64,000 nt of DNA. Source: Deinococcales bacterium (GTDB taxonomy: Bacteria; Deinococcota; Deinococci; Deinococcales; JAAFIG01). The translations under genes were made by a program, and so were the position numbers. The stretch covers positions 20,047 through 84,046 of the forward strand of contig JAAFIG010000016.1 in assembly GCA_013298595.1 (NCBI GenBank), read 5' to 3'. This document shows, piece by piece, positions 1 through 64,000 of the stretch. The notes under the pieces are model-generated. The model was not told the DNA's origin. It ran no database searches and saw only the letters and a list, made by a program, of their open reading frames with translations. Each line of letters begins with the position of its first letter. The stretch's first letter is position 1.

Positions 1-1628
1 AAAATCCGCACCGCATCTTCACCTTCAAGTGGTTCGTCACCTTCGGCTTCGCCTAGTCTGGCTCGTTCAAGAAAAAGCAGTGCCGCACGTGGGTCTCGTG
101 CACCTCGAGCTGCCAGTTGATACAACAAACCATCTAAATTGGCATAGCTTTGCGCTTCCTTAGTCAGGTTTGTCCCAAGGTGCATCCAAGCTGCCTCGAG
201 TAAACCTAAGGCATCTGTAGCACTATGAATCACCTCGAGTAACGCGGTTAAAGGCGCAAAGTCTGGGTTTTGCAAAGCTCGGCGGATATCGCCAGCAAAT
301 AATTGTTCGATACTCTCGAGTGATAGATTAATACTTGGTAAACGAGCAAGAGCGGCTAGAATATCAGGCGCAAAAGGCTGCATCTTGGCACGTAAACACA
401 GCATGGCATCACGGATTTCGCGGCGGTCGTAATAGCGTTGCCCACTGCCAACCAAAAACGGGATTTGCATGGCACGTAAACTTGGCTCGAGTTGTGCTAA
501 CGAACCTCGAGTTCGTAACAGCACTGCCATGTCACGCCAAGCGTATCCTTGACGATGCAATGCCGATAATCTTTGTCCAAGAATTCTGGCTTCGGTCGCC
601 CGCCCTAACTCGAGGTTACTGGCTTCGACAAAGTGCATTTCAGCACTTGATGGGGCTTTTACTCTGCCGCTTTGCACGGCTGCGGGCAAACCTTGCTCGG
701 TAAATTCTGGAAACAACGCTTCAGCTAGGCTCGAGTACAAAGCGGCTAATTGCTGCCCATGACGATACGTGGTGGTTAACGGCTCGAGTTGCTTAGCTTG
801 GCTGTACATCTGCAAAAATGCACTGACATCAGCATCGCGGAAAGCATAAATACTTTGTTTGGCATCACCCACAAAGACAATTCGCTCGAGGTTAAGGTTG
901 GTAAAAACTTTGGCTTGTAATGGGTTGACATCCTGGAATTCATCGACCAATAACAAGGTAAAACGCTGCTTTACTCGAGACAAAACACTGGGTTGTTGCA
1001 GTAAATCCAAAGTGCGAAGTTCGACATCGGTACTCGAGAGTGCCATACCAGCTAATCGCGCTTGGTACATGGTCTCGGCAGCCGTAAAAGCTTCAAGCAA
1101 AGCTGTATCTTCGCCCGAAAATGGTGCGTAAACCCGTTTTTCAAAAAGCATCTCGAGGGCTTCAAGGGCTTCTTCCCAGCCGTGTTCAGCTAATAACTTA
1201 TCGCCTGCACCACTGGTTAAAGCCGCTCGAGCTAACACACTCGAGGCGGCGGCTTTGAATAAATCCTTAGCTTCGGTTTCGTCTAAATTTGTAAATTCGG
1301 GGTCAAGCGCTAAAGCTGGCGCGTTTAATCGTAACAACACCCGAAAAAACCCGTGAATGGTCGAAATCACACTCGAATCAAGTTCGCGCAACGCCCGTTC
1401 AAAAGGCTCTGGGGTGTGCATTACCACATCTAAGTACCGCCCAGTCTCGAGCAATTGCAATAGCCCCGCCCGCAAACGCTGACGCAAATCTCGAGCCGAA
1501 GCCCGAGTAAAAGTCACTGCTGCAATTCGCCGCGCTGGTATGGTTTTTAATGCCTCAAGATACAACTGCACTAAACTGGTGGTTTTACCTGTGCCAGCCG
1601 AAGCTGCCCGAATCTCGAGTAAACTCAT
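1..1628 (-). CDS. addA: AddA-like UvrD/Rep-family helicase, 3' end outside window
   Basis: Superfamily 1 DNA helicase subunit, probably of an AddAB/RecBCD-type end-resection complex. Translating the minus strand from the ATG at 1628 gives MSLLEIRAASAGTGKTTSL at the N terminus (Walker A), then TFTRASA (motif Ia), LLVDEFQDVNP (Walker B) and VGDAKQSIYAFR (motif III). The frame is open to position 1, where it breaks off in EDAVRI, just before the expected motif V (MTIHASKGLE type). Its ATG overlaps the TGA of the upstream addB-like gene as ATGA, so the two are translationally coupled. The C-terminal nuclease domain of AddA, if present, lies outside. Helicase identity is firm; AddA rather than another UvrD homologue rests on the partner gene. 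Confidence 0.8.
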   Translation of the reverse strand, partial: MSLLEIRAASAGTGKTTSLVQLYLEALKTIPARRIAAVTFTRASARDLRQRLRAGLLQLLETGRYLDVVMHTPEPFERALRELDSSVISTIHGFFRVLLRLNAPALALDPEFTNLDETEAKDLFKAAASSVLARAALTSGAGDKLLAEHGWEEALEALEMLFEKRVYAPFSGEDTALLEAFTAAETMYQARLAGMALSSTDVELRTLDLLQQPSVLSRVKQRFTLLLVDEFQDVNPLQAKVFTNLNLERIVFVGDAKQSIYAFRDADVSAFLQMYSQAKQLEPLTTTYRHGQQLAALYSSLAEALFPEFTEQGLPAAVQSGRVKAPSSAEMHFVEASNLELGRATEARILGQRLSALHRQGYAWRDMAVLLRTRGSLAQLEPSLRAMQIPFLVGSGQRYYDRREIRDAMLCLRAKMQPFAPDILAALARLPSINLSLESIEQLFAGDIRRALQNPDFAPLTALLEVIHSATDALGLLEAAWMHLGTNLTKEAQSYANLDGLLYQLAARGARDPRAALLFLERARLGEAEGDEPLEGEDAVRI

Positions 1629-4126
1629 GTTACTTCCCGACATAAATCTTGATAAGTGCAACTACGACAATAAAAACCTGTTGTGGCTCGCACCACACCC
1701 CGCTCGAGGTCGTTGCGACTACGCTCGAGCACAGCCCGAGATTCAAGTAATCGTTTCTGGCTTTTTTCTGCCCCTGGGTTCATCACATTCTTGGTACGCC
1801 CCTCGTTATCTATGGCACAAAAAGCAACACGCAAACCACTTTGCATGGCAATATCAGCAAACCACCACTCGCGGTGACGCTCGGAATCACGAAAAGCTTC
1901 AAAAGCAGATTCGATATCCTCGAGTTTACGGTAAACCTCGAGTAATTTGGCATTACCATTGCTATCATTACGGCGAATCATACCGTCTAAAACAAATTCA
2001 ATACCCTGCGAAGTGCGCTTAAAAACTTGCATCTCGAGTGGATTACCAGCAGGCTCAAACGATTCAAGTAACGCCATAAAATTGGGGTCAAAGCGCTCGA
2101 GGTTGGCTTGCAAACTTTGTGGAGCACGTTGTAACAATGTTTCTTCGGAAACACTGCGGCGCAAATTTTTTAAGGTCAGGCTAGGCAATAAACTATTGGT
2201 ACTTTCTCGAGGCATAAGCCGTGTTGCCCATGCCCGCAAACCACACCGTGCCACAGCCTCGAGTTCAGTTGCAGCAAATGGTGCTGTTCGCGGTTCAACT
2301 TTAAAAACAGCACTTTGCACAGGACTCGAACCAAGATTTTGTGTATGGGCTAACTCGAGTAAACCAGCCGTTATCCGTAACTCGGGTTCTATTGGCACAC
2401 CAAGCCGAGCTAACCGAGGATGTGGCGCAAGACTCGAGCCTCGTTCGGCACGTGGAAAGGAAATAATCAGTTCTTCATCGGCTCGAGTGACAACATCGTA
2501 CAAAGCAGCATCGGCTAAACCATTCATCCGTAAAGGCAAGGCAGCGGCTGTACCTTGCAGCACTTGCTCGAGAGCAACCCGATCATCTTCAGGAATAAAA
2601 AAATCTTCGGACTCGAGATTCTGATACGCCCCTTCGGTCACACCAAGTACCAAAACCTTAGCAAAACGCCGCCCACTGACCTCGGCAGGTGTTAAAACTG
2701 CTACCCCTCGAGCAGCATCAGGATGTGGTAATGCAGCTGCTGAAAGTAAGGTTCTCACCCATTCAGCAAATTGCAAACCACTTGAATCCTGCCCAGAAGC
2801 CACCAATAACCGTGCCGCTTCTCGAGCCATCACTCGGGCACTTGGCAACCAAGCAGCCAGCGGCACAATACGCTCGAGTAAAATTTCAAACCACTGCACC
2901 AAAACAGTGGGATCAGCAAATTCAGGTGGTGTACACAAAATCCGCAGATCATCAAGCACTGCCCAAGCGAACAGTAAATCATCAGTTTCAAGTAGTACAC
3001 GGTACGCACTCGAACCACCTTGCAAACCACGTTTATCTAAGGCATCAGCAAGGCGTTCTAAGTCTGGGAACACGGCAGCTAAAACCCGCAATTCAGGTGC
3101 AGCAAAATCCCGAGCTGCCACCAATAACGCCGCCTCGAGCACCCGACCCAAAGATGATTCCAATAAACCACCAAGCGACTCAGGCGCGAGCGGCACTTGA
3201 TACTCTCGAGCCAATGCCTCAAGCACTCGTGCCGACACATGATTCGGCACAACCAACGCCACACTTCGTGCCGAAACACCCTCGAGTAACCAAGCCTTGA
3301 CCTGCCGCAATGCCGCTCGAGCCTCAGAAACAGGATTGGCACTAGCTCGCACCCGCACCACACGAGGCAAACCTGCCCACGGCTTGCCCAGACTTGGTAA
3401 ACGCTCGAGTTTTGCCCCAAGTGCTTTTTGTATCTCGAGCAAATCAGGCACACGTACCAAATGCGCCCATGATTCCTTGGCGGTATCGGGTGCTCCAGAA
3501 GGCAAGGTCAGCAGTGTTGAATCAGCGCAAGTTGCCAATGCCCGAATCGCTGCAAATTCCGAAGCATTCAAAGACCGATACCCATCCACCACAAAATGCG
3601 CTCCTAATGGTAATGGCTGTCGCAACAATAATTCTGCCGCCCGAAGACGTACATCATCTAAATCTTGTAAATCCTCAGACTCGAGTAAACCCTGATAAGC
3701 CACAAAGACTCGAGCCAGCACATTGCCATACTCATCTGTAAACACCTGAGGCACAAACAATGCCCGTTTACACTCCGCAATTGCTTGGGCATACAACCGC
3801 GCCTCGCCGACTAGCGCCGCACGTCCTAACACCATCTCAAGCGCTCGAGCTGTCAAAGCCACCCGACCAGGATTCAGCACCACCGCTTTATTTGACCCCA
3901 AACGATCCAACATGCGATACGACAAATTCTGCAAATTTGTCACCTCAACACCCAAACTAGCACCCAACCCAGCCAAACCCTCGAGCCAAAAACCTCGTTG
4001 GCTTGGCAACGTCAGCACAATCACACGTTCAAACAACTCAACTTTCTCGAGCGCAAAACGCCACGCAGCCCGAGTTTTCCCGCTACGCGCAGCACCCACC
4101 AACAACCGCACCGACATACGCGACAC
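1625..4126 (-). CDS. addB: AddB-like helicase-nuclease subunit
   Basis: About 830 residues and the upstream partner of the AddA-like helicase. The N terminus has a P-loop (LLVGAARSGKT, residues 8-18). The C terminus carries the cysteine pattern of the AddB iron-sulfur staple: an isolated Cys in VARCGLRAW (about residue 635) and a final CRSC-TYQDLC group. The PD-(D/E)XK nuclease motif expected between them looks degenerate: the usual GRIDRID is read as GMIRRND, and the DYK position as VYRK. AddB may therefore act structurally here, with cutting left to AddA. The first possible start is GTG 4126. ATG 4117 (MSVRLLVG) has a TATCGT box 7 nt upstream and is equally plausible. Codons are shaped by very frequent CTCGAG. 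Confidence 0.7.
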   Translation of the reverse strand: MSRMSVRLLVGAARSGKTRAAWRFALEKVELFERVIVLTLPSQRGFWLEGLAGLGASLGVEVTNLQNLSYRMLDRLGSNKAVVLNPGRVALTARALEMVLGRAALVGEARLYAQAIAECKRALFVPQVFTDEYGNVLARVFVAYQGLLESEDLQDLDDVRLRAAELLLRQPLPLGAHFVVDGYRSLNASEFAAIRALATCADSTLLTLPSGAPDTAKESWAHLVRVPDLLEIQKALGAKLERLPSLGKPWAGLPRVVRVRASANPVSEARAALRQVKAWLLEGVSARSVALVVPNHVSARVLEALAREYQVPLAPESLGGLLESSLGRVLEAALLVAARDFAAPELRVLAAVFPDLERLADALDKRGLQGGSSAYRVLLETDDLLFAWAVLDDLRILCTPPEFADPTVLVQWFEILLERIVPLAAWLPSARVMAREAARLLVASGQDSSGLQFAEWVRTLLSAAALPHPDAARGVAVLTPAEVSGRRFAKVLVLGVTEGAYQNLESEDFFIPEDDRVALEQVLQGTAAALPLRMNGLADAALYDVVTRADEELIISFPRAERGSSLAPHPRLARLGVPIEPELRITAGLLELAHTQNLGSSPVQSAVFKVEPRTAPFAATELEAVARCGLRAWATRLMPRESTNSLLPSLTLKNLRRSVSEETLLQRAPQSLQANLERFDPNFMALLESFEPAGNPLEMQVFKRTSQGIEFVLDGMIRRNDSNGNAKLLEVYRKLEDIESAFEAFRDSERHREWWFADIAMQSGLRVAFCAIDNEGRTKNVMNPGAEKSQKRLLESRAVLERSRNDLERGVVRATTGFYCRSCTYQDLCREVT

Positions 4127-4284
4127 GATAACACTCGAGACCGACTATGGGGTTGCCTACCTCGAACAAAGCCTTATGGTTTTAGGCACCCATCTCGAGC
4201 AAAACTTTACTAATGCTACAAATTAGGGGTTTCAAAAACAATGTTCCAAATCGAGGGGAATGACACTTTAAAAGCTAACAAATG

Positions 4285-4315
4285 AACCTCAATATACTTT
4301 GGTGACATTGAGGTT
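4285..4315. terminator. 9-bp inverted repeat downstream of the phospholipase-like gene
   Basis: AACCTCAAT (4285-4293) and ATTGAGGTT (4307-4315) form a perfect 9-bp stem with a 13-nt loop. It lies just past the stop of the minus-strand gene ending at 4328. No strong T tract follows on either strand, so terminator function is only probable. Confidence 0.35.
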
Positions 4316-4327
4316 TAAAGAAATTCA

Positions 4328-4699
4328 CTAAAATGTTTGTGTGTTACCGTAAAACGCACTCGAGCCAAAGTTACGAACAGCTCCATAAAAAATTAAGGCA
4401 TCACCTTTGCAAGCCACTTTTAATGGTGCTTGATACCATTTACTCCAACGCCGATCACAACGCAAATACATATTCGATAAGAAACGTTCATCTATGCTTT
4501 TTCGCACTGTTTCATTCCGACCAGCCGCGTATCTCGAGACATTACGATAGCCAAAGTCGTGTTGACGGCAAGCAGTGTCATCAAAAATCACAGGTGGTGT
4601 TGGACCTGAGCAACCATCATCAGACCAATCTGGACCAGCGGTTTGACGATAATAACTCGAGAGATACGTTTCGTAATTAATACTAGTTGCAACAAACAA
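4328..4699 (-). CDS. prokaryotic phospholipase A2-like domain, apparently cut off from its signal peptide
   Basis: About 120 residues matching secreted bacterial/fungal phospholipase A2. DWSDDGCSGP is followed by ACRQHDFGYRN, which holds the catalytic His-Asp pair, and cysteines are spaced as in the disulfide-bonded family. The frame has no signal peptide and its first start is a TTG. The gene just upstream in another frame (4683-4943) encodes a lipoprotein signal and linker but stops where this one begins. Removing one base, or one of the two tandem TTTG units near 4690, fuses them into a single secreted enzyme. I read the pair as one frameshifted lipoprotein-anchored phospholipase; two overlapping coupled genes is the alternative. 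Confidence 0.6.
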   Translation of the reverse strand: MFVATSINYETYLSSYYRQTAGPDWSDDGCSGPTPPVIFDDTACRQHDFGYRNVSRYAAGRNETVRKSIDERFLSNMYLRCDRRWSKWYQAPLKVACKGDALIFYGAVRNFGSSAFYGNTQTF

Positions 4700-4943
4700 A
4701 TGTATCTGCGTAATTAGGGTAACGAATCGTGGTTTGCAATTGCAATTGCGAGGCTGTTACCTCGAGATTGGCATTAACTTCGGCACCAAGTGCTTCGATT
4801 TGTGCTTCTGATAAAGCCTTGATTTGCTCATCACTCAAGTTTGGAATATCCTCGAGTGATGTATTGATTGGTGCTTGGATACTGGTACAACCAACAAATG
4901 CTGTCAGTGCTAATGCCGCAAACCCCGCAATCAATTTTTTCAT
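4683..4943 (-). CDS. lipoprotein signal and linker, 5' part of the split phospholipase gene
   Basis: An 86-residue frame beginning MKKLIAGFAALALTAFVGC, a clear lipoprotein signal peptide with its lipobox ending at Cys19. A polar linker rich in Glu, Ala and Leu follows (about residues 20-70), and the frame ends abruptly in VCCN. Its last 17 bases overlap the phospholipase-like frame, shifted by one. The linker length suits a membrane-tethered secreted enzyme. As a stand-alone protein it has no recognisable domain. Confidence 0.5.
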   Translation of the reverse strand: MKKLIAGFAALALTAFVGCTSIQAPINTSLEDIPNLSDEQIKALSEAQIEALGAEVNANLEVTASQLQLQTTIRYPNYADTFVCCN

Positions 4944-4984
4944 AATGTATGTTACTCGTTTTTGGTCAGGGGTATATCAGGAAT

Positions 4985-5012
4985 TAAAAAAACCTGCCCT
5001 AAAGCAGGTTTT
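4985..5012 (-). terminator. intrinsic terminator of tRNA-Pro
   Basis: On the minus strand AACCTGC, a short loop, then GCAGGTT is followed by a run of T immediately after the tRNA gene. This is a standard rho-independent hairpin. Confidence 0.8.
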
Positions 5013-5016
5013 CTTG

Positions 5017-5093
5017 TGGTCGGGGACGAGGGATTTGAACCCCCGACCCTTTGGTCCCAAACCAAATGCGCTACCAGACTGCGCTAGTCCCCG
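5017..5093 (-). tRNA. tRNA-Pro(TGG)
   Basis: The 77-nt cloverleaf reads CGGGGAC at the 5' acceptor arm and GTCCCCG at the 3' arm. The anticodon loop TTTGGGA gives anticodon TGG, the T loop is GGTTCAAATCC, and the discriminator A is followed by an encoded CCA. A terminator follows directly, so it is probably transcribed alone. Confidence 0.95.
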
Positions 5094-5218
5094 AACTGAG
5101 TACAACTTGGGATGCCATCTCTGGCGGCGAGGAGTATACACAACCTTTTGCATTATGGCAACCCCCAATGAATGTGATTTGTCACATTCGCATTTTTCAC
5201 CTATTATTTTGATAATTG

Positions 5219-5587
5219 GTGACTAAAATTATGCGTCTCAAGTTTTACAAGAAAATACGCAGAATTTGTTTAGAATCCGAATTGGGATTCCGAAAAGTGT
5301 ATGTCCTGATTGGATTTATTGTATTAACTTCATGTGATTTTACACCTCGTAGATACCCACCATTTTATGTTATGCCTCAAACAGCAACTATTTTGGTTTC
5401 TGAGACACTGACCTTGATTCCTTCCTATTCGATGGATCTCGTAACAGATTGGGTATCAGATAATCCAGAGGTTGCAACAGTCAAAAATGGAGTTGTGACA
5501 GGAATATCAACTGGGAAAGCTGAAATTCAGGCTTTTATTGGCACAACCTCAACTAGCCCATCAAAAATCACTGTCTTAGCAAAATGA
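5219..5587 (+). CDS. small lipoprotein with Ig-like (BIG2-type) domain
   Basis: About 122 residues. After a basic N terminus there is one hydrophobic segment ending in LTSC, a lipobox, so the mature protein probably starts at that Cys and is anchored outside the membrane. The remaining 80 residues (PQTATILVSETLTL..., ATVKNGVVTGISTGKAEI) match the bacterial Ig-like group 2 fold found in surface proteins. I chose GTG 5219 because a TATTTT box lies 8 nt before it; ATG 5231 is also possible. It contains no CTCGAG, unlike its neighbours, which could mean recent arrival. Confidence 0.6.
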   Translation: MTKIMRLKFYKKIRRICLESELGFRKVYVLIGFIVLTSCDFTPRRYPPFYVMPQTATILVSETLTLIPSYSMDLVTDWVSDNPEVATVKNGVVTGISTGKAEIQAFIGTTSTSPSKITVLAK

Positions 5588-5619
5588 ATTGGTGATAAAT
5601 ACCCTCATCAATCTCGAGG

Positions 5620-5625
5620 TACACT
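5620..5625 (+). promoter_or_regulatory. -10 box TACACT of a probably leaderless transcript
   Basis: TACACT lies 6 nt before the GTG at 5632, with no Shine-Dalgarno between them. This places the transcription start at or next to the start codon of the FemAB-like gene. Confidence 0.5.
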
Positions 5626-5631
5626 AAGTTC

Positions 5632-6693
5632 GTGAGTTTACGAGTGACCCCTGTGACCGACCCCCTCGAGTGGGATGCCCTTGTTCAGCGTTTTGCGTTT
5701 CATAGTGCATTGCAAGGTTGGGGGTTTGGCGAAGCACGACGTGTCACAGCTTGGACTCCGCATCGGCTTAAACTCGAGCGTGACGGTGTGGTCTTTGCAG
5801 CTGCCCAAGTTTTACGGCGTTCACAATACGGGCTTGGGTATTTGTACTGCCCTCGAGGTCCTGCTCTCAATTCACTCGAGGATTTACAAGATGTAGCGAC
5901 TGCCTTAAAGTCTTGGGCAAAAATCACTGATGTCAGCTTAAAAATCGAACCTTGTGTCCCTGTTGCCTCGAGCGGCGACCCGAGTGTCATGCCCGAACAA
6001 CTTGGCGTTTGGACAATTGCTGAAACCATTCAACCCGCTCATACTGTGTTAATTGATCTCGAGGCAACCGAGGAAACGCGTTTAGCCAGTATGCACCAAA
6101 TGGCTAAACGCAACACCAAGCAGAGTATCAAAGAAGGTGTGATTGCCGAACCAGACGATGATTTCGAGGCATTCTGGGCTTTGTTTAGCGAAACCAATAC
6201 GCGTTCAAAATTGTTGCAGCGCTCAAGAACCTATTACGAAGCAATGTTCCGCGAATGCGCGAAGTACGGCGGTGAAGCCAGAATTATCAATGCACGTTGG
6301 AATGGTAAGCCACTAGCAACTTGTTTTGTGATTGGACTTGGTAACGAACTGTGTTACTTATACGGCGGTAGCATCCGCGCTGAACGCGAAGAAGGTCAAC
6401 GCGACCCAAAAGCCCCGAACGGTGCCTACTGGGGCATGATTCGATTTGGACTCTCGAGAAATTATAAAACCTTAGATTTGTACGGCATTCCTAAACGCAT
6501 AGACGAAAGCACTGCCGAAAAAATTAGCAATGGTGTCTACGAATTTAAAATGCGGCTCGGTGGTGAAATGGCGTACTTTCCTGCGTATGAAATTGCCCTT
6601 AATCCACTCTCGAGTGCAGTTAACACCGCTTTGCGCTGGCGGCGTAAAGCCATGAATCGCAAAGCTCGAGGTTCGGACGACGATGTTTTATGA
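5632..6693 (+). CDS. FemAB/FemX-family peptidoglycan bridge aminoacyltransferase-like protein
   Basis: A 353-residue protein of the FemAB fold (tandem GNAT domains), whose members use aminoacyl-tRNA to add amino acids to the lipid II peptide stem. Family features are the N-terminal SALQGWGFGEARR, the RNTKQSIKEG region, and the C-terminal GAYWGMIRFGLSRNYKTLDLYGIP, where the family typically has a GP/YG-rich acceptor site. It acts in the cytoplasm on the inner face of the membrane. It is monocistronic and ends 6 nt inside the convergent gene on the other strand. The substrate amino acid cannot be told from sequence. Confidence 0.75.
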   Translation: MSLRVTPVTDPLEWDALVQRFAFHSALQGWGFGEARRVTAWTPHRLKLERDGVVFAAAQVLRRSQYGLGYLYCPRGPALNSLEDLQDVATALKSWAKITDVSLKIEPCVPVASSGDPSVMPEQLGVWTIAETIQPAHTVLIDLEATEETRLASMHQMAKRNTKQSIKEGVIAEPDDDFEAFWALFSETNTRSKLLQRSRTYYEAMFRECAKYGGEARIINARWNGKPLATCFVIGLGNELCYLYGGSIRAEREEGQRDPKAPNGAYWGMIRFGLSRNYKTLDLYGIPKRIDESTAEKISNGVYEFKMRLGGEMAYFPAYEIALNPLSSAVNTALRWRRKAMNRKARGSDDDVL

Positions 6694-7182
6694 TTCTGTG
6701 GGTGGGAAAGCATCCAAAGTCCCTGAACTTGACCAAGCATGATATTGCACTGGCATGATTAACGAATGCTTTGTTTTTACATCTGGGTTGGTACAAATAA
6801 ATGGACACCCCAATTGCTTTGCTAAAGCTAAATACTCTGAATCAAAAAGGTTTTGTGTTTCAAACAAGCAATCCAGAATATCGTCTGTGGTTGGGAAATG
6901 CCATTCCCACGATGTTGATAGCACTGATTGAGCCAACGCTTTACAATCTGGTAAATCAAAAAATCCTTGTTGTTGCAATTGAAAGGCAAACAACGTGATT
7001 TCTGAGTAAAACACCATTGGTTGATGAAGTTCTGCACCATGAAATGCTGCACGACTCAAGAAAGCATTGCAGGCTGAGGCTTGACTTTGAATTTCTGGCG
7101 TTAAAATTTCGGGAGGTAAGGCTCCATATACAGCAACACTTGGAGAAATCACATAATGCCGATGGATAAATTCTGGGTTCAT
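6688..7182 (-). CDS. PIN-domain-like protein, possible toxin
   Basis: 164 residues resembling VapC/PIN ribonucleases. A hydrophobic N-terminal strand (HYVISPSVAVYGAL) sits where the first catalytic Asp is expected, followed by YSEITLFAF (conserved Glu), DSEYLALAKQLGCPFICTNPD (conserved Asp and T-x-D type end). The first Asp appears replaced by Ser, so activity is uncertain. It starts at ATG 7182, overlapping as ATGA the stop of a 46-codon gene, the usual antitoxin-toxin layout. It overlaps the end of the FemAB-like gene by 6 nt. A non-toxin PIN-like nucleic-acid-binding protein is the alternative. Confidence 0.5.
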   Translation of the reverse strand: MNPEFIHRHYVISPSVAVYGALPPEILTPEIQSQASACNAFLSRAAFHGAELHQPMVFYSEITLFAFQLQQQGFFDLPDCKALAQSVLSTSWEWHFPTTDDILDCLFETQNLFDSEYLALAKQLGCPFICTNPDVKTKHSLIMPVQYHAWSSSGTLDAFPPTES

Positions 7183-7319
7183 TTACTTTCACGAATTTGC
7201 TTAAATATCTCTTCTGGATTCAATAAACCCACCTTGAGGGGTTTTAATTGTGGGGGTTTAATACCTGTAAAAACTCGAGGTTTTGGCGATTCTACATTTT
7301 GGTTTTTGATGCTGTTCAT
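7179..7319 (-). CDS. 46-residue protein coupled to the PIN-like gene, possible antitoxin
   Basis: Starts at ATG 7319 with MNSIKNQNVESPKPRVFTGI and ends in EEIFKQIRESK. Its TGA overlaps the ATG of the PIN-domain-like gene (ATGA), so the pair is co-translated. It is basic, with a Pro-rich middle and an amphipathic C terminus that could bind a partner. No named antitoxin family is recognised. The call rests on size, order and overlap. Confidence 0.45.
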   Translation of the reverse strand: MNSIKNQNVESPKPRVFTGIKPPQLKPLKVGLLNPEEIFKQIRESK

Positions 7320-7392
7320 ATTCAAATTGTAGAACGAGTCGTTGAATTTGACAATCACTGCTGCATCTTGCCTCCAATCAGGTTAAATTCGG

Positions 7393-7398
7393 TAGGCT
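7393..7398 (+). promoter_or_regulatory. -10 box TAGGCT before hemW
   Basis: TAGGCT is 7 nt before the GTG of hemW and no Shine-Dalgarno is present, which suggests a leaderless mRNA. Confidence 0.45.
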
Positions 7399-7405
7399 GT
7401 ACCTT

Positions 7406-8539
7406 GTGAATTCTATTCCGCATTTGTACGTTCATGTACCGTTTTGCCCAACCATTTGTCCGTACTGCGATTTTCATGTGCTCGAGCGTCGAGCTGGACT
7501 GGTCGAAAGTTACTTAGCTGAACTTGAGCGAGAGGCAAAGCAATTAGTTGCTAAGCATGGTACTTTTCCACTCGAGACAATCTATATTGGCGGTGGTACA
7601 CCTTCATTTTTACGTGATGCTGAACTCGAGCAATTGGTGAGCATTATTCGCAATAATTTTGGTTGGGCGAGTCTCGAGGCAACCTTAGAGGTCAATCCTG
7701 GTACGGTCACATCGGCTCGAGCAAGCCACTGGTTCGATTTGGGGTTCACTCGAGCTAGTGTTGGAGTACAAAGCACGCAAGATGATGTGTTGCGCTTCCT
7801 TGGGCGTACCCATAATACTAAGCAAGCCTTAACTGCCCTCGAGACTTTACAAAGCACTGGTTTTGCCGTATCTGCCGATCTCATAACCGCTGTGCCAGAT
7901 CAGAACCTCGAGTTAGATATTCATACTTTAGGCAGATTGGGTTTAACCCATATTTCTTGTTATACCTTGACCATCGAAGAAGGCACACCATTCCATAAGC
8001 AAGGTGTCAAAATACTCGAGGAAGCCGAAGCTCATGCCTTAGAAATCACAGAGCCACTGCTCGAGACCTATGGCTTACAACGTTATGAAGTTTCAAATCA
8101 TGCTAAGCAAGGCAAAGAATCTTTGCACAACACAGCGTATTGGCAAAATAAATTCTTTTATGGGCTTGGTGCTGGTGCAGCAGGGCATTATCCACAAATA
8201 ACAAACAATCACCAACACACAGCAGATATCATTGCTATGCGGCGCACCAATCCACATTTAGCACCTTGGCTCGAGGGGCAACGTGGCACACCCGAAACCA
8301 TTTCTCGAGCTGAATTTATTACCGATGGTTTATTTAATGGCTTACGTTTACGCGCTGGAATTGATACATCCGAGCTTTCTCAACGCGCTGGACTAAATGC
8401 CCAAGAACATTTTGCTAAAGCTTTCCAGACTTGCTTTGAACGCGGTTGGCTCGAGCAAAACAAAGACATGATTCGCTGCACCAAAGCAGGTTGGTGGGTG
8501 CTGAATAAAGTGGTTTCAGTTTTTCTCGAGCAACAATAA
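7406..8539 (+). CDS. hemW: HemW-type radical SAM heme chaperone
   Basis: A 377-residue radical SAM protein. The CPTICPYCDF motif near residue 13 is C-x3-C-x2-C followed by Asp-Phe, as in HemW, rather than the extra Cys of true HemN. IYIGGGTPSFL is the glycine-rich SAM site. Downstream landmarks include LEVNPGTV, SVGVQS, YEVSNHAK and GAGAAGH. HemW binds heme and an iron-sulfur cluster and is thought to deliver heme to respiratory proteins; older annotation calls it an oxygen-independent coproporphyrinogen oxidase. The length is normal for the family. The GTG start is set by the -10 box 7 nt upstream. Confidence 0.85.
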   Translation: MNSIPHLYVHVPFCPTICPYCDFHVLERRAGLVESYLAELEREAKQLVAKHGTFPLETIYIGGGTPSFLRDAELEQLVSIIRNNFGWASLEATLEVNPGTVTSARASHWFDLGFTRASVGVQSTQDDVLRFLGRTHNTKQALTALETLQSTGFAVSADLITAVPDQNLELDIHTLGRLGLTHISCYTLTIEEGTPFHKQGVKILEEAEAHALEITEPLLETYGLQRYEVSNHAKQGKESLHNTAYWQNKFFYGLGAGAAGHYPQITNNHQHTADIIAMRRTNPHLAPWLEGQRGTPETISRAEFITDGLFNGLRLRAGIDTSELSQRAGLNAQEHFAKAFQTCFERGWLEQNKDMIRCTKAGWWVLNKVVSVFLEQQ

Positions 8540-8552
8540 AGCCAAAAGTTCT

Positions 8553-9545
8553 TTATTCCACTTGTAAGGTTAAGGTTTGTTCTTTGCCACGAATTGTGAC
8601 TGTGATGATGATGCTCTCCCCTATTTTCTTTTGGCGCATGATTCGGTGGTAATCACGTAATGTTTCTACAGGTTTTCCATCTAACTCGAGTAATTGATTT
8701 TCTCCGTGAATATCGAGAGTTAAACCCGCTTTAGCAGCAACACTGTTCTTTTCAATCAGGTCAATATCAAGTCCTTGAACTCGAGCATTTTGTGATACCC
8801 GAATGCCAACACCAGGAAGTTTGAGTTTAGCACCTGTTTTCATTTGCTCAAGCCACGGATCTAAACCAAAAAATGGCACAAGAAACGAAACTCGAGCATT
8901 TTCATCTTGGGCATAGCCAATACCCATACCGATGATTTTACCCGCGAAATTTAAGACAGCTCCACCTGAATCCCCTGGGTTAATTGGCACGTTAGAAAGC
9001 ATCATTCGGGTTGGAATCAGCAATTCTTGTTCTTGGATGTACCCTTGAATTGCACCATAACGCGGTTGAATAAAATCTTCGCCACTGTTACCAATTTCAA
9101 CAATAGGGTCGTTTATTTCTGCAGCTTTATGAAATTCAATTGGTAAAAACTCGAGCAAGCGATTAGCAGAAACCTGAATCAAGGCTAAATCTCTGGATTC
9201 ATCCCAACCAATCACTCGAGCAGGGAATAATTCTTGTTTGGTGGTCAGCACCTCGAGTTTATCAATCCCAATAACTGCATGATACGCGGTTAAAGCATAA
9301 CCACTGGCTGAAATTAAAAACGCACTTGCCCGCCCAGAACGGCTGTAATAATACTGGTCGTCACTCGAGACACTCAGACTTTGTAATTGCAGCATCGCAG
9401 GTCTAGCAGCCACAAAAGCACCCTGCATAAGCTGCTCGAGTTCGGCAGTCGGACGCGGCTTAAAAACAGGTTCAGCAACTCGAGGTGTGAGCCAATACCC
9501 AATCAAAAAAAAGGGAATTAAAAAGAGTAACCAAAATCGGCGCAC
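8553..9545 (-). CDS. HtrA/DegP-like membrane-anchored serine protease with PDZ domain
   Basis: 330 residues. An N-terminal membrane anchor (RRFWLLFLIPFFLIGYWL) is followed by an S1C trypsin-like domain. The triad is visible: His in ALTAYHAV, Asp in ESRDLALIQV and Ser in PINPGDSGGAV. The last 90 residues form a single PDZ domain (GVGIRV, LEKNSVAAKAGL type). It should face the cell exterior and degrade or guard misfolded envelope proteins. GTG 9545 is preceded by AGGTTT and a TAAACT box, so the transcript is probably leaderless. It is convergent with hemW and divergent from gcdH. Confidence 0.85.
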   Translation of the reverse strand: MRRFWLLFLIPFFLIGYWLTPRVAEPVFKPRPTAELEQLMQGAFVAARPAMLQLQSLSVSSDDQYYYSRSGRASAFLISASGYALTAYHAVIGIDKLEVLTTKQELFPARVIGWDESRDLALIQVSANRLLEFLPIEFHKAAEINDPIVEIGNSGEDFIQPRYGAIQGYIQEQELLIPTRMMLSNVPINPGDSGGAVLNFAGKIIGMGIGYAQDENARVSFLVPFFGLDPWLEQMKTGAKLKLPGVGIRVSQNARVQGLDIDLIEKNSVAAKAGLTLDIHGENQLLELDGKPVETLRDYHRIMRQKKIGESIIITVTIRGKEQTLTLQVE

Positions 9546-9551
9546 AAACCT

Positions 9552-9557
9552 AGTTTA
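9552..9557 (-). promoter_or_regulatory. -10 box TAAACT before the HtrA-like gene
   Basis: TAAACT on the minus strand lies 6 nt before GTG 9545 without a Shine-Dalgarno, matching the leaderless pattern seen across this window. Confidence 0.5.
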
Positions 9558-9597
9558 CCCGAGTCTGTAGGCAGTGCTTGGTTGTCCTTGGCATAGC

Positions 9598-10779
9598 ATG
9601 TCAAAATACATCATGTTCGATTATTTCAAAGCACTGGATTCCTTATCCGAAACCGAAAAAGACATTCATGCCTTGGCTCGAGAATTTGTGGACAAAGAAA
9701 TTATTCCCAGCGTTGGTGGATGGTGGGACGAAGGCACACTGCCTCGAGAACTGATTTCGAGAATGGGTGAATTGGGTTTTCTTGGACCAACCACACCAGA
9801 AGAATACGGTGGTGCTGGTATCTCGAGTACTGCTTATGGACTGATTTGTTACGAATTAGAACGCGCCGATTCTGGTGTGCGTTCAAGTGCCAGTGTGCAA
9901 GGCAGCCTTGTGATGTACCCAATTTATGCCTATGGCTCTGAGGAACAAAAAAAGCGATACTTACCCGAATTAGCTTCTGGACGAATGATTGGTTGTTTTG
10001 GATTAACCGAAGCCGATGGTGGCTCCGACCCCGGAGCCATGCGAACTCGAGCTGTCAAAGATGGTAACGGCTATGTTCTGAATGGCTCAAAAATGTGGAT
10101 CACCAACAGCCCAATTGCCGATATCGCTGTGGTTTGGGCAAAACTCGAGGAAAATGGCAAAGACATAATTCGCGGTTTTATCGTACCTCGAGATGCCAAA
10201 GGCTTTAGCACACCAAAAATCAAAAATAAACAAAGCCTACGTGCCAGTATCACAGGCGAAATCGTCCTCGAGGATTGCCGCATTCCATTAGAAAATGTAC
10301 TACCCAATTCAGGCGGACTTAAATCGCCACTAGGGTGTTTAACCCAAGCTCGCTATGGCATTGCATGGGGCGCACTCGGCGCACTCGAAGCGGTTTACAC
10401 CGAAACCCTCGAGTACACCAAAACCCGCACCACTTTTGGTAAACCAATTGCAGGGCGGCAACTGGTTCAAGACAAACTCACATGGATGGCAACCCAACAC
10501 ACCCTTGGTTTACTGATGGCAAAACGCCTTGGCGAACACAAAGATGGCGGCACCATGAACTACGCCCAAGTCTCCATGGCAAAACGCAACAATGTCCGCG
10601 TGGCATTACAAGGCGCACGTTTAGCTCGAGAATTGCACGGTGGCAACGGCATCACCACCGAATACCCAATCATTCGTCATATGCTCAACCTCGAGACCGT
10701 AGACACCTACGAGGGAACGCACGACATTCACACACTGATTGTTGGGCGGGACTTAACGGGTTTAAATGCGCTCGAGTAA
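9598..10779 (+). CDS. gcdH: glutaryl-CoA dehydrogenase-like acyl-CoA dehydrogenase
   Basis: About 393 residues of the acyl-CoA dehydrogenase fold. The FAD/substrate motif FGLTEADGGSDPG and WITNSPIADI are clear. The C terminus has VDTYEGTHDIHTLIVGR, in which the Glu is the catalytic base and the THDIH context is characteristic of glutaryl-CoA dehydrogenases. RYGIAWGALGALEA and LVQDKLTWM also fit that branch. The expected role is oxidative decarboxylation of glutaryl-CoA to crotonyl-CoA in lysine/tryptophan degradation. I chose ATG 9598; ATG 9613 (MFDYFKAL) is a close alternative. It stands alone. Confidence 0.8.
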   Translation: MSKYIMFDYFKALDSLSETEKDIHALAREFVDKEIIPSVGGWWDEGTLPRELISRMGELGFLGPTTPEEYGGAGISSTAYGLICYELERADSGVRSSASVQGSLVMYPIYAYGSEEQKKRYLPELASGRMIGCFGLTEADGGSDPGAMRTRAVKDGNGYVLNGSKMWITNSPIADIAVVWAKLEENGKDIIRGFIVPRDAKGFSTPKIKNKQSLRASITGEIVLEDCRIPLENVLPNSGGLKSPLGCLTQARYGIAWGALGALEAVYTETLEYTKTRTTFGKPIAGRQLVQDKLTWMATQHTLGLLMAKRLGEHKDGGTMNYAQVSMAKRNNVRVALQGARLARELHGGNGITTEYPIIRHMLNLETVDTYEGTHDIHTLIVGRDLTGLNALE

Positions 10780-10785
10780 CGATCT

Positions 10786-10998
10786 ATGGGAAAACGTAAA
10801 GTACGTTTTGTTATCAAACCAGATGGTCAAGGTTACTGACGCGTTTGGGACAACAAATTAGCAAGATGGTGGGGAAATCCATTTGCGGAAATCCCAGAAG
10901 CCTTAATTGCTGAACTAAATGGCAAGAAGCAGCCACGTGAATTGGTAAAATTGAGTAAAACCAAATTGCGCCAATACAAAAAATTAAACCACAGATAA
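10786..10998 (+). pseudogene. 70-codon gene interrupted by an in-frame TGA
   Basis: From ATG 10786 the frame reads MGKRKVRFVIKPDGQGY, then TGA at 10837-10839, then RVWDNKLARWWGNPF and on to a TAA at 10996. The reading frame and composition continue smoothly across the stop. TGA for TGG would give GYWRVWDN, so one G-to-A change explains it. The product would be a small basic protein of unknown function. No CTCGAG occurs in it. It may be a pseudogene or a read-through gene. Confidence 0.5.
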
Positions 10999-11073
10999 GT
11001 TATTCACTGAGGTGTGCTGCTCATCGCTCTCGAGAACTTTGCTTAGACCTATCTTTTGCAATTTGTCAGCCAG

Positions 11074-11079
11074 TACACT
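11074..11079 (+). promoter_or_regulatory. -10 box TACACT before the first M29 aminopeptidase
   Basis: TACACT is 6 nt before GTG 11086. It supports that start rather than the TTG 30 nt upstream, and alignment with the neighbouring paralogue's N terminus agrees. Confidence 0.5.
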
Positions 11080-11085
11080 ATTACT

Positions 11086-12336
11086 GTGAACTTTACAGAT
11101 AAACTCGAGAATCTTGCCATGCTGGTTGTGCAAGTCGGTAATAACATTCAACCCGGACAACGCTTGGTGATTCGAGCACCGCTCGAGGCAGCACCATTGG
11201 TGCGTCTGGTGGCAAGAAAAGCCTATCAAGTTGGAGCGAGTTTAGTGGATGTGCAATGGTCGGATGATCTGACCACACTCGAGCGTTTACAACATAGCCA
11301 AGAAGCGTTTTTATCCGAGATTTCCGAATCGGCTTTTCGGGTTGGGGATGAAACTGTCGAACGCGGCGATGCCTTTCTGGCAATTCTGGCTAACGACCCT
11401 GCTGTTTATGCCAATGCTGAACCATCTCGAGTGGCAACCATGATAAAAGCCGTTGGTGCGCGGAGCAAAAAACGCCTCGAGGCATTTGGTGCTGGTATGG
11501 TCAATTGGTCGATTGTACCGTATGCCGTGCCAAGTTGGGCTAACAAAGTCTTTCCTCATGAATCGCCTGAAGTTGCTCTCGAGAAATTATGGAATGCCGT
11601 GTTTATGGTGACTCGAGCCGATCAAGCTGACCCTGTGACCGCTTGGAAAACACATTTGCACGATCTGGAAGCGCGTCGGGATTTTTTGAATACCCAAAAA
11701 CTTCGTCGTCTCGAGTTTAGAGCACCCGGTACAGATTTGCAGATCGAATTGCCTGAATTGCATCGTTGGGAGGGTGGTTCGGGTCGGACAAGCAATCCGC
11801 GTCATGGTCAGTCAATCACGTATGTGCCTAATATCCCCACCGAGGAAGTCTTTACAATGCCGCATCGTTTTGGAGTCAATGGCACTGTCCGAGCCACCAG
11901 ATCACTTGGGTATAGCGGTCAGATTATTGATGGGATCGCAATGACTTTTAAGGATGGTAAAGCTGTGGCTGCGTCGGCAACCACCAATGAGGCGACGCTG
12001 CATCAATTACTGGCTTCCGACGAGGGTGCTAAACACCTTGGCGAAGTGGCATTGGTGGCAGAATCTTCACCTGTGGCACGTAGCGGATTGCTGTTTCACG
12101 AAACGTTATTTGATGAAAATGCTGCTTGTCATATTGCAATGGGCAGAGCTTACGCTTACACCTTACACAATGGCACCGCCATGAATCCTGCACAACTGCT
12201 CGAGAACGGTGCAAACGATTCGCAAGTCCATGTGGACTGGATGATTGGTAGCAAAGACATGGATGTGGTTGGTATCCGAGCCGATGGGACTAAACTCGAG
12301 TTACTCAGTGCTGGACAATGGGCATTTACTGTCTAA
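11086..12336 (+). CDS. M29-family metalloaminopeptidase (AmpT/AmpS-like), copy 1
   Basis: 416 residues of peptidase family M29 (thermophilic aminopeptidases such as Thermus AmpT), cytosolic two-metal exopeptidases. Metal-ligand regions are visible: PTEEVFTMPHR and VALVAESSPVARSG supply glutamates, FHETLFDENAACHIAMGRAY supplies His and Tyr, and SQVHVDWMIG supplies His and Asp. The start MNFTDKLENLA aligns with MDFQTKLEHLA of the next gene. The two are close tandem paralogues separated by 13 nt and probably co-transcribed. Confidence 0.85.
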   Translation: MNFTDKLENLAMLVVQVGNNIQPGQRLVIRAPLEAAPLVRLVARKAYQVGASLVDVQWSDDLTTLERLQHSQEAFLSEISESAFRVGDETVERGDAFLAILANDPAVYANAEPSRVATMIKAVGARSKKRLEAFGAGMVNWSIVPYAVPSWANKVFPHESPEVALEKLWNAVFMVTRADQADPVTAWKTHLHDLEARRDFLNTQKLRRLEFRAPGTDLQIELPELHRWEGGSGRTSNPRHGQSITYVPNIPTEEVFTMPHRFGVNGTVRATRSLGYSGQIIDGIAMTFKDGKAVAASATTNEATLHQLLASDEGAKHLGEVALVAESSPVARSGLLFHETLFDENAACHIAMGRAYAYTLHNGTAMNPAQLLENGANDSQVHVDWMIGSKDMDVVGIRADGTKLELLSAGQWAFTV

Positions 12337-12349
12337 GAGGATGTGACCT

Positions 12350-13600
12350 ATGGATTTTCAAACGAAACTCGAGCATTTAGCCGAATTAGCCATTCGGGTT
12401 GGCACGAATTTGCAGTACGGACAGCGTTTAAACATTTATGCACCGCTCGAGTCGATAGAATTGGTGCGTTTGATTACGCGTAAAGCTTATCAAGCGGGTG
12501 CCAGTCTGGTGGTGGTTTTTTGGACTGAGGAAGCCATTGGTTTAGAGCGTATTGTGCACAGCCAAGACGAATTTTTGACCCGCGTTGCCGAAGAACCTTT
12601 TCGCAATTACGAAGAATTTACTCAGCGTGGCGATGCTCGTTTACGCATTCGTATCAGCAAGCCCGAAGTGTTTGCCAATGCCGATGCTGACCGTATGCAA
12701 GTGATTTCTAAAGCCACCAACGCTCGAGCGAAACTCAGCCTTGATAAATTTCACTCGAGCATGGTCAATTGGTCTATTGTGCCATTTGCCGTGCCGAATT
12801 GGGCAGAAGTGGTTTTTCCCAATGAAGCACCTGATATTGGTTTAGAAAAACTCTGGGATGCTTTGTTTATGGCAACTCGCGCCGATCAACTCGAGCCTGT
12901 GCAAGCTTGGCAGCAGCATTTAACACAATTGGAAGCGCGTCGAGATTTTCTTAATCTGCAAAAGCTGCAACGGCTCGAGTTCAAAGCACCAAATACCAAT
13001 CTGACCATCGAATTGCCTGTATTGCATCGTTGGGAAGGAGGTTCGGCACAAACCATCAATCCGAACCATCCGAGTTCAATTCGTTACGTGCCAAATTTAC
13101 CAACCGAAGAAGTTTTTACTGTGCCACATCGCCTTGGTGTCAATGGCTTGGTAGCTGCTACCAAGCCATTGCTGGCTCGAGGAAAAATCATTGAAGGTAT
13201 TGTTATGACCTTTAAGGATGGCAAAGTAACCGAGGCTCGAGCCAGCAAAAACGAGCAGACTTTGCTGCAAATTCTTGAACTTGACGAAGGCGCAAGTCGG
13301 ACTGGTGAAGTGGCACTGGTGGCAGAGTCTTCGCCTGTGGCACGCAGTGGTTTGTTATTCCAAGAAACGTTATTTGATGAAAATGCGGCTTGCCATATCG
13401 CCATGGGCAGTGCTTACTCGTACACCATCCAAGGTGGTGACAGCATGACCAACGAACAACTGCTCGAACATGGTGCCAATAACTCGCAGGTTCATATGGA
13501 TTGGATGATAGGCAGTTCGCAAATGGATGTGGTTGGCATTCGTGCCGATGGTTCTAAACTCGAGTTACTGAGTGCTGGACAATGGGCATTTGAAGTTTAG
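12350..13600 (+). CDS. M29-family metalloaminopeptidase, copy 2
   Basis: 416 residues, similar to the preceding gene along its whole length. The same ligand motifs are kept: PTEEVFTVPHR, LVAESSPVARSG, FDENAACHIAMGSAY and SQVHMDWMIG. Differences concentrate in residues 20-130 and in the linker, so the copies may differ in peptide preference. ATG 12350 has a weak GAGGATG upstream, and translation may depend on the first gene. A clear terminator follows at 13623-13656, closing the two-gene unit. Confidence 0.85.
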   Translation: MDFQTKLEHLAELAIRVGTNLQYGQRLNIYAPLESIELVRLITRKAYQAGASLVVVFWTEEAIGLERIVHSQDEFLTRVAEEPFRNYEEFTQRGDARLRIRISKPEVFANADADRMQVISKATNARAKLSLDKFHSSMVNWSIVPFAVPNWAEVVFPNEAPDIGLEKLWDALFMATRADQLEPVQAWQQHLTQLEARRDFLNLQKLQRLEFKAPNTNLTIELPVLHRWEGGSAQTINPNHPSSIRYVPNLPTEEVFTVPHRLGVNGLVAATKPLLARGKIIEGIVMTFKDGKVTEARASKNEQTLLQILELDEGASRTGEVALVAESSPVARSGLLFQETLFDENAACHIAMGSAYSYTIQGGDSMTNEQLLEHGANNSQVHMDWMIGSSQMDVVGIRADGSKLELLSAGQWAFEV

Positions 13601-13622
13601 GAATTCTATGACGTGTTGTGTT

Positions 13623-13656
13623 TGGTACAAAGCCACTTTGGTTTTGTACCATTTTT
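13623..13656 (+). terminator. intrinsic terminator after the aminopeptidase pair
   Basis: TGGTACAAA (13623-13631) pairs with TTTGTACCA (13643-13651) and is followed by five T. Confidence 0.8.
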
Positions 13657-13738
13657 CTGGTTGCCAACAGCATTTGACAAATGAAAGCCACAATCCTTAG
13701 ACTGCCGCTATTCACAACACCTTCTATATTGGAGAAAC

Positions 13739-14746
13739 ATGAAAAGCAGCATTGGAGTTGCATTTATTGGCGCTGGACGCATGGGCTTAACCCACGCACA
13801 AACTCTTGGTAATATTGCTGCCGCTCGAGTTTTGGTGGTTGCAGATGCCAATCTCGAGGCGGCAGAACGCGGTAAAATCTTGGCTCGAGCCGAACGTGCT
13901 ACCGCTGATATCGAAGCTGCAATCAATCATCCTGAGGTCGAAGCGGTGATGATTGTTACACCAACCGATACCCATGCCAACCTCATTCAGATGGCTGCCA
14001 AAGCAGGCAAAGCGATTTGGTGCGAAAAACCGATTGCTTTAACCCTCGAGGAAACCCAAACGACCCTCGAGATTGTAGAAAAAGCTGGTGTACCATGTCA
14101 GATTGGTTTTCAGCGACGTTTCGATCCAGGGTATATGCGGGCTAAAGAGTTAATTGAAACTGGCAAACTGGGTAAGCTCGAGTCTTTTCGTTCGCTGGGG
14201 CGCGATACGTATTTACCGAATCCTGCGGGGATTCGCCCCGGCGGTGGCACATTTTTGGATATGACAGTGCATGATTTTGATTTGGCACGGTTTTTGATTG
14301 GTGAAGTGGTCGAGGTCAGTGCGTGGGGCGCAGTTTTAGCCCATGAAATGTTTGCCGAAAATGATGATTGCGATACCGCTGTGTGCATGTTGCGTTTTGC
14401 CAATGGTGTGCTTGGTGTGGTCGAAAGCGCAAGGCATTCTAATTGGGGGTACGATATTCGCACTGAAGTGGCGGGTTCGGAAGGCAAAGTGGTGATCGAA
14501 GCACCACATAAAACACCATTACAGCACTTCACAGGTTTTCAAAACCACACCGATGTTTACATTAATTTCCCAGATCGTTTTGCCGATGCTTACCGCCAAC
14601 AAATGGAAGCATTTTTTGCAGCGCTGCAAAACAACTCAACCCCAAGCCCAGGTCCAAAAGATGCCCTCGAGACACTACGAATCTGCTTAGCCGCTAAGCA
14701 AAGTTGGCAGCAAGGTAAACCCATCAAGGTTCAGGAAGCCAAATGA
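13739..14746 (+). CDS. iolG: inositol 2-dehydrogenase-like oxidoreductase, copy 1
   Basis: 335 residues of the Gfo/Idh/MocA family. The Rossmann motif FIGAGRMGLTHAQTL is at residue 9, CEKPIALTLEE carries the catalytic-type Lys, and HDFDLARFL is the conserved C-domain strand with its His. It should oxidise myo-inositol (or an isomer) to scyllo-inosose with NAD, the first step of inositol catabolism; the following iol genes support this substrate. ATG 13739 has GGAG 8 nt upstream, and a TATATT overlaps the same place. It overlaps the next gene by ATGA and begins the cluster. Confidence 0.85.
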   Translation: MKSSIGVAFIGAGRMGLTHAQTLGNIAAARVLVVADANLEAAERGKILARAERATADIEAAINHPEVEAVMIVTPTDTHANLIQMAAKAGKAIWCEKPIALTLEETQTTLEIVEKAGVPCQIGFQRRFDPGYMRAKELIETGKLGKLESFRSLGRDTYLPNPAGIRPGGGTFLDMTVHDFDLARFLIGEVVEVSAWGAVLAHEMFAENDDCDTAVCMLRFANGVLGVVESARHSNWGYDIRTEVAGSEGKVVIEAPHKTPLQHFTGFQNHTDVYINFPDRFADAYRQQMEAFFAALQNNSTPSPGPKDALETLRICLAAKQSWQQGKPIKVQEAK

Positions 14747-15762
14747 AACCACTGGGTATTGCCATTGTTGGTGCGGGGAGAATGGGTTGGATTTTTGCTC
14801 GAGCCATTGCTGCCCTGCAACCACAAGCTCGAGTGACTTGGGTTGTCAGTCGCAGCCAAGCCAGTGCCGAAAAAATGGGGCTGCATTTTGCCTGCCAATT
14901 TGCTACCACTCTGGAAGATGCCCTCAAAGATTCTGCTGTTGATGCCGTGGTGATTGCAGCCGCGACTCCCGCCCATGCCGAGCTTGCAATTCAATGCGCG
15001 AAAGCCAAAAAACCATTTTTTATCGAAAAACCAATTGCCGATACCCTCGAGAATGGTCGCAAAATCATTCAAGCAGTTAAAGAAAACAATGTCCTCAACA
15101 TGGTTGGATTTCATCGCCGATTTGACCCTGCGTACAGCCAAGCCAAACAACAAATCGAAAAAGGCGAACTTGGTAAACTCGAGATTTTCAGATCTATTTC
15201 CCGAGATGCCGATATGGGTTCCTCGAGCCTCGAGTTTCATTTAAGCAGCGGTGGTTTAATCGTAGACCTTGGTGTTCACGACATGGACTTAGCCCGTTGG
15301 TACATGGGTGAAGTGCTCGAGGTACAAGCCCTTGGTGGGGCATTGACCGACCCAAGTTTAACGCAACACAATTTGCACGATACTGCTGTGGCGATTCTGC
15401 GTTTCGCTAGTGGCGCGTTTGGCACCATCGAAATGGCTCGCAGTACGGCTTACGGACACGAGGTTCGCAGCGAAATCCTTGGTTCCAAAGGCAAATGCAG
15501 CATCGAACGCGACCAACGCGGCGACCTAAAAACCTACACCTCGAGCGGCGCACACTACGACCGACCTCGAGGTTTTGAAGAACGCTTTGCCGCTGCCTAC
15601 CAAGCCGAAATGAGTGCTTTTATCCAAGGTGTCTCGAGCCAACAAGCCATGATGCCTGATGCCACAGATGCGTGGTATTCGTTGCGGTTAGCCATGGCAG
15701 CCCAAGAAGCTCTGAGCACAGGAAAAACTGTACAAGTCAATAGCTATGGCGGTAATTTATGA
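14743..15762 (+). CDS. Gfo/Idh/MocA oxidoreductase, second iolG-like copy
   Basis: 339 residues. It shares the layout of the preceding enzyme (VGAGRMGWIFARAI, FIEKPIADTLENG, HDMDLARWYMG) but is clearly diverged. Paired IolG-type enzymes in inositol clusters often split the work between myo- and scyllo- or chiro-inositol, which I infer here. The ATG overlaps the upstream stop (ATGA), so the two are coupled. A 30-bp palindrome lies about 50 nt beyond its stop. Confidence 0.75.
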   Translation: MKPLGIAIVGAGRMGWIFARAIAALQPQARVTWVVSRSQASAEKMGLHFACQFATTLEDALKDSAVDAVVIAAATPAHAELAIQCAKAKKPFFIEKPIADTLENGRKIIQAVKENNVLNMVGFHRRFDPAYSQAKQQIEKGELGKLEIFRSISRDADMGSSSLEFHLSSGGLIVDLGVHDMDLARWYMGEVLEVQALGGALTDPSLTQHNLHDTAVAILRFASGAFGTIEMARSTAYGHEVRSEILGSKGKCSIERDQRGDLKTYTSSGAHYDRPRGFEERFAAAYQAEMSAFIQGVSSQQAMMPDATDAWYSLRLAMAAQEALSTGKTVQVNSYGGNL

Positions 15763-15810
15763 AGCGATTGCTTGCAGGCATTTTCAGCAATCATCATTTA
15801 ACAACCATTT

Positions 15811-15840
15811 CGTAGGGGCGAGGCATGCCTCGCCCCTACG
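15811..15840. repeat. perfect 30-bp REP-like palindrome
   Basis: The sequence 15811-15840 is a perfect dyad: the left arm is CGTAGGGGCGAGGCA and the right arm its reverse complement. Decayed copies or halves occur near 17795, 17939, 19963, 36562 and 44459, always between genes. This is the pattern of a REP-type extragenic palindrome. It sits between iolG2 and iolD and could end or protect transcripts. Confidence 0.75.
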
Positions 15841-15910
15841 GTTGCGTCCCACACGAAATTTTTTGTACGTTTGTAGTATGTCTCGAGTAACACGTTTTAG
15901 GAGGTCATCC

Positions 15911-17788
15911 ATGAAAACAATTCGGTTAACCGTGGCACAAGCTGTTATTAAATTCCTCGCGGTTCAATTTTCTCAACGCGATGGGAAACAACGGCGTTTG
16001 ATTGCTGGGGTTTGGGGCATTTTTGGTCATGGCAATGTGGCTGGGTTGGGGCAGGCTCTCGAGGAATTTGGTGATGATTTAGATTTGCCTACGTACCGCC
16101 CGCAAAACGAACAAGCGATGGTGCACACCGCAGCCGCATTTGCAAAGCACACCAATCGCTCGAGCACGTTTGCTTGTACCGCTTCGATTGGTCCTGGTTC
16201 GACCAATATGCTCACTGCTGCGGCAGGTGCGACCATTAACCGTTTGCCTGTGTTGTTATTGCCCTCGGATTATTTTGCTAACACCTTACCAAATCCTGTG
16301 TTGCAACAACTCGAGCATCCAATTGAACTCGATAGCAGTGTCAATGATGCGTTTCGTTTGGTCAGTAAATTCTATACGCGCATCACTCGAGCCGAGCAGC
16401 TGTTTACTGCGTTACCCGAAGCCATGCGGGTGTTGACCGATCCTGCCGAAACAGGAGCCGTGACGATTTCTTTACCCGAGGATGTACAAACTGAAGCTTT
16501 TGATTTTCCACTCGAGTTTTTCCATAAGCGAGTCTGGCGAATTCGTCGTCCTGTACCAGAACCTGAAATGCTCGAGGCAGTGGTGAAGTTACTAAAGAAT
16601 GCCAAGCGCCCACTGATTATTGCTGGTGGTGGTGTGATGTACTCCGAATCCAACGCAGTACTATCCGAATTTGCCAGCAGCTATGGTATTCCTGTTTGTG
16701 AATCGCAAGCGGGTAAAGGTGCGATTCCGTGGGATCATGCCATGAACATTGGAGCGATTGGTTCTTCGGGTGGTTTAGCCGCCAATATCCTAGCTCGAGA
16801 TGCCGATGTAGTTATTGCCATTGGTACTCGGTTAGCTGATTTTGTAACAGCCTCGAAAACCGCTTTTCAAAACCCTGATGTTCAATTTATTGGCTTGAAT
16901 GTGGTACCAATGGATGCTGTCAAATTATCTGGTGTTGCCTTGATCGCCGATGCCAAACGAGGACTCGAGGCGTTGCAAACAGCGCTGGGGAGCTTCAAAG
17001 GCACCAGTGCGAGTTATCGTAAAGAAGTTTCAAAACTCAAACTCGAGTGGGAAAAAATTGTCACCGAGTACCGCACTCCGAACTCGAGCCAAGGCTTCTT
17101 ATCGCAAACCGCTGTCATTGGTATGGTCAATAAAGCTGTTGGTGGGCATAGCAGTGTGATTTGTGCAGCGGGGAGTATGCCAGGCGATTTACTTAAACTC
17201 TGGCGACCCACCGACCCAAAAGCCTATCATGTCGAATACGGATTTTCTTGTATGGGTTACGAAATTCCTGCCGCGCTGGGTATTAAACTCGCCGAAGCCA
17301 AACGCGAAGTGGTGGTGTTTATTGGCGATGGCACGTACTTAATGATGAACTCCGAAATTGTTACCGCTGTTGCCGAAGGACTCGATTTCACCATTATTCT
17401 TGTAGACAATAAAGGCTACGGTTCAATTCGCCGTTTACAAATGGAAACTGGTTCGCCATCATTTAACAACGAACTGCGTTACCGTAACCCAAAAACCAAG
17501 CGCACCGATGGCAAACCTGTGATAGTAGATTTTGTCAAACACACCCAAGCAATGGGGGCAACCTCGTGGTACGCAGATACCTACGCTGCCCTCGAGCAAG
17601 CCCTAAAAGCAGCCAGCAAAACAAAAGGGGTCAAAGCCATTGTTGTGCCAGTCAGTCTCGAGGAAAGTGCTCGAGGTTTTGAGAGTTGGTGGGATGCGCC
17701 GATTGCAGCTGTCTCGAGCCAAAGTAACGTGAAAAAAGCCCGTAAGAATTACGAATCTAAACTCGAGAAGCAACGTAAATTTATTTAA
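15911..17788 (+). CDS. iolD: 3D-(3,5/4)-trihydroxycyclohexane-1,2-dione hydrolase
   Basis: About 625 residues of the thiamine-diphosphate enzyme family. It hydrolyses the ring of the diketone made by IolE, giving 5-deoxy-glucuronate. Landmarks are GVWGIFGHGNVAGLG and PTYRPQNEQAMVHTA (ThDP Glu region), central AGGGVMYSES and the cofactor-binding FIGDGTYLMMNSEIVTA. ATG 15911 is chosen because AGGAGG lies 6 nt upstream; the frame is open further upstream but crosses the palindromic repeat. The length is normal for IolD. Confidence 0.92.
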   Translation: MKTIRLTVAQAVIKFLAVQFSQRDGKQRRLIAGVWGIFGHGNVAGLGQALEEFGDDLDLPTYRPQNEQAMVHTAAAFAKHTNRSSTFACTASIGPGSTNMLTAAAGATINRLPVLLLPSDYFANTLPNPVLQQLEHPIELDSSVNDAFRLVSKFYTRITRAEQLFTALPEAMRVLTDPAETGAVTISLPEDVQTEAFDFPLEFFHKRVWRIRRPVPEPEMLEAVVKLLKNAKRPLIIAGGGVMYSESNAVLSEFASSYGIPVCESQAGKGAIPWDHAMNIGAIGSSGGLAANILARDADVVIAIGTRLADFVTASKTAFQNPDVQFIGLNVVPMDAVKLSGVALIADAKRGLEALQTALGSFKGTSASYRKEVSKLKLEWEKIVTEYRTPNSSQGFLSQTAVIGMVNKAVGGHSSVICAAGSMPGDLLKLWRPTDPKAYHVEYGFSCMGYEIPAALGIKLAEAKREVVVFIGDGTYLMMNSEIVTAVAEGLDFTIILVDNKGYGSIRRLQMETGSPSFNNELRYRNPKTKRTDGKPVIVDFVKHTQAMGATSWYADTYAALEQALKAASKTKGVKAIVVPVSLEESARGFESWWDAPIAAVSSQSNVKKARKNYESKLEKQRKFI

Positions 17789-17794
17789 ACCAGT

Positions 17795-17957
17795 CGTAGG
17801 GGCGGGGCTTGCCTCGCCCTCGAGCTTCCATCGGACAGAAGAACAAACGAGAATTCAATAAAGTTCTTTTGCGGGTTTTGAAACAGCAAGTGCAAACAAA
17901 TGTGCTTTACAAGCAATAGAATTAAACCTTGCTGGCTGGGCGAGGCAAGCCCTACGT
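17795..17957. repeat. 163-bp intergenic element with REP-like terminal inverted repeats
   Basis: The left end (17795-17819) and right end (17939-17957, GGGCGAGGCAAGCCCTACG) are inverted copies of the palindrome at 15811, the left carrying a few extra bases. About 115 bp of A+T-rich sequence without a gene lies between them. It may be a REP pair (BIME-like) or a small non-autonomous element, lying between iolD and iolE. Confidence 0.5.
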
Positions 17958-17976
17958 AAAAAGAATTTGAGGTGTT

Positions 17977-18912
17977 ATGAAAAAAAATATTCAATTAGCC
18001 AATGCACCCTGTTCTTGGGGAACAATCGAGGGGTGGGGGCAAAGTATCTCGTATTCGCAAATGCTGGATGAATTGGTTGCCACTGGGTACACAGGTACAG
18101 AACTTGGTGATTATGGTTTTATGCCCACCGATTCTGCCGCGTTGCGCAAGGCGTTAATCTCGAGAAACTTAACCATGCTGGGTGCTTACGAAGGTGTGTA
18201 CTTTCGTGACTCGAGTTGTCATGCACTTGGTTTGGAAAAAATTTTACGCAACGCCAAATTGCTTAAAAGCGTGGCTGATATTGGTGATGCGAATACCCAA
18301 CCATTTGTGGTCATTGCTGATGAGCATAGCCGTGATGCACCGCGTTTTGAACGGGCTGGTCGGATTAGTAAGGATTTAAGTTTATCGGCGGCTGATTGGA
18401 CAATTTTTGCTCGAGGGGTGGATCAGGCGGCGAAAGCGGTACATGATGAAACTGGTTTACGCAGTGTGTTCCATCATCATTGTGGTGGGTATGTCGAAGC
18501 CCCTTGGGAAATCGAGGAATTGCTGGCTCGTACCGACTCGAGGTATTTGGGTTTGGTCTTTGACACTGGGCATTTTTTGTATGGCACTGGCATGAACGAT
18601 GGCGATTTGGTTTTGGCTGCACTCGAGAATTTTCAGAGCCGCTTGTGGTATGTGCATTTTAAGGATTGCAGTCCAACGGTTGCCACTCATGCTCGAGCGC
18701 AGGGTTTGAATTACAAAGAGGCAATTGGACAAGGCGTGTTTTGCGAACTTGGTCAGGGTAGCGTGGATTTTGCCGCTGTGACCAACAAACTCGAGCAATT
18801 GAATTACTCAGGTTGGATTTGTGTTGAACAAGATGTGCTGCCCGGTATGGGCGAACCGAAAGTCAGTGCTAAAAATAACCGAGATCATTTGGCGAAAGTA
18901 GCGGGAATATGA
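17977..18912 (+). CDS. iolE: inosose dehydratase
   Basis: 311 residues of the sugar-isomerase-like TIM-barrel family. The N terminus NAPCSWGTIEGWG is characteristic of IolE, which dehydrates scyllo-inosose to the diketone used by IolD. Metal-site segments are visible: FHHHCGGYVEAPWEIE, VFDTGHFLYG, YVHFKDCSP and WICVEQDV. The ATG follows TTTGAGGTGTT, giving a GAGG Shine-Dalgarno. iolC begins 15 nt after the stop. Confidence 0.9.
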   Translation: MKKNIQLANAPCSWGTIEGWGQSISYSQMLDELVATGYTGTELGDYGFMPTDSAALRKALISRNLTMLGAYEGVYFRDSSCHALGLEKILRNAKLLKSVADIGDANTQPFVVIADEHSRDAPRFERAGRISKDLSLSAADWTIFARGVDQAAKAVHDETGLRSVFHHHCGGYVEAPWEIEELLARTDSRYLGLVFDTGHFLYGTGMNDGDLVLAALENFQSRLWYVHFKDCSPTVATHARAQGLNYKEAIGQGVFCELGQGSVDFAAVTNKLEQLNYSGWICVEQDVLPGMGEPKVSAKNNRDHLAKVAGI

Positions 18913-18927
18913 AACTCGAGGTGCAAG

Positions 18928-19929
18928 ATGTTTGATTTGATTACCATGGGGCGTTCATCGTTGGATTTATATTCAAACGATGTCGGTGCAGCCTTTACCG
19001 AAATCAATTCCTTTGGCGCTTCAATTGGTGGTAGCCCGCTGAACATCGCTGTTGGCTCGAGTCGATTGGGTTTAAAAGTTGCTTTACTGACCGCTGTTGG
19101 TGCCGATAAAGTTGGCGAGTTTATTGTTGAGCGCTTAAAAAAAGAAAAAGTCGAAACCAAATTTATTCCTGTTGTTCGCTCGAGCAAAAGCAGTGCTGTG
19201 GTGGTTGGTATCGAACCACCTGATCGTTTCCCGTTAACGTTTTACCGCGATAACGCTGCCGACATTCAACTTGGCATTGATGATGTGTTGCGTTTGCCTT
19301 TAACTGAAACTCGAGCTGTGCAATTATCTGGGGCTGCTCTTGCCAAAGAACCCAGCCGAAGTGCGGTATTTTTTCTTGCCGAGCAAGCCAAGGCGCACGG
19401 TTTAACCATTTTTCTTGATCTTGATTTTCGTGCCGATCAATGGCACGACCCTCGAGCCTACGGTGTGCAAATTCGTGCATTGCTACCACTGGTAGATGTT
19501 GCCCTTGGCACCGAAGAAGAAATTAATGCTGTTATGCTGAGTCGTATTGAAGATTTGCAAATCCACAATTCACAAATCACTGCCCCAGAAATTCAAGGTG
19601 ATCTCGAGCAAAACATTCAAACCGTTCTTGGCAAAGGTTTAGAAGCTCTGATTGTTAAACGAGGTGCTCGAGGTTCAGATGCGTACCTCAAAAGCGGTGA
19701 GATCATTTCAGCTAAAGGTTTTAAAGTCGAAGTGGTCAGTGTGCTCGGCGCTGGTGATGCCTTTGCTGCTGGTTTTATTTACGGAAGGTTACAGAACTGG
19801 GATTGGTACAAAAGTTGTCGCATGGGCAACGCCTGCGGAGCCATTGTTGTTACCAGAATAGGTTGCGGAGAATTCACTGCCTACCTCCCTGAAGCCCTCG
19901 AGTTCATCGAATCCCAAGGCGGTTTTTAA
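18928..19929 (+). CDS. iolC: 5-dehydro-2-deoxygluconokinase
   Basis: 333 residues of the PfkB sugar-kinase family. GASIGGSPLNIAVGSSRLG is the N-terminal PfkB signature and LGAGDAFAAGF the C-terminal one with the catalytic Asp. In the iol pathway it phosphorylates 5-dehydro-2-deoxygluconate before aldol cleavage. GAGGTGCAAG precedes the ATG. The IolJ-type aldolase that would follow is not in the window. Confidence 0.88.
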   Translation: MFDLITMGRSSLDLYSNDVGAAFTEINSFGASIGGSPLNIAVGSSRLGLKVALLTAVGADKVGEFIVERLKKEKVETKFIPVVRSSKSSAVVVGIEPPDRFPLTFYRDNAADIQLGIDDVLRLPLTETRAVQLSGAALAKEPSRSAVFFLAEQAKAHGLTIFLDLDFRADQWHDPRAYGVQIRALLPLVDVALGTEEEINAVMLSRIEDLQIHNSQITAPEIQGDLEQNIQTVLGKGLEALIVKRGARGSDAYLKSGEIISAKGFKVEVVSVLGAGDAFAAGFIYGRLQNWDWYKSCRMGNACGAIVVTRIGCGEFTAYLPEALEFIESQGGF

Positions 19930-19962
19930 AAACAGATGAAGGTTGAAGGTCAAAAGTAAAAC

Positions 19963-19990
19963 CGTAGCGAGGCGTGCATCGCTCTCGCTC
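19963..19990. repeat. degenerate REP-like palindrome between iolC and iolB
   Basis: CGTAGCGAGGCGTGCATCGC matches the 15811 palindrome with several substitutions. It lies just before the iolB Shine-Dalgarno. Confidence 0.45.
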
Positions 19991-20023
19991 AGAAACGAAA
20001 AGCGAATACCCCTAGGAGTCGAT

Positions 20024-20854
20024 ATGAATTCCCCGAATCAGTTCAAACCCGTTAATGGTGTTCTCGAGGTTACGCCGCAGAGTATTGGTTGGCAGTTTTT
20101 GTCTTTTAAGACTGTTTTACTTTCTACTGGGCAGCGTTTTTCTGGGCAGACAGGTGGCGAGGAAGCAGCGCTGGTGCCAATTTCTGGGTCGCTCGAGGTG
20201 CATGTGGCTGGTCAGATTGTGGCATTGCAACGCTCGAGTGTATTTGAAGAATTGCCACATGTGGTTTATATGCCGCCTAAAACAGCTTTCGAGGTGGTGG
20301 CTCGAGCAGATTGCCACTTTGCGCTTGGCAGTGCACCTGCAGAGGGTCTGTATCCTGTTCGGGTATTTGAACCTGTAGAAATGAAAGTTGAAGTGCGTGG
20401 TGGGGCGAATGCAACGCGTCAAGTCAATCATATTCTTGGTCCTGATTTACCTGCCGAGCGCTTAGTGCTGTTCGAGGTCTATACACCTTCTGGGTTTTGG
20501 TCTGGTATTCCGCCACATCGTCATGATGGTTTACGCGGCTCGAGATATGTAGAAGAAACGTATTATTATCGTATCTCGCCACCTGATATTGGTTGGGCTG
20601 TGCATCGCAATTACAGCCCCGAGCATGGTTTAGATGAATTGCTACTGATTAAAGATGGCGATTTAGTGATTACACCGGCTGGTTTTCATCCTGTTTCTGC
20701 GCCGCCGGGTTCTAATGTCTATTTTCTTAATTTCTTAGCTGGCGAACCAACCCTCGAGGAAAGAGCAGTTGCACCTGTGGATGATGCTAATTGGGCTTGG
20801 TTACGGGATGATTGGGCTGGGAAGCCATTAAAAATTCCGTTTGGTCAAAAGTAA
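20024..20854 (+). CDS. iolB: 5-deoxy-glucuronate isomerase
   Basis: About 276 residues, a bicupin metal isomerase converting 5-deoxy-glucuronate to 5-dehydro-2-deoxygluconate. Metal ligands are evident in IPPHRHDGL and YVEETYYYRISP, and ITPAGFHPVSAPPG gives the last His. ATG 20024 (MNSPNQ) has AGGAG 7 nt upstream, which rules out a longer open frame starting before it. It is the last gene of the cluster. iolA, an aldolase, a transporter and a regulator are all missing from this locus. Confidence 0.9.
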   Translation: MNSPNQFKPVNGVLEVTPQSIGWQFLSFKTVLLSTGQRFSGQTGGEEAALVPISGSLEVHVAGQIVALQRSSVFEELPHVVYMPPKTAFEVVARADCHFALGSAPAEGLYPVRVFEPVEMKVEVRGGANATRQVNHILGPDLPAERLVLFEVYTPSGFWSGIPPHRHDGLRGSRYVEETYYYRISPPDIGWAVHRNYSPEHGLDELLLIKDGDLVITPAGFHPVSAPPGSNVYFLNFLAGEPTLEERAVAPVDDANWAWLRDDWAGKPLKIPFGQK

Positions 20855-20868
20855 CTGGCTCGAGTGTG

Positions 20869-21912
20869 TTAAACACCTGTTAAAATTTGCTCAAGGGGTT
20901 GCTCGAGTTGCCGTACTATATGAGTAGCAGCTGCCCAGCCGCTTTCAAAAGCCGTTTCGATGCGAGCATTACCATTTGGGGCGCACCAATCGCCGCAAAA
21001 AACCAGATTTTCTTGGGCTAAGTACGGCGCAGCATGTGGTTGGATTGCTTGGGCGTAACGCCAGCGATGTACCAAAATTTCTTGTGGCTCAATCCAGTCG
21101 CCTAGCACTTCTCTAGCCGCAGCTAACATTGGTTCGGCAATGGTGCTGGCATTGCTCTCGAGTTGGGCTGTACTCCAAGCTGCATTGGCGTGCAAAACAA
21201 GCGTGGCTGGCATGGCTCGTTTACTTTGTTCAAAACTAGCCCATGACAACACGGGATGGTCGAGTCTCATGGCACTCCAAGGCAATTCTGGCATAGAGGC
21301 TAAAGAGACCATCAATGCCCAGCATGGTGCAAATTTGACTCGCTCGAGGGCAAGGTATGTGCTTGGCTCGAGGGTAGAACGGGTTAAAGCCAAGGCTTGC
21401 GGGGCTGGTGCATTGACCAGTACAGCTCTAGCTGTGTGGATGTCACCATTCTCGAGTACGGCGCGGTAACCAAAGTTATTATGCCAAACGGCGCTGACCA
21501 GTGCATTTTGGATAATCTCGAGTGGTTCTTCGTTACTAAAACCATCTCGCAAGGCTTTGCCAAGGGTGTTCATACCGTGGGTTGCGATGTATCGTGGGTA
21601 TCCGTCAGGGCTATTTTCGATATGTCCTGCATTCCAATTTGGTAAACCGTATTGCCAAACCTTAACGATGCCATTGGTTTCAAGTTTTTGCATCAAACGG
21701 TGCATTGCATCTGATCGAACAGTAAAGTATGGCGCACCAAAATCCACAATAGCTCCTGAAGCCAAGCGTTTGGTGGCAGCACGACCCGAAACACCATTGG
21801 ATTTCTCGAGAATACGCACCGAAAAGCCCGCTCGGACAAGTTCTCGAGCGGCTGCCAGACCAGCGAGTCCGGCTCCAATAATCAGTACATCTGTTGCTCG
21901 AGAGGTTTCCAC
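20869..21912 (-). CDS. renalase-like FAD-dependent amine oxidoreductase
   Basis: About 347 residues. The dinucleotide-binding fold VLIIGAGLAGLAAARE with ILEKSN at the end of the second strand is near the N terminus. GAIVDFGAPYFTVRS and the C-terminal NLVFCGDWCAPNGNARIETAFESGWAAA (FAD pyrophosphate site) match the renalase/NAD(P)-binding oxidoreductase family. The substrate is unknown; small nicotinamide isomers or amines are possible from the family. The start is uncertain between GTG 21912 and GTG 21951. It is convergent with iolB and divergent from irrE. Confidence 0.7.
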   Translation of the reverse strand: METSRATDVLIIGAGLAGLAAARELVRAGFSVRILEKSNGVSGRAATKRLASGAIVDFGAPYFTVRSDAMHRLMQKLETNGIVKVWQYGLPNWNAGHIENSPDGYPRYIATHGMNTLGKALRDGFSNEEPLEIIQNALVSAVWHNNFGYRAVLENGDIHTARAVLVNAPAPQALALTRSTLEPSTYLALERVKFAPCWALMVSLASMPELPWSAMRLDHPVLSWASFEQSKRAMPATLVLHANAAWSTAQLESNASTIAEPMLAAAREVLGDWIEPQEILVHRWRYAQAIQPHAAPYLAQENLVFCGDWCAPNGNARIETAFESGWAAATHIVRQLEQPLEQILTGV

Positions 21913-22078
21913 AACGCGTATTGTGACAGGTTTTATCAAGTTGCACCGCACTGTACGATGCAGTTTTATTGCGTGCAGAAGCGATTTTGGAAACGTTTCC
22001 GCCGATTATTGCTTATTCAGATTTACAAGTTTACAACCCAAAATACGGCTCATTACGCACCTGACCGCAAGCACAAGG

Positions 22079-22084
22079 TAGACT
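22079..22084 (+). promoter_or_regulatory. -10 box TAGACT before irrE
   Basis: TAGACT lies 8 nt before ATG 22093 and no Shine-Dalgarno is seen, which fits a leaderless mRNA. Confidence 0.5.
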
Positions 22085-22092
22085 AGACGACC

Positions 22093-22908
22093 ATGTTACA
22101 CAGCGACCATAAACAAATTGTTAAAAAATTAGCTCAGGATTTCTTCTCGCTCTACCAAGCCCGAGAACCACTCGAGTTAGCTGATGCCATTGGTGTGCGT
22201 CTCGAGTACGGCGATTTAGGCGATAAAGACGGCGCTTACGACCCTGAACGCAATGTGATTTTCTTATCTAAAAAATCCACACCCGAACGTCAGCGTTTTA
22301 CGATGGCTCACGAAGTTACCCATTTTTTAATCCTTGCCGAAGATGATTTCTTATCCGACTTACACGACGCATACGAAGGTGACACACTCGAAGAAAACAT
22401 CGAAATTCTTTGCAATATTGGTGCGAGTGCTTTGCTTGTACCCGAAGATGAACTCGAGAAATTATTGCGCCGTTACGGGCAAAGTGCTCGTGCCATACCA
22501 AAAATTACCCAGACCTTTGGTATCTCAAGACCTGCTGCTTGTGTCGTACTGGCAGAGCGCATCACAGACGCAGCCGTGATTGCTGTGTTGCGTGCCAAAG
22601 GCAAACATGCCACTCGTCGTGACACTTTGCACGATGGCGAAACACCCGCACGTAGTCTCGAGGTGAGTTTTGCAGCGAAAACTGACACCCTGAAATACAG
22701 TTTAGCCAACAACACCATCATCCCAGCCGACCACCCAGCGTATATTGCCCTCGAGACAGGTTTACCGATCGAAGAGGACAGTTTTTTACCATTTAAAAGC
22801 GGTAAGAAAATGCCAGCTTTAGTAGATGCTCACCCTGATGGCAGCGTAGTCTATGTAATTTTCACAACAGCTGCCAGCAAAGATGAAAAAGAAGAAGGCA
22901 TCATTTAA
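22093..22908 (+). CDS. irrE: IrrE/PprI-type metallopeptidase (radiation response)
   Basis: 271 residues with the domain order of Deinococcus IrrE/PprI. Residues 1-130 are a COG2856 zinc peptidase with MAHEVTHFLI (HExxH) and a third ligand in EENIEILCN. A helix-turn-helix-like stretch follows (PKITQTFGISRPAACVVLAE), then a C-terminal GAF-like sensor domain. In Deinococcus this enzyme cleaves the repressor DdrO after DNA damage and induces repair genes. The protein is shorter than D. radiodurans IrrE (about 330), mainly at the ends. No ddrO-like gene is in the window. This is the best taxonomic marker present. Confidence 0.82.
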   Translation: MLHSDHKQIVKKLAQDFFSLYQAREPLELADAIGVRLEYGDLGDKDGAYDPERNVIFLSKKSTPERQRFTMAHEVTHFLILAEDDFLSDLHDAYEGDTLEENIEILCNIGASALLVPEDELEKLLRRYGQSARAIPKITQTFGISRPAACVVLAERITDAAVIAVLRAKGKHATRRDTLHDGETPARSLEVSFAAKTDTLKYSLANNTIIPADHPAYIALETGLPIEEDSFLPFKSGKKMPALVDAHPDGSVVYVIFTTAASKDEKEEGII

Positions 22909-23810
22909 TTTTTCTGATTGCGTTGCAAGATTTGACTGAGGAAAACACCAATCATGGTCAGCACCACAATAATAGTCGATAAGGCATTGATATCTGGGGT
23001 GATACCGCGCTTAACCGAAGCATAAATCAGAATTGGTAGCGTTTGTGATTCTGGACCAGATGTAAAAAAAGAAATCACAAAATCATCTATTGAAAGTGTG
23101 AAAGCCAGCAATGCTCCTGCCATCACACCAGGCAAAGCCAATGGGAAAACTACATGCTGCACAGTCTCGAGTGGCGAAGCATACAAATCTCGGGCAGCTT
23201 CTTCGAGTGCAGGGTCGAGGGTTGCTAAACGGCTACGCACCACAATTGCCACAAAAGCAATTTGAAAGGTCACATGGGCTATCACCATAGCAGGCATTCC
23301 AGGTTCAAAAAAAGGTAAGAAATTGCGTACCACTTGGTACAACAACAATAAACTAATCGCCATGACAATATCGGGAGTAACCACTGGGATATACATCAGC
23401 CAAGCCGTTAATCTCGAGCCAGGAAAGCGATAGCGATGCAAACCATACCCAAGTAACGCCCCAATAATTGTTGAAATAATTGTACTAATAATTGCCAGTA
23501 TTAAAGTATTCTGTGTAGCTGATAATAACTGTGCGCCTTCAAGCCCACCGACCACCGATTCATCACCAAAAATTTTGGCATACCATTTGGTGGTAAAACC
23601 TACCCACTCAAGCTTAAATCTCGAGTTATTAAAACTCATGATTGCCACCACAAGAATTGGGGCATATAAAAAAGCAAATGCCAAAAAACTGGTGAACGAT
23701 AAGCCCACACTGGCTTTACGCACTTGCGAACGACGCATGGCAAAAAACCAAACAGCAAAAAGCAAAGCTGTAACCAGTAAAAAACCAATCCAGAAAGTCG
23801 CTAAGCCCAT
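22905..23810 (-). CDS. potC: spermidine/putrescine-type ABC transporter permease PotC
   Basis: About 301 residues with six or more membrane spans. The cytoplasmic EAA loop is EEAARDLYASPLETVQHVVFPLALPGVMAGALL, which binds the ATPase. FTLSIDDFVISFFTSG is typical of PotC. ATG 23810 has GAGG upstream; GTG 23816 is an alternative. It is third in potA-potB-potC, 52 nt after potB, and its stop overlaps that of irrE on the other strand. The binding protein PotD is not adjacent. Confidence 0.82.
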   Translation of the reverse strand: MGLATFWIGFLLVTALLFAVWFFAMRRSQVRKASVGLSFTSFLAFAFLYAPILVVAIMSFNNSRFKLEWVGFTTKWYAKIFGDESVVGGLEGAQLLSATQNTLILAIISTIISTIIGALLGYGLHRYRFPGSRLTAWLMYIPVVTPDIVMAISLLLLYQVVRNFLPFFEPGMPAMVIAHVTFQIAFVAIVVRSRLATLDPALEEAARDLYASPLETVQHVVFPLALPGVMAGALLAFTLSIDDFVISFFTSGPESQTLPILIYASVKRGITPDINALSTIIVVLTMIGVFLSQILQRNQKN

Positions 23811-23862
23811 AAGCACCTCGAGGAAGGACGAAGGAAAAAAGAAGCAAGTTGATGTACAGTAC

Positions 23863-24792
23863 TCATAGTAAATCCCTCATACCTTTCTCGCCAACTCGGC
23901 GGGCATACAACCATAAGACCAACAAGGTTAAACCCATGACTAAAAAGCTAATGGCTGCACCAAAAGGGTAATCTCGAGAGGCACCAAATTGTTGAGCGAT
24001 ACTATTGCCAATTAAAGCAACTTTGGCACCACCTAGTAAATCAGGAATCACAAACATACCAAGCGCAGGGATAGCCGTTAAAATAATACCAGCTGTTAAA
24101 CCAGGTAAAGTTTGTGGTACCAGCACACGAATAAAAGCTTGGGTTTTAGTAGCATATAAATCCTGAGCTGCCTCGAGTTGCGACCAATCAATCCGTTCGA
24201 CAGCACTATACAGTGGCAGCACAATGAATGGTAAGAAAACATTGACCATACCAACATAAACAGCAAAATCTGAAGGATACAAACCCTCATTTGGTTGCAC
24301 AATACCCATACTGGCAGCCAACTGTGTAATCGGACTCGAGGGATTAAACATAATCATCCAAGCATAAGTGCGAATCACCAAGTTAACCCAACTTGGCACA
24401 ATCACAAAAATCATTAACCGATCACGCACTCGAGGTTCGTGACCAGCAATAAAAAAAGCCAATGGATAAGCAATAATCACACATAACAACGTGGTCACCA
24501 ACGAAACCAAGATGGTACGCCCAACAATAAAAAGATAGGCTGCATCGTACCCAAGCACATCCCAACCAGCGAAACGCACATAATTATCAGCTGTGAACGG
24601 CGCAGCAGCATTGCCTAGTTCGTCTCGAGATAAGAAACTATAACCAAACAAAATCAGCATTGGTAAAACCAAAAATAAAGCAATCCAAACAATCCCAGGT
24701 CCTGCCGTCACAGCAGCTCGAGACAACAATTGTATTGGTGTTAGTAACTCGCCACCTGCTGCCTCGAGTTTCGGTTTTTTAATTTTGGTCAT
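23863..24792 (-). CDS. potB: spermidine/putrescine-type ABC transporter permease PotB
   Basis: 309 residues. A hydrophobic N-terminal span follows a polar head. The EAA loop is QLEAAQDLYATKTQAFIRVLVPQTLPGLTAGIIL, and GMFVIPDLLGGAKVALIGN is the usual PotB signature. Its ATG shares one base with the potA stop (TGATG), so translation is coupled. It forms the transmembrane channel with PotC for polyamine import, energised by PotA. Confidence 0.82.
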   Translation of the reverse strand: MTKIKKPKLEAAGGELLTPIQLLSRAAVTAGPGIVWIALFLVLPMLILFGYSFLSRDELGNAAAPFTADNYVRFAGWDVLGYDAAYLFIVGRTILVSLVTTLLCVIIAYPLAFFIAGHEPRVRDRLMIFVIVPSWVNLVIRTYAWMIMFNPSSPITQLAASMGIVQPNEGLYPSDFAVYVGMVNVFLPFIVLPLYSAVERIDWSQLEAAQDLYATKTQAFIRVLVPQTLPGLTAGIILTAIPALGMFVIPDLLGGAKVALIGNSIAQQFGASRDYPFGAAISFLVMGLTLLVLWLYARRVGEKGMRDLL

Positions 24793-25928
24793 CAGTGCAC
24801 CTCCCCAATCTGATCTAAACGCGTACTACCTGCTAAAACAACAATCAAATTGGCTGGTAAATGCGCGAATAATTCGTCTTCAATAGCAAAATCAGAATCT
24901 TGCACTCCACCATTCATGGTGTTTACCTCGAGTTCAAGTTGACTATTGGTACGAACTCGGTACGCACCCGTTGCACCTTGGTAAATATCGTCTGTCACAG
25001 AAACAGCTACTGTGTTCTGCTGCGATAACTGGGTTCTGGACAACTGAATTTTCTCTGGGCGAATGGACAACAAAACATCTTGACCAATCGCTGGTAAAAA
25101 ATCATTAACCATTAACTCGCCAAGTTGCGTTTTGACTCGAGCCTCACCACACACTGTTCCTTCAAGCAAATTACTCGAGCCTAGGAATTTTGCCACAAAA
25201 GCATTGGCTGGGCGTTCATACATTTCTTGTACACCACCAAGTTGCTCGATGACACCTTTATTCATCACTGCCATGCGATCAGACATAGTGAGTGCCTCCT
25301 CTTGATCGTGAGTCACAAAGATAAAGGTTAAACCCAGCCGAGCTTGTAAACGCATTAACTCGACTTGCAAATTGACCCGCAACTTTCTGTCTAATGCCGA
25401 AAGTGGTTCATCTAATAACAACACTTGTGGCTCATTAACTATTGCCCTTGCCAACGCCACCCGCTGCCGCTGCCCACCCGATAATTGGGCTGGACGACGC
25501 TCAGCAAACGCCGAAATTTCTACCATCTCGAGCGCATTTTGCACTTTTGTTTTCACTTCTGCACTCGGCACTTTCCGCATCCGCAAACCAAATGCCACAT
25601 TATCCGCCACTGTCATATGCGGAAACAAGGCATAATTCTGAAAAACTGTATTGACACTGCGCTGATTTGGCGGCAACGGTGCAACATCCTGCCCACGCAG
25701 CAACACCGCACCCGAATCGGCAAATTCAAAACCTGCCAAAATCCGTAGCAAAGTAGTTTTACCGCACCCCGATGGACCCAGCAAACTAAAAAACTCACCA
25801 CGCCGAATCTCGAGATTAATACCTTTTAGAACCTCAACATCACCAAAAGCCTTACGAATATCTTTGAAATGCACATCAACGCTTTCCTCGAGAACCCGTT
25901 TGCGCCGCTGACCAATGTTTAAGTCCAT
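24792..25928 (-). CDS. potA: polyamine ABC transporter ATP-binding protein PotA
   Basis: 378 residues. Walker A GPSGCGKTT, Q-loop QNYALFPHMTV, signature LSGGQRQRVALARA, Walker B LLLDEPLSALD and the H-loop FVTHDQEEAL are intact. A TOBE-type domain occupies the last 130 residues and contains LLSIRPEKIQL. ATG 25928 is preceded by TATGAT at a 5-nt spacing, so it heads the potABC transcript, probably leaderless. The substrate is inferred from the PotB/PotC permeases. Confidence 0.85.
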   Translation of the reverse strand: MDLNIGQRRKRVLEESVDVHFKDIRKAFGDVEVLKGINLEIRRGEFFSLLGPSGCGKTTLLRILAGFEFADSGAVLLRGQDVAPLPPNQRSVNTVFQNYALFPHMTVADNVAFGLRMRKVPSAEVKTKVQNALEMVEISAFAERRPAQLSGGQRQRVALARAIVNEPQVLLLDEPLSALDRKLRVNLQVELMRLQARLGLTFIFVTHDQEEALTMSDRMAVMNKGVIEQLGGVQEMYERPANAFVAKFLGSSNLLEGTVCGEARVKTQLGELMVNDFLPAIGQDVLLSIRPEKIQLSRTQLSQQNTVAVSVTDDIYQGATGAYRVRTNSQLELEVNTMNGGVQDSDFAIEDELFAHLPANLIVVLAGSTRLDQIGEVH

Positions 25929-25933
25929 GTACC

Positions 25934-25939
25934 ATCATA
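25934..25939 (-). promoter_or_regulatory. -10 box TATGAT before potA
   Basis: TATGAT on the minus strand ends 5 nt before ATG 25928, the closest spacing of the leaderless-type boxes in this window. Confidence 0.4.
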
Positions 25940-25967
25940 CATGAGGTGAAAGCTTGAATGGCAACCC

Positions 25968-26020
25968 AAAAGGCTCGAGGTATATAAAGGTAAACTATCA
26001 AGAGTTGACTCGAGCCTTTT
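25968..26020. repeat. 12-bp inverted repeat upstream of potA
   Basis: AAAAGGCTCGAG (25968-25979) and CTCGAGCCTTTT (26009-26020) are perfect inverted copies 29 nt apart, each including the genome-wide CTCGAG word. They lie between the potA promoter and the plus-strand gene at 26109. The repeat could be an operator or a hairpin; function is not shown. Confidence 0.5.
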
Positions 26021-26108
26021 CTATCCAGTTCTTGAAATGTTAGTTTAGGGCAATTCGGTCAAGTATGAACCAGCTTTTATCTATGTCAAAACCCGAGAAT
26101 GTTACTCA

Positions 26109-26621
26109 ATGAGATGGACTGATTTTGGTATTCAAAATCAGTTATTCGACTTGTCACATCTTGACCAGTTTGATCATGTGTATTTGCTTTCTGACGGCAG
26201 TTCCCATTGTGTCACTATTCGCTTTTCACATCATTGTTTCACTGATCATCCAAGTCCAACGGATGACCCTGATTCATCGTTTGTGATTGGTAAAGACCGC
26301 CGAACCTTTGATGTCCAGCGCTGGCAACTTTCCCAACGTTTACCCCAGATTATTAAAACCCTCGAGACACGCTATATCTCACACACTGACCACCAAAGTT
26401 TTTTCACGGTTGAATTGGTCAATGAGCGGGGGCAGCCACAAGACTATGAGGTGTATTTTGAAGTTACCAAGGATACCAAAACCAAGCGTTTGTACCTGAC
26501 TGTCAAAAGTGCTTATTCTCGAGACCCTAACCGAAACACACAGCGTCCCAAGTCTCGCAAAATTCGTTTGCTTGTAATTCTGCGAAACGCACAGCAAAAC
26601 AAACCGATTCGCAGGCAATAG
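26109..26621 (+). CDS. conserved hypothetical protein, 170 residues
   Basis: A soluble protein with no signal or membrane segment. The N-terminal part has LLSDGSSHCVTIRFSHHCFTDH, dense in His and Cys, and the middle has FTVELVNERGQPQDYEVYFEV. The end has LYLTVKSAYSRDPN followed by a basic tail (RPKSRKIR, NKPIRRQ). I do not recognise a named family. The His/Cys cluster might bind metal or form a nuclease-like centre, which is only a suggestion. A strong terminator follows directly, so it is its own transcription unit. CTCGAG is sparse here. Confidence 0.6.
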   Translation: MRWTDFGIQNQLFDLSHLDQFDHVYLLSDGSSHCVTIRFSHHCFTDHPSPTDDPDSSFVIGKDRRTFDVQRWQLSQRLPQIIKTLETRYISHTDHQSFFTVELVNERGQPQDYEVYFEVTKDTKTKRLYLTVKSAYSRDPNRNTQRPKSRKIRLLVILRNAQQNKPIRRQ

Positions 26622-26645
26622 AAAAGCCCGCCGAAACGGGCTTTT
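26622..26645. terminator. intrinsic terminator, bidirectional in form
   Basis: AAAAGCCCG and CGGGCTTTT enclose the loop CCGAAA, with A and T runs on both sides. It ends the 26109-26621 gene. Confidence 0.8.
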
Positions 26646-26971
26646 ACCTTCCCTTGTGTCTTGGGATATGACCAGACCAGCTGGAAACCTTTGCAGGCGC
26701 ACACTAGAACATTCGCAGAACGAACCAGGGGTTACATCCTAGCTTCGCCATATTATCATAAATAATAGTTGACAAAATTAGATAATACTGGGTCACTAAA
26801 AGTTGTACACGTATGTGAGTGAAAGTAAGCGTTTTGCGTTAGGAAGCATCAAAGTGGTCATACTTCCCTGTTGCTAACTTTTGCTTTTAGCAAACTGTTT
26901 TTCGATATCTAAAATTTTGCTCTGAATCCAATGTATGTTTTGCACTTCAAAAACCGTCAACACGCTCTATA
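26646..26971. other. 326-bp intergenic region without a gene
   Basis: No open frame of note. The stretch 26730-26790 is A+T-rich with promoter-like fragments on both strands. A small hairpin, TTGCTAA with TTAGCAA followed by ACTGTTTTT, is at 26872-26903. A short RNA on the minus strand ending at the 26622-26645 hairpin is possible, but I cannot name one. Confidence 0.4.
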
Positions 26972-26983
26972 TTGTTTTCACTC

Positions 26984-27772
26984 ATGTGTGTTCGTTTAGC
27001 GATAATTACCGATTTACACCACGGGCGCGACACTGGAAAAGTGCGTGGTCCTTTGGCATTGCCTTTACTCAAAGACATTCTTTCCGAGATTCATCAAGCC
27101 GAACCTGATGCGGTACTCGAGTTGGGTGATCGGCTAACCGATGAAAATCCCGAGTTAGATCGGATTCGGTTGCTCGAGTTAGCTTCTGAATTTAAGCGTT
27201 TGCCGTATCCGCGTCATCACATTAGTGGTAATCACGATATGTTGCCTAAAGCCGAGCAGGAAGCGATTCTTGGGGCGAATCTGGGTAATCATAGTGTGGA
27301 ATTAGATGGTTGGTTGCTGATTTTCCTCGAGTCTTATGATGGCACAACCAGTGGATTGGTAACACCTGCTACTGCTTTTTGGCTCAAGGAGACATTGGCA
27401 AAAACCGCTTTGCCTTGTGTGGTTTTTTCGCATCAACCTTTGCATGGGCAGTGGTTAGAAGGTAATCAGTATTTTGAAACCGAGTACCGAGAACATGCTT
27501 CTGTCAAAGGTGCGGATGTTATTCGAGGCATTCTCGAGCAAAGTGCTAAGGTGCGTTTATGCGTTTCGGGGCATTGTCATTGGTTTGATGCTCGTCAGGT
27601 TAATGGTATTGATTACCTGACACTCTTAGGACCAACCGAATCGCATTGGACAAATGGTGAAGCCAGTGGTGCTTGGACATTACTCGAGTTAAGTGATGTG
27701 ATTACAGTACAGCAATTTGGGGGCGCTCCAAAGCACATCAGTTTAGCTTCTCGAGTTAAACTCATGGCATGA
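26984..27772 (+). CDS. calcineurin-like metallophosphoesterase
   Basis: About 262 residues. All family metal motifs are present: IITDLHHGRD (D-x-H), ELGDRLTDE (GD), SGNHDML (GNHD), VVFSHQPLHG and SGHCHWFDA (GHxH). Such cytoplasmic enzymes hydrolyse phosphodiesters or phosphomonoesters. ATG 26984 (MCVRLAIITD) is preferred; a TTG 12 nt upstream is in frame. The stop overlaps the ATG of the next gene, so it is coupled to the inositol-monophosphatase-like enzyme and may feed it or share a lipid-headgroup pathway. Confidence 0.75.
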   Translation: MCVRLAIITDLHHGRDTGKVRGPLALPLLKDILSEIHQAEPDAVLELGDRLTDENPELDRIRLLELASEFKRLPYPRHHISGNHDMLPKAEQEAILGANLGNHSVELDGWLLIFLESYDGTTSGLVTPATAFWLKETLAKTALPCVVFSHQPLHGQWLEGNQYFETEYREHASVKGADVIRGILEQSAKVRLCVSGHCHWFDARQVNGIDYLTLLGPTESHWTNGEASGAWTLLELSDVITVQQFGGAPKHISLASRVKLMA

Positions 27773-28545
27773 CCGATTTTCTTACCATTGCCATGAAAGC
27801 TGCGAGAGCCGCTGGTGCTATTCAACTCGAGTACATTGGTCAGGATTTAAGTATTGAAAGTAAAAGCGTGGATTCGGATTTGGTAACCATTGTGGATGCT
27901 AAATGCGAAGCCATTATTCGCCAGATCATTCTCAAAGCTTTTCCTGACCATGCCATTCTTGGTGAAGAAGGTGGCACAGTTGGTAGTAATGCGTATCAAT
28001 GGATTGTTGATCCTTTGGATGGCACTGTGAATTACGCGCATGGTTTCCCGTTTTACTGTGTTTCAATTGCTCTCGAGCATCATGGGCAGCGTTTGGTTGG
28101 TGTGGTTTTTGATCCAAATCGCAACGAATTATTTCATGCCACAAAAGATGGTGGCGCTTTTTTAAACAACAAAGCAATTCGTGTTTCACAGCAAGCTACT
28201 TTGACAGGTCGGGCGATGCTGGCAACAGGTTTTCCTTATGATACCCAAACAGCTTTAATTGCACTCGAGGTTTTTAAGCGTTTTCTGGCACTTGGTTTAC
28301 CGATTCGTCGTCCTGGAGCAGCGGCACTGGATTTATGTTATGTGGCTTGTGGGCGAATAGATGGTTTTTTCGAGTATAAACTCAATGCTTGGGATTGTGC
28401 AGCTGGTATTTTAATCATCGAACAAGCGGGTGGTAAAGTCAGTAATTTTATTGGTGAAACATATGCCTATGCAGATAAGAAAATCGTTGCCAGCAACAAT
28501 TTGGTGCATCAGGCGATGCTTGAGCGTATTAACACACCTGTATAA
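27769..28545 (+). CDS. suhB: inositol monophosphatase family protein
   Basis: 258 residues of the Mg-dependent lithium-sensitive phosphatase fold. ILGEEGG supplies the metal Glu, WIVDPLDGTVNYAHGFPFY the central DPLDGT motif, and LNAWDCAAGILIIEQAGG the C-terminal metal site. It hydrolyses inositol-1-phosphate or similar sugar phosphates. Its nearness to the iol cluster (7 kb) and to the glycolipid genes leaves both inositol and lipid-headgroup roles open. ATGA overlap with the upstream phosphoesterase. Confidence 0.85.
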   Translation: MTDFLTIAMKAARAAGAIQLEYIGQDLSIESKSVDSDLVTIVDAKCEAIIRQIILKAFPDHAILGEEGGTVGSNAYQWIVDPLDGTVNYAHGFPFYCVSIALEHHGQRLVGVVFDPNRNELFHATKDGGAFLNNKAIRVSQQATLTGRAMLATGFPYDTQTALIALEVFKRFLALGLPIRRPGAAALDLCYVACGRIDGFFEYKLNAWDCAAGILIIEQAGGKVSNFIGETYAYADKKIVASNNLVHQAMLERINTPV

Positions 28546-29679
28546 TTACTTATGAGCATCTTGTAACGAAGTCCAAATATGTTCGGCAATGCGGTACACC
28601 GCTTCTGGTTCGGCAAGTTTTTGCACTGCTGCCTGCATTGCCTCAAGTTTACCTGGAGTACTGAGTACTTGCTCGAGGGTAGCTGCAACTTTTTGTGCCC
28701 CTTCGGCATATAAACCAGCGCCTTGTTGAACAACATATTCGGCGTTCGGCGATTCTTGGTATTTGATTGCACCATTGAGAATCATCGGGGTACCAAGTGC
28801 TGCTGCTTCAACAATGGTGGCAGGTCCAGCTTTAGAAATCAGTACATCCGCTGCCCGTAAAAACAGATCAAAATCGGTAGTGAAACCATAAATGATCGTT
28901 TTTTTACGCCATTGTATGGTCTCGAGTGATTCTTTCAAGGCAACGTTTTTACCCGCCAGTACCACCAGCTGGGCATTGGCTACACTGGCATCAATGGCTT
29001 TGGCTGTCTCGAGCATTGGTCCCATGCCGTCGCCACCGCCTGCAAGAATAACAATTTTGGCATCCTGATCCCAACCAAGTTTGGCTCGAGCTGCGGCTTG
29101 GGTTAAGTGCATTTTAGAAAATCTTGGGTGCATCACAGGACCCGTGAGAATCAGTTTACTAGCATCTATACCCAGTTCTAATCCTCGAGTTAATGCTGGT
29201 GGTACTGGAACCAAGGTTTTATCAGCTCGGTTGTCGTACCATAACGAACTGGGCTTGGCATAATCGGTAATAACAGTTAAGAAAGGAATTTGCCGTTTTT
29301 GTTTACGTAGAGCATCCACACTTGGGCGCACAAATGCGCCATGCACACAAACAACAATATCAGCTGGGTGACGCTGGTACAAATACTTAATTTTAGGAAA
29401 AACCACTTTTGAATAAACTCGATGCCCTAAACCTTTACGAAAAACTCGGTCGGTCAACCAGAATTGGGCTTCGTAACTGGCAGGATGGTTGTTGTACCAG
29501 ATGCCATAGGTTTTCGGTAAGGTATTGAGTGGAAAAGGGGCAAAATCACGAAACATATCAACCAATTCGTACTGTAATTGATTAGGGTATTTTTCATCCA
29601 AGGCTGCCGTTATTGCCCGACAAGCTGCCCGATGTCCCCCACCTGTATCGGACATCAAGAACAAAACCCGTTTCGCCAT
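28546..29679 (-). CDS. MGDG-synthase-like glycosyltransferase A (GT28)
   Basis: 377 residues of the monogalactosyl/diglucosyl-diacylglycerol synthase group. The N-terminal FLMSDTGGGHRAA is the family motif (SDTGGGHR, lipid-acceptor side). The C-terminal SKAGPATIVEAAALGTPMIL is the MurG-like nucleotide-sugar site, and AGGGDGMGPM is the hinge Gly-rich loop. It should transfer a hexose to a diacylglycerol-type lipid at the inner membrane face. It is closely similar to the gene at 30790-31914, from which it is separated by a flippase-like gene. TAAACT 7 nt upstream of the ATG suggests a leaderless transcript. Confidence 0.8.
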   Translation of the reverse strand: MAKRVLFLMSDTGGGHRAACRAITAALDEKYPNQLQYELVDMFRDFAPFPLNTLPKTYGIWYNNHPASYEAQFWLTDRVFRKGLGHRVYSKVVFPKIKYLYQRHPADIVVCVHGAFVRPSVDALRKQKRQIPFLTVITDYAKPSSLWYDNRADKTLVPVPPALTRGLELGIDASKLILTGPVMHPRFSKMHLTQAAARAKLGWDQDAKIVILAGGGDGMGPMLETAKAIDASVANAQLVVLAGKNVALKESLETIQWRKKTIIYGFTTDFDLFLRAADVLISKAGPATIVEAAALGTPMILNGAIKYQESPNAEYVVQQGAGLYAEGAQKVAATLEQVLSTPGKLEAMQAAVQKLAEPEAVYRIAEHIWTSLQDAHK

Positions 29680-29686
29680 AGACAGC

Positions 29687-29692
29687 AGTTTA
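29687..29692 (-). promoter_or_regulatory. -10 box TAAACT before glycosyltransferase A
   Basis: TAAACT on the minus strand lies 7 nt before ATG 29679 with no Shine-Dalgarno. Confidence 0.45.
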
Positions 29693-29727
29693 ACCTAAAA
29701 TGTATTCGGACTCGAGGGCAAAAACAG

Positions 29728-30756
29728 CTATTTTTCTGCTGGTTTTGTCTGATTTTTTTCTGCCGATGCACGTAGTAACGCCATACCGCCAATTAATGGA
29801 CCAATGAAAATATAAAAATAAAACGATAAGAAACGCCACATCAACACCAAAGGAGTACGGGCTTCACTTGAGATACCAACAGCAGCAAAAACCTTCCCAA
29901 GGGCAAATTCAAAGTACCCACCACCACCAGGGGTTGGAGCGGCAAAACTCGAGAAAACCACTAAACTTTGGGCTGCCATGACTGCTACATGATCAAAATT
30001 TGGTAAACCAAGCGCCCACGCCACCACATTAAAAGCAGCAAAGTGAAAAATCCAACCAAATCCATTCATCACATGTAACAAAATTTGGGTTGGAATAGTC
30101 ATGCGCCGCAAACTCGAGACTTCTTCTTCCGTACGTTGCACAAAAGCAAAAGCACCACGGCGAAAACGTTGTAAAAAGCGAAGACTAAAAATAGACCAAA
30201 CTATTTTTGATAAAAAAGCTGACCCATAAGCAATACCCCAAGCTACTGCTAACATCAAACCAGCACCACCAAAACCCAGTAATGCCACCAACCAGTAACC
30301 AATACTGATAATGTGTTTTGCCTCGAGAATAAACAGTGCTACAGGCAACGACCAAGCATAAAACACCAAATCTAAAACCACGCTATACACAGCAATAGCA
30401 GTGGCTTTATTGGCATCCATAAAACGGCTGAGATACCAACCCAACCCAAAGCTTGCACCCGTGGCAGCAGGTGTAACAGCGGCACTGAATAAACCCAGCA
30501 AACTGGCTTGAGTGCCGCGCCAAACCGATATTTTCTTACCTTCTGGAAATTGGGCTGCTAAAATTTTCACCCGAAAACCCATGCACAACCACCATGCCAT
30601 AATCACGGGAATCAGGCTGGCAGCACCAATGGGTTGAATCTGAATAGTGGCAGTAAATTCAGATAAATTGAATTTCTCACCTGTCAGTAGCAGCAATGCC
30701 ACAGCTGCAATAGAAAAAGCAACAGAAATAAGAATCGTACGAATGGGACTACTCAC
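29728..30756 (-). CDS. LPG-synthase-TM/UPF0104-type integral membrane protein A
   Basis: 342 residues with about eight membrane spans. Family motifs are AAVTPAATGASFGLGWYLSRF near residue 95 and FAAPTPGGGGYFEFALGKVF near residue 270. The fold is that of the flippase half of lysylphosphatidylglycerol synthase and of AglD-like proteins, involved in moving or modifying lipid-linked groups. It lies between two glycosyltransferase genes on the same strand, so it probably handles their glycolipid product. A paralogue is at 34255-35280. Confidence 0.75.
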   Translation of the reverse strand: MSSPIRTILISVAFSIAAVALLLLTGEKFNLSEFTATIQIQPIGAASLIPVIMAWWLCMGFRVKILAAQFPEGKKISVWRGTQASLLGLFSAAVTPAATGASFGLGWYLSRFMDANKATAIAVYSVVLDLVFYAWSLPVALFILEAKHIISIGYWLVALLGFGGAGLMLAVAWGIAYGSAFLSKIVWSIFSLRFLQRFRRGAFAFVQRTEEEVSSLRRMTIPTQILLHVMNGFGWIFHFAAFNVVAWALGLPNFDHVAVMAAQSLVVFSSFAAPTPGGGGYFEFALGKVFAAVGISSEARTPLVLMWRFLSFYFYIFIGPLIGGMALLRASAEKNQTKPAEK

Positions 30757-30789
30757 ACATACCAGTCTGCCACATCTCGAGCTTAGAAG

Positions 30790-31914
30790 TCACGGGGTTA
30801 AACTCCTCATGATTTCATCAGCAATTCGGTATACAGCATCAGGCACTGCTAGTTTTTTGACTGCAACCTCTAAAGCCTCGAGTTTACCTGGGGTACTAAG
30901 CACTTGCTGGAGCGCATCTGCCACATTCTCTGCACCTTCGGCATACAAACCAGCGCCTTGTTGAACAACATATTCGGCGTTCGGCGATTCTTGGTATTTG
31001 ATTGCACCGTTAAGAATCATCGGGGTACCAAGGGCTGCTGCTTCAGTAATCGTGGCAGGTCCAGCTTTAGAAATCAGTACATCCGCTGCCCGTAAAAACA
31101 AATCAAAATCTGGAGTGAAACCATACACCAACGTTTTTTTACGCCATTGCACCGCCTCGAGCGAAGCTTGCAGAGCCACATTCTTACCCGCTAAAACAAC
31201 CAATTGCGCGTTAGGAACACCAGCATCAATAGCGATAGCTGTCTCGAGAATCGGACCCATGCCATCGCCACCACCAACCAAGACAGCAATTTTTGCCTCC
31301 TGATCCCAACCAAGTTGTGCTCGGGCTTGGTGTTTTGTCATCGTCATCTTAGAAAATCTGGGGTGCATGACTGGACCTGTCAGAATCAGTTTAGCTGGGT
31401 CTATGCCTAACTCAAGTCCGCGTTGATAGGCTGGTTCAACTGGCACTAAGGTTTTATCAGCTTTGCTTGCATACCAAAGAGACGTTGGTAAAGCGTAATC
31501 TGTGACCACCGTAATAAATGGTATTTGTTGTTCTTGTTGTCGTAAAACTTCGACACTTGGACGAACAAATACACTGTGTACACAGACTACTATATCTGCT
31601 TGGTGTTGCTGATAAAGATGTTTAATTTTTTGAAATAAATACTTTGAGTAAAAACGATCTCCAATTCCTGAACGAAATACTCGATCAGTAATCCAAAATT
31701 GGGCAGCGTAACTCCACGGATAACGATTAACCCAAGTACCATAGGTATGTGGCAAAGTACTAAAAGGGTATGGGGTGTAATGCTGCCACATATCTACCAG
31801 TTCGGCTTCAAAAACCCCTGGATAGCACTCATCCAGTGCTGCCATTATGGCAGTACAAGCCGCCCGATGCCCGCCACCTGTATCGGACATCAAAAACAGC
31901 AAGCGCTTCGCCAT
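30790..31914 (-). CDS. MGDG-synthase-like glycosyltransferase B (GT28)
   Basis: 374 residues and a close paralogue of glycosyltransferase A. FLMSDTGGGHRAA, VGGGDGMGPI and SKAGPATITEAAALGTPMIL are all conserved. About 170 bp around 30940-31120 are almost identical in DNA to 28705-28890, more than the rest of the genes, which points to gene conversion. It is the first gene of the minus-strand unit B, flippase A, A. TAGAAT is 6 nt before the ATG. The two copies may add successive sugars or use different sugar nucleotides. Confidence 0.8.
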   Translation of the reverse strand: MAKRLLFLMSDTGGGHRAACTAIMAALDECYPGVFEAELVDMWQHYTPYPFSTLPHTYGTWVNRYPWSYAAQFWITDRVFRSGIGDRFYSKYLFQKIKHLYQQHQADIVVCVHSVFVRPSVEVLRQQEQQIPFITVVTDYALPTSLWYASKADKTLVPVEPAYQRGLELGIDPAKLILTGPVMHPRFSKMTMTKHQARAQLGWDQEAKIAVLVGGGDGMGPILETAIAIDAGVPNAQLVVLAGKNVALQASLEAVQWRKKTLVYGFTPDFDLFLRAADVLISKAGPATITEAAALGTPMILNGAIKYQESPNAEYVVQQGAGLYAEGAENVADALQQVLSTPGKLEALEVAVKKLAVPDAVYRIADEIMRSLTP

Positions 31915-31920
31915 AATTTA

Positions 31921-31926
31921 ATTCTA
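31921..31926 (-). promoter_or_regulatory. -10 box TAGAAT before glycosyltransferase B
   Basis: TAGAAT on the minus strand is 6 nt before ATG 31914. The divergent TATACT for glycosyltransferase C lies 60 nt away. Confidence 0.5.
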
Positions 31927-31984
31927 CCCTTAAACACGTCTTGCAAGTGCATTGTATTTTGCTGTGCGAATTGATTGTCCCATG

Positions 31985-31990
31985 TATACT
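31985..31990 (+). promoter_or_regulatory. -10 box TATACT before glycosyltransferase C
   Basis: TATACT lies 7 nt before GTG 31998, which decides that start over the in-frame TTG 57 nt upstream. Confidence 0.55.
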
Positions 31991-31997
31991 GGTCATC

Positions 31998-33152
31998 GTG
32001 GCTAAACCGCGTATTCTCTTGGCAATGATTACCGTAGGCAATGGGCATAAAGCTCCTGCCGACGCAATAAAATCAGGTCTCGAGCGGTTATATCCGAATC
32101 AATTTGAAATAGATGTGCTCGATTTTACGGCGGCTGTCGGCGATTTAGCTTTTGATAAACGCCACAAAGATTCGTGGAATTGGATGCTCAAATACCCAAG
32201 TTTTGCTTATTGGGGTCAAGTGATCATGGATTCAATTGTGCCTGTTAAATTTACACGCTTTGTACAAAAAAAAATGTTACGCCAACATGCAGCACACGCC
32301 ACCACTTTTATCAAAGAAAAACAATACGCACTTGTGGTAGCTACCCATTTTTTTACCATCCAAGCCATCGCTTTAGCCAAAGACGAATTTGACTTAAAAA
32401 TACCATTGGTTGGTTTTGATGCAGACCCTTTTGATGCCCATGCAATGTGGGTTGAACCAAGTGCCGATGAGATCATTGTTGCCAGTCAGCAAGCCAAAGA
32501 AAAATTGATTCAAAAAACCATGCCAGCCAACAAAATCAGTGTTTATAATTACCCTTTTGCCACACAATTTACCGAAAACCTGCCAAGCCAAGCAGCAGCT
32601 CGAGCCGAATTAAACCTCGAAAATACCATGCTTACTATTTTACAATCCGCTGGCGGCGAAGGTATTGGTGGGCAACTCGAGCAATCAGTTGAATCTGTTT
32701 TTCAAGCCAATTTACCAGTGCAATACATCGTCATTTGTGGGCGAAATACCGAGTTACTCGAGCGTTTAGAGGGTATGGCTGCACGCTTTCCCAATTCAAA
32801 AGTTCGTTTTGTAGTCAAAGGATTTATCGAAAATATGCCAACTTGGATCATTGCAAGCGATTTAATTCTTGGTAAAGCTGGAGCTGCGAGTACCATGGAA
32901 GCTCTGATCCTTGGAAAACCCATTTTCCATGTTAGTTACGTTGCTTATAACGATCGTGCCAATATGGAATGGTGTGTCAAGCAAGGTGTTAGCGAATTTA
33001 TCCCAAAACCAGAGCAATTACTCGAAGTTTTACAAAGATTTCTCAAGCATCCAGAGCAATTAACAATGTTACACGCTCGAGTACGTGAATTAAATATTCA
33101 ATCTGGAACCCTTGATATTGCTAAGCATTTGGTCGAGAGGTATTTGCAATAA
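31998..33152 (+). CDS. MGDG-synthase-like glycosyltransferase C (GT28, diverged)
   Basis: About 384 residues. ITVGNGHKAPADAI replaces the SDTGGGHR motif of copies A and B while keeping the GH core. SAGGEGIGGQLEQSV is the hinge loop, and GKAGAASTMEALILGKPIFH is the MurG-like donor site. It is probably a processive or second-step glycosyltransferase on a diacyl lipid. The stop and the next ATG share a base (TAATG), coupling it to the GT2 gene. It is divergently arranged from copy B over an 83-bp promoter region. Confidence 0.72.
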   Translation: MAKPRILLAMITVGNGHKAPADAIKSGLERLYPNQFEIDVLDFTAAVGDLAFDKRHKDSWNWMLKYPSFAYWGQVIMDSIVPVKFTRFVQKKMLRQHAAHATTFIKEKQYALVVATHFFTIQAIALAKDEFDLKIPLVGFDADPFDAHAMWVEPSADEIIVASQQAKEKLIQKTMPANKISVYNYPFATQFTENLPSQAAARAELNLENTMLTILQSAGGEGIGGQLEQSVESVFQANLPVQYIVICGRNTELLERLEGMAARFPNSKVRFVVKGFIENMPTWIIASDLILGKAGAASTMEALILGKPIFHVSYVAYNDRANMEWCVKQGVSEFIPKPEQLLEVLQRFLKHPEQLTMLHARVRELNIQSGTLDIAKHLVERYLQ

Positions 33153-34258
33153 TGGTGTGGTTTCTGACATTACCTTGGTTGCTGCTGAGTGTTCATACAT
33201 TAATAAATGCCGTACTCTTCAAGCGCTTAGCTTCATTTCCGCGAGCAAAAAAACAGCCTTTGGTTACGATTTTAGTACCCGCTCGTAATGAAGAAATTTC
33301 TTTACCTGTGCTGTTACCAACATTATTAGCGCAAAATTACCCACAACTCGAGATTATTATCTTAAATGACCACTCAACTGATGGTACACAAACCATTCTC
33401 GAGTCCATTTCTGATAGGCGTTTGCGGGTGATACAGGGTGGCGAATTACAAGCAGGATGGCGCGGCAAAGCCAATGCTTGCGATCAACTTGCCAAAGTTG
33501 CCACTGGCGAGATTCTCATTTTTACTGATGCTGATACGATATGGCATCCTGATGCCACCCAACACATTGTAGCTGCTTTTGAGCACAGCCAAGCCGAGGT
33601 ACTTTCGGCTTGGTCAGAACAAATCCTGACCAGTCGTTTCTCGAGATGGTTACAGCCGTTTATCGCTTGGTCAACAGTTGCCCTGATGCCAATGCCACTA
33701 GCTGCTGATTCAAGATTCCCTGATATCGTTTCGGCGAATGGGCAATTATTTGCGTATACCAAAGCAGCGTACAATAAATTTGGTGGTTTTGCCCGAGTAA
33801 AATCTTCGGTACTCGAGGATATAGATTGTGCTAAATTACTCAAAAAAGAAGGCTATAACTACCGTTTCTTCAATGCCTTAGGGTCAATCAAATGCAAAAT
33901 GTACAACAACGATGCCGAAGTTATAGATGGGTTTTCTCGAGGTTCATTTGCAGTACTCAACTACCAACCAGTATCTGTTGTTGGAACAGCGATTTTATTT
34001 TTATGGTTATTTATTGCACCAATCATTTGGTTTTTACTGGCATTGCTTAGTGGTGCCGATATTGGGCTACCAGCCCTCACCGTAGCCTTGATGATTATTA
34101 GCCGAGCAAGAACCGATCTCGAGTTTGGTTTCCCAATTCAATTATCGTTGACAACACCAATATCAGCAATCTGCTGGACGTATATCGCTTTTTTGTCATG
34201 GTATCGCTATGCCACTGGGAGAATCAGTTGGAAGGGACGAACTTACGATATGCGTTAA
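33152..34258 (+). CDS. membrane GT2 glycosyltransferase A
   Basis: 368 residues. An N-terminal membrane span (VWFLTLPWLLLSVHTLINAVL) is followed by a GT-A domain with VPARNEE, LNDHSTDGT and FTDADTIWH (the metal-binding D-x-D). VLEDIDCAKLLKK matches the catalytic ED region. Two or more C-terminal spans end in YATGRISWKGRTYDMR, as in CrtQ-like and 4,4-diaponeurosporenoate-type glycosyltransferases. The donor and acceptor cannot be read from sequence. It is coupled to glycosyltransferase C and resembles the gene at 35400 throughout. Confidence 0.8.
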   Translation: MVWFLTLPWLLLSVHTLINAVLFKRLASFPRAKKQPLVTILVPARNEEISLPVLLPTLLAQNYPQLEIIILNDHSTDGTQTILESISDRRLRVIQGGELQAGWRGKANACDQLAKVATGEILIFTDADTIWHPDATQHIVAAFEHSQAEVLSAWSEQILTSRFSRWLQPFIAWSTVALMPMPLAADSRFPDIVSANGQLFAYTKAAYNKFGGFARVKSSVLEDIDCAKLLKKEGYNYRFFNALGSIKCKMYNNDAEVIDGFSRGSFAVLNYQPVSVVGTAILFLWLFIAPIIWFLLALLSGADIGLPALTVALMIISRARTDLEFGFPIQLSLTTPISAICWTYIAFLSWYRYATGRISWKGRTYDMR

Positions 34259-35280
34259 GCTTTTTTTTCGGCTGCACGCAATAATGCTGCCCCACCGATA
34301 AATGGACCAATGATGATATACAAAAAATATGATAAAAAACGCCACATCAATGCCAATGGCACTCGAGCTTCGGCTGGAATATCAAGTAACCCAAAGAGTT
34401 TTGGTAATGCTACTTCAAAATACCCTGTACCACCTGGTGTTGGCACTAACATCGAAACAGATACGACTAAGCTTTGAAAAGCCAGAATCGCACCATGATC
34501 AAAGTTTGGAATGCCTAATGCCCAGCCCAGCACATTAAAAGCACCAAAATGGAAGAGGAAATTGAGGAAATTAACAAAGTGAATCAGCAATTGCCGTTGC
34601 CACGGTAAATCGCGTAAGGCGGCAATAACATTACCTGTGCGTTGTACAAAAGCATAGGCTCGAGCGCGGCGAGCCTTTAAAAAGCCTAAACTAAAGATAT
34701 TCCACACCAGCTTTGCTAGTAAATCCACCCGAAACGACAACATCCATGCTGCTGTTAATAAGATGCCACTCAGCACATAAACTAGGTAATCCAGTGCTGG
34801 GATACCAATCAAAGTGCCAACATCTATACCTAACGCAAACCGCAACACCAAAAATGAAGCAGGTAAAGACCAAGCATAAAACACTAAATCGAGCACTAAG
34901 CTATACACTGCAATAGCTGTTGCTGATTTTGCTTCTAAATAGCGACTCAAGTACCAGCCAAGCCCAAAACTCATACCCGTTGCTGATGGTGTAACAGCGG
35001 CTGAGAACAGCGCAAGTAGCGATGCCATAATGCCACGACCAACTGTTATCTGATCACCATTTGGCATGGTAGTTGCCAAGAGTCGAATCCGAATACCCAG
35101 CAAAATCCACCAAGCAACCAAAGATGCTAGTAAAATTGGTATTTTCCACCAATCAATTTTTGTTAATTGTGCAAAAGCAACAAAATCAATTTTTTCGCCT
35201 GTGAGAAGTAAAACACCAAGCGCCACTGCTAAAAAAAATATGGAAATACCAACTATCCGAATCGCACTGTTCACACGCAC
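34255..35280 (-). CDS. LPG-synthase-TM/UPF0104-type integral membrane protein B
   Basis: 341 residues and a paralogue of the protein at 29728. SAAVTPSATGMSFGLGWYLSRY and VPTPGGTGYFEVALPKLF are conserved, with about eight spans. It is convergent with GT2 gene A, overlapping by 4 nt, and divergent from GT2 gene B. GTG 35280 has AGAGGTGT in front, so this copy uses a Shine-Dalgarno. The role is inferred as for its paralogue: transfer or flipping of a glycolipid. Confidence 0.75.
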   Translation of the reverse strand: MRVNSAIRIVGISIFFLAVALGVLLLTGEKIDFVAFAQLTKIDWWKIPILLASLVAWWILLGIRIRLLATTMPNGDQITVGRGIMASLLALFSAAVTPSATGMSFGLGWYLSRYLEAKSATAIAVYSLVLDLVFYAWSLPASFLVLRFALGIDVGTLIGIPALDYLVYVLSGILLTAAWMLSFRVDLLAKLVWNIFSLGFLKARRARAYAFVQRTGNVIAALRDLPWQRQLLIHFVNFLNFLFHFGAFNVLGWALGIPNFDHGAILAFQSLVVSVSMLVPTPGGTGYFEVALPKLFGLLDIPAEARVPLALMWRFLSYFLYIIIGPFIGGAALLRAAEKKA

Positions 35281-35399
35281 ACCTCTGCAAGGGAAATCTG
35301 CCTACGCCAAGGCATGATACCCTGTTTTATGCCAATCAATCTCGAGATGGTCGTCAGCAAAGCCACATGGTTTTCACGTACAATTCAACTTACTTCACA

Positions 35400-36530
35400 A
35401 TGATACTTTTCTTAACGCTGACTTTACCGTGGCTACTTTTATGCTTGCACACGTGGTTAAACGCATTGTTGTTTCAGCGTTTAGCCCATTTCAAAAAACC
35501 CGCTCCACATCAACCAAAAGTTTCATTACTCGTGCCAGCCCGTAACGAAGAAAAAACTTTGCCACTGCTGATGCCTTCGCTGTTAGCACAAAACTATCCA
35601 AATCTCGAAATTTTAGTCTTAAACGATAATTCCGAAGATGCCACCCAAAGTATTCTCGAGGGTTTTAGCGACCCCCGTTTGAAATTAATGATGGGTGGAC
35701 CACTACCTGAAGGTTGGCGCGGTAAACCAAACGCTTGTGAACAACTAGCACATGCCTCGAGTGGCGAGATTTTGTTATTCACCGATGCTGATACCGTCTG
35801 GCACAAGGATGCCACGCAACTGATGGTCAATGCCTTACATCATCATCGGGCAGACGCAGTTTCAACCTGGCCTGAACAAATTCTGGTCGGTCGAATTTCG
35901 CATTTGATCCAACCCTTTTTGGCTTGGTCTATTCTGGCGTTAATGCCAATGGTGATGATTAACTCGCGGCGCTTTCCGAATATGAACCCAGCTTCAGGGC
36001 AATTATTTGCTTACAAGCGCGAATCGTATTTTAAATTTGGTGGATTTGCTCGAGTCAAAACCTCGATTCTCGAGGATATGGAATGCGCTAAATTACTGAA
36101 AAAAGATGGTTTTCGTTATAAATTCTTAAATGGTCTTGGTGTGGTGCAATGCAAAATGTACAACAACGACCAAGAAGTGTTAGATGGTTTCTCGAGGAAT
36201 TTTTTTGCTGTAGTGAATTACCAGATTTTGCCATTTATTGCAGCCGCACTCGGGTTTTTCTGGGTTTTTGTTTTTCCGATTATTTGGTTTGTACTGGCTT
36301 TATTTGGTGTTCCTATTTTCGGCGAAGCCAATTGGCAATTAGCGCTGCTAACCATTGTTCTGATGCTTTTATCTACGGCTCGTTCGTATGCCGAATTTGG
36401 TAATCCAATAGCTCTGGCTTTGTTGGTACCACTTTCGGCTTTAACATGGATTCGCATTGCCGCTTTATCGTGGTACCGATTTGTCAAAGGGCAAGTGACG
36501 TGGAAAGGCAGAACCTATAATTTACGTTAA
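35400..36530 (+). CDS. membrane GT2 glycosyltransferase B
   Basis: About 376 residues and a paralogue of GT2 A. VPARNEEKTLP, LNDNSEDATQ, FTDADTVWH, ILEDMECAKLLKK and the C-terminal VTWKGRTYNLR are all aligned. ATG 35400 (MILFLTLTLPW) matches the start of the paralogue; an in-frame ATG at 35367 would add 11 residues absent from it. Membrane spans lie at the N terminus and in residues 270-360. It completes the duplicated glycolipid locus. Confidence 0.8.
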   Translation: MILFLTLTLPWLLLCLHTWLNALLFQRLAHFKKPAPHQPKVSLLVPARNEEKTLPLLMPSLLAQNYPNLEILVLNDNSEDATQSILEGFSDPRLKLMMGGPLPEGWRGKPNACEQLAHASSGEILLFTDADTVWHKDATQLMVNALHHHRADAVSTWPEQILVGRISHLIQPFLAWSILALMPMVMINSRRFPNMNPASGQLFAYKRESYFKFGGFARVKTSILEDMECAKLLKKDGFRYKFLNGLGVVQCKMYNNDQEVLDGFSRNFFAVVNYQILPFIAAALGFFWVFVFPIIWFVLALFGVPIFGEANWQLALLTIVLMLLSTARSYAEFGNPIALALLVPLSALTWIRIAALSWYRFVKGQVTWKGRTYNLR

Positions 36531-36561
36531 GGGTGAAGGCAAGTTAGCGTTTTGTCAATTG

Positions 36562-36581
36562 AGCGAGGCATGTCTCTACGG
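36562..36581. repeat. partial REP-like repeat
   Basis: GAGCGAGGCATGTCTCTACG resembles the right half of the 15811 palindrome with substitutions. It lies between GT2 B and uvrC, whose 3' ends converge here. Confidence 0.4.
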
Positions 36582-36605
36582 ATAACGGGATAAATGCACC
36601 CACTT

Positions 36606-38441
36606 CTATGAATTTAGCGCAAAATGAGCCTTAATCACTTTGGCAAAATTGCCACCAATCCCGGGCACACCCGCAATTTGCTCGAGACTTGCAGCTCGAA
36701 TTTCCTCAAGGCTGGTGAAATGCTCGAGTAAAGCTTCTTTGCGTTTGTCGCCAATACCGGGTACATCGTCAAACACCGATTTCATCATCGCTTCTGCGCG
36801 AAGCTTTCGATGGTAGGTAATGGCATAATGATGTACTTCGTCACGCACAGCAATCATCATCCGTAAAGCTGGGTGTGTCTCGAGTAAGCGCACTTCGCGG
36901 TTTTTACCAATTTCAGAACCTGTGGTCAGCCACCATTGTGCGCCATACATACTTGGCAGGATCAGGGTTTCTTCGCGTTTGGCGAGTCCCACCACAGGCA
37001 CTTGTACCCCAGCTTCGCGTAGCGCATCCAATGCCGCATTGACTTGTCCCCGTCCACCATCAATCATCAGTAAATCTGGCATGGGTAACTTCTCGGATAA
37101 ACTGCCTGTGAAACGCCGCAGCACGGTTTGGCGCATACTGGCATAATCATCAGGGTGATCTAAACCTTTAACCTTAAACCGCCGATACTCGCCTTTTCGT
37201 GCCCGTCCACCTTCAAACACCACCATCCCCGAGACAATATGGGTGCCAAATAAATTGCTGTTATCGTAACCTTCGATGCGCCACGGACGCTCTGGAAGCG
37301 CTAGAACTTCTTTTAATGCTTCGAGTCCAGGGTTTTCACCTCGTTTCTCGAGTAAAGCAAGTTCGGATTCCAAACCTGTTAAAGCATTACGGGTTGCCAT
37401 CTCGAGCAAATCCACTTTTTCACCACGTTGCGGGTGGCGTAATTCGACTTTGCGGTTAGCCCGAGTGGACATAAATTCTTGCCAGACTGCAGCATCTTCA
37501 AATTCAACTGGCACCAATACTAACGGCGGAATTTGCATGGCAACACCGTAGTAATCCTGCATAAAGGCTTTAAGGATTTCTTCGCTACTGCTCTCCTCTG
37601 CCCCAGTAAGAAAGCGTTTATCGCGCCCAATCACCCGCCCAGCCCGCATTTGAAAGTGTTGCACCATGGCAAACTCGCCGGCTTGGGCAACCCCAAGAAA
37701 ATCCATATCCTCGAGACCCGTATTTAAAGCCACTTGTTGATCGGAACCAAAAAGTTTTTCGACTGCTTGCACCCGATCCCTTATACCTGCGGCTAATTCA
37801 AATTCTCGGTTTTGCGCTGCTTCACGCATGGCATCGCGCAATTTCTCGAGCACATCATTGGCTTTACCCTCGAGTACCCCTGTCACATCTGCCACAGCTT
37901 CGGCGTAATCTTCAGGGGTAGCATAACCGACACAAGGCGCGAGACAGCGCTTCATATGAAAATTCAGGCATGGGCGTTTTTTGGTTTGAAACGGAATTCC
38001 CGAGTTTTTGCGTAATGGAAACGTCGTATCTATCAAGTTTTTAGCCCGCCAAACCGCTCTCGAGTCTGGGTAAGGACCATAGTATTTTCCACCGTCCTTT
38101 ATCACTTTACGAGTCACCACCAGCATCGGGTATAACTCTTTGGTCAGTTTCAAAAACGGATAATGCTTATCATCTTTAAGCAGCACATTGTAACGCGGAC
38201 GATGCTGCTTAATCAGATTCGCCTCGAGCACCAGAGCTTCCACTTCGTTGGTTGTCACGATCGTCTCGAGCGAACCCGCATCTCGAGTAATCCGACTTGA
38301 CTTACCAGCACTCTTAAAATGCTGCCCTATACGGGTTTTAATGTTATTGGCTTTACCAACATAAATGACCCTACCAGCAGGAGTACGAAAAATGTACACA
38401 CCAGACTGCGTTGGTAAAACTGGAACTTCTTCAAAGGTCAC
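36606..38441 (-). CDS. uvrC: excinuclease ABC subunit C
   Basis: 611 residues, the normal UvrC length. The N-terminal GIY-YIG nuclease reads [24 protein letters not shown] motif lies near residues 195-230, the RNase H-like nuclease domain includes [12 protein letters not shown] and [12 protein letters not shown], and a C-terminal helix-hairpin-helix pair includes [16 protein letters not shown] and [12 protein letters not shown]. It makes both incisions in nucleotide excision repair with UvrA and UvrB, which are elsewhere. GTG 38441 is fixed by TACAAT 6 nt upstream. Confidence 0.97.
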
Positions 38442-38447
38442 AAGGGT

Positions 38448-38453
38448 ATTGTA
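38448..38453 (-). promoter_or_regulatory. -10 box TACAAT before uvrC
   Basis: TACAAT on the minus strand is 6 nt before GTG 38441, with no Shine-Dalgarno, a clear leaderless-type start. Confidence 0.55.
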
Positions 38454-38556
38454 CTATTATGCTCAGGGCAAAACAAATCAAGCTCAGCCTCGAGCATGCA
38501 GTAGTAGCGTTCGTCCCTCGAGATTACACAAATTTACAAGCTACCAATATCTGAAC

Positions 38557-38562
38557 TATATT
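38557..38562 (+). promoter_or_regulatory. -10 box TATATT before the 38569 gene
   Basis: TATATT is 6 nt before ATG 38569. It supports this start and excludes the longer open frame that runs back over the uvrC promoter. Confidence 0.5.
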
Positions 38563-38568
38563 CTTTCT

Positions 38569-39315
38569 ATGAATCTCCAATTGACACCAGAACGTAAACA
38601 GATCATCCAAAATCTGAATGCAACAGGTATTCCTTACCTGATTCGAGAAGAATACCGTGATTTGATTTCATCTTGGGGCGCAAACAACGAAAATTTACTT
38701 TTTATTTGGGTGCAATATCCACAACAACCAGAAGACATCAGCGCCATTAGCAAAGCTGTTCTAGGAAAAGTAGAAAATAATTTTCAAGGATATAGCAGTT
38801 ACCTAGGCATATTTGGTTTAAGTTTTTGTCCACCACAGTCTCGAGAAGATTTTTTTAGTCAGTATCAACAACGAGTGATTGTTAACCACCAAGGTTTAGC
38901 CTTAAATTTTGCCAAATCCGAATCTGTGCTTGGTGATGTGTCAACAAAAACAGAAATACAGCTTCAAATAGATGATTTTCTTTCTGATATTGAAAGCTTA
39001 AACTTATTTGCTGTTCAGTACTTAGTTGTTGATGAATATCCGCAACAGTTTACTTCTACAACTCTTGGAACAAATACCATGATTCTTTGGTTGGGTATTT
39101 CTGAGGAAAACGAGAAACGCATTCGTAAAGCCAATGCGTTCATCACGGGCAATCCTCCAAAACGCGGGGAAATGCTCAAGCCACGAAAGTTTCAGCAAGG
39201 TGGAATTATCTGGCAGAACTATTATGACAATCTTGATTTTGAGGAATGCTATCAGCAACGTGACATTCTTAATATCCAAGGTATCACCGTGAATTTCTTG
39301 AAAAGACCGACTTGA
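38569..39315 (+). CDS. hypothetical protein, 248 residues
   Basis: A soluble protein rich in Gln, Asn and aromatic residues, without signal or membrane segment. Visible stretches include ENLLFIWVQYPQQPEDIS and an echo in the second half, TNTMILWLGISEENEKRIRK. YQQRVIVNHQGLALNFAKS in the middle parallels YQQRDILNIQGITVNFLKR at the end, so the protein may consist of two related halves. I recognise no family. It is A+T-rich with a single CTCGAG, unlike neighbours, suggesting acquisition. Confidence 0.55.
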   Translation: MNLQLTPERKQIIQNLNATGIPYLIREEYRDLISSWGANNENLLFIWVQYPQQPEDISAISKAVLGKVENNFQGYSSYLGIFGLSFCPPQSREDFFSQYQQRVIVNHQGLALNFAKSESVLGDVSTKTEIQLQIDDFLSDIESLNLFAVQYLVVDEYPQQFTSTTLGTNTMILWLGISEENEKRIRKANAFITGNPPKRGEMLKPRKFQQGGIIWQNYYDNLDFEECYQQRDILNIQGITVNFLKRPT

Positions 39316-39332
39316 GTAAAAATTGTTCAAAC

Positions 39333-39992
39333 CTAAGACACGAAATGAGAAATTTTGAACTTCTCGAGAACACGTACCTGATGCAAAAAAACTTGTGGAA
39401 CGCTCACCTCGAGTCCAGCAAAATCTGTGGCAACTCGAGAAAATAATGCAGCAGCAATATCTGGTTTTCCTGCCCACCATCCACTGACTGCGCCTTGGGT
39501 TTGGCTCGAGAACAGTTGTTGTTGGTGCCAGCAACCGCTGAATGGCATGGCGAGTATCATACTGATGGGTTTGTCTTGCTCAAAAGCAACATAGGCTATT
39601 AAATCTTTGTGGGCTTGCATGGCTTTGGTTATCTCGAGCGTGACCAGTTCTTGCCACTCGAGGGCATTATGCTGTTTGCACCATACAACTGCCAGTTGTT
39701 TAGCTTGAGTCCATGACACTTGTTCAATATAAATATCTGGGTTTTGTGTACCGTTCCACTCGAGAATCAGACCTTGGTACTCAGGCTTGCCAAGTGATTC
39801 TGGATTAACAATAAATACTGGGCGTTGCAATCTTTCTAACTCGAGCTTGAGAACATCTAACGACTCGAGTTTTTTGAGATACCCAGCATTGACCTCGAGA
39901 ATTGGTAAATTTGCATTCTGCAAAATCAAAAAATCAGTTGACTCGAGTTTCTGCTTGGCAAATAATGCCCAGTAATCCTCGAGCCAGCTCAT
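39333..39992 (-). CDS. hypothetical protein, possibly GNAT-like
   Basis: 219 residues, soluble. The second half, with LIAYVAFEQDKPISMILAMPFSG followed by GAVSGWWAGKPDIAAALFSRV, has the strand order of an acetyltransferase domain but no clear acetyl-CoA loop. The first half is Leu- and Glu-rich and unassigned. It starts 1 nt after the acylphosphatase stop, so it is the third gene of the unit 40703-39333. Confidence 0.45.
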   Translation of the reverse strand: MSWLEDYWALFAKQKLESTDFLILQNANLPILEVNAGYLKKLESLDVLKLELERLQRPVFIVNPESLGKPEYQGLILEWNGTQNPDIYIEQVSWTQAKQLAVVWCKQHNALEWQELVTLEITKAMQAHKDLIAYVAFEQDKPISMILAMPFSGCWHQQQLFSSQTQGAVSGWWAGKPDIAAALFSRVATDFAGLEVSVPQVFLHQVRVLEKFKISHFVS

Positions 39993-39993
39993 G

Positions 39994-40272
39994 TTAATAA
40001 CTAAAAAAACCTGTTAAACCTGTAGCTTCTGCCCATTGAACCTCGAGGGAACTAACCACTGCATGGGTTGAACCTTTTTTCAGGTGATGCAGTAATTGCT
40101 CGAGATCAGGTTTTTCACCTTCGGCAATCACTTCAACACGTCCATCGGCAAGGTTTTCGGTGTACCCCGTTAAGCGCAGAATTTCAGCTTGGCGTTGTAC
40201 AAAACGCCTATAGCCAACGCCTTGGACTTGACCAGATACCAAAACTGTTAAACGCAATGGTTTCTCGAGCAT
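39994..40272 (-). CDS. acyP: acylphosphatase
   Basis: 92 residues. [15 protein letters not shown] carries the phosphate-binding loop and catalytic Arg, and [13 protein letters not shown] carries the catalytic Asn. It hydrolyses acyl phosphates such as carbamoyl or acetyl phosphate in the cytoplasm. Its ATG shares a base with the stop of the upstream acetyltransferase (TAATG). Confidence 0.92.
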
Positions 40273-40703
40273 TAGAGGGTTTGGCGTAATAACGCCACCA
40301 CAGGTTCAAAACCAACTTTACGAGCTAAAGAAATGCTGGCTTCGTTTTCGGGATGGGTTTTGATTAAGCTACTACGAGCACCTCGGGATTTGGCTTCTCC
40401 TAAACCAGCCTCAAGTAATTGCGTGGCAACGCCTTTATTACGTGCATCTGGTTCGACAAAGTACGCGACAGACATTTCATCTGGGTTTTCTGGTGTCCAC
40501 CATGAAACCCCAAGTTTCTGACCGTTTTCTTCGGCAATATGAGCGAAACCTTCGGCGGAAACCATTTCCAGAACTCTTTCCACAGCCAGCTCGAGTGAGC
40601 CGTTGCCTTTGGCAATCAAGCGAGGATACTCGTGGTATGCCGCTTGAATTGAGTTCTTGAGGTAAGTTTCGTCGTTGTTGGAAGCTAAGCGAATCTGATT
40701 CAT
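40272..40703 (-). CDS. GNAT-family N-acetyltransferase
   Basis: About 143 residues. [23 protein letters not shown] is the acetyl-CoA loop (a variant R/Q-x-x-G-x-A), and [16 protein letters not shown] is the usual C-terminal segment. The start [13 protein letters not shown] at 40703 is typical; a longer frame to 40769 lacks support. The substrate is unknown. It is first gene of a three-gene unit with acylphosphatase, divergent from the nucleoside hydrolase. Confidence 0.8.
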
Positions 40704-40786
40704 TCCAAAAGCTATTGTACACCCCCAAATTGCTTTGTGGTGTGATAAGTGACCATTTGTGTCGAACAACCTACAGATTCTTCGGG

Positions 40787-40792
40787 TAAACT
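40787..40792 (+). promoter_or_regulatory. -10 box TAAACT before the nucleoside hydrolase
   Basis: TAAACT lies 8 nt before ATG 40801 and no Shine-Dalgarno is present. Confidence 0.45.
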
Positions 40793-40800
40793 ATGCAGTA

Positions 40801-41724
40801 ATGAAAATGATTTTAGATTGCGACCCTGGTCATGATGATGCCATTGCGATGATGTTGGCATTTGCCAGCCCTGAACTCGAGGTTCTTGGTGTCACTGTTT
40901 CGTATGGCAATGTTGGACTCGAGAATACATTGCGTAATGCTTTGAAAATTCGTGAACTGTGCGGCTCGGACGTGCCTGTGTTTGCTGGTGTGCCACAACC
41001 TTTGGTGTCTACACGAATCTCTGCCGAGTTTGTTCATGGTCGCAGTGGCTTAGATGGTCCTGTACTTCCAGAACCCATTAGGGGGGCAGAATCTACTCGA
41101 GCCATCGATTTTATAATTGATTCGATTCTGGCACATCCGCGTGAAATCACGCTTTGCCCAATTGGTCCAATGACCAATTTAGCGATGGCAATGCGACTCG
41201 AGCCAAAAATTGTGCCACTGATTAAACAAATTGTCTTGATGGGAGGCAGCACAGGACTTGGTAATTGGTCTCCTGCAGCAGAATTTAATATTCTTTGCGA
41301 CCCTCACGCGGCAAAAATTTTATTTGAAAGTGGTGTACCAATCACGATGTTTGGTTTGAATGTCACCCATCAAGCCTTGGCATTACCACAACATATTGCA
41401 GCCATTCGTGGCAACGGCAATAAAACCAGTGTAGTAGCAGCCGAGTTACTCGAGTTTTTCAAATTGTCTTATCAAAAACGCTATGGTTACGCAGGTCCTG
41501 CACTACACGACCCTTGTGTGATTGCGTATTTACTGAAACCAGATTTGTTTAAACTCGAGAAGCTTAATGTTGTTGTGGACGACTCAAGCGGAGCTTCTTT
41601 TGGGCGGACTGTGGTGGATGTTTATCATGTGCTTGATAAACCAGCCAATGCCAATGTTGCCCTTGAAGTAGATGCTGATGGTTTTTTTGCACTGATTGCT
41701 GAGCGCTTAGCAACCTTGCCTTAA
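40801..41724 (+). CDS. inosine-uridine preferring nucleoside hydrolase family protein
   Basis: About 307 residues. The N-terminal ILDCDPGHDDAIAMMLA is the calcium-binding Asp cluster of the family. ICPIGP-type LCPIGPMTNLA, MGGSTGLGNWSPAAEFNI and ALHDPCVIAYLLKP complete the active site. It splits ribonucleosides into base and ribose. The convergent PfkB kinase gene could phosphorylate the released sugar, giving a salvage pair. Cytoplasmic; no signal. Confidence 0.88.
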   Translation: MKMILDCDPGHDDAIAMMLAFASPELEVLGVTVSYGNVGLENTLRNALKIRELCGSDVPVFAGVPQPLVSTRISAEFVHGRSGLDGPVLPEPIRGAESTRAIDFIIDSILAHPREITLCPIGPMTNLAMAMRLEPKIVPLIKQIVLMGGSTGLGNWSPAAEFNILCDPHAAKILFESGVPITMFGLNVTHQALALPQHIAAIRGNGNKTSVVAAELLEFFKLSYQKRYGYAGPALHDPCVIAYLLKPDLFKLEKLNVVVDDSSGASFGRTVVDVYHVLDKPANANVALEVDADGFFALIAERLATLP

Positions 41725-41780
41725 CAGCCAAATTCAATTTCAGCACGGGAGGGGAAAGGACTTTCGCAGGAATTCTATTT

Positions 41781-42905
41781 CTAAGATGCGCGTTTGCGTC
41801 CGCGTTTCTTGGGTTCTTCTGTTATTTCAGGACTCGGAGCGGGTTTGGCAGCCACTACAGCAGGTTTGACTGCTGGACTTGGTGCTTTTACAGCTTCGAC
41901 GGGTTTGGGTAGGTCTTTTGGTTTAACTCGTTTACCAGAGCGTGTTTGCTTAGCAATTACTCGAGCTGCCCGAGTTGCTTCTTCTTGTTCTAATCGTTCA
42001 AAAATATCATTATGGGTTAAAGCTGTGCCTTGTGCACCAACCACCATTGCAGCCAATGCTCCTGCGACATTGGCATAAGCAACTGCTCGAGCACTGGTAA
42101 AACCCGACATAATGGCATGGGCAAAAGCTGCAGTAAAAGCATCGCCTGCGCCTGTGGTATCAGCAACGCTGGCAATGGCGTACCCCTCGAGTAATTCGGA
42201 TTCTTTCGGAGTCCACAGCAGCGCGCCATGTGCGCCAACTTTAACCACAACGGTTTGTAAACCCAATGCGCCAAGATGCCCAACTGCTTCGGAAATACTG
42301 TCTTTACCTGTGATCCGAAATAACTCGAGTTGGTTCATCAATAAATAATCGGCGCTTTTCACCATCCCGAGTAATTCTGTACCTGCATCGTTAACTGCGC
42401 CAGTACCAAGGTCTATAAAGACAGGAATCTTTTTTTGTTTGGCTAAACCAATGGCTGTTTGGGTGTACTCGCGTTGTGCACCGCCAATTAAAGCATATGC
42501 ACTGATTATCAGCGCATCGTTATTCTCGAGGGTTTTGGCATTAAACGCAGCTACTTCCAATAACCGATTTGCTCCACTTGCCGAGATCATGGTGCGTTCG
42601 GCATTGGGTGTGACCAAAATTGTGACAGTACTGGTCATGATGTGTTCGTCGAACTGAATAGCTTCTAAATTGACCTTAGCACGCCGTAAATTCTGCAATG
42701 CCACTTTTTCAAATGGATCAGCCCCAACTCGAGCAGCCAATGTCACTTCGTGCCCTAAACAAGCAGCATGAAACGCCATTGTCCCCCCTGCTCCTCCGGG
42801 CAATAACACTGTACTGGTTGGTGTGATATCTTCACCCGCGACAGGGATATGTTCAAGAAAGTGCATATGATCCACAGTGACATCGCCAATAACGTAAAAC
42901 TTCAA
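41781..42905 (-). CDS. PfkB-family carbohydrate kinase with basic C-terminal tail
   Basis: 374 residues. Residues 1-320 are a ribokinase-like domain with LPGGAGGTMAFHAACLG and the C-terminal signature DTTGAGDAFTAAFAHA. The last 50 residues are unusual: rich in Pro, Ala, Val and Lys, ending PKKRGRKRAS, disordered and AT-hook-like. The family phosphorylates ribose, adenosine or fructose derivatives. The neighbouring nucleoside hydrolase suggests ribose or a nucleoside. The start is a TTG at 42905 behind AGAGGTG. Confidence 0.75.
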   Translation of the reverse strand: MKFYVIGDVTVDHMHFLEHIPVAGEDITPTSTVLLPGGAGGTMAFHAACLGHEVTLAARVGADPFEKVALQNLRRAKVNLEAIQFDEHIMTSTVTILVTPNAERTMISASGANRLLEVAAFNAKTLENNDALIISAYALIGGAQREYTQTAIGLAKQKKIPVFIDLGTGAVNDAGTELLGMVKSADYLLMNQLELFRITGKDSISEAVGHLGALGLQTVVVKVGAHGALLWTPKESELLEGYAIASVADTTGAGDAFTAAFAHAIMSGFTSARAVAYANVAGALAAMVVGAQGTALTHNDIFERLEQEEATRAARVIAKQTRSGKRVKPKDLPKPVEAVKAPSPAVKPAVVAAKPAPSPEITEEPKKRGRKRAS

Positions 42906-42970
42906 GGTTCACCTCTAAACGACTAGAATATCAGCAGTATAACGGTTTCTCGAGTCTTACGTTAGGGTGC

Positions 42971-42976
42971 TAGAAT
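42971..42976 (+). promoter_or_regulatory. -10 box TAGAAT before the SCP2-like gene
   Basis: TAGAAT ends 5 nt before ATG 42982 without a Shine-Dalgarno. Confidence 0.4.
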
Positions 42977-42981
42977 CTGGT

Positions 42982-43407
42982 ATGGAAAAACTTTTATTGT
43001 TTAGTCCCGAATGGGCTGAACGCACTGCCAGCATTATTGCTGCCAGTACTGGTTATCAAAAAGCCGCTGCCACATGGGAAGGTGCCATGATTTTTACCCT
43101 ACAAGCCGATAGTGGCTTAGGTATCCCCGAGAATCGCTCGGTTTTTTTTGATTTACATCGAGGTGAATGTCGTGCTGGGCGGGTTGCTAGTCCTGCTGAT
43201 CTCGAGCAAGCCACCTATATTGTCAGTGCTGATGCGTTTACTTGGCAACAAGTGATGACAGGTAAGCTCGAACCAATTGCTGGTTTATTACGCGGCAAAC
43301 TCAAACTGGCTCGAGGCAATATGGCAGTCTTAGCGCGGTATGTTTTAGCCGCCAAAGAATTAGTCAAATGCGCTGGTGATGTGCCAACCATTTTTCCTGG
43401 TGAATGA
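42982..43407 (+). CDS. SCP-2 sterol-transfer-like domain protein
   Basis: About 141 residues. FFDLHRGECRAG, TYIVSADAFTWQQVMTGKLEPIAGLL and KLKLARGNMAVLARYV match the SCP2 lipid-binding fold, including the usual W-x-x-v-x-G segment. It probably binds an acyl or other hydrophobic ligand in the cytoplasm. The stop overlaps the ATG of the zinc dehydrogenase, so the two should act on the same substrate. Confidence 0.75.
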   Translation: MEKLLLFSPEWAERTASIIAASTGYQKAAATWEGAMIFTLQADSGLGIPENRSVFFDLHRGECRAGRVASPADLEQATYIVSADAFTWQQVMTGKLEPIAGLLRGKLKLARGNMAVLARYVLAAKELVKCAGDVPTIFPGE

Positions 43408-44444
43408 TGAAAGCCGTTACTTTCCAAGATATTGGTAGTGTGGCTGTGCTCGAGACTCCAGAGCCGACTTTAGAATTGCCATCTGATGTGATTGTTCGTG
43501 TGACACGTTGCGCTATTTGTGGTTCGGATTTACATTTGTACCACGGCGAAATCCCAATGATGCCAGGCGATACTTGTGGGCATGAATTCACAGGTATCAT
43601 CGAAGATACTGGCTCGAGTGTTGGTAAATTCAAACGTGGTGACCGAGTAGTTGGCACTTTTCATACCGCTTGTGGTTCGTGCAATGCCTGTCAACGCGGC
43701 GAGTACCATTTATGCGCCAGTGCAGCTGTTTATGGCTTTGGACCAATTTATGGTGCACTTAATGGTTCGCAAGCCGAATATGCCCGAGTACCTTTTGCCG
43801 ATATCAATTTACGCCACATCCCAGACAAACTTGAGGATGAAGCTGCCTTATTTGCTGGTGACATCCTAACAACTGCTTACGGTGCAGCTCGTAATGCCAA
43901 TATCAGCGCAGGCAGCAGCGTTGCCATTATTGGTTGTGGACCCGTTGGTATCATGGCAATCCAAAGTGCTTTAGCATTAGGAGCCACCCGAGTGATTGCC
44001 ATAGATTTACTCGAGGAACGCTTACAACTCGCCTCGAGTCTGGGGGCAGAAATCATCAATGCCAGCAATAGCGACCCTGTTGGTCGGATTATGGCACTCA
44101 GTGATGGCGAAGGTGTGGATGCAGTCATTGAAGCCGTGGGTGGCTCGAGAACGATTTTACTGGCTTTTGAAATGGTACGACCAGGCGGACATATCTCGGC
44201 TGTTGGTATTACTGCCACCCAAACCTTTGACTACCCATTAATGCAAAGTACCACCAAAGACATTACTTTTCGGGTTGGGCTTGCCAATATCCACCGCGAC
44301 ATAGACAAAACCCTTGCTCTGATAGCCAACGGTAAAATAGACCCAACAGTTGTGATCTCGCATCGTCTAGCACTCGAGGAGGCTGCTGAGGGATACCATT
44401 TATTTGATACTCGAGTAGCCAGTAAAGTGATTCTGATACCTTGA
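43404..44444 (+). CDS. zinc-dependent medium-chain dehydrogenase
   Basis: 346 residues. RCAICGSDLHLYHG and CGHEFTG give the catalytic zinc site. CGSCNACQRGEYHLC supplies four cysteines for the structural zinc, and VAIIGCGPVGIMAIQSA is the NAD-binding fold. It resembles threonine/sorbitol/formaldehyde-type dehydrogenases. The alcohol substrate is not evident. ATG 43404 and ATG 43407 are adjacent alternatives. It is coupled to the SCP2 protein and followed by a partial REP repeat. Confidence 0.85.
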   Translation: MMKAVTFQDIGSVAVLETPEPTLELPSDVIVRVTRCAICGSDLHLYHGEIPMMPGDTCGHEFTGIIEDTGSSVGKFKRGDRVVGTFHTACGSCNACQRGEYHLCASAAVYGFGPIYGALNGSQAEYARVPFADINLRHIPDKLEDEAALFAGDILTTAYGAARNANISAGSSVAIIGCGPVGIMAIQSALALGATRVIAIDLLEERLQLASSLGAEIINASNSDPVGRIMALSDGEGVDAVIEAVGGSRTILLAFEMVRPGGHISAVGITATQTFDYPLMQSTTKDITFRVGLANIHRDIDKTLALIANGKIDPTVVISHRLALEEAAEGYHLFDTRVASKVILIP

Positions 44445-44458
44445 ATGATGCGGTAAAT

Positions 44459-44480
44459 CAGGCATGCCTCGCCACTACGG
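44459..44480. repeat. partial REP-like repeat
   Basis: CAGGCATGCCTCGCCACTACGG matches the right half of the 15811 palindrome with one substitution in the CCCCTACG end. It sits between the dehydrogenase and the ACT gene. Confidence 0.5.
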
Positions 44481-44522
44481 TTCCCCTTTGCCCTTCAACA
44501 CAAAATATGGTCAAATAATCCC

Positions 44523-44945
44523 ATGACTGTTTCCACTGTCCGCAGCGATTACTCAACTCGAGGAAATGATGTTCTGGATGTACTCGAGGGAGAGTACGTA
44601 CTGATTTCGTTGCCAGCACAAGTCGAAATTACATTACCTCGCAGCAATGCTTTAAGAGTGTTACTACAAGACCCATTTGAAACAACCCTGATTCTCGAAG
44701 TCAGTGCTTGGTTAGGTATTGCCAATAAGTACCCCGAAGCAAAAGCCAATCGCAATTACCGAGCGATTCGACTTTCTCAGGATTTCCCACTCGAGACCAT
44801 TGGTGTGATGGCAAAACTCACAGCCGCTTTAGCACAAGCTGGAGTGAGTATCATGGCGTACAGCACCTTTAAAACCGATGTGGTTCTGGTACGCGAATGG
44901 GAATTAGCTCAGGCACTTGGCGCATTGTGGGATTTACGTTTTTAA
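44523..44945 (+). CDS. ACT-domain protein
   Basis: 140 residues. The C-terminal half, FPLETIGVMAKLTAALAQAGVSIMAYSTFKTDVVLV, is a tandem-ACT-type small-molecule-binding module of the kind annotated ACT_7, found in short stand-alone proteins. The N-terminal half has YVLISLPAQVEITLP and repeats the beta-alpha-beta style weakly. It probably binds an amino acid in the cytoplasm. Target unknown. Confidence 0.7.
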   Translation: MTVSTVRSDYSTRGNDVLDVLEGEYVLISLPAQVEITLPRSNALRVLLQDPFETTLILEVSAWLGIANKYPEAKANRNYRAIRLSQDFPLETIGVMAKLTAALAQAGVSIMAYSTFKTDVVLVREWELAQALGALWDLRF

Positions 44946-44959
44946 CCCAAGCCTGACAA

Positions 44960-45370
44960 TTATTTTTGCGTTAAATTAAACATAAAAACACGTTCTTGTT
45001 TAGCCCCATTAGGCAATTGTCGAATCATTTGCATCTCGAGAATAGCAGCTGGTAAACCAGTTGGTAAATTCTGTTTCACCACAGCCAGAATTTGTTGGGC
45101 TGTTTGTTCGGCTTGTTTCCCTTGGCTTGGATCAAAAGTTACGGGCACAGTCAGTTTTAATTTATTTTTACCATTGACACTCTCAAAACCAAATTTTGCA
45201 TCTTTGATATTAGGCACCACACGTTGCAATTCTTTCTCGAGCTTCTGGACTTGTTGAAAACCCTGAGTCACAAGTGGCGCTGCCTGATTCCAAATCCATA
45301 AACCACCGACCACTAAGCCACCCACAACCAAGACCAAAATAACACCACAACCAATCAGGAAATTCTTCAT
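44960..45370 (-). CDS. small membrane-anchored hypothetical protein
   Basis: 136 residues. One N-terminal span (FLIGCGVILVLVVGGLVVGGLWIW) is followed by a polar domain of about 105 residues with LKLTVPVTFDPSQGKQAEQ. The N terminus is cytoplasmic by the positive-inside rule, leaving the domain outside. No named family recognised. It stands alone and divergent from the 45607 gene. Confidence 0.55.
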   Translation of the reverse strand: MKNFLIGCGVILVLVVGGLVVGGLWIWNQAAPLVTQGFQQVQKLEKELQRVVPNIKDAKFGFESVNGKNKLKLTVPVTFDPSQGKQAEQTAQQILAVVKQNLPTGLPAAILEMQMIRQLPNGAKQERVFMFNLTQK

Positions 45371-45500
45371 ACCTTAGTTTACCCAGTCATTTTTTACGAT
45401 GATGAGTAAAGCAAGTAACACGCCTATCGTCTGGTGTTGCACCAATCAGCAAACCTCAAGAATAGCTTTCTGGAAAGCATTTTTAAATAGTTTCACTCCA

Positions 45501-45518
45501 TGCGACGTTCATGCGACG
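45501..45518 (+). promoter_or_regulatory. direct heptamer repeat TGCGACG with 11-bp period
   Basis: TGCGACG (45501-45507), TTCA, TGCGACG (45512-45518). Heptamers with a 4-bp spacer are the type of site bound by SARP/AfsR regulators. GCAAACTA follows about 10 nt later at the expected -10 place. It lies upstream of the secreted-protein gene at 45607. A related repeat is next to the regulator gene at 49567. Confidence 0.55.
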
Positions 45519-45606
45519 CTCCTTTGTGCAAACTATTCACAGCACTCGAGAAATTCAATCGTTCCAACCTCGAGTTGCAAATAAACTTCATTTCTTTGGA
45601 GGCATC

Positions 45607-45978
45607 ATGAAAAACCTAGTTAAACTCGCATTCGTCGGCATCACCACCCTTATTCTCGGATTGAGTATCACCCGAGTTGGCGCACAAGCACGTTACGATT
45701 TTGCAGGTGTTTACGATGTGCGCGGAACAAACCCAGATGGCAGCAAATACAGCGATGTTGTAGCAGTCACAGATTACGGCGATGGGTACCGAGTTGATTA
45801 TGGCGAAGGTGAAACGGGTATTGCCACCGATTTTGGCACAAGTATTGGTATCGCTTCGCAAGATAAAGGCATTGCAACTATCACCCTCTTAAAAATCATC
45901 AATAACTCGCAACTCGAGGGGTACTGGCAAGATTACAGCCACCCTAAAGAAGGCACAGAAACTTGGACTCAACGCTAA
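45607..45978 (+). CDS. small secreted hypothetical protein
   Basis: About 123 residues. A signal peptide (MKNLVKLAFVGITTLILG..., cleavage near VGAQA) is followed by a compact domain, YDFAGVYDVRGTNPDGSKY, with regular Tyr-Gly-Asp repeats (VTDYGDGYRVDYGEGE) as in small beta-barrel proteins. ATG 45607 has TTTGGAGG 6 nt before it. Its upstream region holds the TGCGACG direct repeat, so it may be a target of the AfsR-like regulator. No known family recognised. Confidence 0.6.
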   Translation: MKNLVKLAFVGITTLILGLSITRVGAQARYDFAGVYDVRGTNPDGSKYSDVVAVTDYGDGYRVDYGEGETGIATDFGTSIGIASQDKGIATITLLKIINNSQLEGYWQDYSHPKEGTETWTQR

Positions 45979-46045
45979 GATAACATCAAGTTCAGCAGGT
46001 ACTCGAGTTGACCTCAAAATATTGCTTCTAGGGGTCACTCGAGCT

Positions 46046-46078
46046 TATTAAATCAGTCTAGTAAAGACTAATTTAATA
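46046..46078. promoter_or_regulatory. 14-bp inverted repeat upstream of the 46113 gene
   Basis: TATTAAATCAGTCT (46046-46059) and AGACTAATTTAATA (46065-46078) pair with one mismatch around a 5-nt loop. No T run follows, so an operator or mRNA-leader hairpin is more likely than a terminator. Confidence 0.5.
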
Positions 46079-46112
46079 GCGTATTGTGATAATTAAACCA
46101 AAGGAGAATAAA

Positions 46113-46580
46113 ATGTCAACCCAAACCGTTGAAATTCAGATTTCCAAAGATGGTAAACGGCTCGAGACCACCCAAGGGCAGGCCCTGTATTACTTTAAAC
46201 TCCAAGAATTCGACCCATACCACAAAGGAAACATTCCGTGGATGTTGGGGGTTCCAGGTTTACAACCGGGTTTCCCAGAATTTATGCAAAAATGGATTAC
46301 TCAGTGGCAACCACTGATAGGAAACCCTGTTTTCCAAGGCAACGAAGCGGAAAGCAGTGTTTCACAAAAGGATTTTAATGATTTTAATCGGGCTGGCGAA
46401 CCAATGATGGGACAAGCCCAAATTACCTTCAAAAAATGGTACGTGTACACCTTTACAGCCGACACTGATGGTACTGCAAATGGCGAAATTGCTGGAATGT
46501 GGAAATTGCTTCCTGTAAATCTGAAAGGTTTAGTTGAAGGTGTTGGCATCAGCGATCAAAGTTTCACTGGTGGACCCTAA
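46113..46580 (+). CDS. hypothetical protein, 155 residues
   Basis: A soluble protein with no signal peptide. It starts MSTQTVEIQISKDGKRLE behind AAAGGAGA, one of the strongest Shine-Dalgarno sequences here. The middle is aromatic and Pro/Gly-rich (WMLGVPGLQPGFPEFMQKW), and the end has FKKWYVYTFTADTDGTANGEIAGMWKLLPVNL. No family recognised. Its position next to an inverted repeat and the AfsR-like gene suggests regulated expression. Confidence 0.55.
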   Translation: MSTQTVEIQISKDGKRLETTQGQALYYFKLQEFDPYHKGNIPWMLGVPGLQPGFPEFMQKWITQWQPLIGNPVFQGNEAESSVSQKDFNDFNRAGEPMMGQAQITFKKWYVYTFTADTDGTANGEIAGMWKLLPVNLKGLVEGVGISDQSFTGGP

Positions 46581-46596
46581 CTCCTATAACTTTATC

Positions 46597-49542
46597 CTAA
46601 ACCGAACTGCTCAGAATTTTAGAGACTCGAGTAGTCATGAAAATTTCAATATCAAAAGCTAAGTTCTGAGGCTGTTCAAGGTACTGTTGAGCTTCAAATC
46701 TTATACTTGCCTCAGTTGCAGGGTGCCAATACACAAGCTCAAAAAGCTCTTGAGCTTGTGTATTATTTATACGAAAATACATTTCTCCAACACCCAAAAA
46801 TATTTTTATAACCAAAGGGATTTCTTTTAATTTCCAAGCAATTCTTAAAGCATCCTGAAAAAAAAGCAGTGCCTCAGATTCACTTTCGGAGATTCTTCCT
46901 AAAATAATCAATGAGGTTGCTTTGACTGTTGCATTAAAATGCAATTCATTTAGCTGCAAAGCCTCGAGACTGTGTGAACGTGCTACCTCATACTGTTTGG
47001 TTTTCAGTGCTATTTCACCTAAGTTGTTGAGGAAGAATGGCACAATCAATGTGTATTTGAGTTCGTGCGCGAGTTGCAACCCTAAATTTAAGTATTCCTT
47101 AGCTTGTGGAAAAAAACCTTGCTTCGTTTTCAAAATTCCAAGTTCGTTATGCAAAATAGTGATACCAAAAGAATTATCAGCTTGCTGATGAAGTAATAAC
47201 GCTTCCAAGTCATTATTCTCAGCATCAGAATAGCGTCCCAAAATTGTTTTAAGACTCGCGATCCCCACAAGATAGTTAGCAATATGAGCGCTATTACCTA
47301 CCATTCTAGCTATCTTCAGAGCAACTTCCAAATGCGTTAATGACGACTCTGGATAACCCTGAATTTTTTCAAGAGCAGAAAGTGTACTCAAAGCTTTCAT
47401 TAACCAAGTTTCGCGTCCCTCGAGTGACTGCAACAATTGCACAGCGCGTTCAGCTAGTGCAATATCGTACCGTCCAATTCGGTGTCCTAACCAAGCAGCT
47501 TCAAAACAGGCTTTGCCAAGGGCGGCTTTGGCATTTGCTCCTGCTTGTTCTAAAACTTCTATGGCATCTTCAAATAATTGTTGACCTTCTTCACATCTGG
47601 CTTTACGATCAAAAAACACCACTAAATCAGTGGAACGCTCGAGATGCAAATAATTTTTTTGATGAACTGCCCAATGCCATGCCGTGCGGATATTCTCGAG
47701 GTCAGTTTCAATTTCGGTTAAGTATTGCTGGTCTGTACTACCACCCATTGGTCTTTGCTCGAGGAAATCAAAATAGTAATCACTGTGTTTTTCTTGTTGT
47801 GCTTCGAGTAATGCTGGGTTGCTGTGTAGTTTTTCAAAACTAAATTCTTGTACCATTAAATGCCGTTCAAACCGTCCTGTGGCATTGCGTTGCAAAAAAC
47901 TTTTGTTACACAGTGTTAATAAAGTCCGAATGGTAATACCCGAAATGTGTTCGGCGGCTTCTCGAGTGAACCCATTTTGGAAAACAGCTAATCGTTGCAA
48001 TGCCATTTGTTCATCTGGGTTGAGTAATGTCCAAGCGTATTCAAAAACAGCCCGTAGGCTGCGGTGACGCTCTGGAAGCTCGGGTTGTGTGGTTTGTAAG
48101 AATGTTAGCCCAAGTTCTAATTCCAGTACAATTTCTGCTAGTGTCAACACTCGAGTCCAATGACTTGCAAGTTCGAGTGCTAATGGTAATCCATTGAGTA
48201 ATTGACAAATTTGGATCATGTACTTTTGATCTTCTGGCTCGAGAGTAAAGCGTGCATTAGTTTTTTTGGCACTGCGTAAAAATAATTGCACAGCGTCAAA
48301 TTCTTCAATTGGGGTTACTTCTGGTGTCACAGAACTGGCTGGTATGGACATACCGAAAATATCAAGTAAATATTCATCTTGCCAATCCAGCACTTCGCGG
48401 GATGTGGTAAGAATTTTTATTGCAGGGCAGGATTGTAGAATCTCGAGCAGAATATCTGCGCCGTCTAGTAAATGCTCAAAATTATCAAAGATCAGTAGCA
48501 TCTCTTGGTTTTGTAAATGAGTGATGAGTTGCTCGGTAGCGTGTTCGGCATTGACCAGTGGTAATTCGAGGGCAGCAAAAATTGCAGGTAACACTTGAAC
48601 TGTGCTTGAAAGATTTGCTAGTGCCACAAAAGTACTACCTTGTGCGAATAAAGCACCAATTCTCGAGGCTGTTTCGATGGCTAATCTGGTTTTTCCGATG
48701 CCACCCTGTCCAACCAATGTTAGTAACCGAACTTCTGGTGCACTTAACTTGGCTTCGATTGCTTGTAATTCGCGTTCACGACCAATAAAGGCTGTATTTG
48801 GCGCTGTAAAGCCACGTAATATGTTTACTGGCTCGAGGTTTAGTGTAATTAACGCATTTCTTAATTGCTCGGCAAGTAATGTGGTGGATTCAAGTGGCAC
48901 TAAACCCATCTCTTGATCTAATACTTTGGCAAAAGCTTCGTATGCTTGTAATGCTGCTACTTGCGAAGCACTATTTTGCAAAGACAACCGCAGGAATGCT
49001 TGTAGCACATCTTCGGCTAAAGGTTCAAAGCGTAAGGCTCTTTGAAACAAAGTATTCATTTCTAGCATTTGTTGTTTAGACTCGAGCATGGCTGCATAAC
49101 TCAGCACTGCTTCGCGGTACGAAGTCCGTAGCGTTTCTTGTTCGATTTCTAACCATTCTTCAAAGGCAGGTAAGGCTGAACTTAAACCCTCGAGTAACAA
49201 ACCTTGGTAGCTTGCCACAGCATTTTTCCAATCACCAGTTGCGAAAAAACGAGCAAATTCGAGCACATCTGAATCCACCACCCAACGAACCTGCTCGTCA
49301 AGAGTTTCTAAGGTGACAAATGGTAAATCTCGCACCCGACTAAGTAAATGCCGCAAATTCTTACGCGCTGAAACAGAATCCGCATCATCCCATAGCAACA
49401 ATGCCAGTTGATCTCGAGACACCCAATCGGCTTTGAATGCCAAAAATGCCAATAATAAGAAGCGTTTCTCGGGTAAAAAAGGAATGGTTGAGTTGCTAAA
49501 AATAATTTTAGCAACTCCAAAAAGCGTAACCCGTGTCCCCAT
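46597..49542 (-). CDS. AfsR/SARP-type regulator: winged helix, BTAD, NB-ARC ATPase, TPR
   Basis: 981 residues. Residues 1-90 form an OmpR-like winged helix (RFLLLAFLAFKADWVSRDQL...LRHLLSRVR). Residues 95-235 are a bacterial transcriptional activation domain. FIGRERELQAIE (252-263) opens a STAND ATPase with P-loop VGQGGIGKT (277-285) and Walker B LLIFDNFEHLL near 350. The rest are TPR-like helices (for example ILHNELGILKTKQGFFPQAKEYL). It should be a ligand- or partner-triggered activator that oligomerises on DNA. ATG 49542 has TATGAT 8 nt upstream. A heptamer direct repeat lies just beyond, suggesting autoregulation. Confidence 0.85.
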   Translation of the reverse strand: MGTRVTLFGVAKIIFSNSTIPFLPEKRFLLLAFLAFKADWVSRDQLALLLWDDADSVSARKNLRHLLSRVRDLPFVTLETLDEQVRWVVDSDVLEFARFFATGDWKNAVASYQGLLLEGLSSALPAFEEWLEIEQETLRTSYREAVLSYAAMLESKQQMLEMNTLFQRALRFEPLAEDVLQAFLRLSLQNSASQVAALQAYEAFAKVLDQEMGLVPLESTTLLAEQLRNALITLNLEPVNILRGFTAPNTAFIGRERELQAIEAKLSAPEVRLLTLVGQGGIGKTRLAIETASRIGALFAQGSTFVALANLSSTVQVLPAIFAALELPLVNAEHATEQLITHLQNQEMLLIFDNFEHLLDGADILLEILQSCPAIKILTTSREVLDWQDEYLLDIFGMSIPASSVTPEVTPIEEFDAVQLFLRSAKKTNARFTLEPEDQKYMIQICQLLNGLPLALELASHWTRVLTLAEIVLELELGLTFLQTTQPELPERHRSLRAVFEYAWTLLNPDEQMALQRLAVFQNGFTREAAEHISGITIRTLLTLCNKSFLQRNATGRFERHLMVQEFSFEKLHSNPALLEAQQEKHSDYYFDFLEQRPMGGSTDQQYLTEIETDLENIRTAWHWAVHQKNYLHLERSTDLVVFFDRKARCEEGQQLFEDAIEVLEQAGANAKAALGKACFEAAWLGHRIGRYDIALAERAVQLLQSLEGRETWLMKALSTLSALEKIQGYPESSLTHLEVALKIARMVGNSAHIANYLVGIASLKTILGRYSDAENNDLEALLLHQQADNSFGITILHNELGILKTKQGFFPQAKEYLNLGLQLAHELKYTLIVPFFLNNLGEIALKTKQYEVARSHSLEALQLNELHFNATVKATSLIILGRISESESEALLFFQDALRIAWKLKEIPLVIKIFLGVGEMYFRINNTQAQELFELVYWHPATEASIRFEAQQYLEQPQNLAFDIEIFMTTRVSKILSSSV

Positions 49543-49550
49543 TGGGTTTT

Positions 49551-49556
49551 ATCATA
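49551..49556 (-). promoter_or_regulatory. -10 box TATGAT before the AfsR-like gene
   Basis: TATGAT on the minus strand lies 8 nt before ATG 49542 without a Shine-Dalgarno. Confidence 0.5.
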
Positions 49557-49566
49557 ACAAAACCGA

Positions 49567-49584
49567 GGCGACACTGGTGCGACG
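49567..49584 (+). promoter_or_regulatory. direct heptamer repeat next to the AfsR-like gene
   Basis: GGCGACA (49567-49573), CTGG, TGCGACG (49578-49584) has the same 11-bp period as the site at 45501. GCAAACTA again follows downstream on the plus strand. It is placed to act on the divergent P-loop kinase gene and on the regulator itself. Confidence 0.5.
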
Positions 49585-49777
49585 CGTATTTTGGCAAACT
49601 AAGATATATGAATCGAACATCGGCAACAAACAAAGAAAAGCATAATCCATTCAGTGCATAAGTTGTTGCCCACAAAAACCAACAAGTTCTGCTTGAGGTA
49701 CAAAAAATTGGATACCAAAAACATTCACTTTACCTAACTGCCAACAACAATTTCTTATGACACTTGGAGCAAAACAT

Positions 49778-50305
49778 ATGAAACCAATATTTCTTATTCT
49801 TGGCACGCCTGCTTCAGGCAAAAGCACGGTTGCCAAAGCACTTGCACAGCGATTTGAACGCGGATTACACATCCCTGTTGATGATTTGCGCCACATGGTT
49901 GTATCTGGGCTTTCTGATATGAGTTTGCAAATCCCACCCGAAACGCTCAAACAAGTACACTTAGCTCGAGAAGCCGCCTCGAGCATGGCAAGACTGTACT
50001 CCGACGAGGGTTTTGTGGTGACCATAGATGATTTTTGGTACAGCGAAACTCCAGACGCGGATTACAATCGCAAAATCGGGCAGCGCATCACCCGAATTTT
50101 ATTGCTACCCAGTTTTGAAATCACCCTCAAGCGTTTATACTCACGCAATAAAGATGAAGAGCATTTTAAGCAGATTCTTGAGCAAGCAATTCGCGTTCTT
50201 CATACTGCTATTACACAACATCTCAAAATCGGTTGGATCGTCATTGACTCGAGTGAATTAAGTGTCGAAGAAACAGTAAATCAAATTCTTAAAATGATAA
50301 AATAA
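49778..50305 (+). CDS. P-loop kinase-like ATP-binding protein
   Basis: About 175 residues. FLILGTPASGKSTVAKALA is the Walker A motif, and VVTIDDFWYSETPDADYNRKIG follows as an acceptor/Walker B-like segment. Overall size and order suit the shikimate/gluconate/chloramphenicol-phosphotransferase-like small kinases. The substrate is unknown. ATG 49778 has GGAG 8 nt upstream; ATG 49757 is in frame. It lies divergent from the AfsR-like gene over a region with a heptamer repeat. Confidence 0.65.
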   Translation: MKPIFLILGTPASGKSTVAKALAQRFERGLHIPVDDLRHMVVSGLSDMSLQIPPETLKQVHLAREAASSMARLYSDEGFVVTIDDFWYSETPDADYNRKIGQRITRILLLPSFEITLKRLYSRNKDEEHFKQILEQAIRVLHTAITQHLKIGWIVIDSSELSVEETVNQILKMIK

Positions 50306-50335
50306 TTGTTGTGCATGTCAAAACACTAAATCAGT

Positions 50336-50378
50336 CAATTTTTTATTCTCGAGTGAATCAGCCGCGAATAAAAAATTG
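50336..50378. terminator. A+T-rich hairpin between the kinase and the 50444 gene
   Basis: CAATTTTTTATTC (50336-50348) and GAATAAAAAATTG (50366-50378) are perfect 13-bp arms with a 17-nt loop containing CTCGAG. It is probably a terminator or an mRNA-end structure. Confidence 0.45.
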
Positions 50379-50443
50379 GTAAAACATTTAAGCAATACCT
50401 GCAATTATTCTCGTGGTACAAATTTCTCAGATTCTGTTTTAGG

Positions 50444-50890
50444 GTGAAATTTGATTTTTCAACTGTTACGCCATCATCAAAATTTATGTTCTCAGGCAAT
50501 CAAAAATATATTTTAACGTATTCACCTCGAGAAGAAAGTTCTGAACCTGCGAAACCTGAAGAACTTGATGGTCAATATCGGATTATTGAACTTGGCACAG
50601 AAAAAGTGATGAAAGTCGATAACTGCCAATCAGTAGTGGCTGCTGGTTGGCAGTTTGGTGGTTCTTCCATGATCTATTCAACTCGCAATTATGCAGATCG
50701 AAGCAAAAATGGTTTGTTTATTGTCGGTACACCTGAGCAACAGCCAAGAAAACTATTGTCTGGTACGTTTATTCCACCCAGTTTTCTGCTCGATGTCCAA
50801 CCATTTTGGGCGAAAAACAACACCGTTTTGTTACGTGAGATTCAAGGGAAAACCACAAAATTGGTGCTCTTAAAACTTGGGCAGAAGTAA
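50444..50890 (+). CDS. hypothetical protein, 148 residues
   Basis: A GTG start at 50444 gives MKFDFSTVTPSSKFMFSG. Repeating short strands (YRIIELGTEKVMKV, GLFIVGTPEQQPRKLLSG, KTTKLVLLKLG) look like two to three blades of a TolB/WD-like beta-propeller. The protein would be too short for a whole propeller, so it may be a remnant of a larger gene. No signal peptide. Confidence 0.4.
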   Translation: MKFDFSTVTPSSKFMFSGNQKYILTYSPREESSEPAKPEELDGQYRIIELGTEKVMKVDNCQSVVAAGWQFGGSSMIYSTRNYADRSKNGLFIVGTPEQQPRKLLSGTFIPPSFLLDVQPFWAKNNTVLLREIQGKTTKLVLLKLGQK

Positions 50891-51126
50891 AAACTGGCGC
50901 TTGCAAAGAATGTTTATGTATTACCAATAATCTGAGGTTGCCGTACTCGAGCAACCAGTGATTTGCTGGTAATACTCGAGTAGCCTTGCATGTCGCTATA
51001 GATATTACTCATTGATGTCATATGAGGTGTAATCTGCGTGCAGAAAAAAAGCACCAACTTGTGTTCTACGAGTAGCAACACACTGCTCTAAGCATTAAGT
51101 CTTGAATACAATTTACCTTTCAGCTT

Positions 51127-52032
51127 TTACGGATTGCGAAAGTATCCGATGATTACTTCGAGTTTAGCCGCTTCATCGGGCGATAGCATCGGTTCGATTG
51201 TTTCTATTACACCAGCCGAACCAATCACTCGAGGTAATGAAATTGCCACGCCTCGAGCAGCATCCCAAGCGCTGACACTAAGAATTTCATGGCGATTCTC
51301 GAGGATGACTGTGATTAAATGGGCAATAGCTTGTCCAAGACCAAATAAGAACGAGCCTTTTTTGTGCATTGCTTTCGTTACAGCGTACTGCACTGCTTCG
51401 GTGATCTGGTTTTTCGTTTGGTTACTGAGGTGTTTTCCGTGTTGCTCGAGGTATGTTTCAAATGGTACTCCTGCGATTCGCACAGTACTCCATGACATCA
51501 ATGAACTACCACCTTGTTGACCTAGTACGTAACAGTGTACGTTGCTGGGATGTACGCCAACATGCTGAGCAATGGCTTGTCGGAACAGATTAGTCTCGAG
51601 CATTGTGCCTGTGCCAATCACTCTTTTAGCGAAGTTATCACCAAATAGTCGGGCTATGTGGTTGGTCATTAAGTCTATTGGTTGAATTGCATTGATAACA
51701 ATTGCATCTGAGCGGAGTTCGATGGCACGAATCGTGGTTAAGGTTGCCTCGAGCATATTGGTGTTCATTTCGAGTAATTGTTTACCTGAGTAATTGATTT
51801 CACTGCGTTTACCTGCTGCCAAAACAATGATTTGCGAATCGCGTACATCCTCGAGTTCACCAGCTCGTACCTTGGCTGGTTTTGGGCTTCCGCTGTTGAT
51901 ATCTAATGCTTGGGCTTCGGCAATGCTGTGTTCTTTATCCACCAAGACGATTTCCATTGCTTTATTTTGTTGCACCAAAGCATTGGCTATTGCGCCACCA
52001 ACCATTCCAGCTCCGATAATGCTAATTTTCAT
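51127..52032 (-). CDS. lactate/malate dehydrogenase-fold protein lacking catalytic residues
   Basis: 301 residues, collinear with bacterial L-lactate dehydrogenases. The NAD fold (ISIIGAGMVGGAIANAL) and Asp32 in VLVDKEH are kept. Every residue of the chemistry is changed: substrate-loop Arg109 is Gly83, Asn140 is Gln117, Asp168 is Glu146, Arg171 is Leu149, and catalytic His195 is Gln173 (GQQGGS for GEHGD). It therefore probably binds NAD(H) but not as a dehydrogenase; sensing or a scaffold role is inferred. The ATG has GGAGG upstream. A CTGTAAT-N4-TGGTAAT repeat 33 nt before the start ties it to pckG, divergent. Confidence 0.8.
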   Translation of the reverse strand: MKISIIGAGMVGGAIANALVQQNKAMEIVLVDKEHSIAEAQALDINSGSPKPAKVRAGELEDVRDSQIIVLAAGKRSEINYSGKQLLEMNTNMLEATLTTIRAIELRSDAIVINAIQPIDLMTNHIARLFGDNFAKRVIGTGTMLETNLFRQAIAQHVGVHPSNVHCYVLGQQGGSSLMSWSTVRIAGVPFETYLEQHGKHLSNQTKNQITEAVQYAVTKAMHKKGSFLFGLGQAIAHLITVILENRHEILSVSAWDAARGVAISLPRVIGSAGVIETIEPMLSPDEAAKLEVIIGYFRNP

Positions 52033-52065
52033 AAGTACCTCCGAAAGCTAGTCTCGAGGCTTGGC

Positions 52066-52083
52066 ATTACCAGAGCATTACAG
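52066..52083 (-). promoter_or_regulatory. 11-bp-period direct repeat facing the LDH-like gene
   Basis: Read on the minus strand: CTGTAAT (52083-52077), GCTC, TGGTAAT (52072-52066). It lies 33 nt before the start codon, matching the opposite site for pckG. Confidence 0.6.
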
Positions 52084-52100
52084 CAGCGTTCTTAACCTTG

Positions 52101-52118
52101 TGGTAATGCTTTGGTAAT
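52101..52118 (+). promoter_or_regulatory. 11-bp-period direct repeat TGGTAAT facing pckG
   Basis: TGGTAAT (52101-52107), GCTT, TGGTAAT (52112-52118), 34 nt before the pckG ATG. One of seven such sites in 52-64 kb. Confidence 0.65.
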
Positions 52119-52152
52119 TTTGTCATTGCAAACTTTTGACAGGAGGATTTAT

Positions 52153-53982
52153 ATGTCAAAAGAATTCACAAGCAACCTCGAGTTACAACGCTGGGTACAA
52201 GAAACCGCAGCCCTGTGTCAACCAGACCGCATTCATTGGTGCGATGGCTCACAAGCCGAATATGATGCTCTGTGCGATCAAATGGTACAAAGTGGAACAT
52301 TCACCCGCTTAAATCCAGTAAAACGCCCCAACAGTTTCCTGGCGCGTTCAGACATTTCTGATGTCGCAAGAGTCGAGGATCGGACTTTTATTTGCTCGAG
52401 AAGCAAAGCTGACGCAGGACCAACCAATAATTGGCATGAACCTAAAAGCATGAAAACCAAGTTACAGGGCTTATTTTCTGGTTCAATGAGAGGACGCACA
52501 ATGTATGTGATTCCGTTCTGCATGGGTCCAATTGGTAGCCCGATTTCGCATATTGGTGTGGAACTCTCTGATTCGCCATATGTCGTGGTCAATATGCGAA
52601 TCATGACTCGTATGGGCAAAGCCGTACTCGAGGCACTAGGTGATAACGACTTTGTGCATTGTTTACACAGTGTTGGAGCGCCACTCGAGGCTGGGCAGAA
52701 AGATGGAACTTGGGCGTGCAATGTTGACAAGTACATTGTGCATTTTCCAGAGGAACGCAGCATCTGGAGTTTCGGTAGTGGATATGGTGGTAATGCACTG
52801 CTTGGCAAGAAATGCTTTGCTTTACGAATTGCCAGTGTGCTGGCTCGAGAACAAAATTGGTTAGCTGAACATATGCTGATTCTTGGGGTGAAAGACCCGA
52901 ACGGCGAAAAAACATTTGTCGCAGCAGCTTTCCCCAGTGCGTGTGGCAAAACCAATTTTGCGATGCTCATACCACCTAAACCATTCACTGATGATGGTTG
53001 GGAAATCAGTACGGTTGGTGATGACATTGCATGGATTAAACCCGATACGACAGGACAACTCCGTGCCATCAACCCAGAAGCAGGATTCTTTGGGGTTGCA
53101 CCAGGCACAAATTACGAATCCAACCCAAACGCCATGAAAAGCATTCTCGAGAACACAATTTTTACCAATGTCGCCCTAACCGACGATGGGGATGTCTGGT
53201 GGGAAGGTATGACACCAACACCACCCACCCATTTGATTGACTGGACAGGACAAGACTGGACTCCAGATTGTGGACGCAAAGCGGCTCATCCAAACTCGAG
53301 ATTCACTGCTCCAATATCACAATGCCCAGTGATAGACCCAGCGTATAACGACCCTGCTGGCGTACCAATTTCTGCTTTTATCTTCGGGGGACGACGCTCG
53401 AGTGTCGTGCCACTTGTCTACCAAAGTTTTAACTGGACTTATGGGGTGTATGCCGCTGCGACAATGGGCAGCGAAACCACAGCGGCTGCTATTGGTGCAA
53501 CAGGTGCGGTGCGCCGTGACCCATTTGCGATGCTCCCATTTTGTGGGTATCACATGGGCGATTACTTCAACCACTGGGTGCAACTCGGACGCGAATTACC
53601 CAATCCTCCACGGATATTTAATGTCAACTGGTTTCGCAAAGACGAACACGGCAAGTTCTTATGGCAAGGCTTTGGCGAGAATATGCGTGTCTTAAAATGG
53701 ATTGTTGAACGCGCTCGAGGTCATGCCACCAGTGTCGAAAGTGTCCTGGGTTGGGTACCAAGATTTGAAGACATGGACTGGCGCGGACTCGAGATCAGTA
53801 AAACCCAATTCGAGCAGTTAATCAGTGTGGACAGAGAAGCATGGCAACAAGAAATTGCTTCGCATGACGAATTGTTTGTGAAACTCTATGACCGTTTGCC
53901 TAAGGAATTTATTTTCATCCGTGAATTGATGCTCAGTGCGTTATGGCGTTCACCAGAAAAAAGCGAATTGGCACACGAGTGA
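52153..53982 (+). CDS. pckG: phosphoenolpyruvate carboxykinase (GTP)
   Basis: 609 residues, full length for the GTP-dependent class. It converts oxaloacetate and GTP to phosphoenolpyruvate, GDP and CO2. [14 protein letters not shown] is the kinase-1a P-loop with the reactive Cys of the GTP enzymes. [10 protein letters not shown] is the kinase-2 motif and [14 protein letters not shown] follows. [13 protein letters not shown] carries substrate Arg residues. AGGAGG lies 6 nt before ATG 52153. It is controlled by the TGGTAAT repeat upstream and could set anaplerotic or gluconeogenic flux within the same response as its neighbours. Confidence 0.95.
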
Positions 53983-53986
53983 GTTG

Positions 53987-54088
53987 TTAGGAACTCCCCG
54001 CCTTCGGCGACCCCCTCGTTAAGGGGGTTTAGGTAGTGCCAACCCCCTCAATGAGGGGATCCGCGATCCGCGCTGGGGGGAGTTCTAA
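53987..54088. repeat. 102-bp imperfect palindromic element
   Basis: Ends GGAACTCCCC and GGGGAGTTC are inverted, flanked by TTAG and TAA that extend the match. Inside are nested inverted stretches (ACCCCCTCGTTAAGGGGGT and CCCCTCAATGAGGGG). The element folds into a branched hairpin and carries no gene. It lies between pckG and the transporter gene. Confidence 0.55.
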
Positions 54089-54124
54089 CCGCGCATGGTT
54101 TTCTATGTCCATCTCGAGGTTCTT

Positions 54125-55732
54125 ATGTTGGCACTCTTAAAAGACAATCCCTTACTGGTGCTTTTTCTCGTCTCGAGCCTAGGTTTTTTGCTGGGGCGGG
54201 TAAAAATCGCGGGGTTCTCTTTGGGAATTGCCGCTGTTTTATTTGTGGGTTTGGCTTTTGGCAGTTTGGATGCCGAATTAAAACTCCCTGAAATTGTGCA
54301 ACGCCTTGGTTTGGTGTTGTTTGTGTACACGATAGGACTCTCGAGTGGTACGGGATTTTTTCGTAGCCTAGGGCAGCGTGGCTTGCGTGATAACGCCTTG
54401 GTGCTGGGTGTACTTGTGCTGGCAGTGCTTTTCTTGGGTGTGTTGCGTCGTGTGTTGAATCTCGAGCCGAGTTTAATCGCTGGGGTATTCGCGGGTGCGC
54501 TGACCAATACACCAGCTCTGGCAGGGGTTCTCGAGGCACTCAAAGGCTCGAGTAGCGAGTCTCTTCCTGTACTTGGTTATAGCGTGACATACCCGATGGG
54601 TGTGATTGCTATGTTGCTTTGCATTGGAGTCCTCGAGCGATTCTGGAAAGTAGACATGAAACTCGAATCCGCTCGAGTTGCTGGTTTTGCAGCCACAGGC
54701 TTAAAAAGTGTTTCGGTTCTTGTGAATAAGCCAGAAGTCATCGGTCTATCTGTGGTCAAATTAGCACAAACGGAAAAGTGGAAAGTGCTTTTTGCACGGC
54801 ATCGGCGTGGGGAAATTGAAACACTGGTTTGCCCCGAAACGCAACTAGAACTGGGCGATGTGATTACCCTAATTGGTTCAGAAAAAGCCGTTTCGGACAG
54901 TATTGCTAGGCTTGGTGAGGCAATTCCAACCACTTTAGAATTAAACCGCAGCCATTTTGATTACCGCAGAATTTTTGTTTCAAACCAAAAAATTGCAGGA
55001 CGCAGCTTACTCGAGTTGCAATTACCACAGCGTTTTGGTGTGCTAATCACTCGAGTCCGCCGAGGTGATACCGAATTCTTACCCAACAAAGACACGGTTC
55101 TTGAGCTTGGAGACCGTGTAAGGGTTGTTTGTGCGCCAGAGCAAATGAATACCATCTCGAGTTACCTTGGCGATTCGTACCAGCACTTATCTGAAATTGA
55201 TGTCCTCAGTTTTGGATTAGGAATTGCACTTGGATTACTGCTCGGAAGTCTAAAGATTCCTCTGCCAAACGGTGGTCACTTTGAACTTGGCATTGCAGGT
55301 GGCACACTGATTGTTGGTTTATTGCTTGGCTGGAAAGAACGTTTTTTGGGTGTGTTATGGCAAATTCCGTACAGTGCTAACCTGACCTTACGCCAAATTG
55401 GAATTGTGCTTTTTCTAGCAGGAGTAGGCACACGAAGCGGTTTTGCTTTTGGACAAACCGTATTCTCGAGCCTTGGGCTAACCCTTTTTTTACTTGGAGC
55501 AATGGTCACAAGTGTTGTCGCAATTACGCTGCTCTTTTTAACGCATAAGCTCTTTCGTATTCCATTTCCAATTGCGATTGGAATGCTGGCAGGGCTGCAA
55601 ACCCAACCTGCGGTACTTGCCTTTGCCACCGAACGAAGCGGTAATGACTTACCCAATCAGGGATACGCCACGGTGTACCCAATGGCAATGATTGCCAAGA
55701 TACTCCTCGCGCAATTGCTGCTGACACTGTAA
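54125..55732 (+). CDS. AAE-type transporter (aspartate:alanine exchanger family) with two TrkA-C domains
   Basis: About 535 residues. Two blocks of five to six membrane spans (residues 1-165 and 365-535) each carry the YidE/YbjL duplication motif: VYTIGLSSGTGFF with TNTPALAGVLEAL in the first, FLAGVGTRSGF with TQPAVLAFA in the second. Both end in a V-x-YPMA/G segment (VTYPMGVIAM, TVYPMAMIAKI). Between them two TrkA-C ligand-binding domains include LELGDVITLIG and LELGDRVRVVC. The substrate is probably an anionic amino acid or dicarboxylate, by family. ATG 54125 has GAGG upstream; ATG 54095 is in frame. Confidence 0.8.
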   Translation: MLALLKDNPLLVLFLVSSLGFLLGRVKIAGFSLGIAAVLFVGLAFGSLDAELKLPEIVQRLGLVLFVYTIGLSSGTGFFRSLGQRGLRDNALVLGVLVLAVLFLGVLRRVLNLEPSLIAGVFAGALTNTPALAGVLEALKGSSSESLPVLGYSVTYPMGVIAMLLCIGVLERFWKVDMKLESARVAGFAATGLKSVSVLVNKPEVIGLSVVKLAQTEKWKVLFARHRRGEIETLVCPETQLELGDVITLIGSEKAVSDSIARLGEAIPTTLELNRSHFDYRRIFVSNQKIAGRSLLELQLPQRFGVLITRVRRGDTEFLPNKDTVLELGDRVRVVCAPEQMNTISSYLGDSYQHLSEIDVLSFGLGIALGLLLGSLKIPLPNGGHFELGIAGGTLIVGLLLGWKERFLGVLWQIPYSANLTLRQIGIVLFLAGVGTRSGFAFGQTVFSSLGLTLFLLGAMVTSVVAITLLFLTHKLFRIPFPIAIGMLAGLQTQPAVLAFATERSGNDLPNQGYATVYPMAMIAKILLAQLLLTL

Positions 55733-55744
55733 TGCCGTGGTAAT
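55727..55744 (+). promoter_or_regulatory. 11-bp-period direct repeat before the universal stress gene
   Basis: CTGTAAT (55727-55733), GCCG, TGGTAAT (55738-55744). It overlaps the transporter stop codon and lies 32 nt before ATG 55777. Confidence 0.6.
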
Positions 55745-55776
55745 GCCGTTGCAGCAAACTCGAGACAGGAGGAACT

Positions 55777-56241
55777 ATGATTTTAGTCGCCCTAGACGGA
55801 ACTCAAGGCAGTTGGAATGCTCTGGATCAAGCTATTGCTGTTTCAACCAATCCACTCGAACTTTGGTATTTGGTTCATGTCATTCCAGACCCAATGCCAC
55901 TCCATGCACGTTGGTTCGCCCCTGCCATGCACCAAGAAATCGAACTACAACGCCGAACATCGAATCGGCTTGGGATGCAAATCCTCGAGACTGGCAAACA
56001 ACGCATCCAAGCTAAACTCGGGATTCACACCCAAATACAAACCAGGCTCGAAGAAGCCTACGACCGCAGTGTTGGGCAGACCTTAGCCAGAATCATCAAA
56101 GATGAACAGCCGCATTTGGTTGTGCTTGGCGCTCATGGTGAACATCCCGAAATCAATGATCTTGGGCGCACGGCTGCATGGGTAGCACAACACGAGAAGA
56201 ACAACACACTGATTGTGCATCGAATAGGAGAACAGGTATGA
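55777..56241 (+). CDS. universal stress protein (UspA family)
   Basis: 154 residues. ILVALDGTQGSWNALDQAI opens the fold, and HLVVLGAHGEH with LGRTAAWVAQHEKNNTLIVH gives the G-x-H-G and terminal ATP-site segments; the usual G-2x-G-9x-G(S/T) motif is altered, so nucleotide binding is uncertain. AGGAGG precedes the ATG. It heads an operon: its stop overlaps the start of the DsbA-like gene, and the CBS gene follows. A TGGTAAT repeat lies upstream. Confidence 0.8.
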   Translation: MILVALDGTQGSWNALDQAIAVSTNPLELWYLVHVIPDPMPLHARWFAPAMHQEIELQRRTSNRLGMQILETGKQRIQAKLGIHTQIQTRLEEAYDRSVGQTLARIIKDEQPHLVVLGAHGEHPEINDLGRTAAWVAQHEKNNTLIVHRIGEQV

Positions 56242-56948
56242 ATGTCAAGGTTTTCGTTTCAGTGCTGGTAGTAATAGCTGTACTTGGCGTTGGGATTGTG
56301 ATGCTGAACTTGCGTCCAAGCTCGAGCAACATCACTTCTGGCAGCAAAACTGTAATGTATATCAGCGGTGGTATTAACCGCACGGTGAGCCTTCGTAAGG
56401 TTACTGTTGATGCCTTTGTTGGCGCTCGGTTTATCAGTGGCAAGACAGATGCACCTAACACCATTGTCGAGTTCTCGGATTACCAATGCCCTGCTTGTGC
56501 CATGTTTGCCACGCAAATCCAACCTGAATTCAAAACACGATTACTCGAGACAGGCAAGGTTCGTTTTGCGTACCGAGATTTTCCATTGCCACAGCATCAG
56601 AATGCAAAAATCACTGCGGTAGCCGCTGCTTGCGCCAATCTACAAGGTCGGTTTGAACCGATGAACCAAATCTTATTTCGCGCTCAGAACCAGTGGGACA
56701 GCTTAAGTCCAAATCTTGCCAAAGAAAAATTAAAAGAACTAGCCACCAATACTGGTGTGAACCAAAAAGAATTTGCAACCTGTCTCTCGAGCCAACAATT
56801 TGATGCTGCCATCGAAGCTGACCAAGCGGCTGGTAACGCGGTGCAACTCGAGGCAACACCATCGTTTGTGGTCAATGGTTACTTGGTCAGTGGTGCAATA
56901 CCCATCGAGGCATTTGAAGCCATCATCCGTGCAACAAATAACCCATAA
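56238..56948 (+). CDS. DsbA-like membrane-anchored thiol oxidoreductase
   Basis: About 236 residues. One N-terminal span (VFVSVLVVIAVLGVGIVML) anchors it with the domain outside. FSDYQCPACAMF carries the C-x-x-C active site, and QLEATPSFVVNGYLVSGAI has the cis-Pro loop typical of DsbA/Thioredoxin_4 proteins. It probably makes or reshuffles disulfides in envelope proteins. The start at 56238 overlaps the Usp stop as ATGA; a longer frame upstream overlaps Usp and is rejected. Confidence 0.85.
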   Translation: MNVKVFVSVLVVIAVLGVGIVMLNLRPSSSNITSGSKTVMYISGGINRTVSLRKVTVDAFVGARFISGKTDAPNTIVEFSDYQCPACAMFATQIQPEFKTRLLETGKVRFAYRDFPLPQHQNAKITAVAAACANLQGRFEPMNQILFRAQNQWDSLSPNLAKEKLKELATNTGVNQKEFATCLSSQQFDAAIEADQAAGNAVQLEATPSFVVNGYLVSGAIPIEAFEAIIRATNNP

Positions 56949-56958
56949 GGAGGATTGT

Positions 56959-57483
56959 ATGACCACGATTCGCAACACTGGCACTCAACTCGAGCGCACC
57001 GATAAGGAATTTGTGCTGCACTTTGAACATGGTAAGCACAACAGCCCACAAACTCCACTGTTAGCCCGTCAAGGAGGCTATATGACCGTTCATGACATCA
57101 TGACTGCCCATGTGATTACCGTAGACAGTCACACTACTCTACCCACAATCCGAGAAATCCTTGCCGAAAATGCTTTTCGCCATGTGCTGGTCAAAGAACA
57201 CAACCGCATTGTTGGTGTGATTACTGACCGTGATATTCGCCGCGCTTTACCATCGGATGCGACCAGCCTTGCCAAATGGGAAATTCCGTATTTGCTCGAG
57301 AAAACCACCGCCAAAGAACTGATGCACAGCCCTGTAATTACGGTTCTCGAGGATGCACCAGTGCAGTATGCGGCTCGAGTCATGCTCGAGGAAGGAATTT
57401 CGTGCTTGCCTGTGCTGTACGGCGATGAGTTGAAGGGAATTGTCACCTCGAGCGATATTCTGCGAGCTGTGGCGCAAAGCTAA
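56959..57483 (+). CDS. CBS-pair domain protein
   Basis: 174 residues from ATG 56959 (AGGAGG 7 nt upstream). Residues 42-174 are two CBS domains: VHDIMTAHVITVDSHTTL...GVITDRDIRRAL and AKELMHSPVITVLEDAPV...GIVTSSDILRAV. They bind adenine nucleotides and usually act as energy sensors. A second ATG at 57082, at the first CBS domain, has its own AAGGAGG, so a short 133-residue form is likely also made. The 41-residue head is polar and unassigned. It is the third gene of the Usp operon. Confidence 0.82.
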   Translation: MTTIRNTGTQLERTDKEFVLHFEHGKHNSPQTPLLARQGGYMTVHDIMTAHVITVDSHTTLPTIREILAENAFRHVLVKEHNRIVGVITDRDIRRALPSDATSLAKWEIPYLLEKTTAKELMHSPVITVLEDAPVQYAARVMLEEGISCLPVLYGDELKGIVTSSDILRAVAQS

Positions 57484-57510
57484 GGCAGTTCATTGCTCGG
57501 CTCGAGAAGC

Positions 57511-57533
57511 AAAAACCCCGCCATTGCTGACGG
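57511..57533 (-). terminator. intrinsic terminator with GCAA tetraloop
   Basis: On the minus strand CCGTCA, GCAA, TGGCGG then GGTTTTT. It ends the minus-strand transcript that would encode the small membrane peptide. Confidence 0.6.
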
Positions 57534-57842
57534 AGCGTAGCTTCTCTTGGTTTTCAGGTTACTTGAGGACGCTCATGATTAAGGCAATCAAGCCTGTTAT
57601 CAGTGTCACAATGGCTGCCCAGAATTGCGCTTCTTGAGTCACCGTTTTACGGGTTTTTCTTTGGTGCTTGGCGGTGAAACCTTGCGGTTTTTGCCGTTTT
57701 CTGTTACGCTTTTTGTGTGGTATTACAAACACCTCCTTTCACGGAGGCAATTACCCGCACCCTCTTTCTCAGGGTGCGGGTTTCTCCGTTAGGATAATTC
57801 CGACCCATCGGGGTCAAACCATCAACCCAGAGAAGCTACGCT
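57534..57842 (-). ncRNA. candidate type I toxin-like mRNA with complementary ends
   Basis: AGCGTAGCTTCTCTTGGTT (57534-57552) and AACCCAGAGAAGCTACGCT (57824-57842) are inverted with one mismatch. On the minus strand a TATGCT box at 57851-57846 puts the RNA start next to the 57842 arm, and the terminator abuts the 57534 arm. The RNA's first and last bases would pair, as in Hok- and AapA-type toxin mRNAs. Between them are hairpins GACCC/GGGTC, an 11-bp stem at 57753-57781, and CCTCC/GGAGG at 57732-57747 that hides the Shine-Dalgarno. A small transposable element with terminal inverted repeats is the alternative; no target duplication is visible. Confidence 0.4.
57559..57732 (-). CDS. 57-residue basic peptide with C-terminal membrane helix, possible toxin
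   Basis: The frame runs from GTG 57732 through MFVIPHKKRNRKRQKPQ to a membrane segment FWAAIVTLITGLIALIMSVL just before the stop. The first 30 residues are very basic. AAAGGAGG sits right at the start but its best-spaced codon is an ATA four codons on... the true start is therefore uncertain. The ending, T-Q-E-A then a hydrophobic helix and Lys, is like small holin-like type I toxins. CCTCC at 57743-57747 on the mRNA can pair with the Shine-Dalgarno. Confidence 0.4.
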   Translation of the reverse strand: MFVIPHKKRNRKRQKPQGFTAKHQRKTRKTVTQEAQFWAAIVTLITGLIALIMSVLK

Positions 57843-57954
57843 GTGAGCATAACATGGTAATATTTGGTTTGAGAAGTGCGTTGGCTTGAGCCTCTGGTGG
57901 TTGAAATTTCAAAGAAGTCTCGAAAAGCACCAATGCGATTACAAAAAAGTCTGC

Positions 57955-59853
57955 TTAAACTTTCCAAGCCAGCAGCCTTAACCCAACCAGACACACAAAA
58001 ACCGTACCACCTTCATGCGCCACAACTGCTAATGGAAGCGGCACATTGCCAATCAGCGTCAAAATCCCCATCACCGCAATCACAGACAAAGCAAAACCCA
58101 AATTAAAACGCACTGTTTTTGCCGTGGCTCGAGCCAAAACAATGGCATTGCTCAGTTTGCCCAAATCAGATTTCATTAGTACTACATCGGCACTCTCGAG
58201 GGCAACATCCGAGCCACTGCCCATGGCAATGCCAAGGTCAGCCGATGCCAGCGCGGGTGCGTCGTTGATGCCATCACCAATCATGGCAATAGGAGCAGAT
58301 TTTCGTAAGTCTGCAATCACTTCGAGTTTATTTTCGGGCAATAATTCAGCTCGAGTTTCAAGAATGCCTAGGCTGTGGGCAATTTTATCCGCCACGATTT
58401 TTCGGTCTCCTGTCAGCATGACTAAGCGCAACCCTTCTTTTTGCAAGCGCTCGAGGGCGGTTTTGGCTTGGATGCGTGGCGTGTCGGACACAGCAAAAAT
58501 GGCGATGGCTCGAGTGGAAGCGCCAAGAATCATGGTGGTGAAGCCTTGCTGCTCGAGTTCCACAAGTTGATTCTCGAGAACATCTGAAGAAATATAGGCG
58601 GCAGCCATTGCACGATTGCCAATCCAAATTTCTTGTTGCTCGAGAATAGCGACAAAGCCCTTACCCTTGATGGCTTGCGGATTTTGCAGCTCGAGCATCG
58701 CACCGTCATACGCTGCAACAATCGCTTTGGCGACAGGGTGTTCACTGTTCTTCTCTAAACTGGCAGCCAATTGTAAAGCTGTTTCCTCATTCCCCTCGAG
58801 TGCAATGATCTTTTGCAGTTTCATTTTCCCTTCAGTCAGTGTGCCAGTCTTATCAAATGCCAGTATTTTGATTTTGGACAGCGCCTCGAGTGCCGCACCG
58901 CTTTTGAATAACACCCCACCCCTTGCGGCGGCTGCCATTGCTGAGAGCATCGCGGCAGGCGTGGCAATCACCACAGCACATGGACTGACTGCCACCAAGA
59001 AGGTCATGGCTTTGTACCACGCGGCGTTTAGCTCGAGAAGAAAAGCAAAATGAGCAATCAAAAAAACAGTGGGCAAGGACAGCAGCACCAACAGCGTGTA
59101 ACGCCCCTCGAACCGATCAGCAAAGAGTTCAGTTTGGCTTTTTTGAGCTTGGGCATTTTCGACTAAGGCAATCAGTTGAGCGAGGGTACTGTCACCTGCC
59201 CCATGCGTGACCCGCACCAGCAGTACACCAGAATCGTTGTGCGTGCCGCTTCGTACAGCGTCACCCACGGTTTTATCCACGGGGACACTTTCGCCCGTCA
59301 CCGCGCTTTCATTGACGCTCGAGAAACCCTCGAGAATCAGCCCATCGGCAGCAAAGCGTTCTCCGGGACGTACCAGCAGGGTATCACCGACTTGGACTTC
59401 CTCGAGTTTAACTTGGCGTTCGATACCGCTCGAGTCTCGAACAGTCGCGGTTTCGGGTTTGAGTTGCATTAAGGCTCGAATGGCGCTCGAGGTGCGGTTC
59501 ATTGCCCAGTCTTGCAAGGTGTTTGAAAGGGTAAATAAGAATAAGAGGATTGCGCCATCTTCGGTTGCGCCGACACTGAGCGCACCCAAAGCCGCCACGA
59601 CCATCAGCAAGTCCACATCGAGTTTGCGTTTGGTCAATAAGGTGTGTAAGGCAGACCTTGAAGCTGGTATGCCCCCCGCGAGGTAATTGATGCCAAAACC
59701 AGTCCACTCGAGCCACTGAATTTGTAGGGTTAAACCAAGTACACCAAGCAGCAAACCAAGCAGGGTCAGGGCAGTCATCACAAATGCAAGTTGCAATTCG
59801 GTCAACATGGAATCAAAAGGTTCTCGAGCAGTGCGGGGCAAGGTCTTGGTCAT
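57955..59853 (-). CDS. P1B-4-type heavy-metal-transporting ATPase
   Basis: 632 residues. The phosphorylation motif FDKTGTLTEGK, actuator NESAVTGESVPV, and hinge MIGDGINDAPALASADLGIAMG are intact. The metal-site span has SPCAVVIATPAA and the last span AHEGGTVFVCL; SPC plus HEGGT is the signature of subgroup P1B-4 (CtpD/CoaT/PfeT), exporters of cobalt or ferrous iron. No N-terminal metal-binding domain is present, also typical. AGAGGA precedes the ATG. It lies divergent from sufS, consistent with protecting iron-sulfur assembly from metal excess. One TGGTAAT half-site faces it. Confidence 0.88.
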   Translation of the reverse strand: MTKTLPRTAREPFDSMLTELQLAFVMTALTLLGLLLGVLGLTLQIQWLEWTGFGINYLAGGIPASRSALHTLLTKRKLDVDLLMVVAALGALSVGATEDGAILLFLFTLSNTLQDWAMNRTSSAIRALMQLKPETATVRDSSGIERQVKLEEVQVGDTLLVRPGERFAADGLILEGFSSVNESAVTGESVPVDKTVGDAVRSGTHNDSGVLLVRVTHGAGDSTLAQLIALVENAQAQKSQTELFADRFEGRYTLLVLLSLPTVFLIAHFAFLLELNAAWYKAMTFLVAVSPCAVVIATPAAMLSAMAAAARGGVLFKSGAALEALSKIKILAFDKTGTLTEGKMKLQKIIALEGNEETALQLAASLEKNSEHPVAKAIVAAYDGAMLELQNPQAIKGKGFVAILEQQEIWIGNRAMAAAYISSDVLENQLVELEQQGFTTMILGASTRAIAIFAVSDTPRIQAKTALERLQKEGLRLVMLTGDRKIVADKIAHSLGILETRAELLPENKLEVIADLRKSAPIAMIGDGINDAPALASADLGIAMGSGSDVALESADVVLMKSDLGKLSNAIVLARATAKTVRFNLGFALSVIAVMGILTLIGNVPLPLAVVAHEGGTVFVCLVGLRLLAWKV

Positions 59854-59948
59854 GATGAATTGTCCTCTCTAAATGGGCAAAATGGTTGTGTTGCACATGA
59901 CTTGAGTATTCAAGTCGGATTACTGCAAGCCAACCCTAACCGTGCTGC

Positions 59949-59955
59949 ATTACCA
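59949..59955 (-). promoter_or_regulatory. single TGGTAAT half-site facing the metal ATPase gene
   Basis: TGGTAAT on the minus strand, 95 nt from the ATPase start. No second unit at 11 bp is recognisable, so it is weaker evidence than the paired sites. Confidence 0.35.
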
Positions 59956-59971
59956 CAGCGTTGCTTAGGAT

Positions 59972-59989
59972 TGGTAATGGCTTGGTAAT
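59972..59989 (+). promoter_or_regulatory. 11-bp-period direct repeat TGGTAAT before sufS
   Basis: TGGTAAT (59972-59978), GGCT, TGGTAAT (59983-59989), ending 23 nt before ATG 60013. No Shine-Dalgarno is seen, so this places the repeat over the -35 of a short-leader promoter. Confidence 0.65.
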
Positions 59990-60012
59990 CAAAAAGTGAG
60001 ATTGTCCTACCA

Positions 60013-61233
60013 ATGAAACCCTTTATCTCATCATCAGATTTCCCTTTGCTCGAGCAACCAGTCAACGGTAAGCGCTTGGTATATTTGGATTCGACAGCCA
60101 CAAGCCTCAAACCAAAAGTTGTTCTCGAGGCAATGGACAACTATTACCGCCATGTCGGAGCAAATGTGCATCGGGGCGTGTACAGCCTGAGCAGTCAAGC
60201 CACGGATTTGTATGAAATGGCTCGAGTTTCGGTAGCGCGTTTGATTAGCGCAGCCCAACCCGAGAGCCTTGTTTTTACGCGCAACACCACCGAAGGCATC
60301 AACCTTGTGGCATACGCTTGGGGTTTAAAAAATCTTTTGCCAGATGATGAAATTGTTGTTTCTGAACTCGAGCATCACTCGAATCTTGTGCCGTGGCATT
60401 TGGTGGCTGGGTATCGGGGTGCAAAAGTCAAAGCCATTCGTATGACCACAGATGGTCAACTTGACTTGGAGCATTACGCCAGTCTTTTGCAATCTGGCAA
60501 AGTCAAAATGGTGGCAATTGCCCATGTTTCCAATGCGCTTGGCACAATTCATCCAATTCAAAAGATCGTACAAATGGCGCACCAAGCAGGGGCATTGTGT
60601 TTGGTGGATGGCGCTCAGAGCGTGCCGCATTTACAGGTAGATGTGCAGGATATTGGCGCGGATTTCTATGCTTTCTCCGGTCATAAAATGCTTGCACCAA
60701 CCGGTATTGGTGTGCTGTATGGCAAGCTCGAGGTTCTCAAAGCCATGCCTCCATTCTTGGGTGGCGGTGACATGATAGACCAAGTTTTTCCTGACCACTC
60801 GAGTTACGCCGAGCCGCCCATGCGCTTTGAAGCTGGCACACCCGCCATTGCCGAAGCAATCGGGCTGGGCGCGGCTGCCGAATACCTGATGGATTTAGGT
60901 ATGGCTCGAGTTCAAGCCCATGAGCAAGCACTGACGGTGTATGCGCTCGAGCAATTGGATCAATTCGAGGGTGTGACCACCTACGGCACACGAGGAGCAA
61001 ACCGGAGTGCAGTAATTGCTTTTAATCTCGAGAATGTTCACCCGCATGATGTCGCCACGTTCTTAGATGCAGAAGGGATTTGTGTTCGGGCTGGGCATCA
61101 TTGCGCCCAACCTGCCATGCGAGCCTTGGGGGTGCAATCCACTGCTCGAGCCAGTTTTGGGATTTACAACACCAAAGAAGATGTAGATGCGTTGGTGGAA
61201 TCCCTAAAACACTGCATCAAATTTTTTCAGTAG
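60013..61233 (+). CDS. sufS: cysteine desulfurase SufS
   Basis: 406 residues, class V aminotransferase fold, group II desulfurase. YLDSTATSLKP opens the protein, SELEHHSNLVPW is the PLP-stacking His region, and FSGHKMLAPTGIGVLYG holds the PLP lysine. CVRAGHHCAQPAMRALG holds the catalytic Cys that carries persulfide. It supplies sulfur for iron-sulfur clusters, passing it to SufU, whose gene converges on it with a 17-nt overlap. It is monocistronic behind a TGGTAAT repeat, unlike the usual sufCBDSU operon. Confidence 0.95.
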   Translation: MKPFISSSDFPLLEQPVNGKRLVYLDSTATSLKPKVVLEAMDNYYRHVGANVHRGVYSLSSQATDLYEMARVSVARLISAAQPESLVFTRNTTEGINLVAYAWGLKNLLPDDEIVVSELEHHSNLVPWHLVAGYRGAKVKAIRMTTDGQLDLEHYASLLQSGKVKMVAIAHVSNALGTIHPIQKIVQMAHQAGALCLVDGAQSVPHLQVDVQDIGADFYAFSGHKMLAPTGIGVLYGKLEVLKAMPPFLGGGDMIDQVFPDHSSYAEPPMRFEAGTPAIAEAIGLGAAAEYLMDLGMARVQAHEQALTVYALEQLDQFEGVTTYGTRGANRSAVIAFNLENVHPHDVATFLDAEGICVRAGHHCAQPAMRALGVQSTARASFGIYNTKEDVDALVESLKHCIKFFQ

Positions 61234-61642
61234 GTTCGAGCATGACTTTCAAAGTCTGCCATGCCAGCGAAGCACACTTGACTCGAGCGTGAAGTTTCGC
61301 CACGCCTCGCAGTGCGGCAGCATCGCCGAGCGATTCGGCAGGAGTTTCGCCTTTCATCATCGTGTGAAAATCCTTGGTTAGCTCGAGTGCAGTCCCCACC
61401 GTTTGCCCCTCGAGCAGCACTGTCATCAACGAAGCACTGGCTTGTGAAATGGCGCAGCCAACGCCCGTAAATTTAGCTTTGACAATGATTCCCGCTTCGA
61501 TTCTCAGGTGTAGCTCGAGTTCATCGCCGCAACTTGGGTTGTGTCCCCTTTGGTACATGGTGGCATTCTCGAGTTCACCTTTGTTGCGTGGGTGTTGTGA
61601 ATGCTCGAGGATCACTTGGCGGTAAATATCGGTGAGGTTCAC
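61217..61642 (-). CDS. sufU: SufU-type sulfur acceptor/iron-sulfur assembly protein
   Basis: About 141 residues. NPSCGDELELHL, GVGCAISQASASLM and RVKCASLAWQ provide the three conserved Cys, with the Asp in CGD, that bind zinc and accept sulfur from SufS. The start is GTG 61642 (MNLTDIYRQVILEHS), fixed by TACACT 6 nt upstream; a longer open frame upstream is not supported. Its 3' end overlaps the sufS 3' end by 17 nt on the opposite strand. Confidence 0.93.
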   Translation of the reverse strand: MNLTDIYRQVILEHSQHPRNKGELENATMYQRGHNPSCGDELELHLRIEAGIIVKAKFTGVGCAISQASASLMTVLLEGQTVGTALELTKDFHTMMKGETPAESLGDAAALRGVAKLHARVKCASLAWQTLKVMLEPTEKI

Positions 61643-61648
61643 GTTACT

Positions 61649-61654
61649 AGTGTA
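61649..61654 (-). promoter_or_regulatory. -10 box TACACT before sufU
   Basis: TACACT on the minus strand is 6 nt before GTG 61642 with no Shine-Dalgarno. Confidence 0.55.
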
Positions 61655-61663
61655 GCAAATGTT

Positions 61664-61681
61664 TGGTAATGCCTTGGTAAC
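61664..61681 (+). promoter_or_regulatory. 11-bp-period direct repeat between sufU and the membrane gene
   Basis: TGGTAAT (61664-61670), GCCT, TGGTAAC (61675-61681). The orientation points to the plus-strand gene at 61768. It is 21 nt upstream of the sufU start and could also affect that promoter. Confidence 0.6.
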
Positions 61682-61767
61682 TTCTGCCTGTGAAACTGAT
61701 TCATCTTGCTCGAGGCGGAGGTACACGTATGAAGAATCGGTTTGTGACAGCTTATCAAAGGAGATAT

Positions 61768-62148
61768 ATGAATACTTGGCGAATCATGTTGGCAGTCATC
61801 ATCGTGCTGCATGGCTTAGTCCACATCATGGGTGTGGTGTCGTACTTAAAATTAGGCGAAGTGCAAGGTTTACCTTACAAAACCACGGTACTGGACGGAC
61901 GTGTCAACCTTGGTAATAGTGGTATTGGTGTGTACGGCGCACTTTGGGGTGTGGCTGCACTTGGGTTTATTGCTGCTGCCATCGGCATACTTCTCAACTC
62001 GAGTTGGTACTTGCCACTGCTGACTGTTGCAACTGTGTTCTCGTTGCTTCTGACGGTTTTGGACTTCAATGTGGCAATGGCAGGTGTTGTTGTCAATACT
62101 GCCTTGCTGATTTTGGTTTGGATCGCCCCACGTTTCTCGAGTTCGTAA
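61768..62148 (+). CDS. small four-span membrane protein, unknown
   Basis: About 126 residues with four hydrophobic segments (IMLAVIIVLHGLVHIMGVV, IGVYGALWGVAALGFIAAAIG, YLPLLTVATVFSLLLTVL, AGVVVNTALLILVWIA). Between the first two is a short loop, KLGEVQGLPYKTTVLDG. HGLVH near the first span could bind metal or heme. ATG 61768 has AAAGGAG upstream. An in-frame ATG at 61729 with GGAGG also exists and would add 13 residues. No named family recognised. Its context is the TGGTAAT-controlled block. Confidence 0.6.
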   Translation: MNTWRIMLAVIIVLHGLVHIMGVVSYLKLGEVQGLPYKTTVLDGRVNLGNSGIGVYGALWGVAALGFIAAAIGILLNSSWYLPLLTVATVFSLLLTVLDFNVAMAGVVVNTALLILVWIAPRFSSS

Positions 62149-62198
62149 ACGCATCAAGTACAACACTTGAGCCGTCAAAAATCACCATAGGCTCGGAT

Positions 62199-62216
62199 TG
62201 GTAATGCTCTGGTAAT
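62199..62216 (+). promoter_or_regulatory. 11-bp-period direct repeat TGGTAAT before the 62239 gene
   Basis: TGGTAAT (62199-62205), GCTC, TGGTAAT (62210-62216), 22 nt before ATG 62239. An AATACT at 62230-62235 could be the -10, so the repeat would cover the -35. Confidence 0.65.
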
Positions 62217-62238
62217 TGATAAGCACAAAAATACTGGT

Positions 62239-63669
62239 ATGCAAATTGATACAACAATTTTTGCCCATCCAACCATCATTCAAGGCGGGATGGGTGTTGC
62301 CATTTCCAATTGGCGTTTAGCTCGAGCCGTTTCGCAACTCGGGCAACTTGGTGTGGTTTCAGGAACGGGCTTAGATAATGTGATGATTCGGCGTTTACAA
62401 GACGGTGACAAGAATGGTTATGTGCGAATGGCACTCGAGGAATTTCCAAATCAAGCCTTGGTAAAAACAGCGCTCGAGAAGTATTTTGTGGCAAACGAAA
62501 AGAAACACGCTTACAAAGTCGCTTCGTTACCCTCGAGTCTCGGAGCGATGGGAACAGATTTTTTAAGTGTTCTCGCGGCTTTTGTTGAAGTCTGGCTGGC
62601 TAAACAAGGTCACAACGGAATGGTCGGAATTAACCTCCTGACCAAGATTCAGACGCACACATTGCCAACATTGTATGGCGCATTGCTGGCAAACGTGGAT
62701 TATGTGCTGATGGGCGCTGGTATTCCACGTGATATTCCAGATGTTCTCGAGAAACTGAGTCTAGGAGGGCCTGCCACACTTAAACTCGAGGTGAGCGGCG
62801 CACTGCAAGGCGAATCGTTTACGCTCGAGTTTGATCCGAATGAAATTCAGGCTGCGCCTCGTCTGCTTACACGCCCTTATTTCCTGCCGATTATTGCCTC
62901 GAATGTCCTAGCAACGATGTTGGCACGTAAGTGCAGCACAGGAATTTCGGGTTTTATTGTCGAAATGCCCAGTGCTGGTGGTCACAATGCCCCACCACGC
63001 GGCGAAGTGCATTTGGATGGACTTGGACAACCTATTTATGGCACTCGAGACGAAGTTGACTTGGTGCAACTCAAAGCCTTGGGGTATCCGTTCTGGTTAG
63101 CGGGCGGCACAGGCTCGCCACAAGCGCTACAAACTGCCTTAAAGCAAGGCGCAACAGGAATTCAGGTTGGAACACTGTTTGCCTATGCCCAAGAGTCAGG
63201 CTTTGCCCCTGAACTTAAACAAGCGGTTCTCGAGCAAATCCAAACCAATGCTATTCGGATTTTTACTGACCCTCGAGCCTCACCAACAGGCTTTCCATTC
63301 AAAGTCGTCGAAGTTCCCAACACGCTCTCGGAAAATACGGTTTTTGCAACTCGAGCTAGGGTTTGCGACCTTGGGTATTTACGCGAAGCCTACCGATTGG
63401 AGGATGGCAGTATTGGTTTTCGCTGCGCTTCTGAGCCAGTTACAACGTACCTAAAAAAAGGCGGTAAGCTCGAGGACACCATCGGACGAAAATGCCTCTG
63501 CAATGCACTCATGGCAAGTGCGGATTACCCACAGACTCGAGGGAAAAGCCTTGAGCCAGCACTGGTCACAAGCGGTGATGAGCTGCTGCATATGAACGAT
63601 TTTCTCAAGCAGTACGGCGCAAATTATACCGCCACGGATGTCGTGCAGTATTTACTGCCAGTTGAATAA
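62239..63669 (+). CDS. nitronate monooxygenase-like FMN flavoprotein
   Basis: 476 residues, longer than simple nitronate monooxygenases (about 330-380). The N-terminal IIQGGMGVAISNWRLARAVSQLG and central EMPSAGGHNAPP, then FWLAGGTGSPQALQTALKQGATGIQVGTLFAYAQESG, are the FMN phosphate-binding barrel segments of the 2-nitropropane dioxygenase family. A C-terminal extension of about 120 residues has CLCNALMASADYPQ and may bind another group. Possible roles include detoxifying nitronates or acting as an enoyl-reductase-like enzyme. Its start has no Shine-Dalgarno. Confidence 0.8.
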   Translation: MQIDTTIFAHPTIIQGGMGVAISNWRLARAVSQLGQLGVVSGTGLDNVMIRRLQDGDKNGYVRMALEEFPNQALVKTALEKYFVANEKKHAYKVASLPSSLGAMGTDFLSVLAAFVEVWLAKQGHNGMVGINLLTKIQTHTLPTLYGALLANVDYVLMGAGIPRDIPDVLEKLSLGGPATLKLEVSGALQGESFTLEFDPNEIQAAPRLLTRPYFLPIIASNVLATMLARKCSTGISGFIVEMPSAGGHNAPPRGEVHLDGLGQPIYGTRDEVDLVQLKALGYPFWLAGGTGSPQALQTALKQGATGIQVGTLFAYAQESGFAPELKQAVLEQIQTNAIRIFTDPRASPTGFPFKVVEVPNTLSENTVFATRARVCDLGYLREAYRLEDGSIGFRCASEPVTTYLKKGGKLEDTIGRKCLCNALMASADYPQTRGKSLEPALVTSGDELLHMNDFLKQYGANYTATDVVQYLLPVE

Positions 63670-63674
63670 ACACG

Positions 63675-63692
63675 TGGTAATGCCTTGGTAAT
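63675..63692 (+). promoter_or_regulatory. 11-bp-period direct repeat TGGTAAT before the 63733 gene
   Basis: TGGTAAT (63675-63681), GCCT, TGGTAAT (63686-63692), 40 nt before ATG 63733. The first T of unit 2's spacer follows directly after the previous stop codon region. Confidence 0.65.
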
Positions 63693-63732
63693 GCGAATCG
63701 GTGAACCTTGATGGCATTCAGGAGGATTACCA

Positions 63733-64000
63733 ATGATTCAGACTCATCAACCACCACCCTTTGTTCCCACACCAACTCGAGATTCTGGTGTGGTGCAAGT
63801 TCCTTTGATGGATGCAACCCTCGATAAACGCGGGTTAATTGCGGGTTTACTTTTTTCGGGGGCGCTGACTGCCTTGGTGTTTCTTGGCTCTGAGGGCTTA
63901 CGTGGTTTTGATGGGGCGCTGGCAGGTTATTGCTTTAGTGCTTTGTTTGCCACTTTTGGCATTGTGTATCGGTACGCTGTTTGGTTGCAACGCCCAGCCA
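63733..64000 (+). CDS. membrane protein, 3' end outside window
   Basis: The frame from ATG 63733 begins MIQTHQPPPFVPTPTRDSG, a Pro-rich cytoplasmic head of about 33 residues. Two membrane spans follow (LIAGLLFSGALTALVFLG and ALAGYCFSALFATFGIVYRYAVW). It is open to the last base. AGGAGG lies 8 nt upstream. The family cannot be named from this part; it is expected to belong to the TGGTAAT-controlled set. Confidence 0.65.
   Translation, partial: MIQTHQPPPFVPTPTRDSGVVQVPLMDATLDKRGLIAGLLFSGALTALVFLGSEGLRGFDGALAGYCFSALFATFGIVYRYAVWLQRPA

Follow-up and report, generated by a model that had tools for sequence, protein, structure and literature searches.

A small clade of LDH-derived proteins in Deinococcales with the catalytic residues replaced in a common pattern

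Lactate dehydrogenase (LDH) is a textbook enzyme, and its catalytic residues are taken as fixed throughout the LDH/malate dehydrogenase (MDH) superfamily. In LDH chemistry, His195 is the proton donor, Asp168 is its partner and Arg171 is the carboxylate anchor. A gene of a Deinococcales bacterium, located at positions 51127..52032 on the minus strand (stop codon 51127-51129) of the 64,000-nucleotide stretch analysed here (the window), encodes an LDH-fold protein of 301 aa in which these residues are replaced. What an LDH fold with Glu/Gln in place of the Asp-His pair binds or does was thereby made a testable question. A patterned exchange of this kind under selection tests the reuse of the LDH pocket, and automated searches match the proteins concerned to lactate dehydrogenases.

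The preliminary description had reported a full-length frame behind a good Shine-Dalgarno sequence, an intact nucleotide-binding part and overall collinearity with LDH, and these points were all borne out. The ATG start codon lies five bases after the GGAGG of a GGAGGT Shine-Dalgarno sequence (52037..52042, minus strand), and the codon usage of the gene (0.084) was like that of its neighbours (0.04-0.11), compared with -0.11 for random synonymous codons. The Pfam domains Ldh_1_N and Ldh_1_C span the full length of the protein with 61.9 and 67.3 bits, above the curated cut-offs of 27 and 22.6, which places it in the LDH/MDH superfamily; with the L-LDH equivalog TIGR01771 (NCBIfam) it reached 216.4 bits, below the cut-off of 303.55. 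The closest solved relatives were Thermus LDHs (E ~1e-53, ~36% identity), and the AlphaFold model (pLDDT 95.4) adopted the LDH fold with a TM of 0.93 to Thermus thermophilus LDH (2v6m). The NAD-binding G-x-G-x-x-G and the following Asp are intact. Only LDH domains were detected by Pfam and in the AlphaFold model, with no DNA-binding or other signalling domain found.

Alignments with canonical LDHs reproduced exactly the residue mapping that had been claimed for the active site. Where L-LDH has R109, N140, D168, R171 and H195, the window protein has G, Q, E, L and Q, namely Gly83 (codon 51784..51786, a coordinate derived from the residue number), Gln117 (51682..51684), Glu146 (51595..51597), Leu149 (51586..51588) and Gln173 (51514..51516), all on the minus strand. 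The dicarboxylate-binding Arg102, Arg109 and Arg171 of MDH are S77, G83 and L149, which also separates the protein from MDH. A new Arg, Arg76 (51805..51807, minus strand), is present near LDH position 101. The loop Pro/Gly is missing from the window protein, and the loop carries further changes, e.g. R109G and P105I.

It is extremely improbable that this is an ordinary LDH or MDH with tolerated active-site variation. Such a reading would account for the overall LDH similarity and the 36% identity, but the five catalytic positions all differ, although R, N, D, R and H were kept at 109/140/168/171/195 in 48/48 canonical family members of the tree, and R109, D168, R171 and H195 are kept even in HicDHs (PMC4109310). 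A canonical LDH or MDH was rejected by the active-site residue table. LDH/MDH turnover is expected to be lost or extremely slow, because His195, Asp168, Arg171 and Asn140, on which established LDH chemistry depends, are absent. A second, normal LDH gene was also looked for in the genome (4.58 Mb, 68 contigs, 94% complete) and none was found; the sole other LDH/MDH-family gene (L001) encodes a malate dehydrogenase of the longer cytosolic type. The same order includes Thermus-like genomes with a canonical LDH.

Altered proteins were collected by a class-wide profile search (111 genomes), a scan of genome contigs and the active-site residue table. Eight were obtained from seven genomes: the window protein, one from G003 (same family), two from G012 (family f2) and four from family f5 (G063, G064, G070 and G076, in the Thermaceae-like genera g13 and g24). 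G003 is the Deinococcales MAG 339R_metabat_219 and G012 is the Deinococcales MAG 339R_metabinner_76. The label Thermaceae-like was given to f5 on the ground that LDHs of its genus g7 are near-identical to solved Thermus LDHs. In the tree, the eight proteins formed one clade with support of 99/99, which was retained without the active-site columns (SH-aLRT 97), and once other long rows had been dropped too, the window protein grouped with the Thermaceae-like members (100/98). A long-branch artefact was ruled out, as the clade persisted after removal of the active-site columns and the long rows.

The remaining relatives in the residue table were canonical, save a pair of proteins with N140D from a single alphaproteobacterial MAG. 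Beyond the phylum, the contig scan, which used few seed patterns, was not exhaustive and missed the Thermaceae members, returned only canonical relatives, the two known Deinococcales MAGs and the N140D pair (L107/L127). Among plasmid records, no match exceeded 60% identity, and no description of such an LDH-derived clade was found in the literature searched. With a search beyond Deinococcota that was non-exhaustive, the window protein belongs to a small Deinococcales clade, derived from LDH and not described before.

The alphaproteobacterial MAG (AP_15) carries a second kind of altered LDH in two copies (L107:429-1358 and L127:64-993), in which Asn140 has become Asp, the NAD-site Asp53 has become Asn and the catalytic loop carries an insert, but Asp168, Arg171 and His195 are kept. 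The second G012 member (L029, G012:C489) has a 3-residue deletion, a longer C-terminus and transposase-like remains adjacent to it, and may be a drifting duplicate.

The replacements recurred throughout the clade at four of the five catalytic positions. In the pattern of REPLACEMENTS, position 140 was Gln in 8/8 members, position 168 was Glu in six and Gln in two, position 195 was Glu in five and Gln in three, and position 171 was Gln, Leu, Thr or Val; N140, D168, R171 and H195 were replaced in every member. The new Arg near position 101 was also found in 8/8, and Q140 and R101 were common to members down to 34% identical. At position 109, Arg was kept in five members, with Ser in two and Gly in the window protein; position 102 was variable as well. 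In the alignment of the eight proteins (mean identity 49%), 168 and 195 were the only two of 296 columns that contained nothing but Glu/Gln. Every member has at least one Glu at 168 or 195, a pattern expected in ~46% of cases by chance under independence (arithmetic from the counts). The NAD-site residues were kept in 8/8 members. Among positions conserved in canonical relatives, the clade had lost 8/12 in the first substrate shell, as listed in PMC4109310, versus 5/46 elsewhere (p = 0.0002). The substrate-shell losses and the constrained replacements therefore indicate a selective change of the pocket that has since been maintained, with the dinucleotide site left intact.

Within the clade, dN/dS was 0.10-0.31 (Nei-Gojobori) versus 0.15-0.25 for measurable canonical pairs, the clade values covering the relatives of the window protein, with a close orthologue of the window gene absent from the sample. 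Decay was rejected for the clade by these values and by the shared substitutions. The earlier claim that the window gene is under selection was supported by the purifying selection in its relatives and by the shared substitutions, but its argument from the Shine-Dalgarno sequence was not, since that sequence shows no selection; we infer selection on the window gene from its relatives. It is improbable that the gene is an LDH copy under relaxation or decay in the window lineage alone. The window protein is the fastest-evolving member of the clade (end branch ~1.6 changes per site), has the extra loop changes, e.g. R109G and P105I, and is encoded by a gene that the same-genus genome G001 does not have, all of which would fit such a copy; however, the frame is full, the codon usage is gene-like, the fold model is of high confidence, and the four key replacements are common to a clade under purifying selection. 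As seven relatives in the same order share the change, the LDH-like gene is not a decayed gene but encodes a preserved protein whose function is either lost or new.

A pseudoenzyme is a protein without conserved catalytic motifs (PMC10211241), and in the window protein the catalytic motif is missing, the fold is kept in the model and selection is kept as measured on relatives. The most probable reading, to which we give a probability of about one half, is that the LDH-like protein is a non-catalytic pseudo-LDH with NAD(H) and some other ligand as its binding partners. Such a protein would not perform the LDH-style redox of 2-keto/2-hydroxy acids, because it lacks the proton donor, its partner, the carboxylate Arg and the carbonyl-polarising groups. 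It would probably act as an accessory or sensor protein: with NAD(H) bound, and a different small ligand taken up by the rebuilt pocket, it would relay its bound state through its conformation or through contacts with partners.

A neofunctionalised dehydrogenase or other NAD-dependent enzyme is the main alternative, a possible but less probable reading in which the Glu/Gln pair, Gln140 and Arg101 would form a new catalytic site whose substrate is not a 2-hydroxy acid. The constrained Glu/Gln positions, of which at least one is Glu in each protein, could still support chemistry, which speaks against a pseudo-LDH; moreover, the replacement residues are conserved and not drifting, Arg109 is kept in 5/8 members, and selection on the clade matches that on active LDHs in strength. 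On the other hand, Gln is found at 168 in some members and at 195 in some, and therefore neither position can be an obligatory acid/base clade-wide; no acid/base residue is common to all members, Arg109 and position 102 vary, the loop Pro/Gly is gone from the window member, and the Glu pattern has a probability of ~46% under independence. The lack of any single conserved acid/base residue favours catalysis-free ligand binding over a new enzyme. It is possible, though less likely than not, that the change of Asp-His to a Glu/Gln pair with the new Gln140 and Arg101 marks either NAD-dependent chemistry new to the LDH/MDH superfamily or a sensor of metabolites or redox state whose expression accompanies anaerobic nitrate metabolism.

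The gene neighbourhood was compared across the clade. The LDH-like gene is divergent from pckG, which encodes a GTP-type phosphoenolpyruvate carboxykinase (52153..53982, plus strand), and nearby are genes for an AspT/YidE-type transporter (Asp-Al_Ex + TrkA_C; 54125..55732, plus strand), a universal stress protein (Usp), a DsbA-like protein and a CBS protein. An AspT/YidE-type homologue (54% identical) lies two genes from a clade member in G012, the clade gene of G003 is preceded by two Usp genes and a cupin, and the neighbours differ in the Thermaceae-like genomes, with acyl-CoA dehydrogenases in some. A conserved operon partner was rejected, none being present in all members: Usp genes occur near the clade gene in the genome of the window (G000) and in G003, and the AspT-type transporter in G000 and G012. 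This variation by lineage, with no partner conserved clade-wide, also counts against the pseudo-LDH, as does the fast evolution of the window member. The AspT gene co-occurred with the clade in 5/7 versus 16/104 genomes (p = 0.0025, kinship ignored). The window also encodes a large AfsR-like BTAD/NB-ARC/TPR regulator of 981 aa (46597-49542, minus strand).

Between the LDH-like gene and pckG, a symmetric pair of TGGTAAT repeats had been described. The pair is present as 11-bp-phased direct repeats, CTGTAATGCTCTGGTAAT (52066..52083, minus strand) upstream of the LDH-like gene and TGGTAATGCTTTGGTAAT (52101..52118, plus strand) upstream of pckG, and the arms (52066-52090 and 52094-52118) are 80% complementary, but it is not specific to these two genes. 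The repeats are heptamers with an 11-bp period (TGGTAAT-GCNN-TGGTAAT), and TGGTAATGC occurred 15 times in the window versus 0.7 expected; a motif so frequent in the region is therefore no specific mark of the LDH-pckG pair. Sites with at most two mismatches numbered 24 genome-wide, with seven inside 11.7 kb of the window and another two on contig C9, in its first 10 kb, so that 9/24 fell in ~22 kb (binomial p < 1e-12). The repeat TGGTAATGCNNTGGTAAT lies 25-60 bases upstream of many start codons (window 52066-63692 and G000:C9:5550-9919), and at least seven window genes stand behind it: the LDH-like gene, pckG, the Usp gene at 55777, the SufS-like gene at 60013, the gene at 61690, the NMO-like gene at 62239 and the gene at 63733. 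A P-type ATPase gene (57961-59853) is located within this motif-rich cluster.

Contig C9 probably follows the contig of the window, because the window end (63733-64000) and the C9 start (G000:C9:1-16000, L206) encode the same stretch GYCFSALFATFGIVYRYAVWLQRPA; the DNA ends have no exact overlap. C9 encodes a molybdopterin oxidoreductase, an Fe-S protein, a Rieske-like protein, two MFS transporters, at least three Usp genes and a small BTAD regulator. Its operon is nitrate-reductase-like, and the small BTAD regulator is directly behind one repeat site. The cytochrome-like first gene was found in 0/60 relatives. Classical SARP/BTAD operators are heptamers with 4-bp spacers (PMC5930380), and by analogy we infer that the C9 BTAD protein is a putative binder of the 11-bp repeats. 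In this genome, the LDH-like gene would probably be expressed with pckG, the universal stress proteins and the nitrate-reductase-like cluster via these common 11-bp-phased putative operator sites. The motif pair was rare or absent in the other tested genomes, with none in G003 and one elsewhere in G012; the suggested shared expression is therefore a trait of this genome, not of the clade.

These sites bear on a special case of the pseudo-LDH reading, with which its confidence overlaps, namely a true NADH/NAD+ redox sensor acting on the anaerobic/nitrate gene cluster, in line with the NADH-sensing role suggested in the preliminary description. We regard it as unlikely. The NAD site is kept, and the upstream site is common to pckG, Usp and the nitrate-reductase-like cluster; against this, a DNA-binding domain is absent, no gene in the context establishes such a role, the single exact motif pair of G012 is not at the LDH-like gene, and the neighbourhood differs in other lineages.

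Rex NADH sensor repressors carry a DNA-binding domain. A redox-sensing LDH-like protein would work similarly to Rex, but it has LDH domains only and is thus not of the Rex type. The L-LDH of Thermus thermophilus/caldophilus (2v6m, 3vpg) resembles the window protein in fold, length, NAD-binding site and collinearity, but R109, N140, D168, R171 and H195 are replaced in the window protein, together with much of the substrate shell. Human UEVLD (UEV-LDH) has an LDH-like domain in a protein that is not known to serve as an ordinary LDH, a likeness to the LDH-like protein that is a lead only. UEVLD is eukaryotic and its LDH-like domain is fused to a UEV domain (PMC12513931). HicDH and apicomplexan LDH, which are altered-loop variants, are neofunctionalised members of the LDH/MDH superfamily (PMC4109310). 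According to that study, even the divergent HicDH clade retains Arg109, Asp168, Arg171 and His195, whereas the Deinococcales clade does not retain this set.

Follow-up and report, generated by a model that had tools for sequence, protein, structure and literature searches.

The 52- to 64-kb part of the 64,000-nt window (the whole stretch of DNA analyzed, from a Deinococcales bacterium) carries a block of stress, redox, and carbon metabolism genes whose promoters share pairs of TGGTAAT-like heptamers (Table 1). All seven pairs that the original prediction had placed there, at an exact 11-bp period, were present. Four are perfect (52101, 59972, 62199, and 63675), the pair at 61664 has one mismatch, and the pairs at 52066 (minus strand) and 55727 have two, with CTGTAAT as the first heptamer. 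An eighth, degenerate site upstream of the P-type ATPase gene (59949 to 59966, minus strand; AAGCAACGCTGTGGTAAT, followed by TAGGGT at the common offset) had been missed in that prediction. With up to three mismatches allowed, the window held 19 matches; 100 shuffles of it gave 6.0 ± 2.9, in every case fewer than 19. Across heptamer distances of 8 to 30, seven pairs fell at 11, one at 15, and none elsewhere; enrichment in the window was limited to the 11-bp spacing.

Table 1. Repeat-marked promoters and their genes in the window (positions counted from its first letter)
Feature	Position	Strand	-10 box	Remarks
CTGTAAT-GCTC-TGGTAAT	52066..52083	-	GAGACT, 52050-52055	Predicted transcription start ~52043, 11 nt before the LDH-like gene
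TGGTAAT-GCTT-TGGTAAT	52101..52118	+	CAAACT, 52129-52134	pckG promoter
CTGTAAT-GCCG-TGGTAAT	55727..55744	+	CAAACT, 55755-55760	usp-dsbA-CBS promoter
AAGCAAC-GCTG-TGGTAAT	59949..59966	-	TAGGGT, 59933-59938	Degenerate; probable P-type ATPase promoter
TGGTAAT-GGCT-TGGTAAT	59972..59989	+	GATTGT, 60000-60005	sufS promoter, predicted leaderless
TGGTAAT-GCCT-TGGTAAC	61664..61681	+	GAAACT, 61692-61697	Small-membrane-protein promoter
TGGTAAT-GCTC-TGGTAAT	62199..62216	+	AAAAAT, 62227-62232	NMO/FabK-like flavoprotein promoter, predicted leaderless
TGGTAAT-GCCT-TGGTAAT	63675..63692	+	GAACCT, 63703-63708	Cytochrome-b/molybdopterin-oxidoreductase operon promoter; operon runs onto contig C9
Lactate/malate dehydrogenase family gene	51127..52032	-		Target
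pckG, GTP-dependent PEP carboxykinase	52153..53982	+		Target; G012 orthologue likewise bears the site
usp, dsbA-like, CBS operon	55778..57483	+		Targets
Heavy-metal P-type ATPase	57955..59853	-		Probable target
sufS cysteine desulfurase	60013..61233	+		Target
sufU-like NifU_N gene	61217-61642			Convergent with sufS
Small membrane protein, no Pfam family	61729..62148	+		Target
Nitronate-monooxygenase/FabK-like flavoprotein	62239..63669	+		Target
Cytochrome-b (nitrate reductase gamma-like) gene, 5' part	63732..64000	+		Remainder on C9 (L031:21-941)

The TGGTAAT pair is a genuine promoter element, located at a fixed distance before the predicted transcription start of stress and low-energy genes. 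The end of the repeat and a -10-like box (xAxxxT, beginning at +11) are separated by 10 bp. This box occurred at the fixed offset in all seven originally noted sites, and the combined pattern of repeat and -10 gave 7 matches in the window, whereas 300 first-order Markov sequences averaged 0.01. Among 37 non-redundant sites from related genomes, xAxxxT stood at +11 in 31 but at no more than 2 for any other of 24 offsets (P ~ 2e-33). The genes without a Shine-Dalgarno sequence (sufS and the flavoprotein) were exactly those with a predicted transcript start at the start codon, and at the seven sites the genes with one had predicted leaders of 10 to 25 nt. The original prediction had the repeat covering the -35 region in two cases; the relation goes beyond overlap: the repeat keeps a constant position with respect to the -10 and appears to take the place of the -35. 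The two 11-bp units end 6 bp before the -10, which is the frame of the published afs box. Operators of SARPs have repeats 11 bp apart, with the 3' repeat 8 bp from the -10 and the afs box at -40 to -19 (PMC10936776), and the TGGTAAT sites show the same combination of direct repeats at 11 bp and a fixed distance to the -10.

Genome-wide pattern searches returned eight exact matches to YKGTAAYGNYNTGGTAAY, all of them within the cluster on contigs C8 and C9. Matches with a single mismatch on C1, C21, C23, and C67 were set aside because of their positions inside genes or off gene starts, the one on C23 additionally lacking a -10. A relaxed motif (no -10, two mismatches) amounted to noise, with 119 matches versus 144 in the reversed control. 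The regulon in this genome is a single local cluster, not dispersed, that reaches onto the next contig, C9. The start of C9 matches the end of the window approximately (~5 differences in 79 nt), which we read as a strain-level assembly break. There, molybdopterin oxidoreductase, ferredoxin, and Rieske genes lie 3' of the cytochrome-b gene, and the contig also carries nitrate transporters (NarK) and Usp genes.

A regulator gene with the motif at its own promoter, as the original prediction had proposed to look for, lies outside the window at C9:9969-10862 (L031), divergent from usp and with sites in both directions. It encodes a SARP-like protein rather than a response regulator. The candidate, ~270 to 300 amino acids long, consists of an OmpR-type winged helix and a BTAD region. 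The BTAD match (PF03704) had an E value of 4e-11 in this genome and of 2.5e-19 and 5.7e-15 in others (three genera in all); the N-terminal Trans_reg_C match had an E value of 3e-4, though 5 bits below the Pfam cut-off. A profile of the regulator matched the DNA-binding domain of SaeR and residues 43 to 284 of AfsR, and the alignment with the AfsR SARP domain extended over residues 13 to 252 (E = 4e-6). The best structural match was EmbR (Z 13.1, 208 residues, rmsd 6.3), with AfsR also among the top matches, from an AlphaFold model that is weak (mean pLDDT 58, poor outside residues 100 to 250) and at a Z of 13 that unrelated helical-repeat proteins can also attain. We found no receiver domain, no GAF match, and no recognizable sensor domain in the candidate. 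Its recognition helix, NNRFRVT..R.R, recurs in the orthologues but not in any other of the 20 BTAD loci examined in this genome. The scanned cluster genes include just one further BTAD protein, a large ATPase-TPR regulator at 46597-49542; it was considered as the regulator but ranked lower, because the genome has 23 such loci and this one does not match the recognition helix.

Of 111 Deinococcota genomes, 19 have the regulator, and 16 of these carry the composite motif (second half TGGTAAY), versus 1 of the 92 that lack it; the positive genomes are mostly Meiothermus and hence not independent. The sole exception without the full regulator, G003, retains its DNA-binding domain only, and this truncated copy keeps its place opposite usp. 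Three genomes (G004, G008, and G047) have a regulator homologue and no motif match. Within Meiothermus, the motif occurred in 13 of 13 genomes with the regulator versus 0 of 5 without. Motif matches totaled 55 versus 1 in the reversed control. The pairing of usp and regulator recurs in four lineages, and in G000, G012, and Meiothermus the two genes adjoin with sites between them. At the regulator's own site the -10 is one base closer in G000; the Meiothermus self-site lies near the ATG in a different frame and might there serve repression. The prediction of a regulon marked by direct repeats holds between genera and families: orthologous promoters in other genera retain repeat and -10, and usp, pckG, and CBS are targets common to G000 and G012. 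In Meiothermus the regulon is dispersed, unlike the cluster in this genome, and sites precede hsp20, baeRF10, PPDK, COX2, PfkB, ferredoxin, archease, and cation ATPase genes.

A related class of repeats, TTGTAAC-N4-TTGTAAC, with the same geometry and another specificity, was seen in other genomes. Its identification as a Pho box was dropped, the examined targets being two 3-oxoacyl-ACP-synthase-like genes and a hydrolase.

We consider TGGTAAT-N4-TGGTAAT to be the operator of the stand-alone SARP-like activator encoded on C9, with a probability of roughly 0.8. What the computations show is the sites, the fixed -10, their conservation, the joint occurrence of motif and regulator, the recurrence of usp paired with the regulator gene, and the homology to SARPs. 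The protein very probably binds the repeat and would activate transcription. A head-to-tail SARP dimer would occupy both heptamers, which are spaced by one helical turn, replacing the -35 element and recruiting RNA polymerase to the weak -10 (xAxxxT) that begins 11 nt behind the repeat. Transcription would then start 0 to 29 nt ahead of the start codon in most targets, and without a leader at sufS and the flavoprotein gene. The SARP would control the opposite usp, probably its own gene, and the block of stress and redox genes. The signal may be low oxygen or energy shortage.

The original prediction assigned the repeats to an OmpR/PhoB-family response regulator, which would be encoded elsewhere and have the SARP beside usp merely as another target. 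The OmpR-type binding geometry in that proposal stands. OmpR-family regulators such as M. tuberculosis PhoP are known to target 7-bp direct repeats separated by 4 bp (PMC4832192), PhoB sites are of this kind as well, and the -10 offset would suit such a regulator too. However, the distribution of the motif follows that of the SARP, both in the phylum as a whole and inside one genus, even the copy reduced to a DNA-binding domain stays opposite usp, and the candidate has a BTAD and no receiver domain, unlike OmpR-family response regulators. A response regulator is probably the wrong assignment, and we regard it as improbable.

The exact distance from repeat to -10 could also suggest a promoter class of an alternative sigma factor, with the heptamer pair as an unusual -35 region. 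We consider this very unlikely, since a pair of identical heptamers at a distance of one helical turn points to a helix-turn-helix protein that binds as a dimer, the -10 at the repeat-marked promoters is still of sigma-70 type (A at 2, T at 6), and the TTGTAAC class holds the same geometry with another specificity, as expected of an activator superfamily. Clustering of the sites in one region of this genome might point instead to a chance pattern, to a promoter segment that was duplicated, or to a mobile repeat. That explanation counts as refuted: flanking sequences are wholly unlike one another from site to site, orthologous promoters keep the repeat and -10, and reversed controls are near zero.

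The SARP-like candidate resembles the actinobacterial SARPs AfsR, ActII-4, PimR, and EmbR in its OmpR-type DNA-binding domain and BTAD, in a small form without extra domains, and in direct repeats 11 bp apart at a fixed distance to a weak -10. It differs in its phylum, its heptamer (TGGTAAY), and its targets, which belong to stress, redox, and carbon metabolism rather than antibiotic clusters. To our knowledge, SARPs have been described almost exclusively as switches of antibiotic genes in Actinobacteria; in the present case, sites and phylogenetic co-occurrence tie one to a stress and energy regulon of Deinococcota. Our literature search found no relevant account of a Deinococcus or Meiothermus regulon with Usp, or of a SARP or BTAD protein with Usp in Deinococcus. 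The operator (repeat, 10-bp spacer, and -10) is sharp enough for target genes and their transcription starts to be predicted in cultured Meiothermus.

A BTAD regulator of the same phylum, DnrS of Thermus thermophilus nitrate respiration, is tied to nitrate genes and low oxygen; described as large, it combines GAF and BTAD and lies upstream of the nar operon, and its DNA binding proved impossible to assay (PMC5748679, PMC7694296). The candidate shares the BTAD and the link to nitrate genes but has no GAF match and lies opposite usp, which sets it apart from DnrS as described. Identity with Thermus DnrS was dropped for lack of a GAF and because the candidate was not found in the Thermus genomes tested: three had no match to its profile, and the motif occurred in none of those examined. 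The TGGTAAT repeat gives a BTAD regulator of this phylum a concrete, probable site on DNA; for the related DnrS, none has been found.

In content, the regulon resembles those of DosR/DevR in M. tuberculosis and OsdR in Streptomyces (Usp, small heat-shock protein, NarK/nitrate genes, PfkB, ferredoxin, cation ATPase, and PPDK), and there too the regulator adjoins usp. This likeness, which the original prediction had drawn by content only, is strengthened by NarK and the molybdopterin oxidoreductase on the next contig and by the Hsp20, baeRF10, PfkB, ferredoxin, and cation ATPase targets of Meiothermus. DosR and OsdR, however, are response regulators with sensor kinases and palindromic sites (for DosR/DevR, a NarL-type regulator and the Dos box), whereas we found direct repeats and a SARP, with no kinase seen; the regulon would be a kinase-free parallel to DosR. 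It is possible, though doubtful, that a DosR-like dormancy or low-oxygen program arose independently in Deinococcota under a SARP whose cysteines sense redox directly, without a sensor kinase. Regulators of several lineages carry cysteine pairs, a C-x5-C pair and a CP motif near the C terminus, that are lost in the main Meiothermus group.

All seven TGGTAAT-N4-TGGTAAT direct repeats of the original prediction are present in the window (see the table). Four pairs are perfect, one has one mismatch, and two have CTGTAAT as the first half. With ≤3 mismatches, the window contains 19 matches versus 6 in shuffles, and the proposed 11-bp period is the sole enriched spacing. In a genome scan requiring a −10, 9/9 matches in the 4.58-Mb genome fell in the cluster spanning contigs C8 (which contains the window) and C9. 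A −10-like xAxxxT hexamer starts exactly 11 nt past the final base of the repeat: among 37 nonredundant sites gathered blind to the −10, it occupied this offset in 31 and any other offset in ≤2, with an optimistic P value for the offset test, since some promoters are orthologous. The seven unrelated promoters of the window, taken alone, had it as expected in 7/7 cases. With the hexamer placed at −12 to −7, predicted transcripts start 10 to 25 nt ahead of the start codon in genes with a Shine-Dalgarno sequence and at the start codon itself in sufS and the flavoprotein gene, which lack one. For a degenerate eighth site the predicted distance is longer (73 nt), and this site is therefore considered only probable. 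Judged from sequence, the repeat sites are promoter elements.

Repeat sites and associated features in the C8/C9 cluster (C8 positions are numbered along the window, C9 positions along the contig)
Feature	Contig	Position	Strand
Site, LDH-like gene	C8	52066	minus
Site, pckG	C8	52101	
Imperfect GC-rich inverted repeats after pckG	C8	53985-54095	
Site, usp-dsbA-CBS	C8	55727	
Degenerate eighth site, metal (P-type) ATPase gene	C8	59949-59966	minus
Site, sufS	C8	59972	
Site, membrane protein gene	C8	61664	
Site, NMO-like flavoprotein gene	C8	62199	
Site, cytochrome-b/molybdopterin operon	C8	63675	
Match to C9 start (L031:1-80)	C8	63920-64000	
Site, NarK genes	C9	5550	
Site, Usp gene	C9	9859	minus
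Site, regulator gene	C9	9902	
SARP-like regulator gene	C9	9969-10862	

The window ends with contig C8, and its last bases and the start of C9 belong to one and the same cytochrome-b gene, the two copies differing at ~5 positions over 79 nt; the junction is an assembly break at strain variation. On C9 this gene is followed by a molybdopterin oxidoreductase (top NCBIfam scores to NasC and formate dehydrogenase, both below cut-off), ferredoxin, a Rieske protein, two NarK-type transporters, a two-domain universal-stress-type protein (Usp), and a single-domain Usp. Next come the SARP-like regulator, in divergent orientation, and one more Usp.

The original prediction had proposed looking for a response regulator with the motif at its own promoter or in its gene neighbors. 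Such a self-site was found on C9, and the candidate regulator proved to be SARP-like with a BTAD domain, alignable along its length to the SARP part of AfsR. Orthologues in G012, a related genome, and a Meiothermus (46 to 54% identity) likewise lie opposite usp with motif sites in between. Across 111 Deinococcota genomes, the motif (TGGTAAY second half plus −10) occurred in 16/19 with the regulator versus 1/92 without it (Fisher P = 2e-15, kinship ignored). The single exception, G003, carries a SARP shortened to the DNA-binding domain, still opposite usp with a site (L192, G003:C34). Within Meiothermus alone, the motif was present in 13/13 genomes with the regulator versus 0/5 without it (P = 1e-4), and this is the strongest single reason for naming the regulator as the predicted binder. 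Its own site in Meiothermus is in a different frame, and the regulator may either activate or repress its own gene. Among orthologues not belonging to the main Meiothermus group, several contain cysteine pairs and a CP motif close to the C terminus, features that would be fitting for a sensor of redox state or metal; the main Meiothermus forms have neither. The genome itself has 23 BTAD loci (L057-L076), mostly in open frames of 650 to 1150 aa, unusually many outside Actinobacteria.

In the SARP rule from AfsR cryo-EM, repeats lie 11 bp apart, 8 bp separate the 3′ repeat from the −10, and the 22-bp box, spanning −40 to −19, serves promoters with a poor −35 (PMC10936776). The two 11-bp units here stop 6 bp short of the −10; they cover −40 to −19 and share the frame of that box. 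By this homology, the regulator most likely binds the repeat as a side-by-side dimer that would keep RNA polymerase on promoters whose −10 boxes are weak.

Predicted targets in the genome of the window are the genes named with a site in the table, the regulator gene aside. Those in G012 are usp, pckG, and a CBS protein divergent from pckG. Those in Meiothermus are usp, hsp20, baeRF10, PPDK/PEP synthase, a cation P-type ATPase, archease, a CoA-binding protein, a PfkB kinase, ferredoxin, hydrolases, VanW and DUF6544 proteins, and a cytochrome oxidase subunit II that looks ba3-like on visual inspection. No site was found upstream of pckG in six Meiothermus-genus genomes; the PPDK gene carries one in two of those six that have the regulator (G037 and G049). 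The pckG product and PPDK are both PEP-making enzymes.

The published DosR list (Mycobacterium tuberculosis) includes narK2, ctpF, fdxA, pfkB, hspX, and Rv2629, and that of OsdR (Streptomyces) includes Usp, PPDK, and nitrate genes. Overlap of our predicted targets with both lists is striking, consistent with the earlier suggestion of a DosR-like regulon by content. Rv2629 is a baeRF10 protein, and several conserved proteins on those lists are Usp or CBS proteins. The fold and promoter geometry are known already; the papers that our literature search turned up hold no description of the operator, regulon, phylum, or physiological role.

A second class of 11-bp direct repeat, TTGTAAC-N4-TTGTAAC, has TAnACT at an identical offset and is present in G044, G045, G050, G058, G015, G037, G025, and other genomes (L229-L231), both with and without the regulator. 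Downstream lie 3-oxoacyl-ACP-synthase-III-like genes and a hydrolase, and we take this class to be a separate regulon sharing the geometry. The inverted repeats after pckG resemble a small mobile repeat element. CTCGAG reaches 430 copies in the 64-kb window, 33 times as many as base composition predicts (the runner-up palindrome has 47). It was noted in L031, L123, L052, and L050 as well, is likewise strongly overrepresented in relatives, and resembles the cyanobacterial HIP1 repeat.
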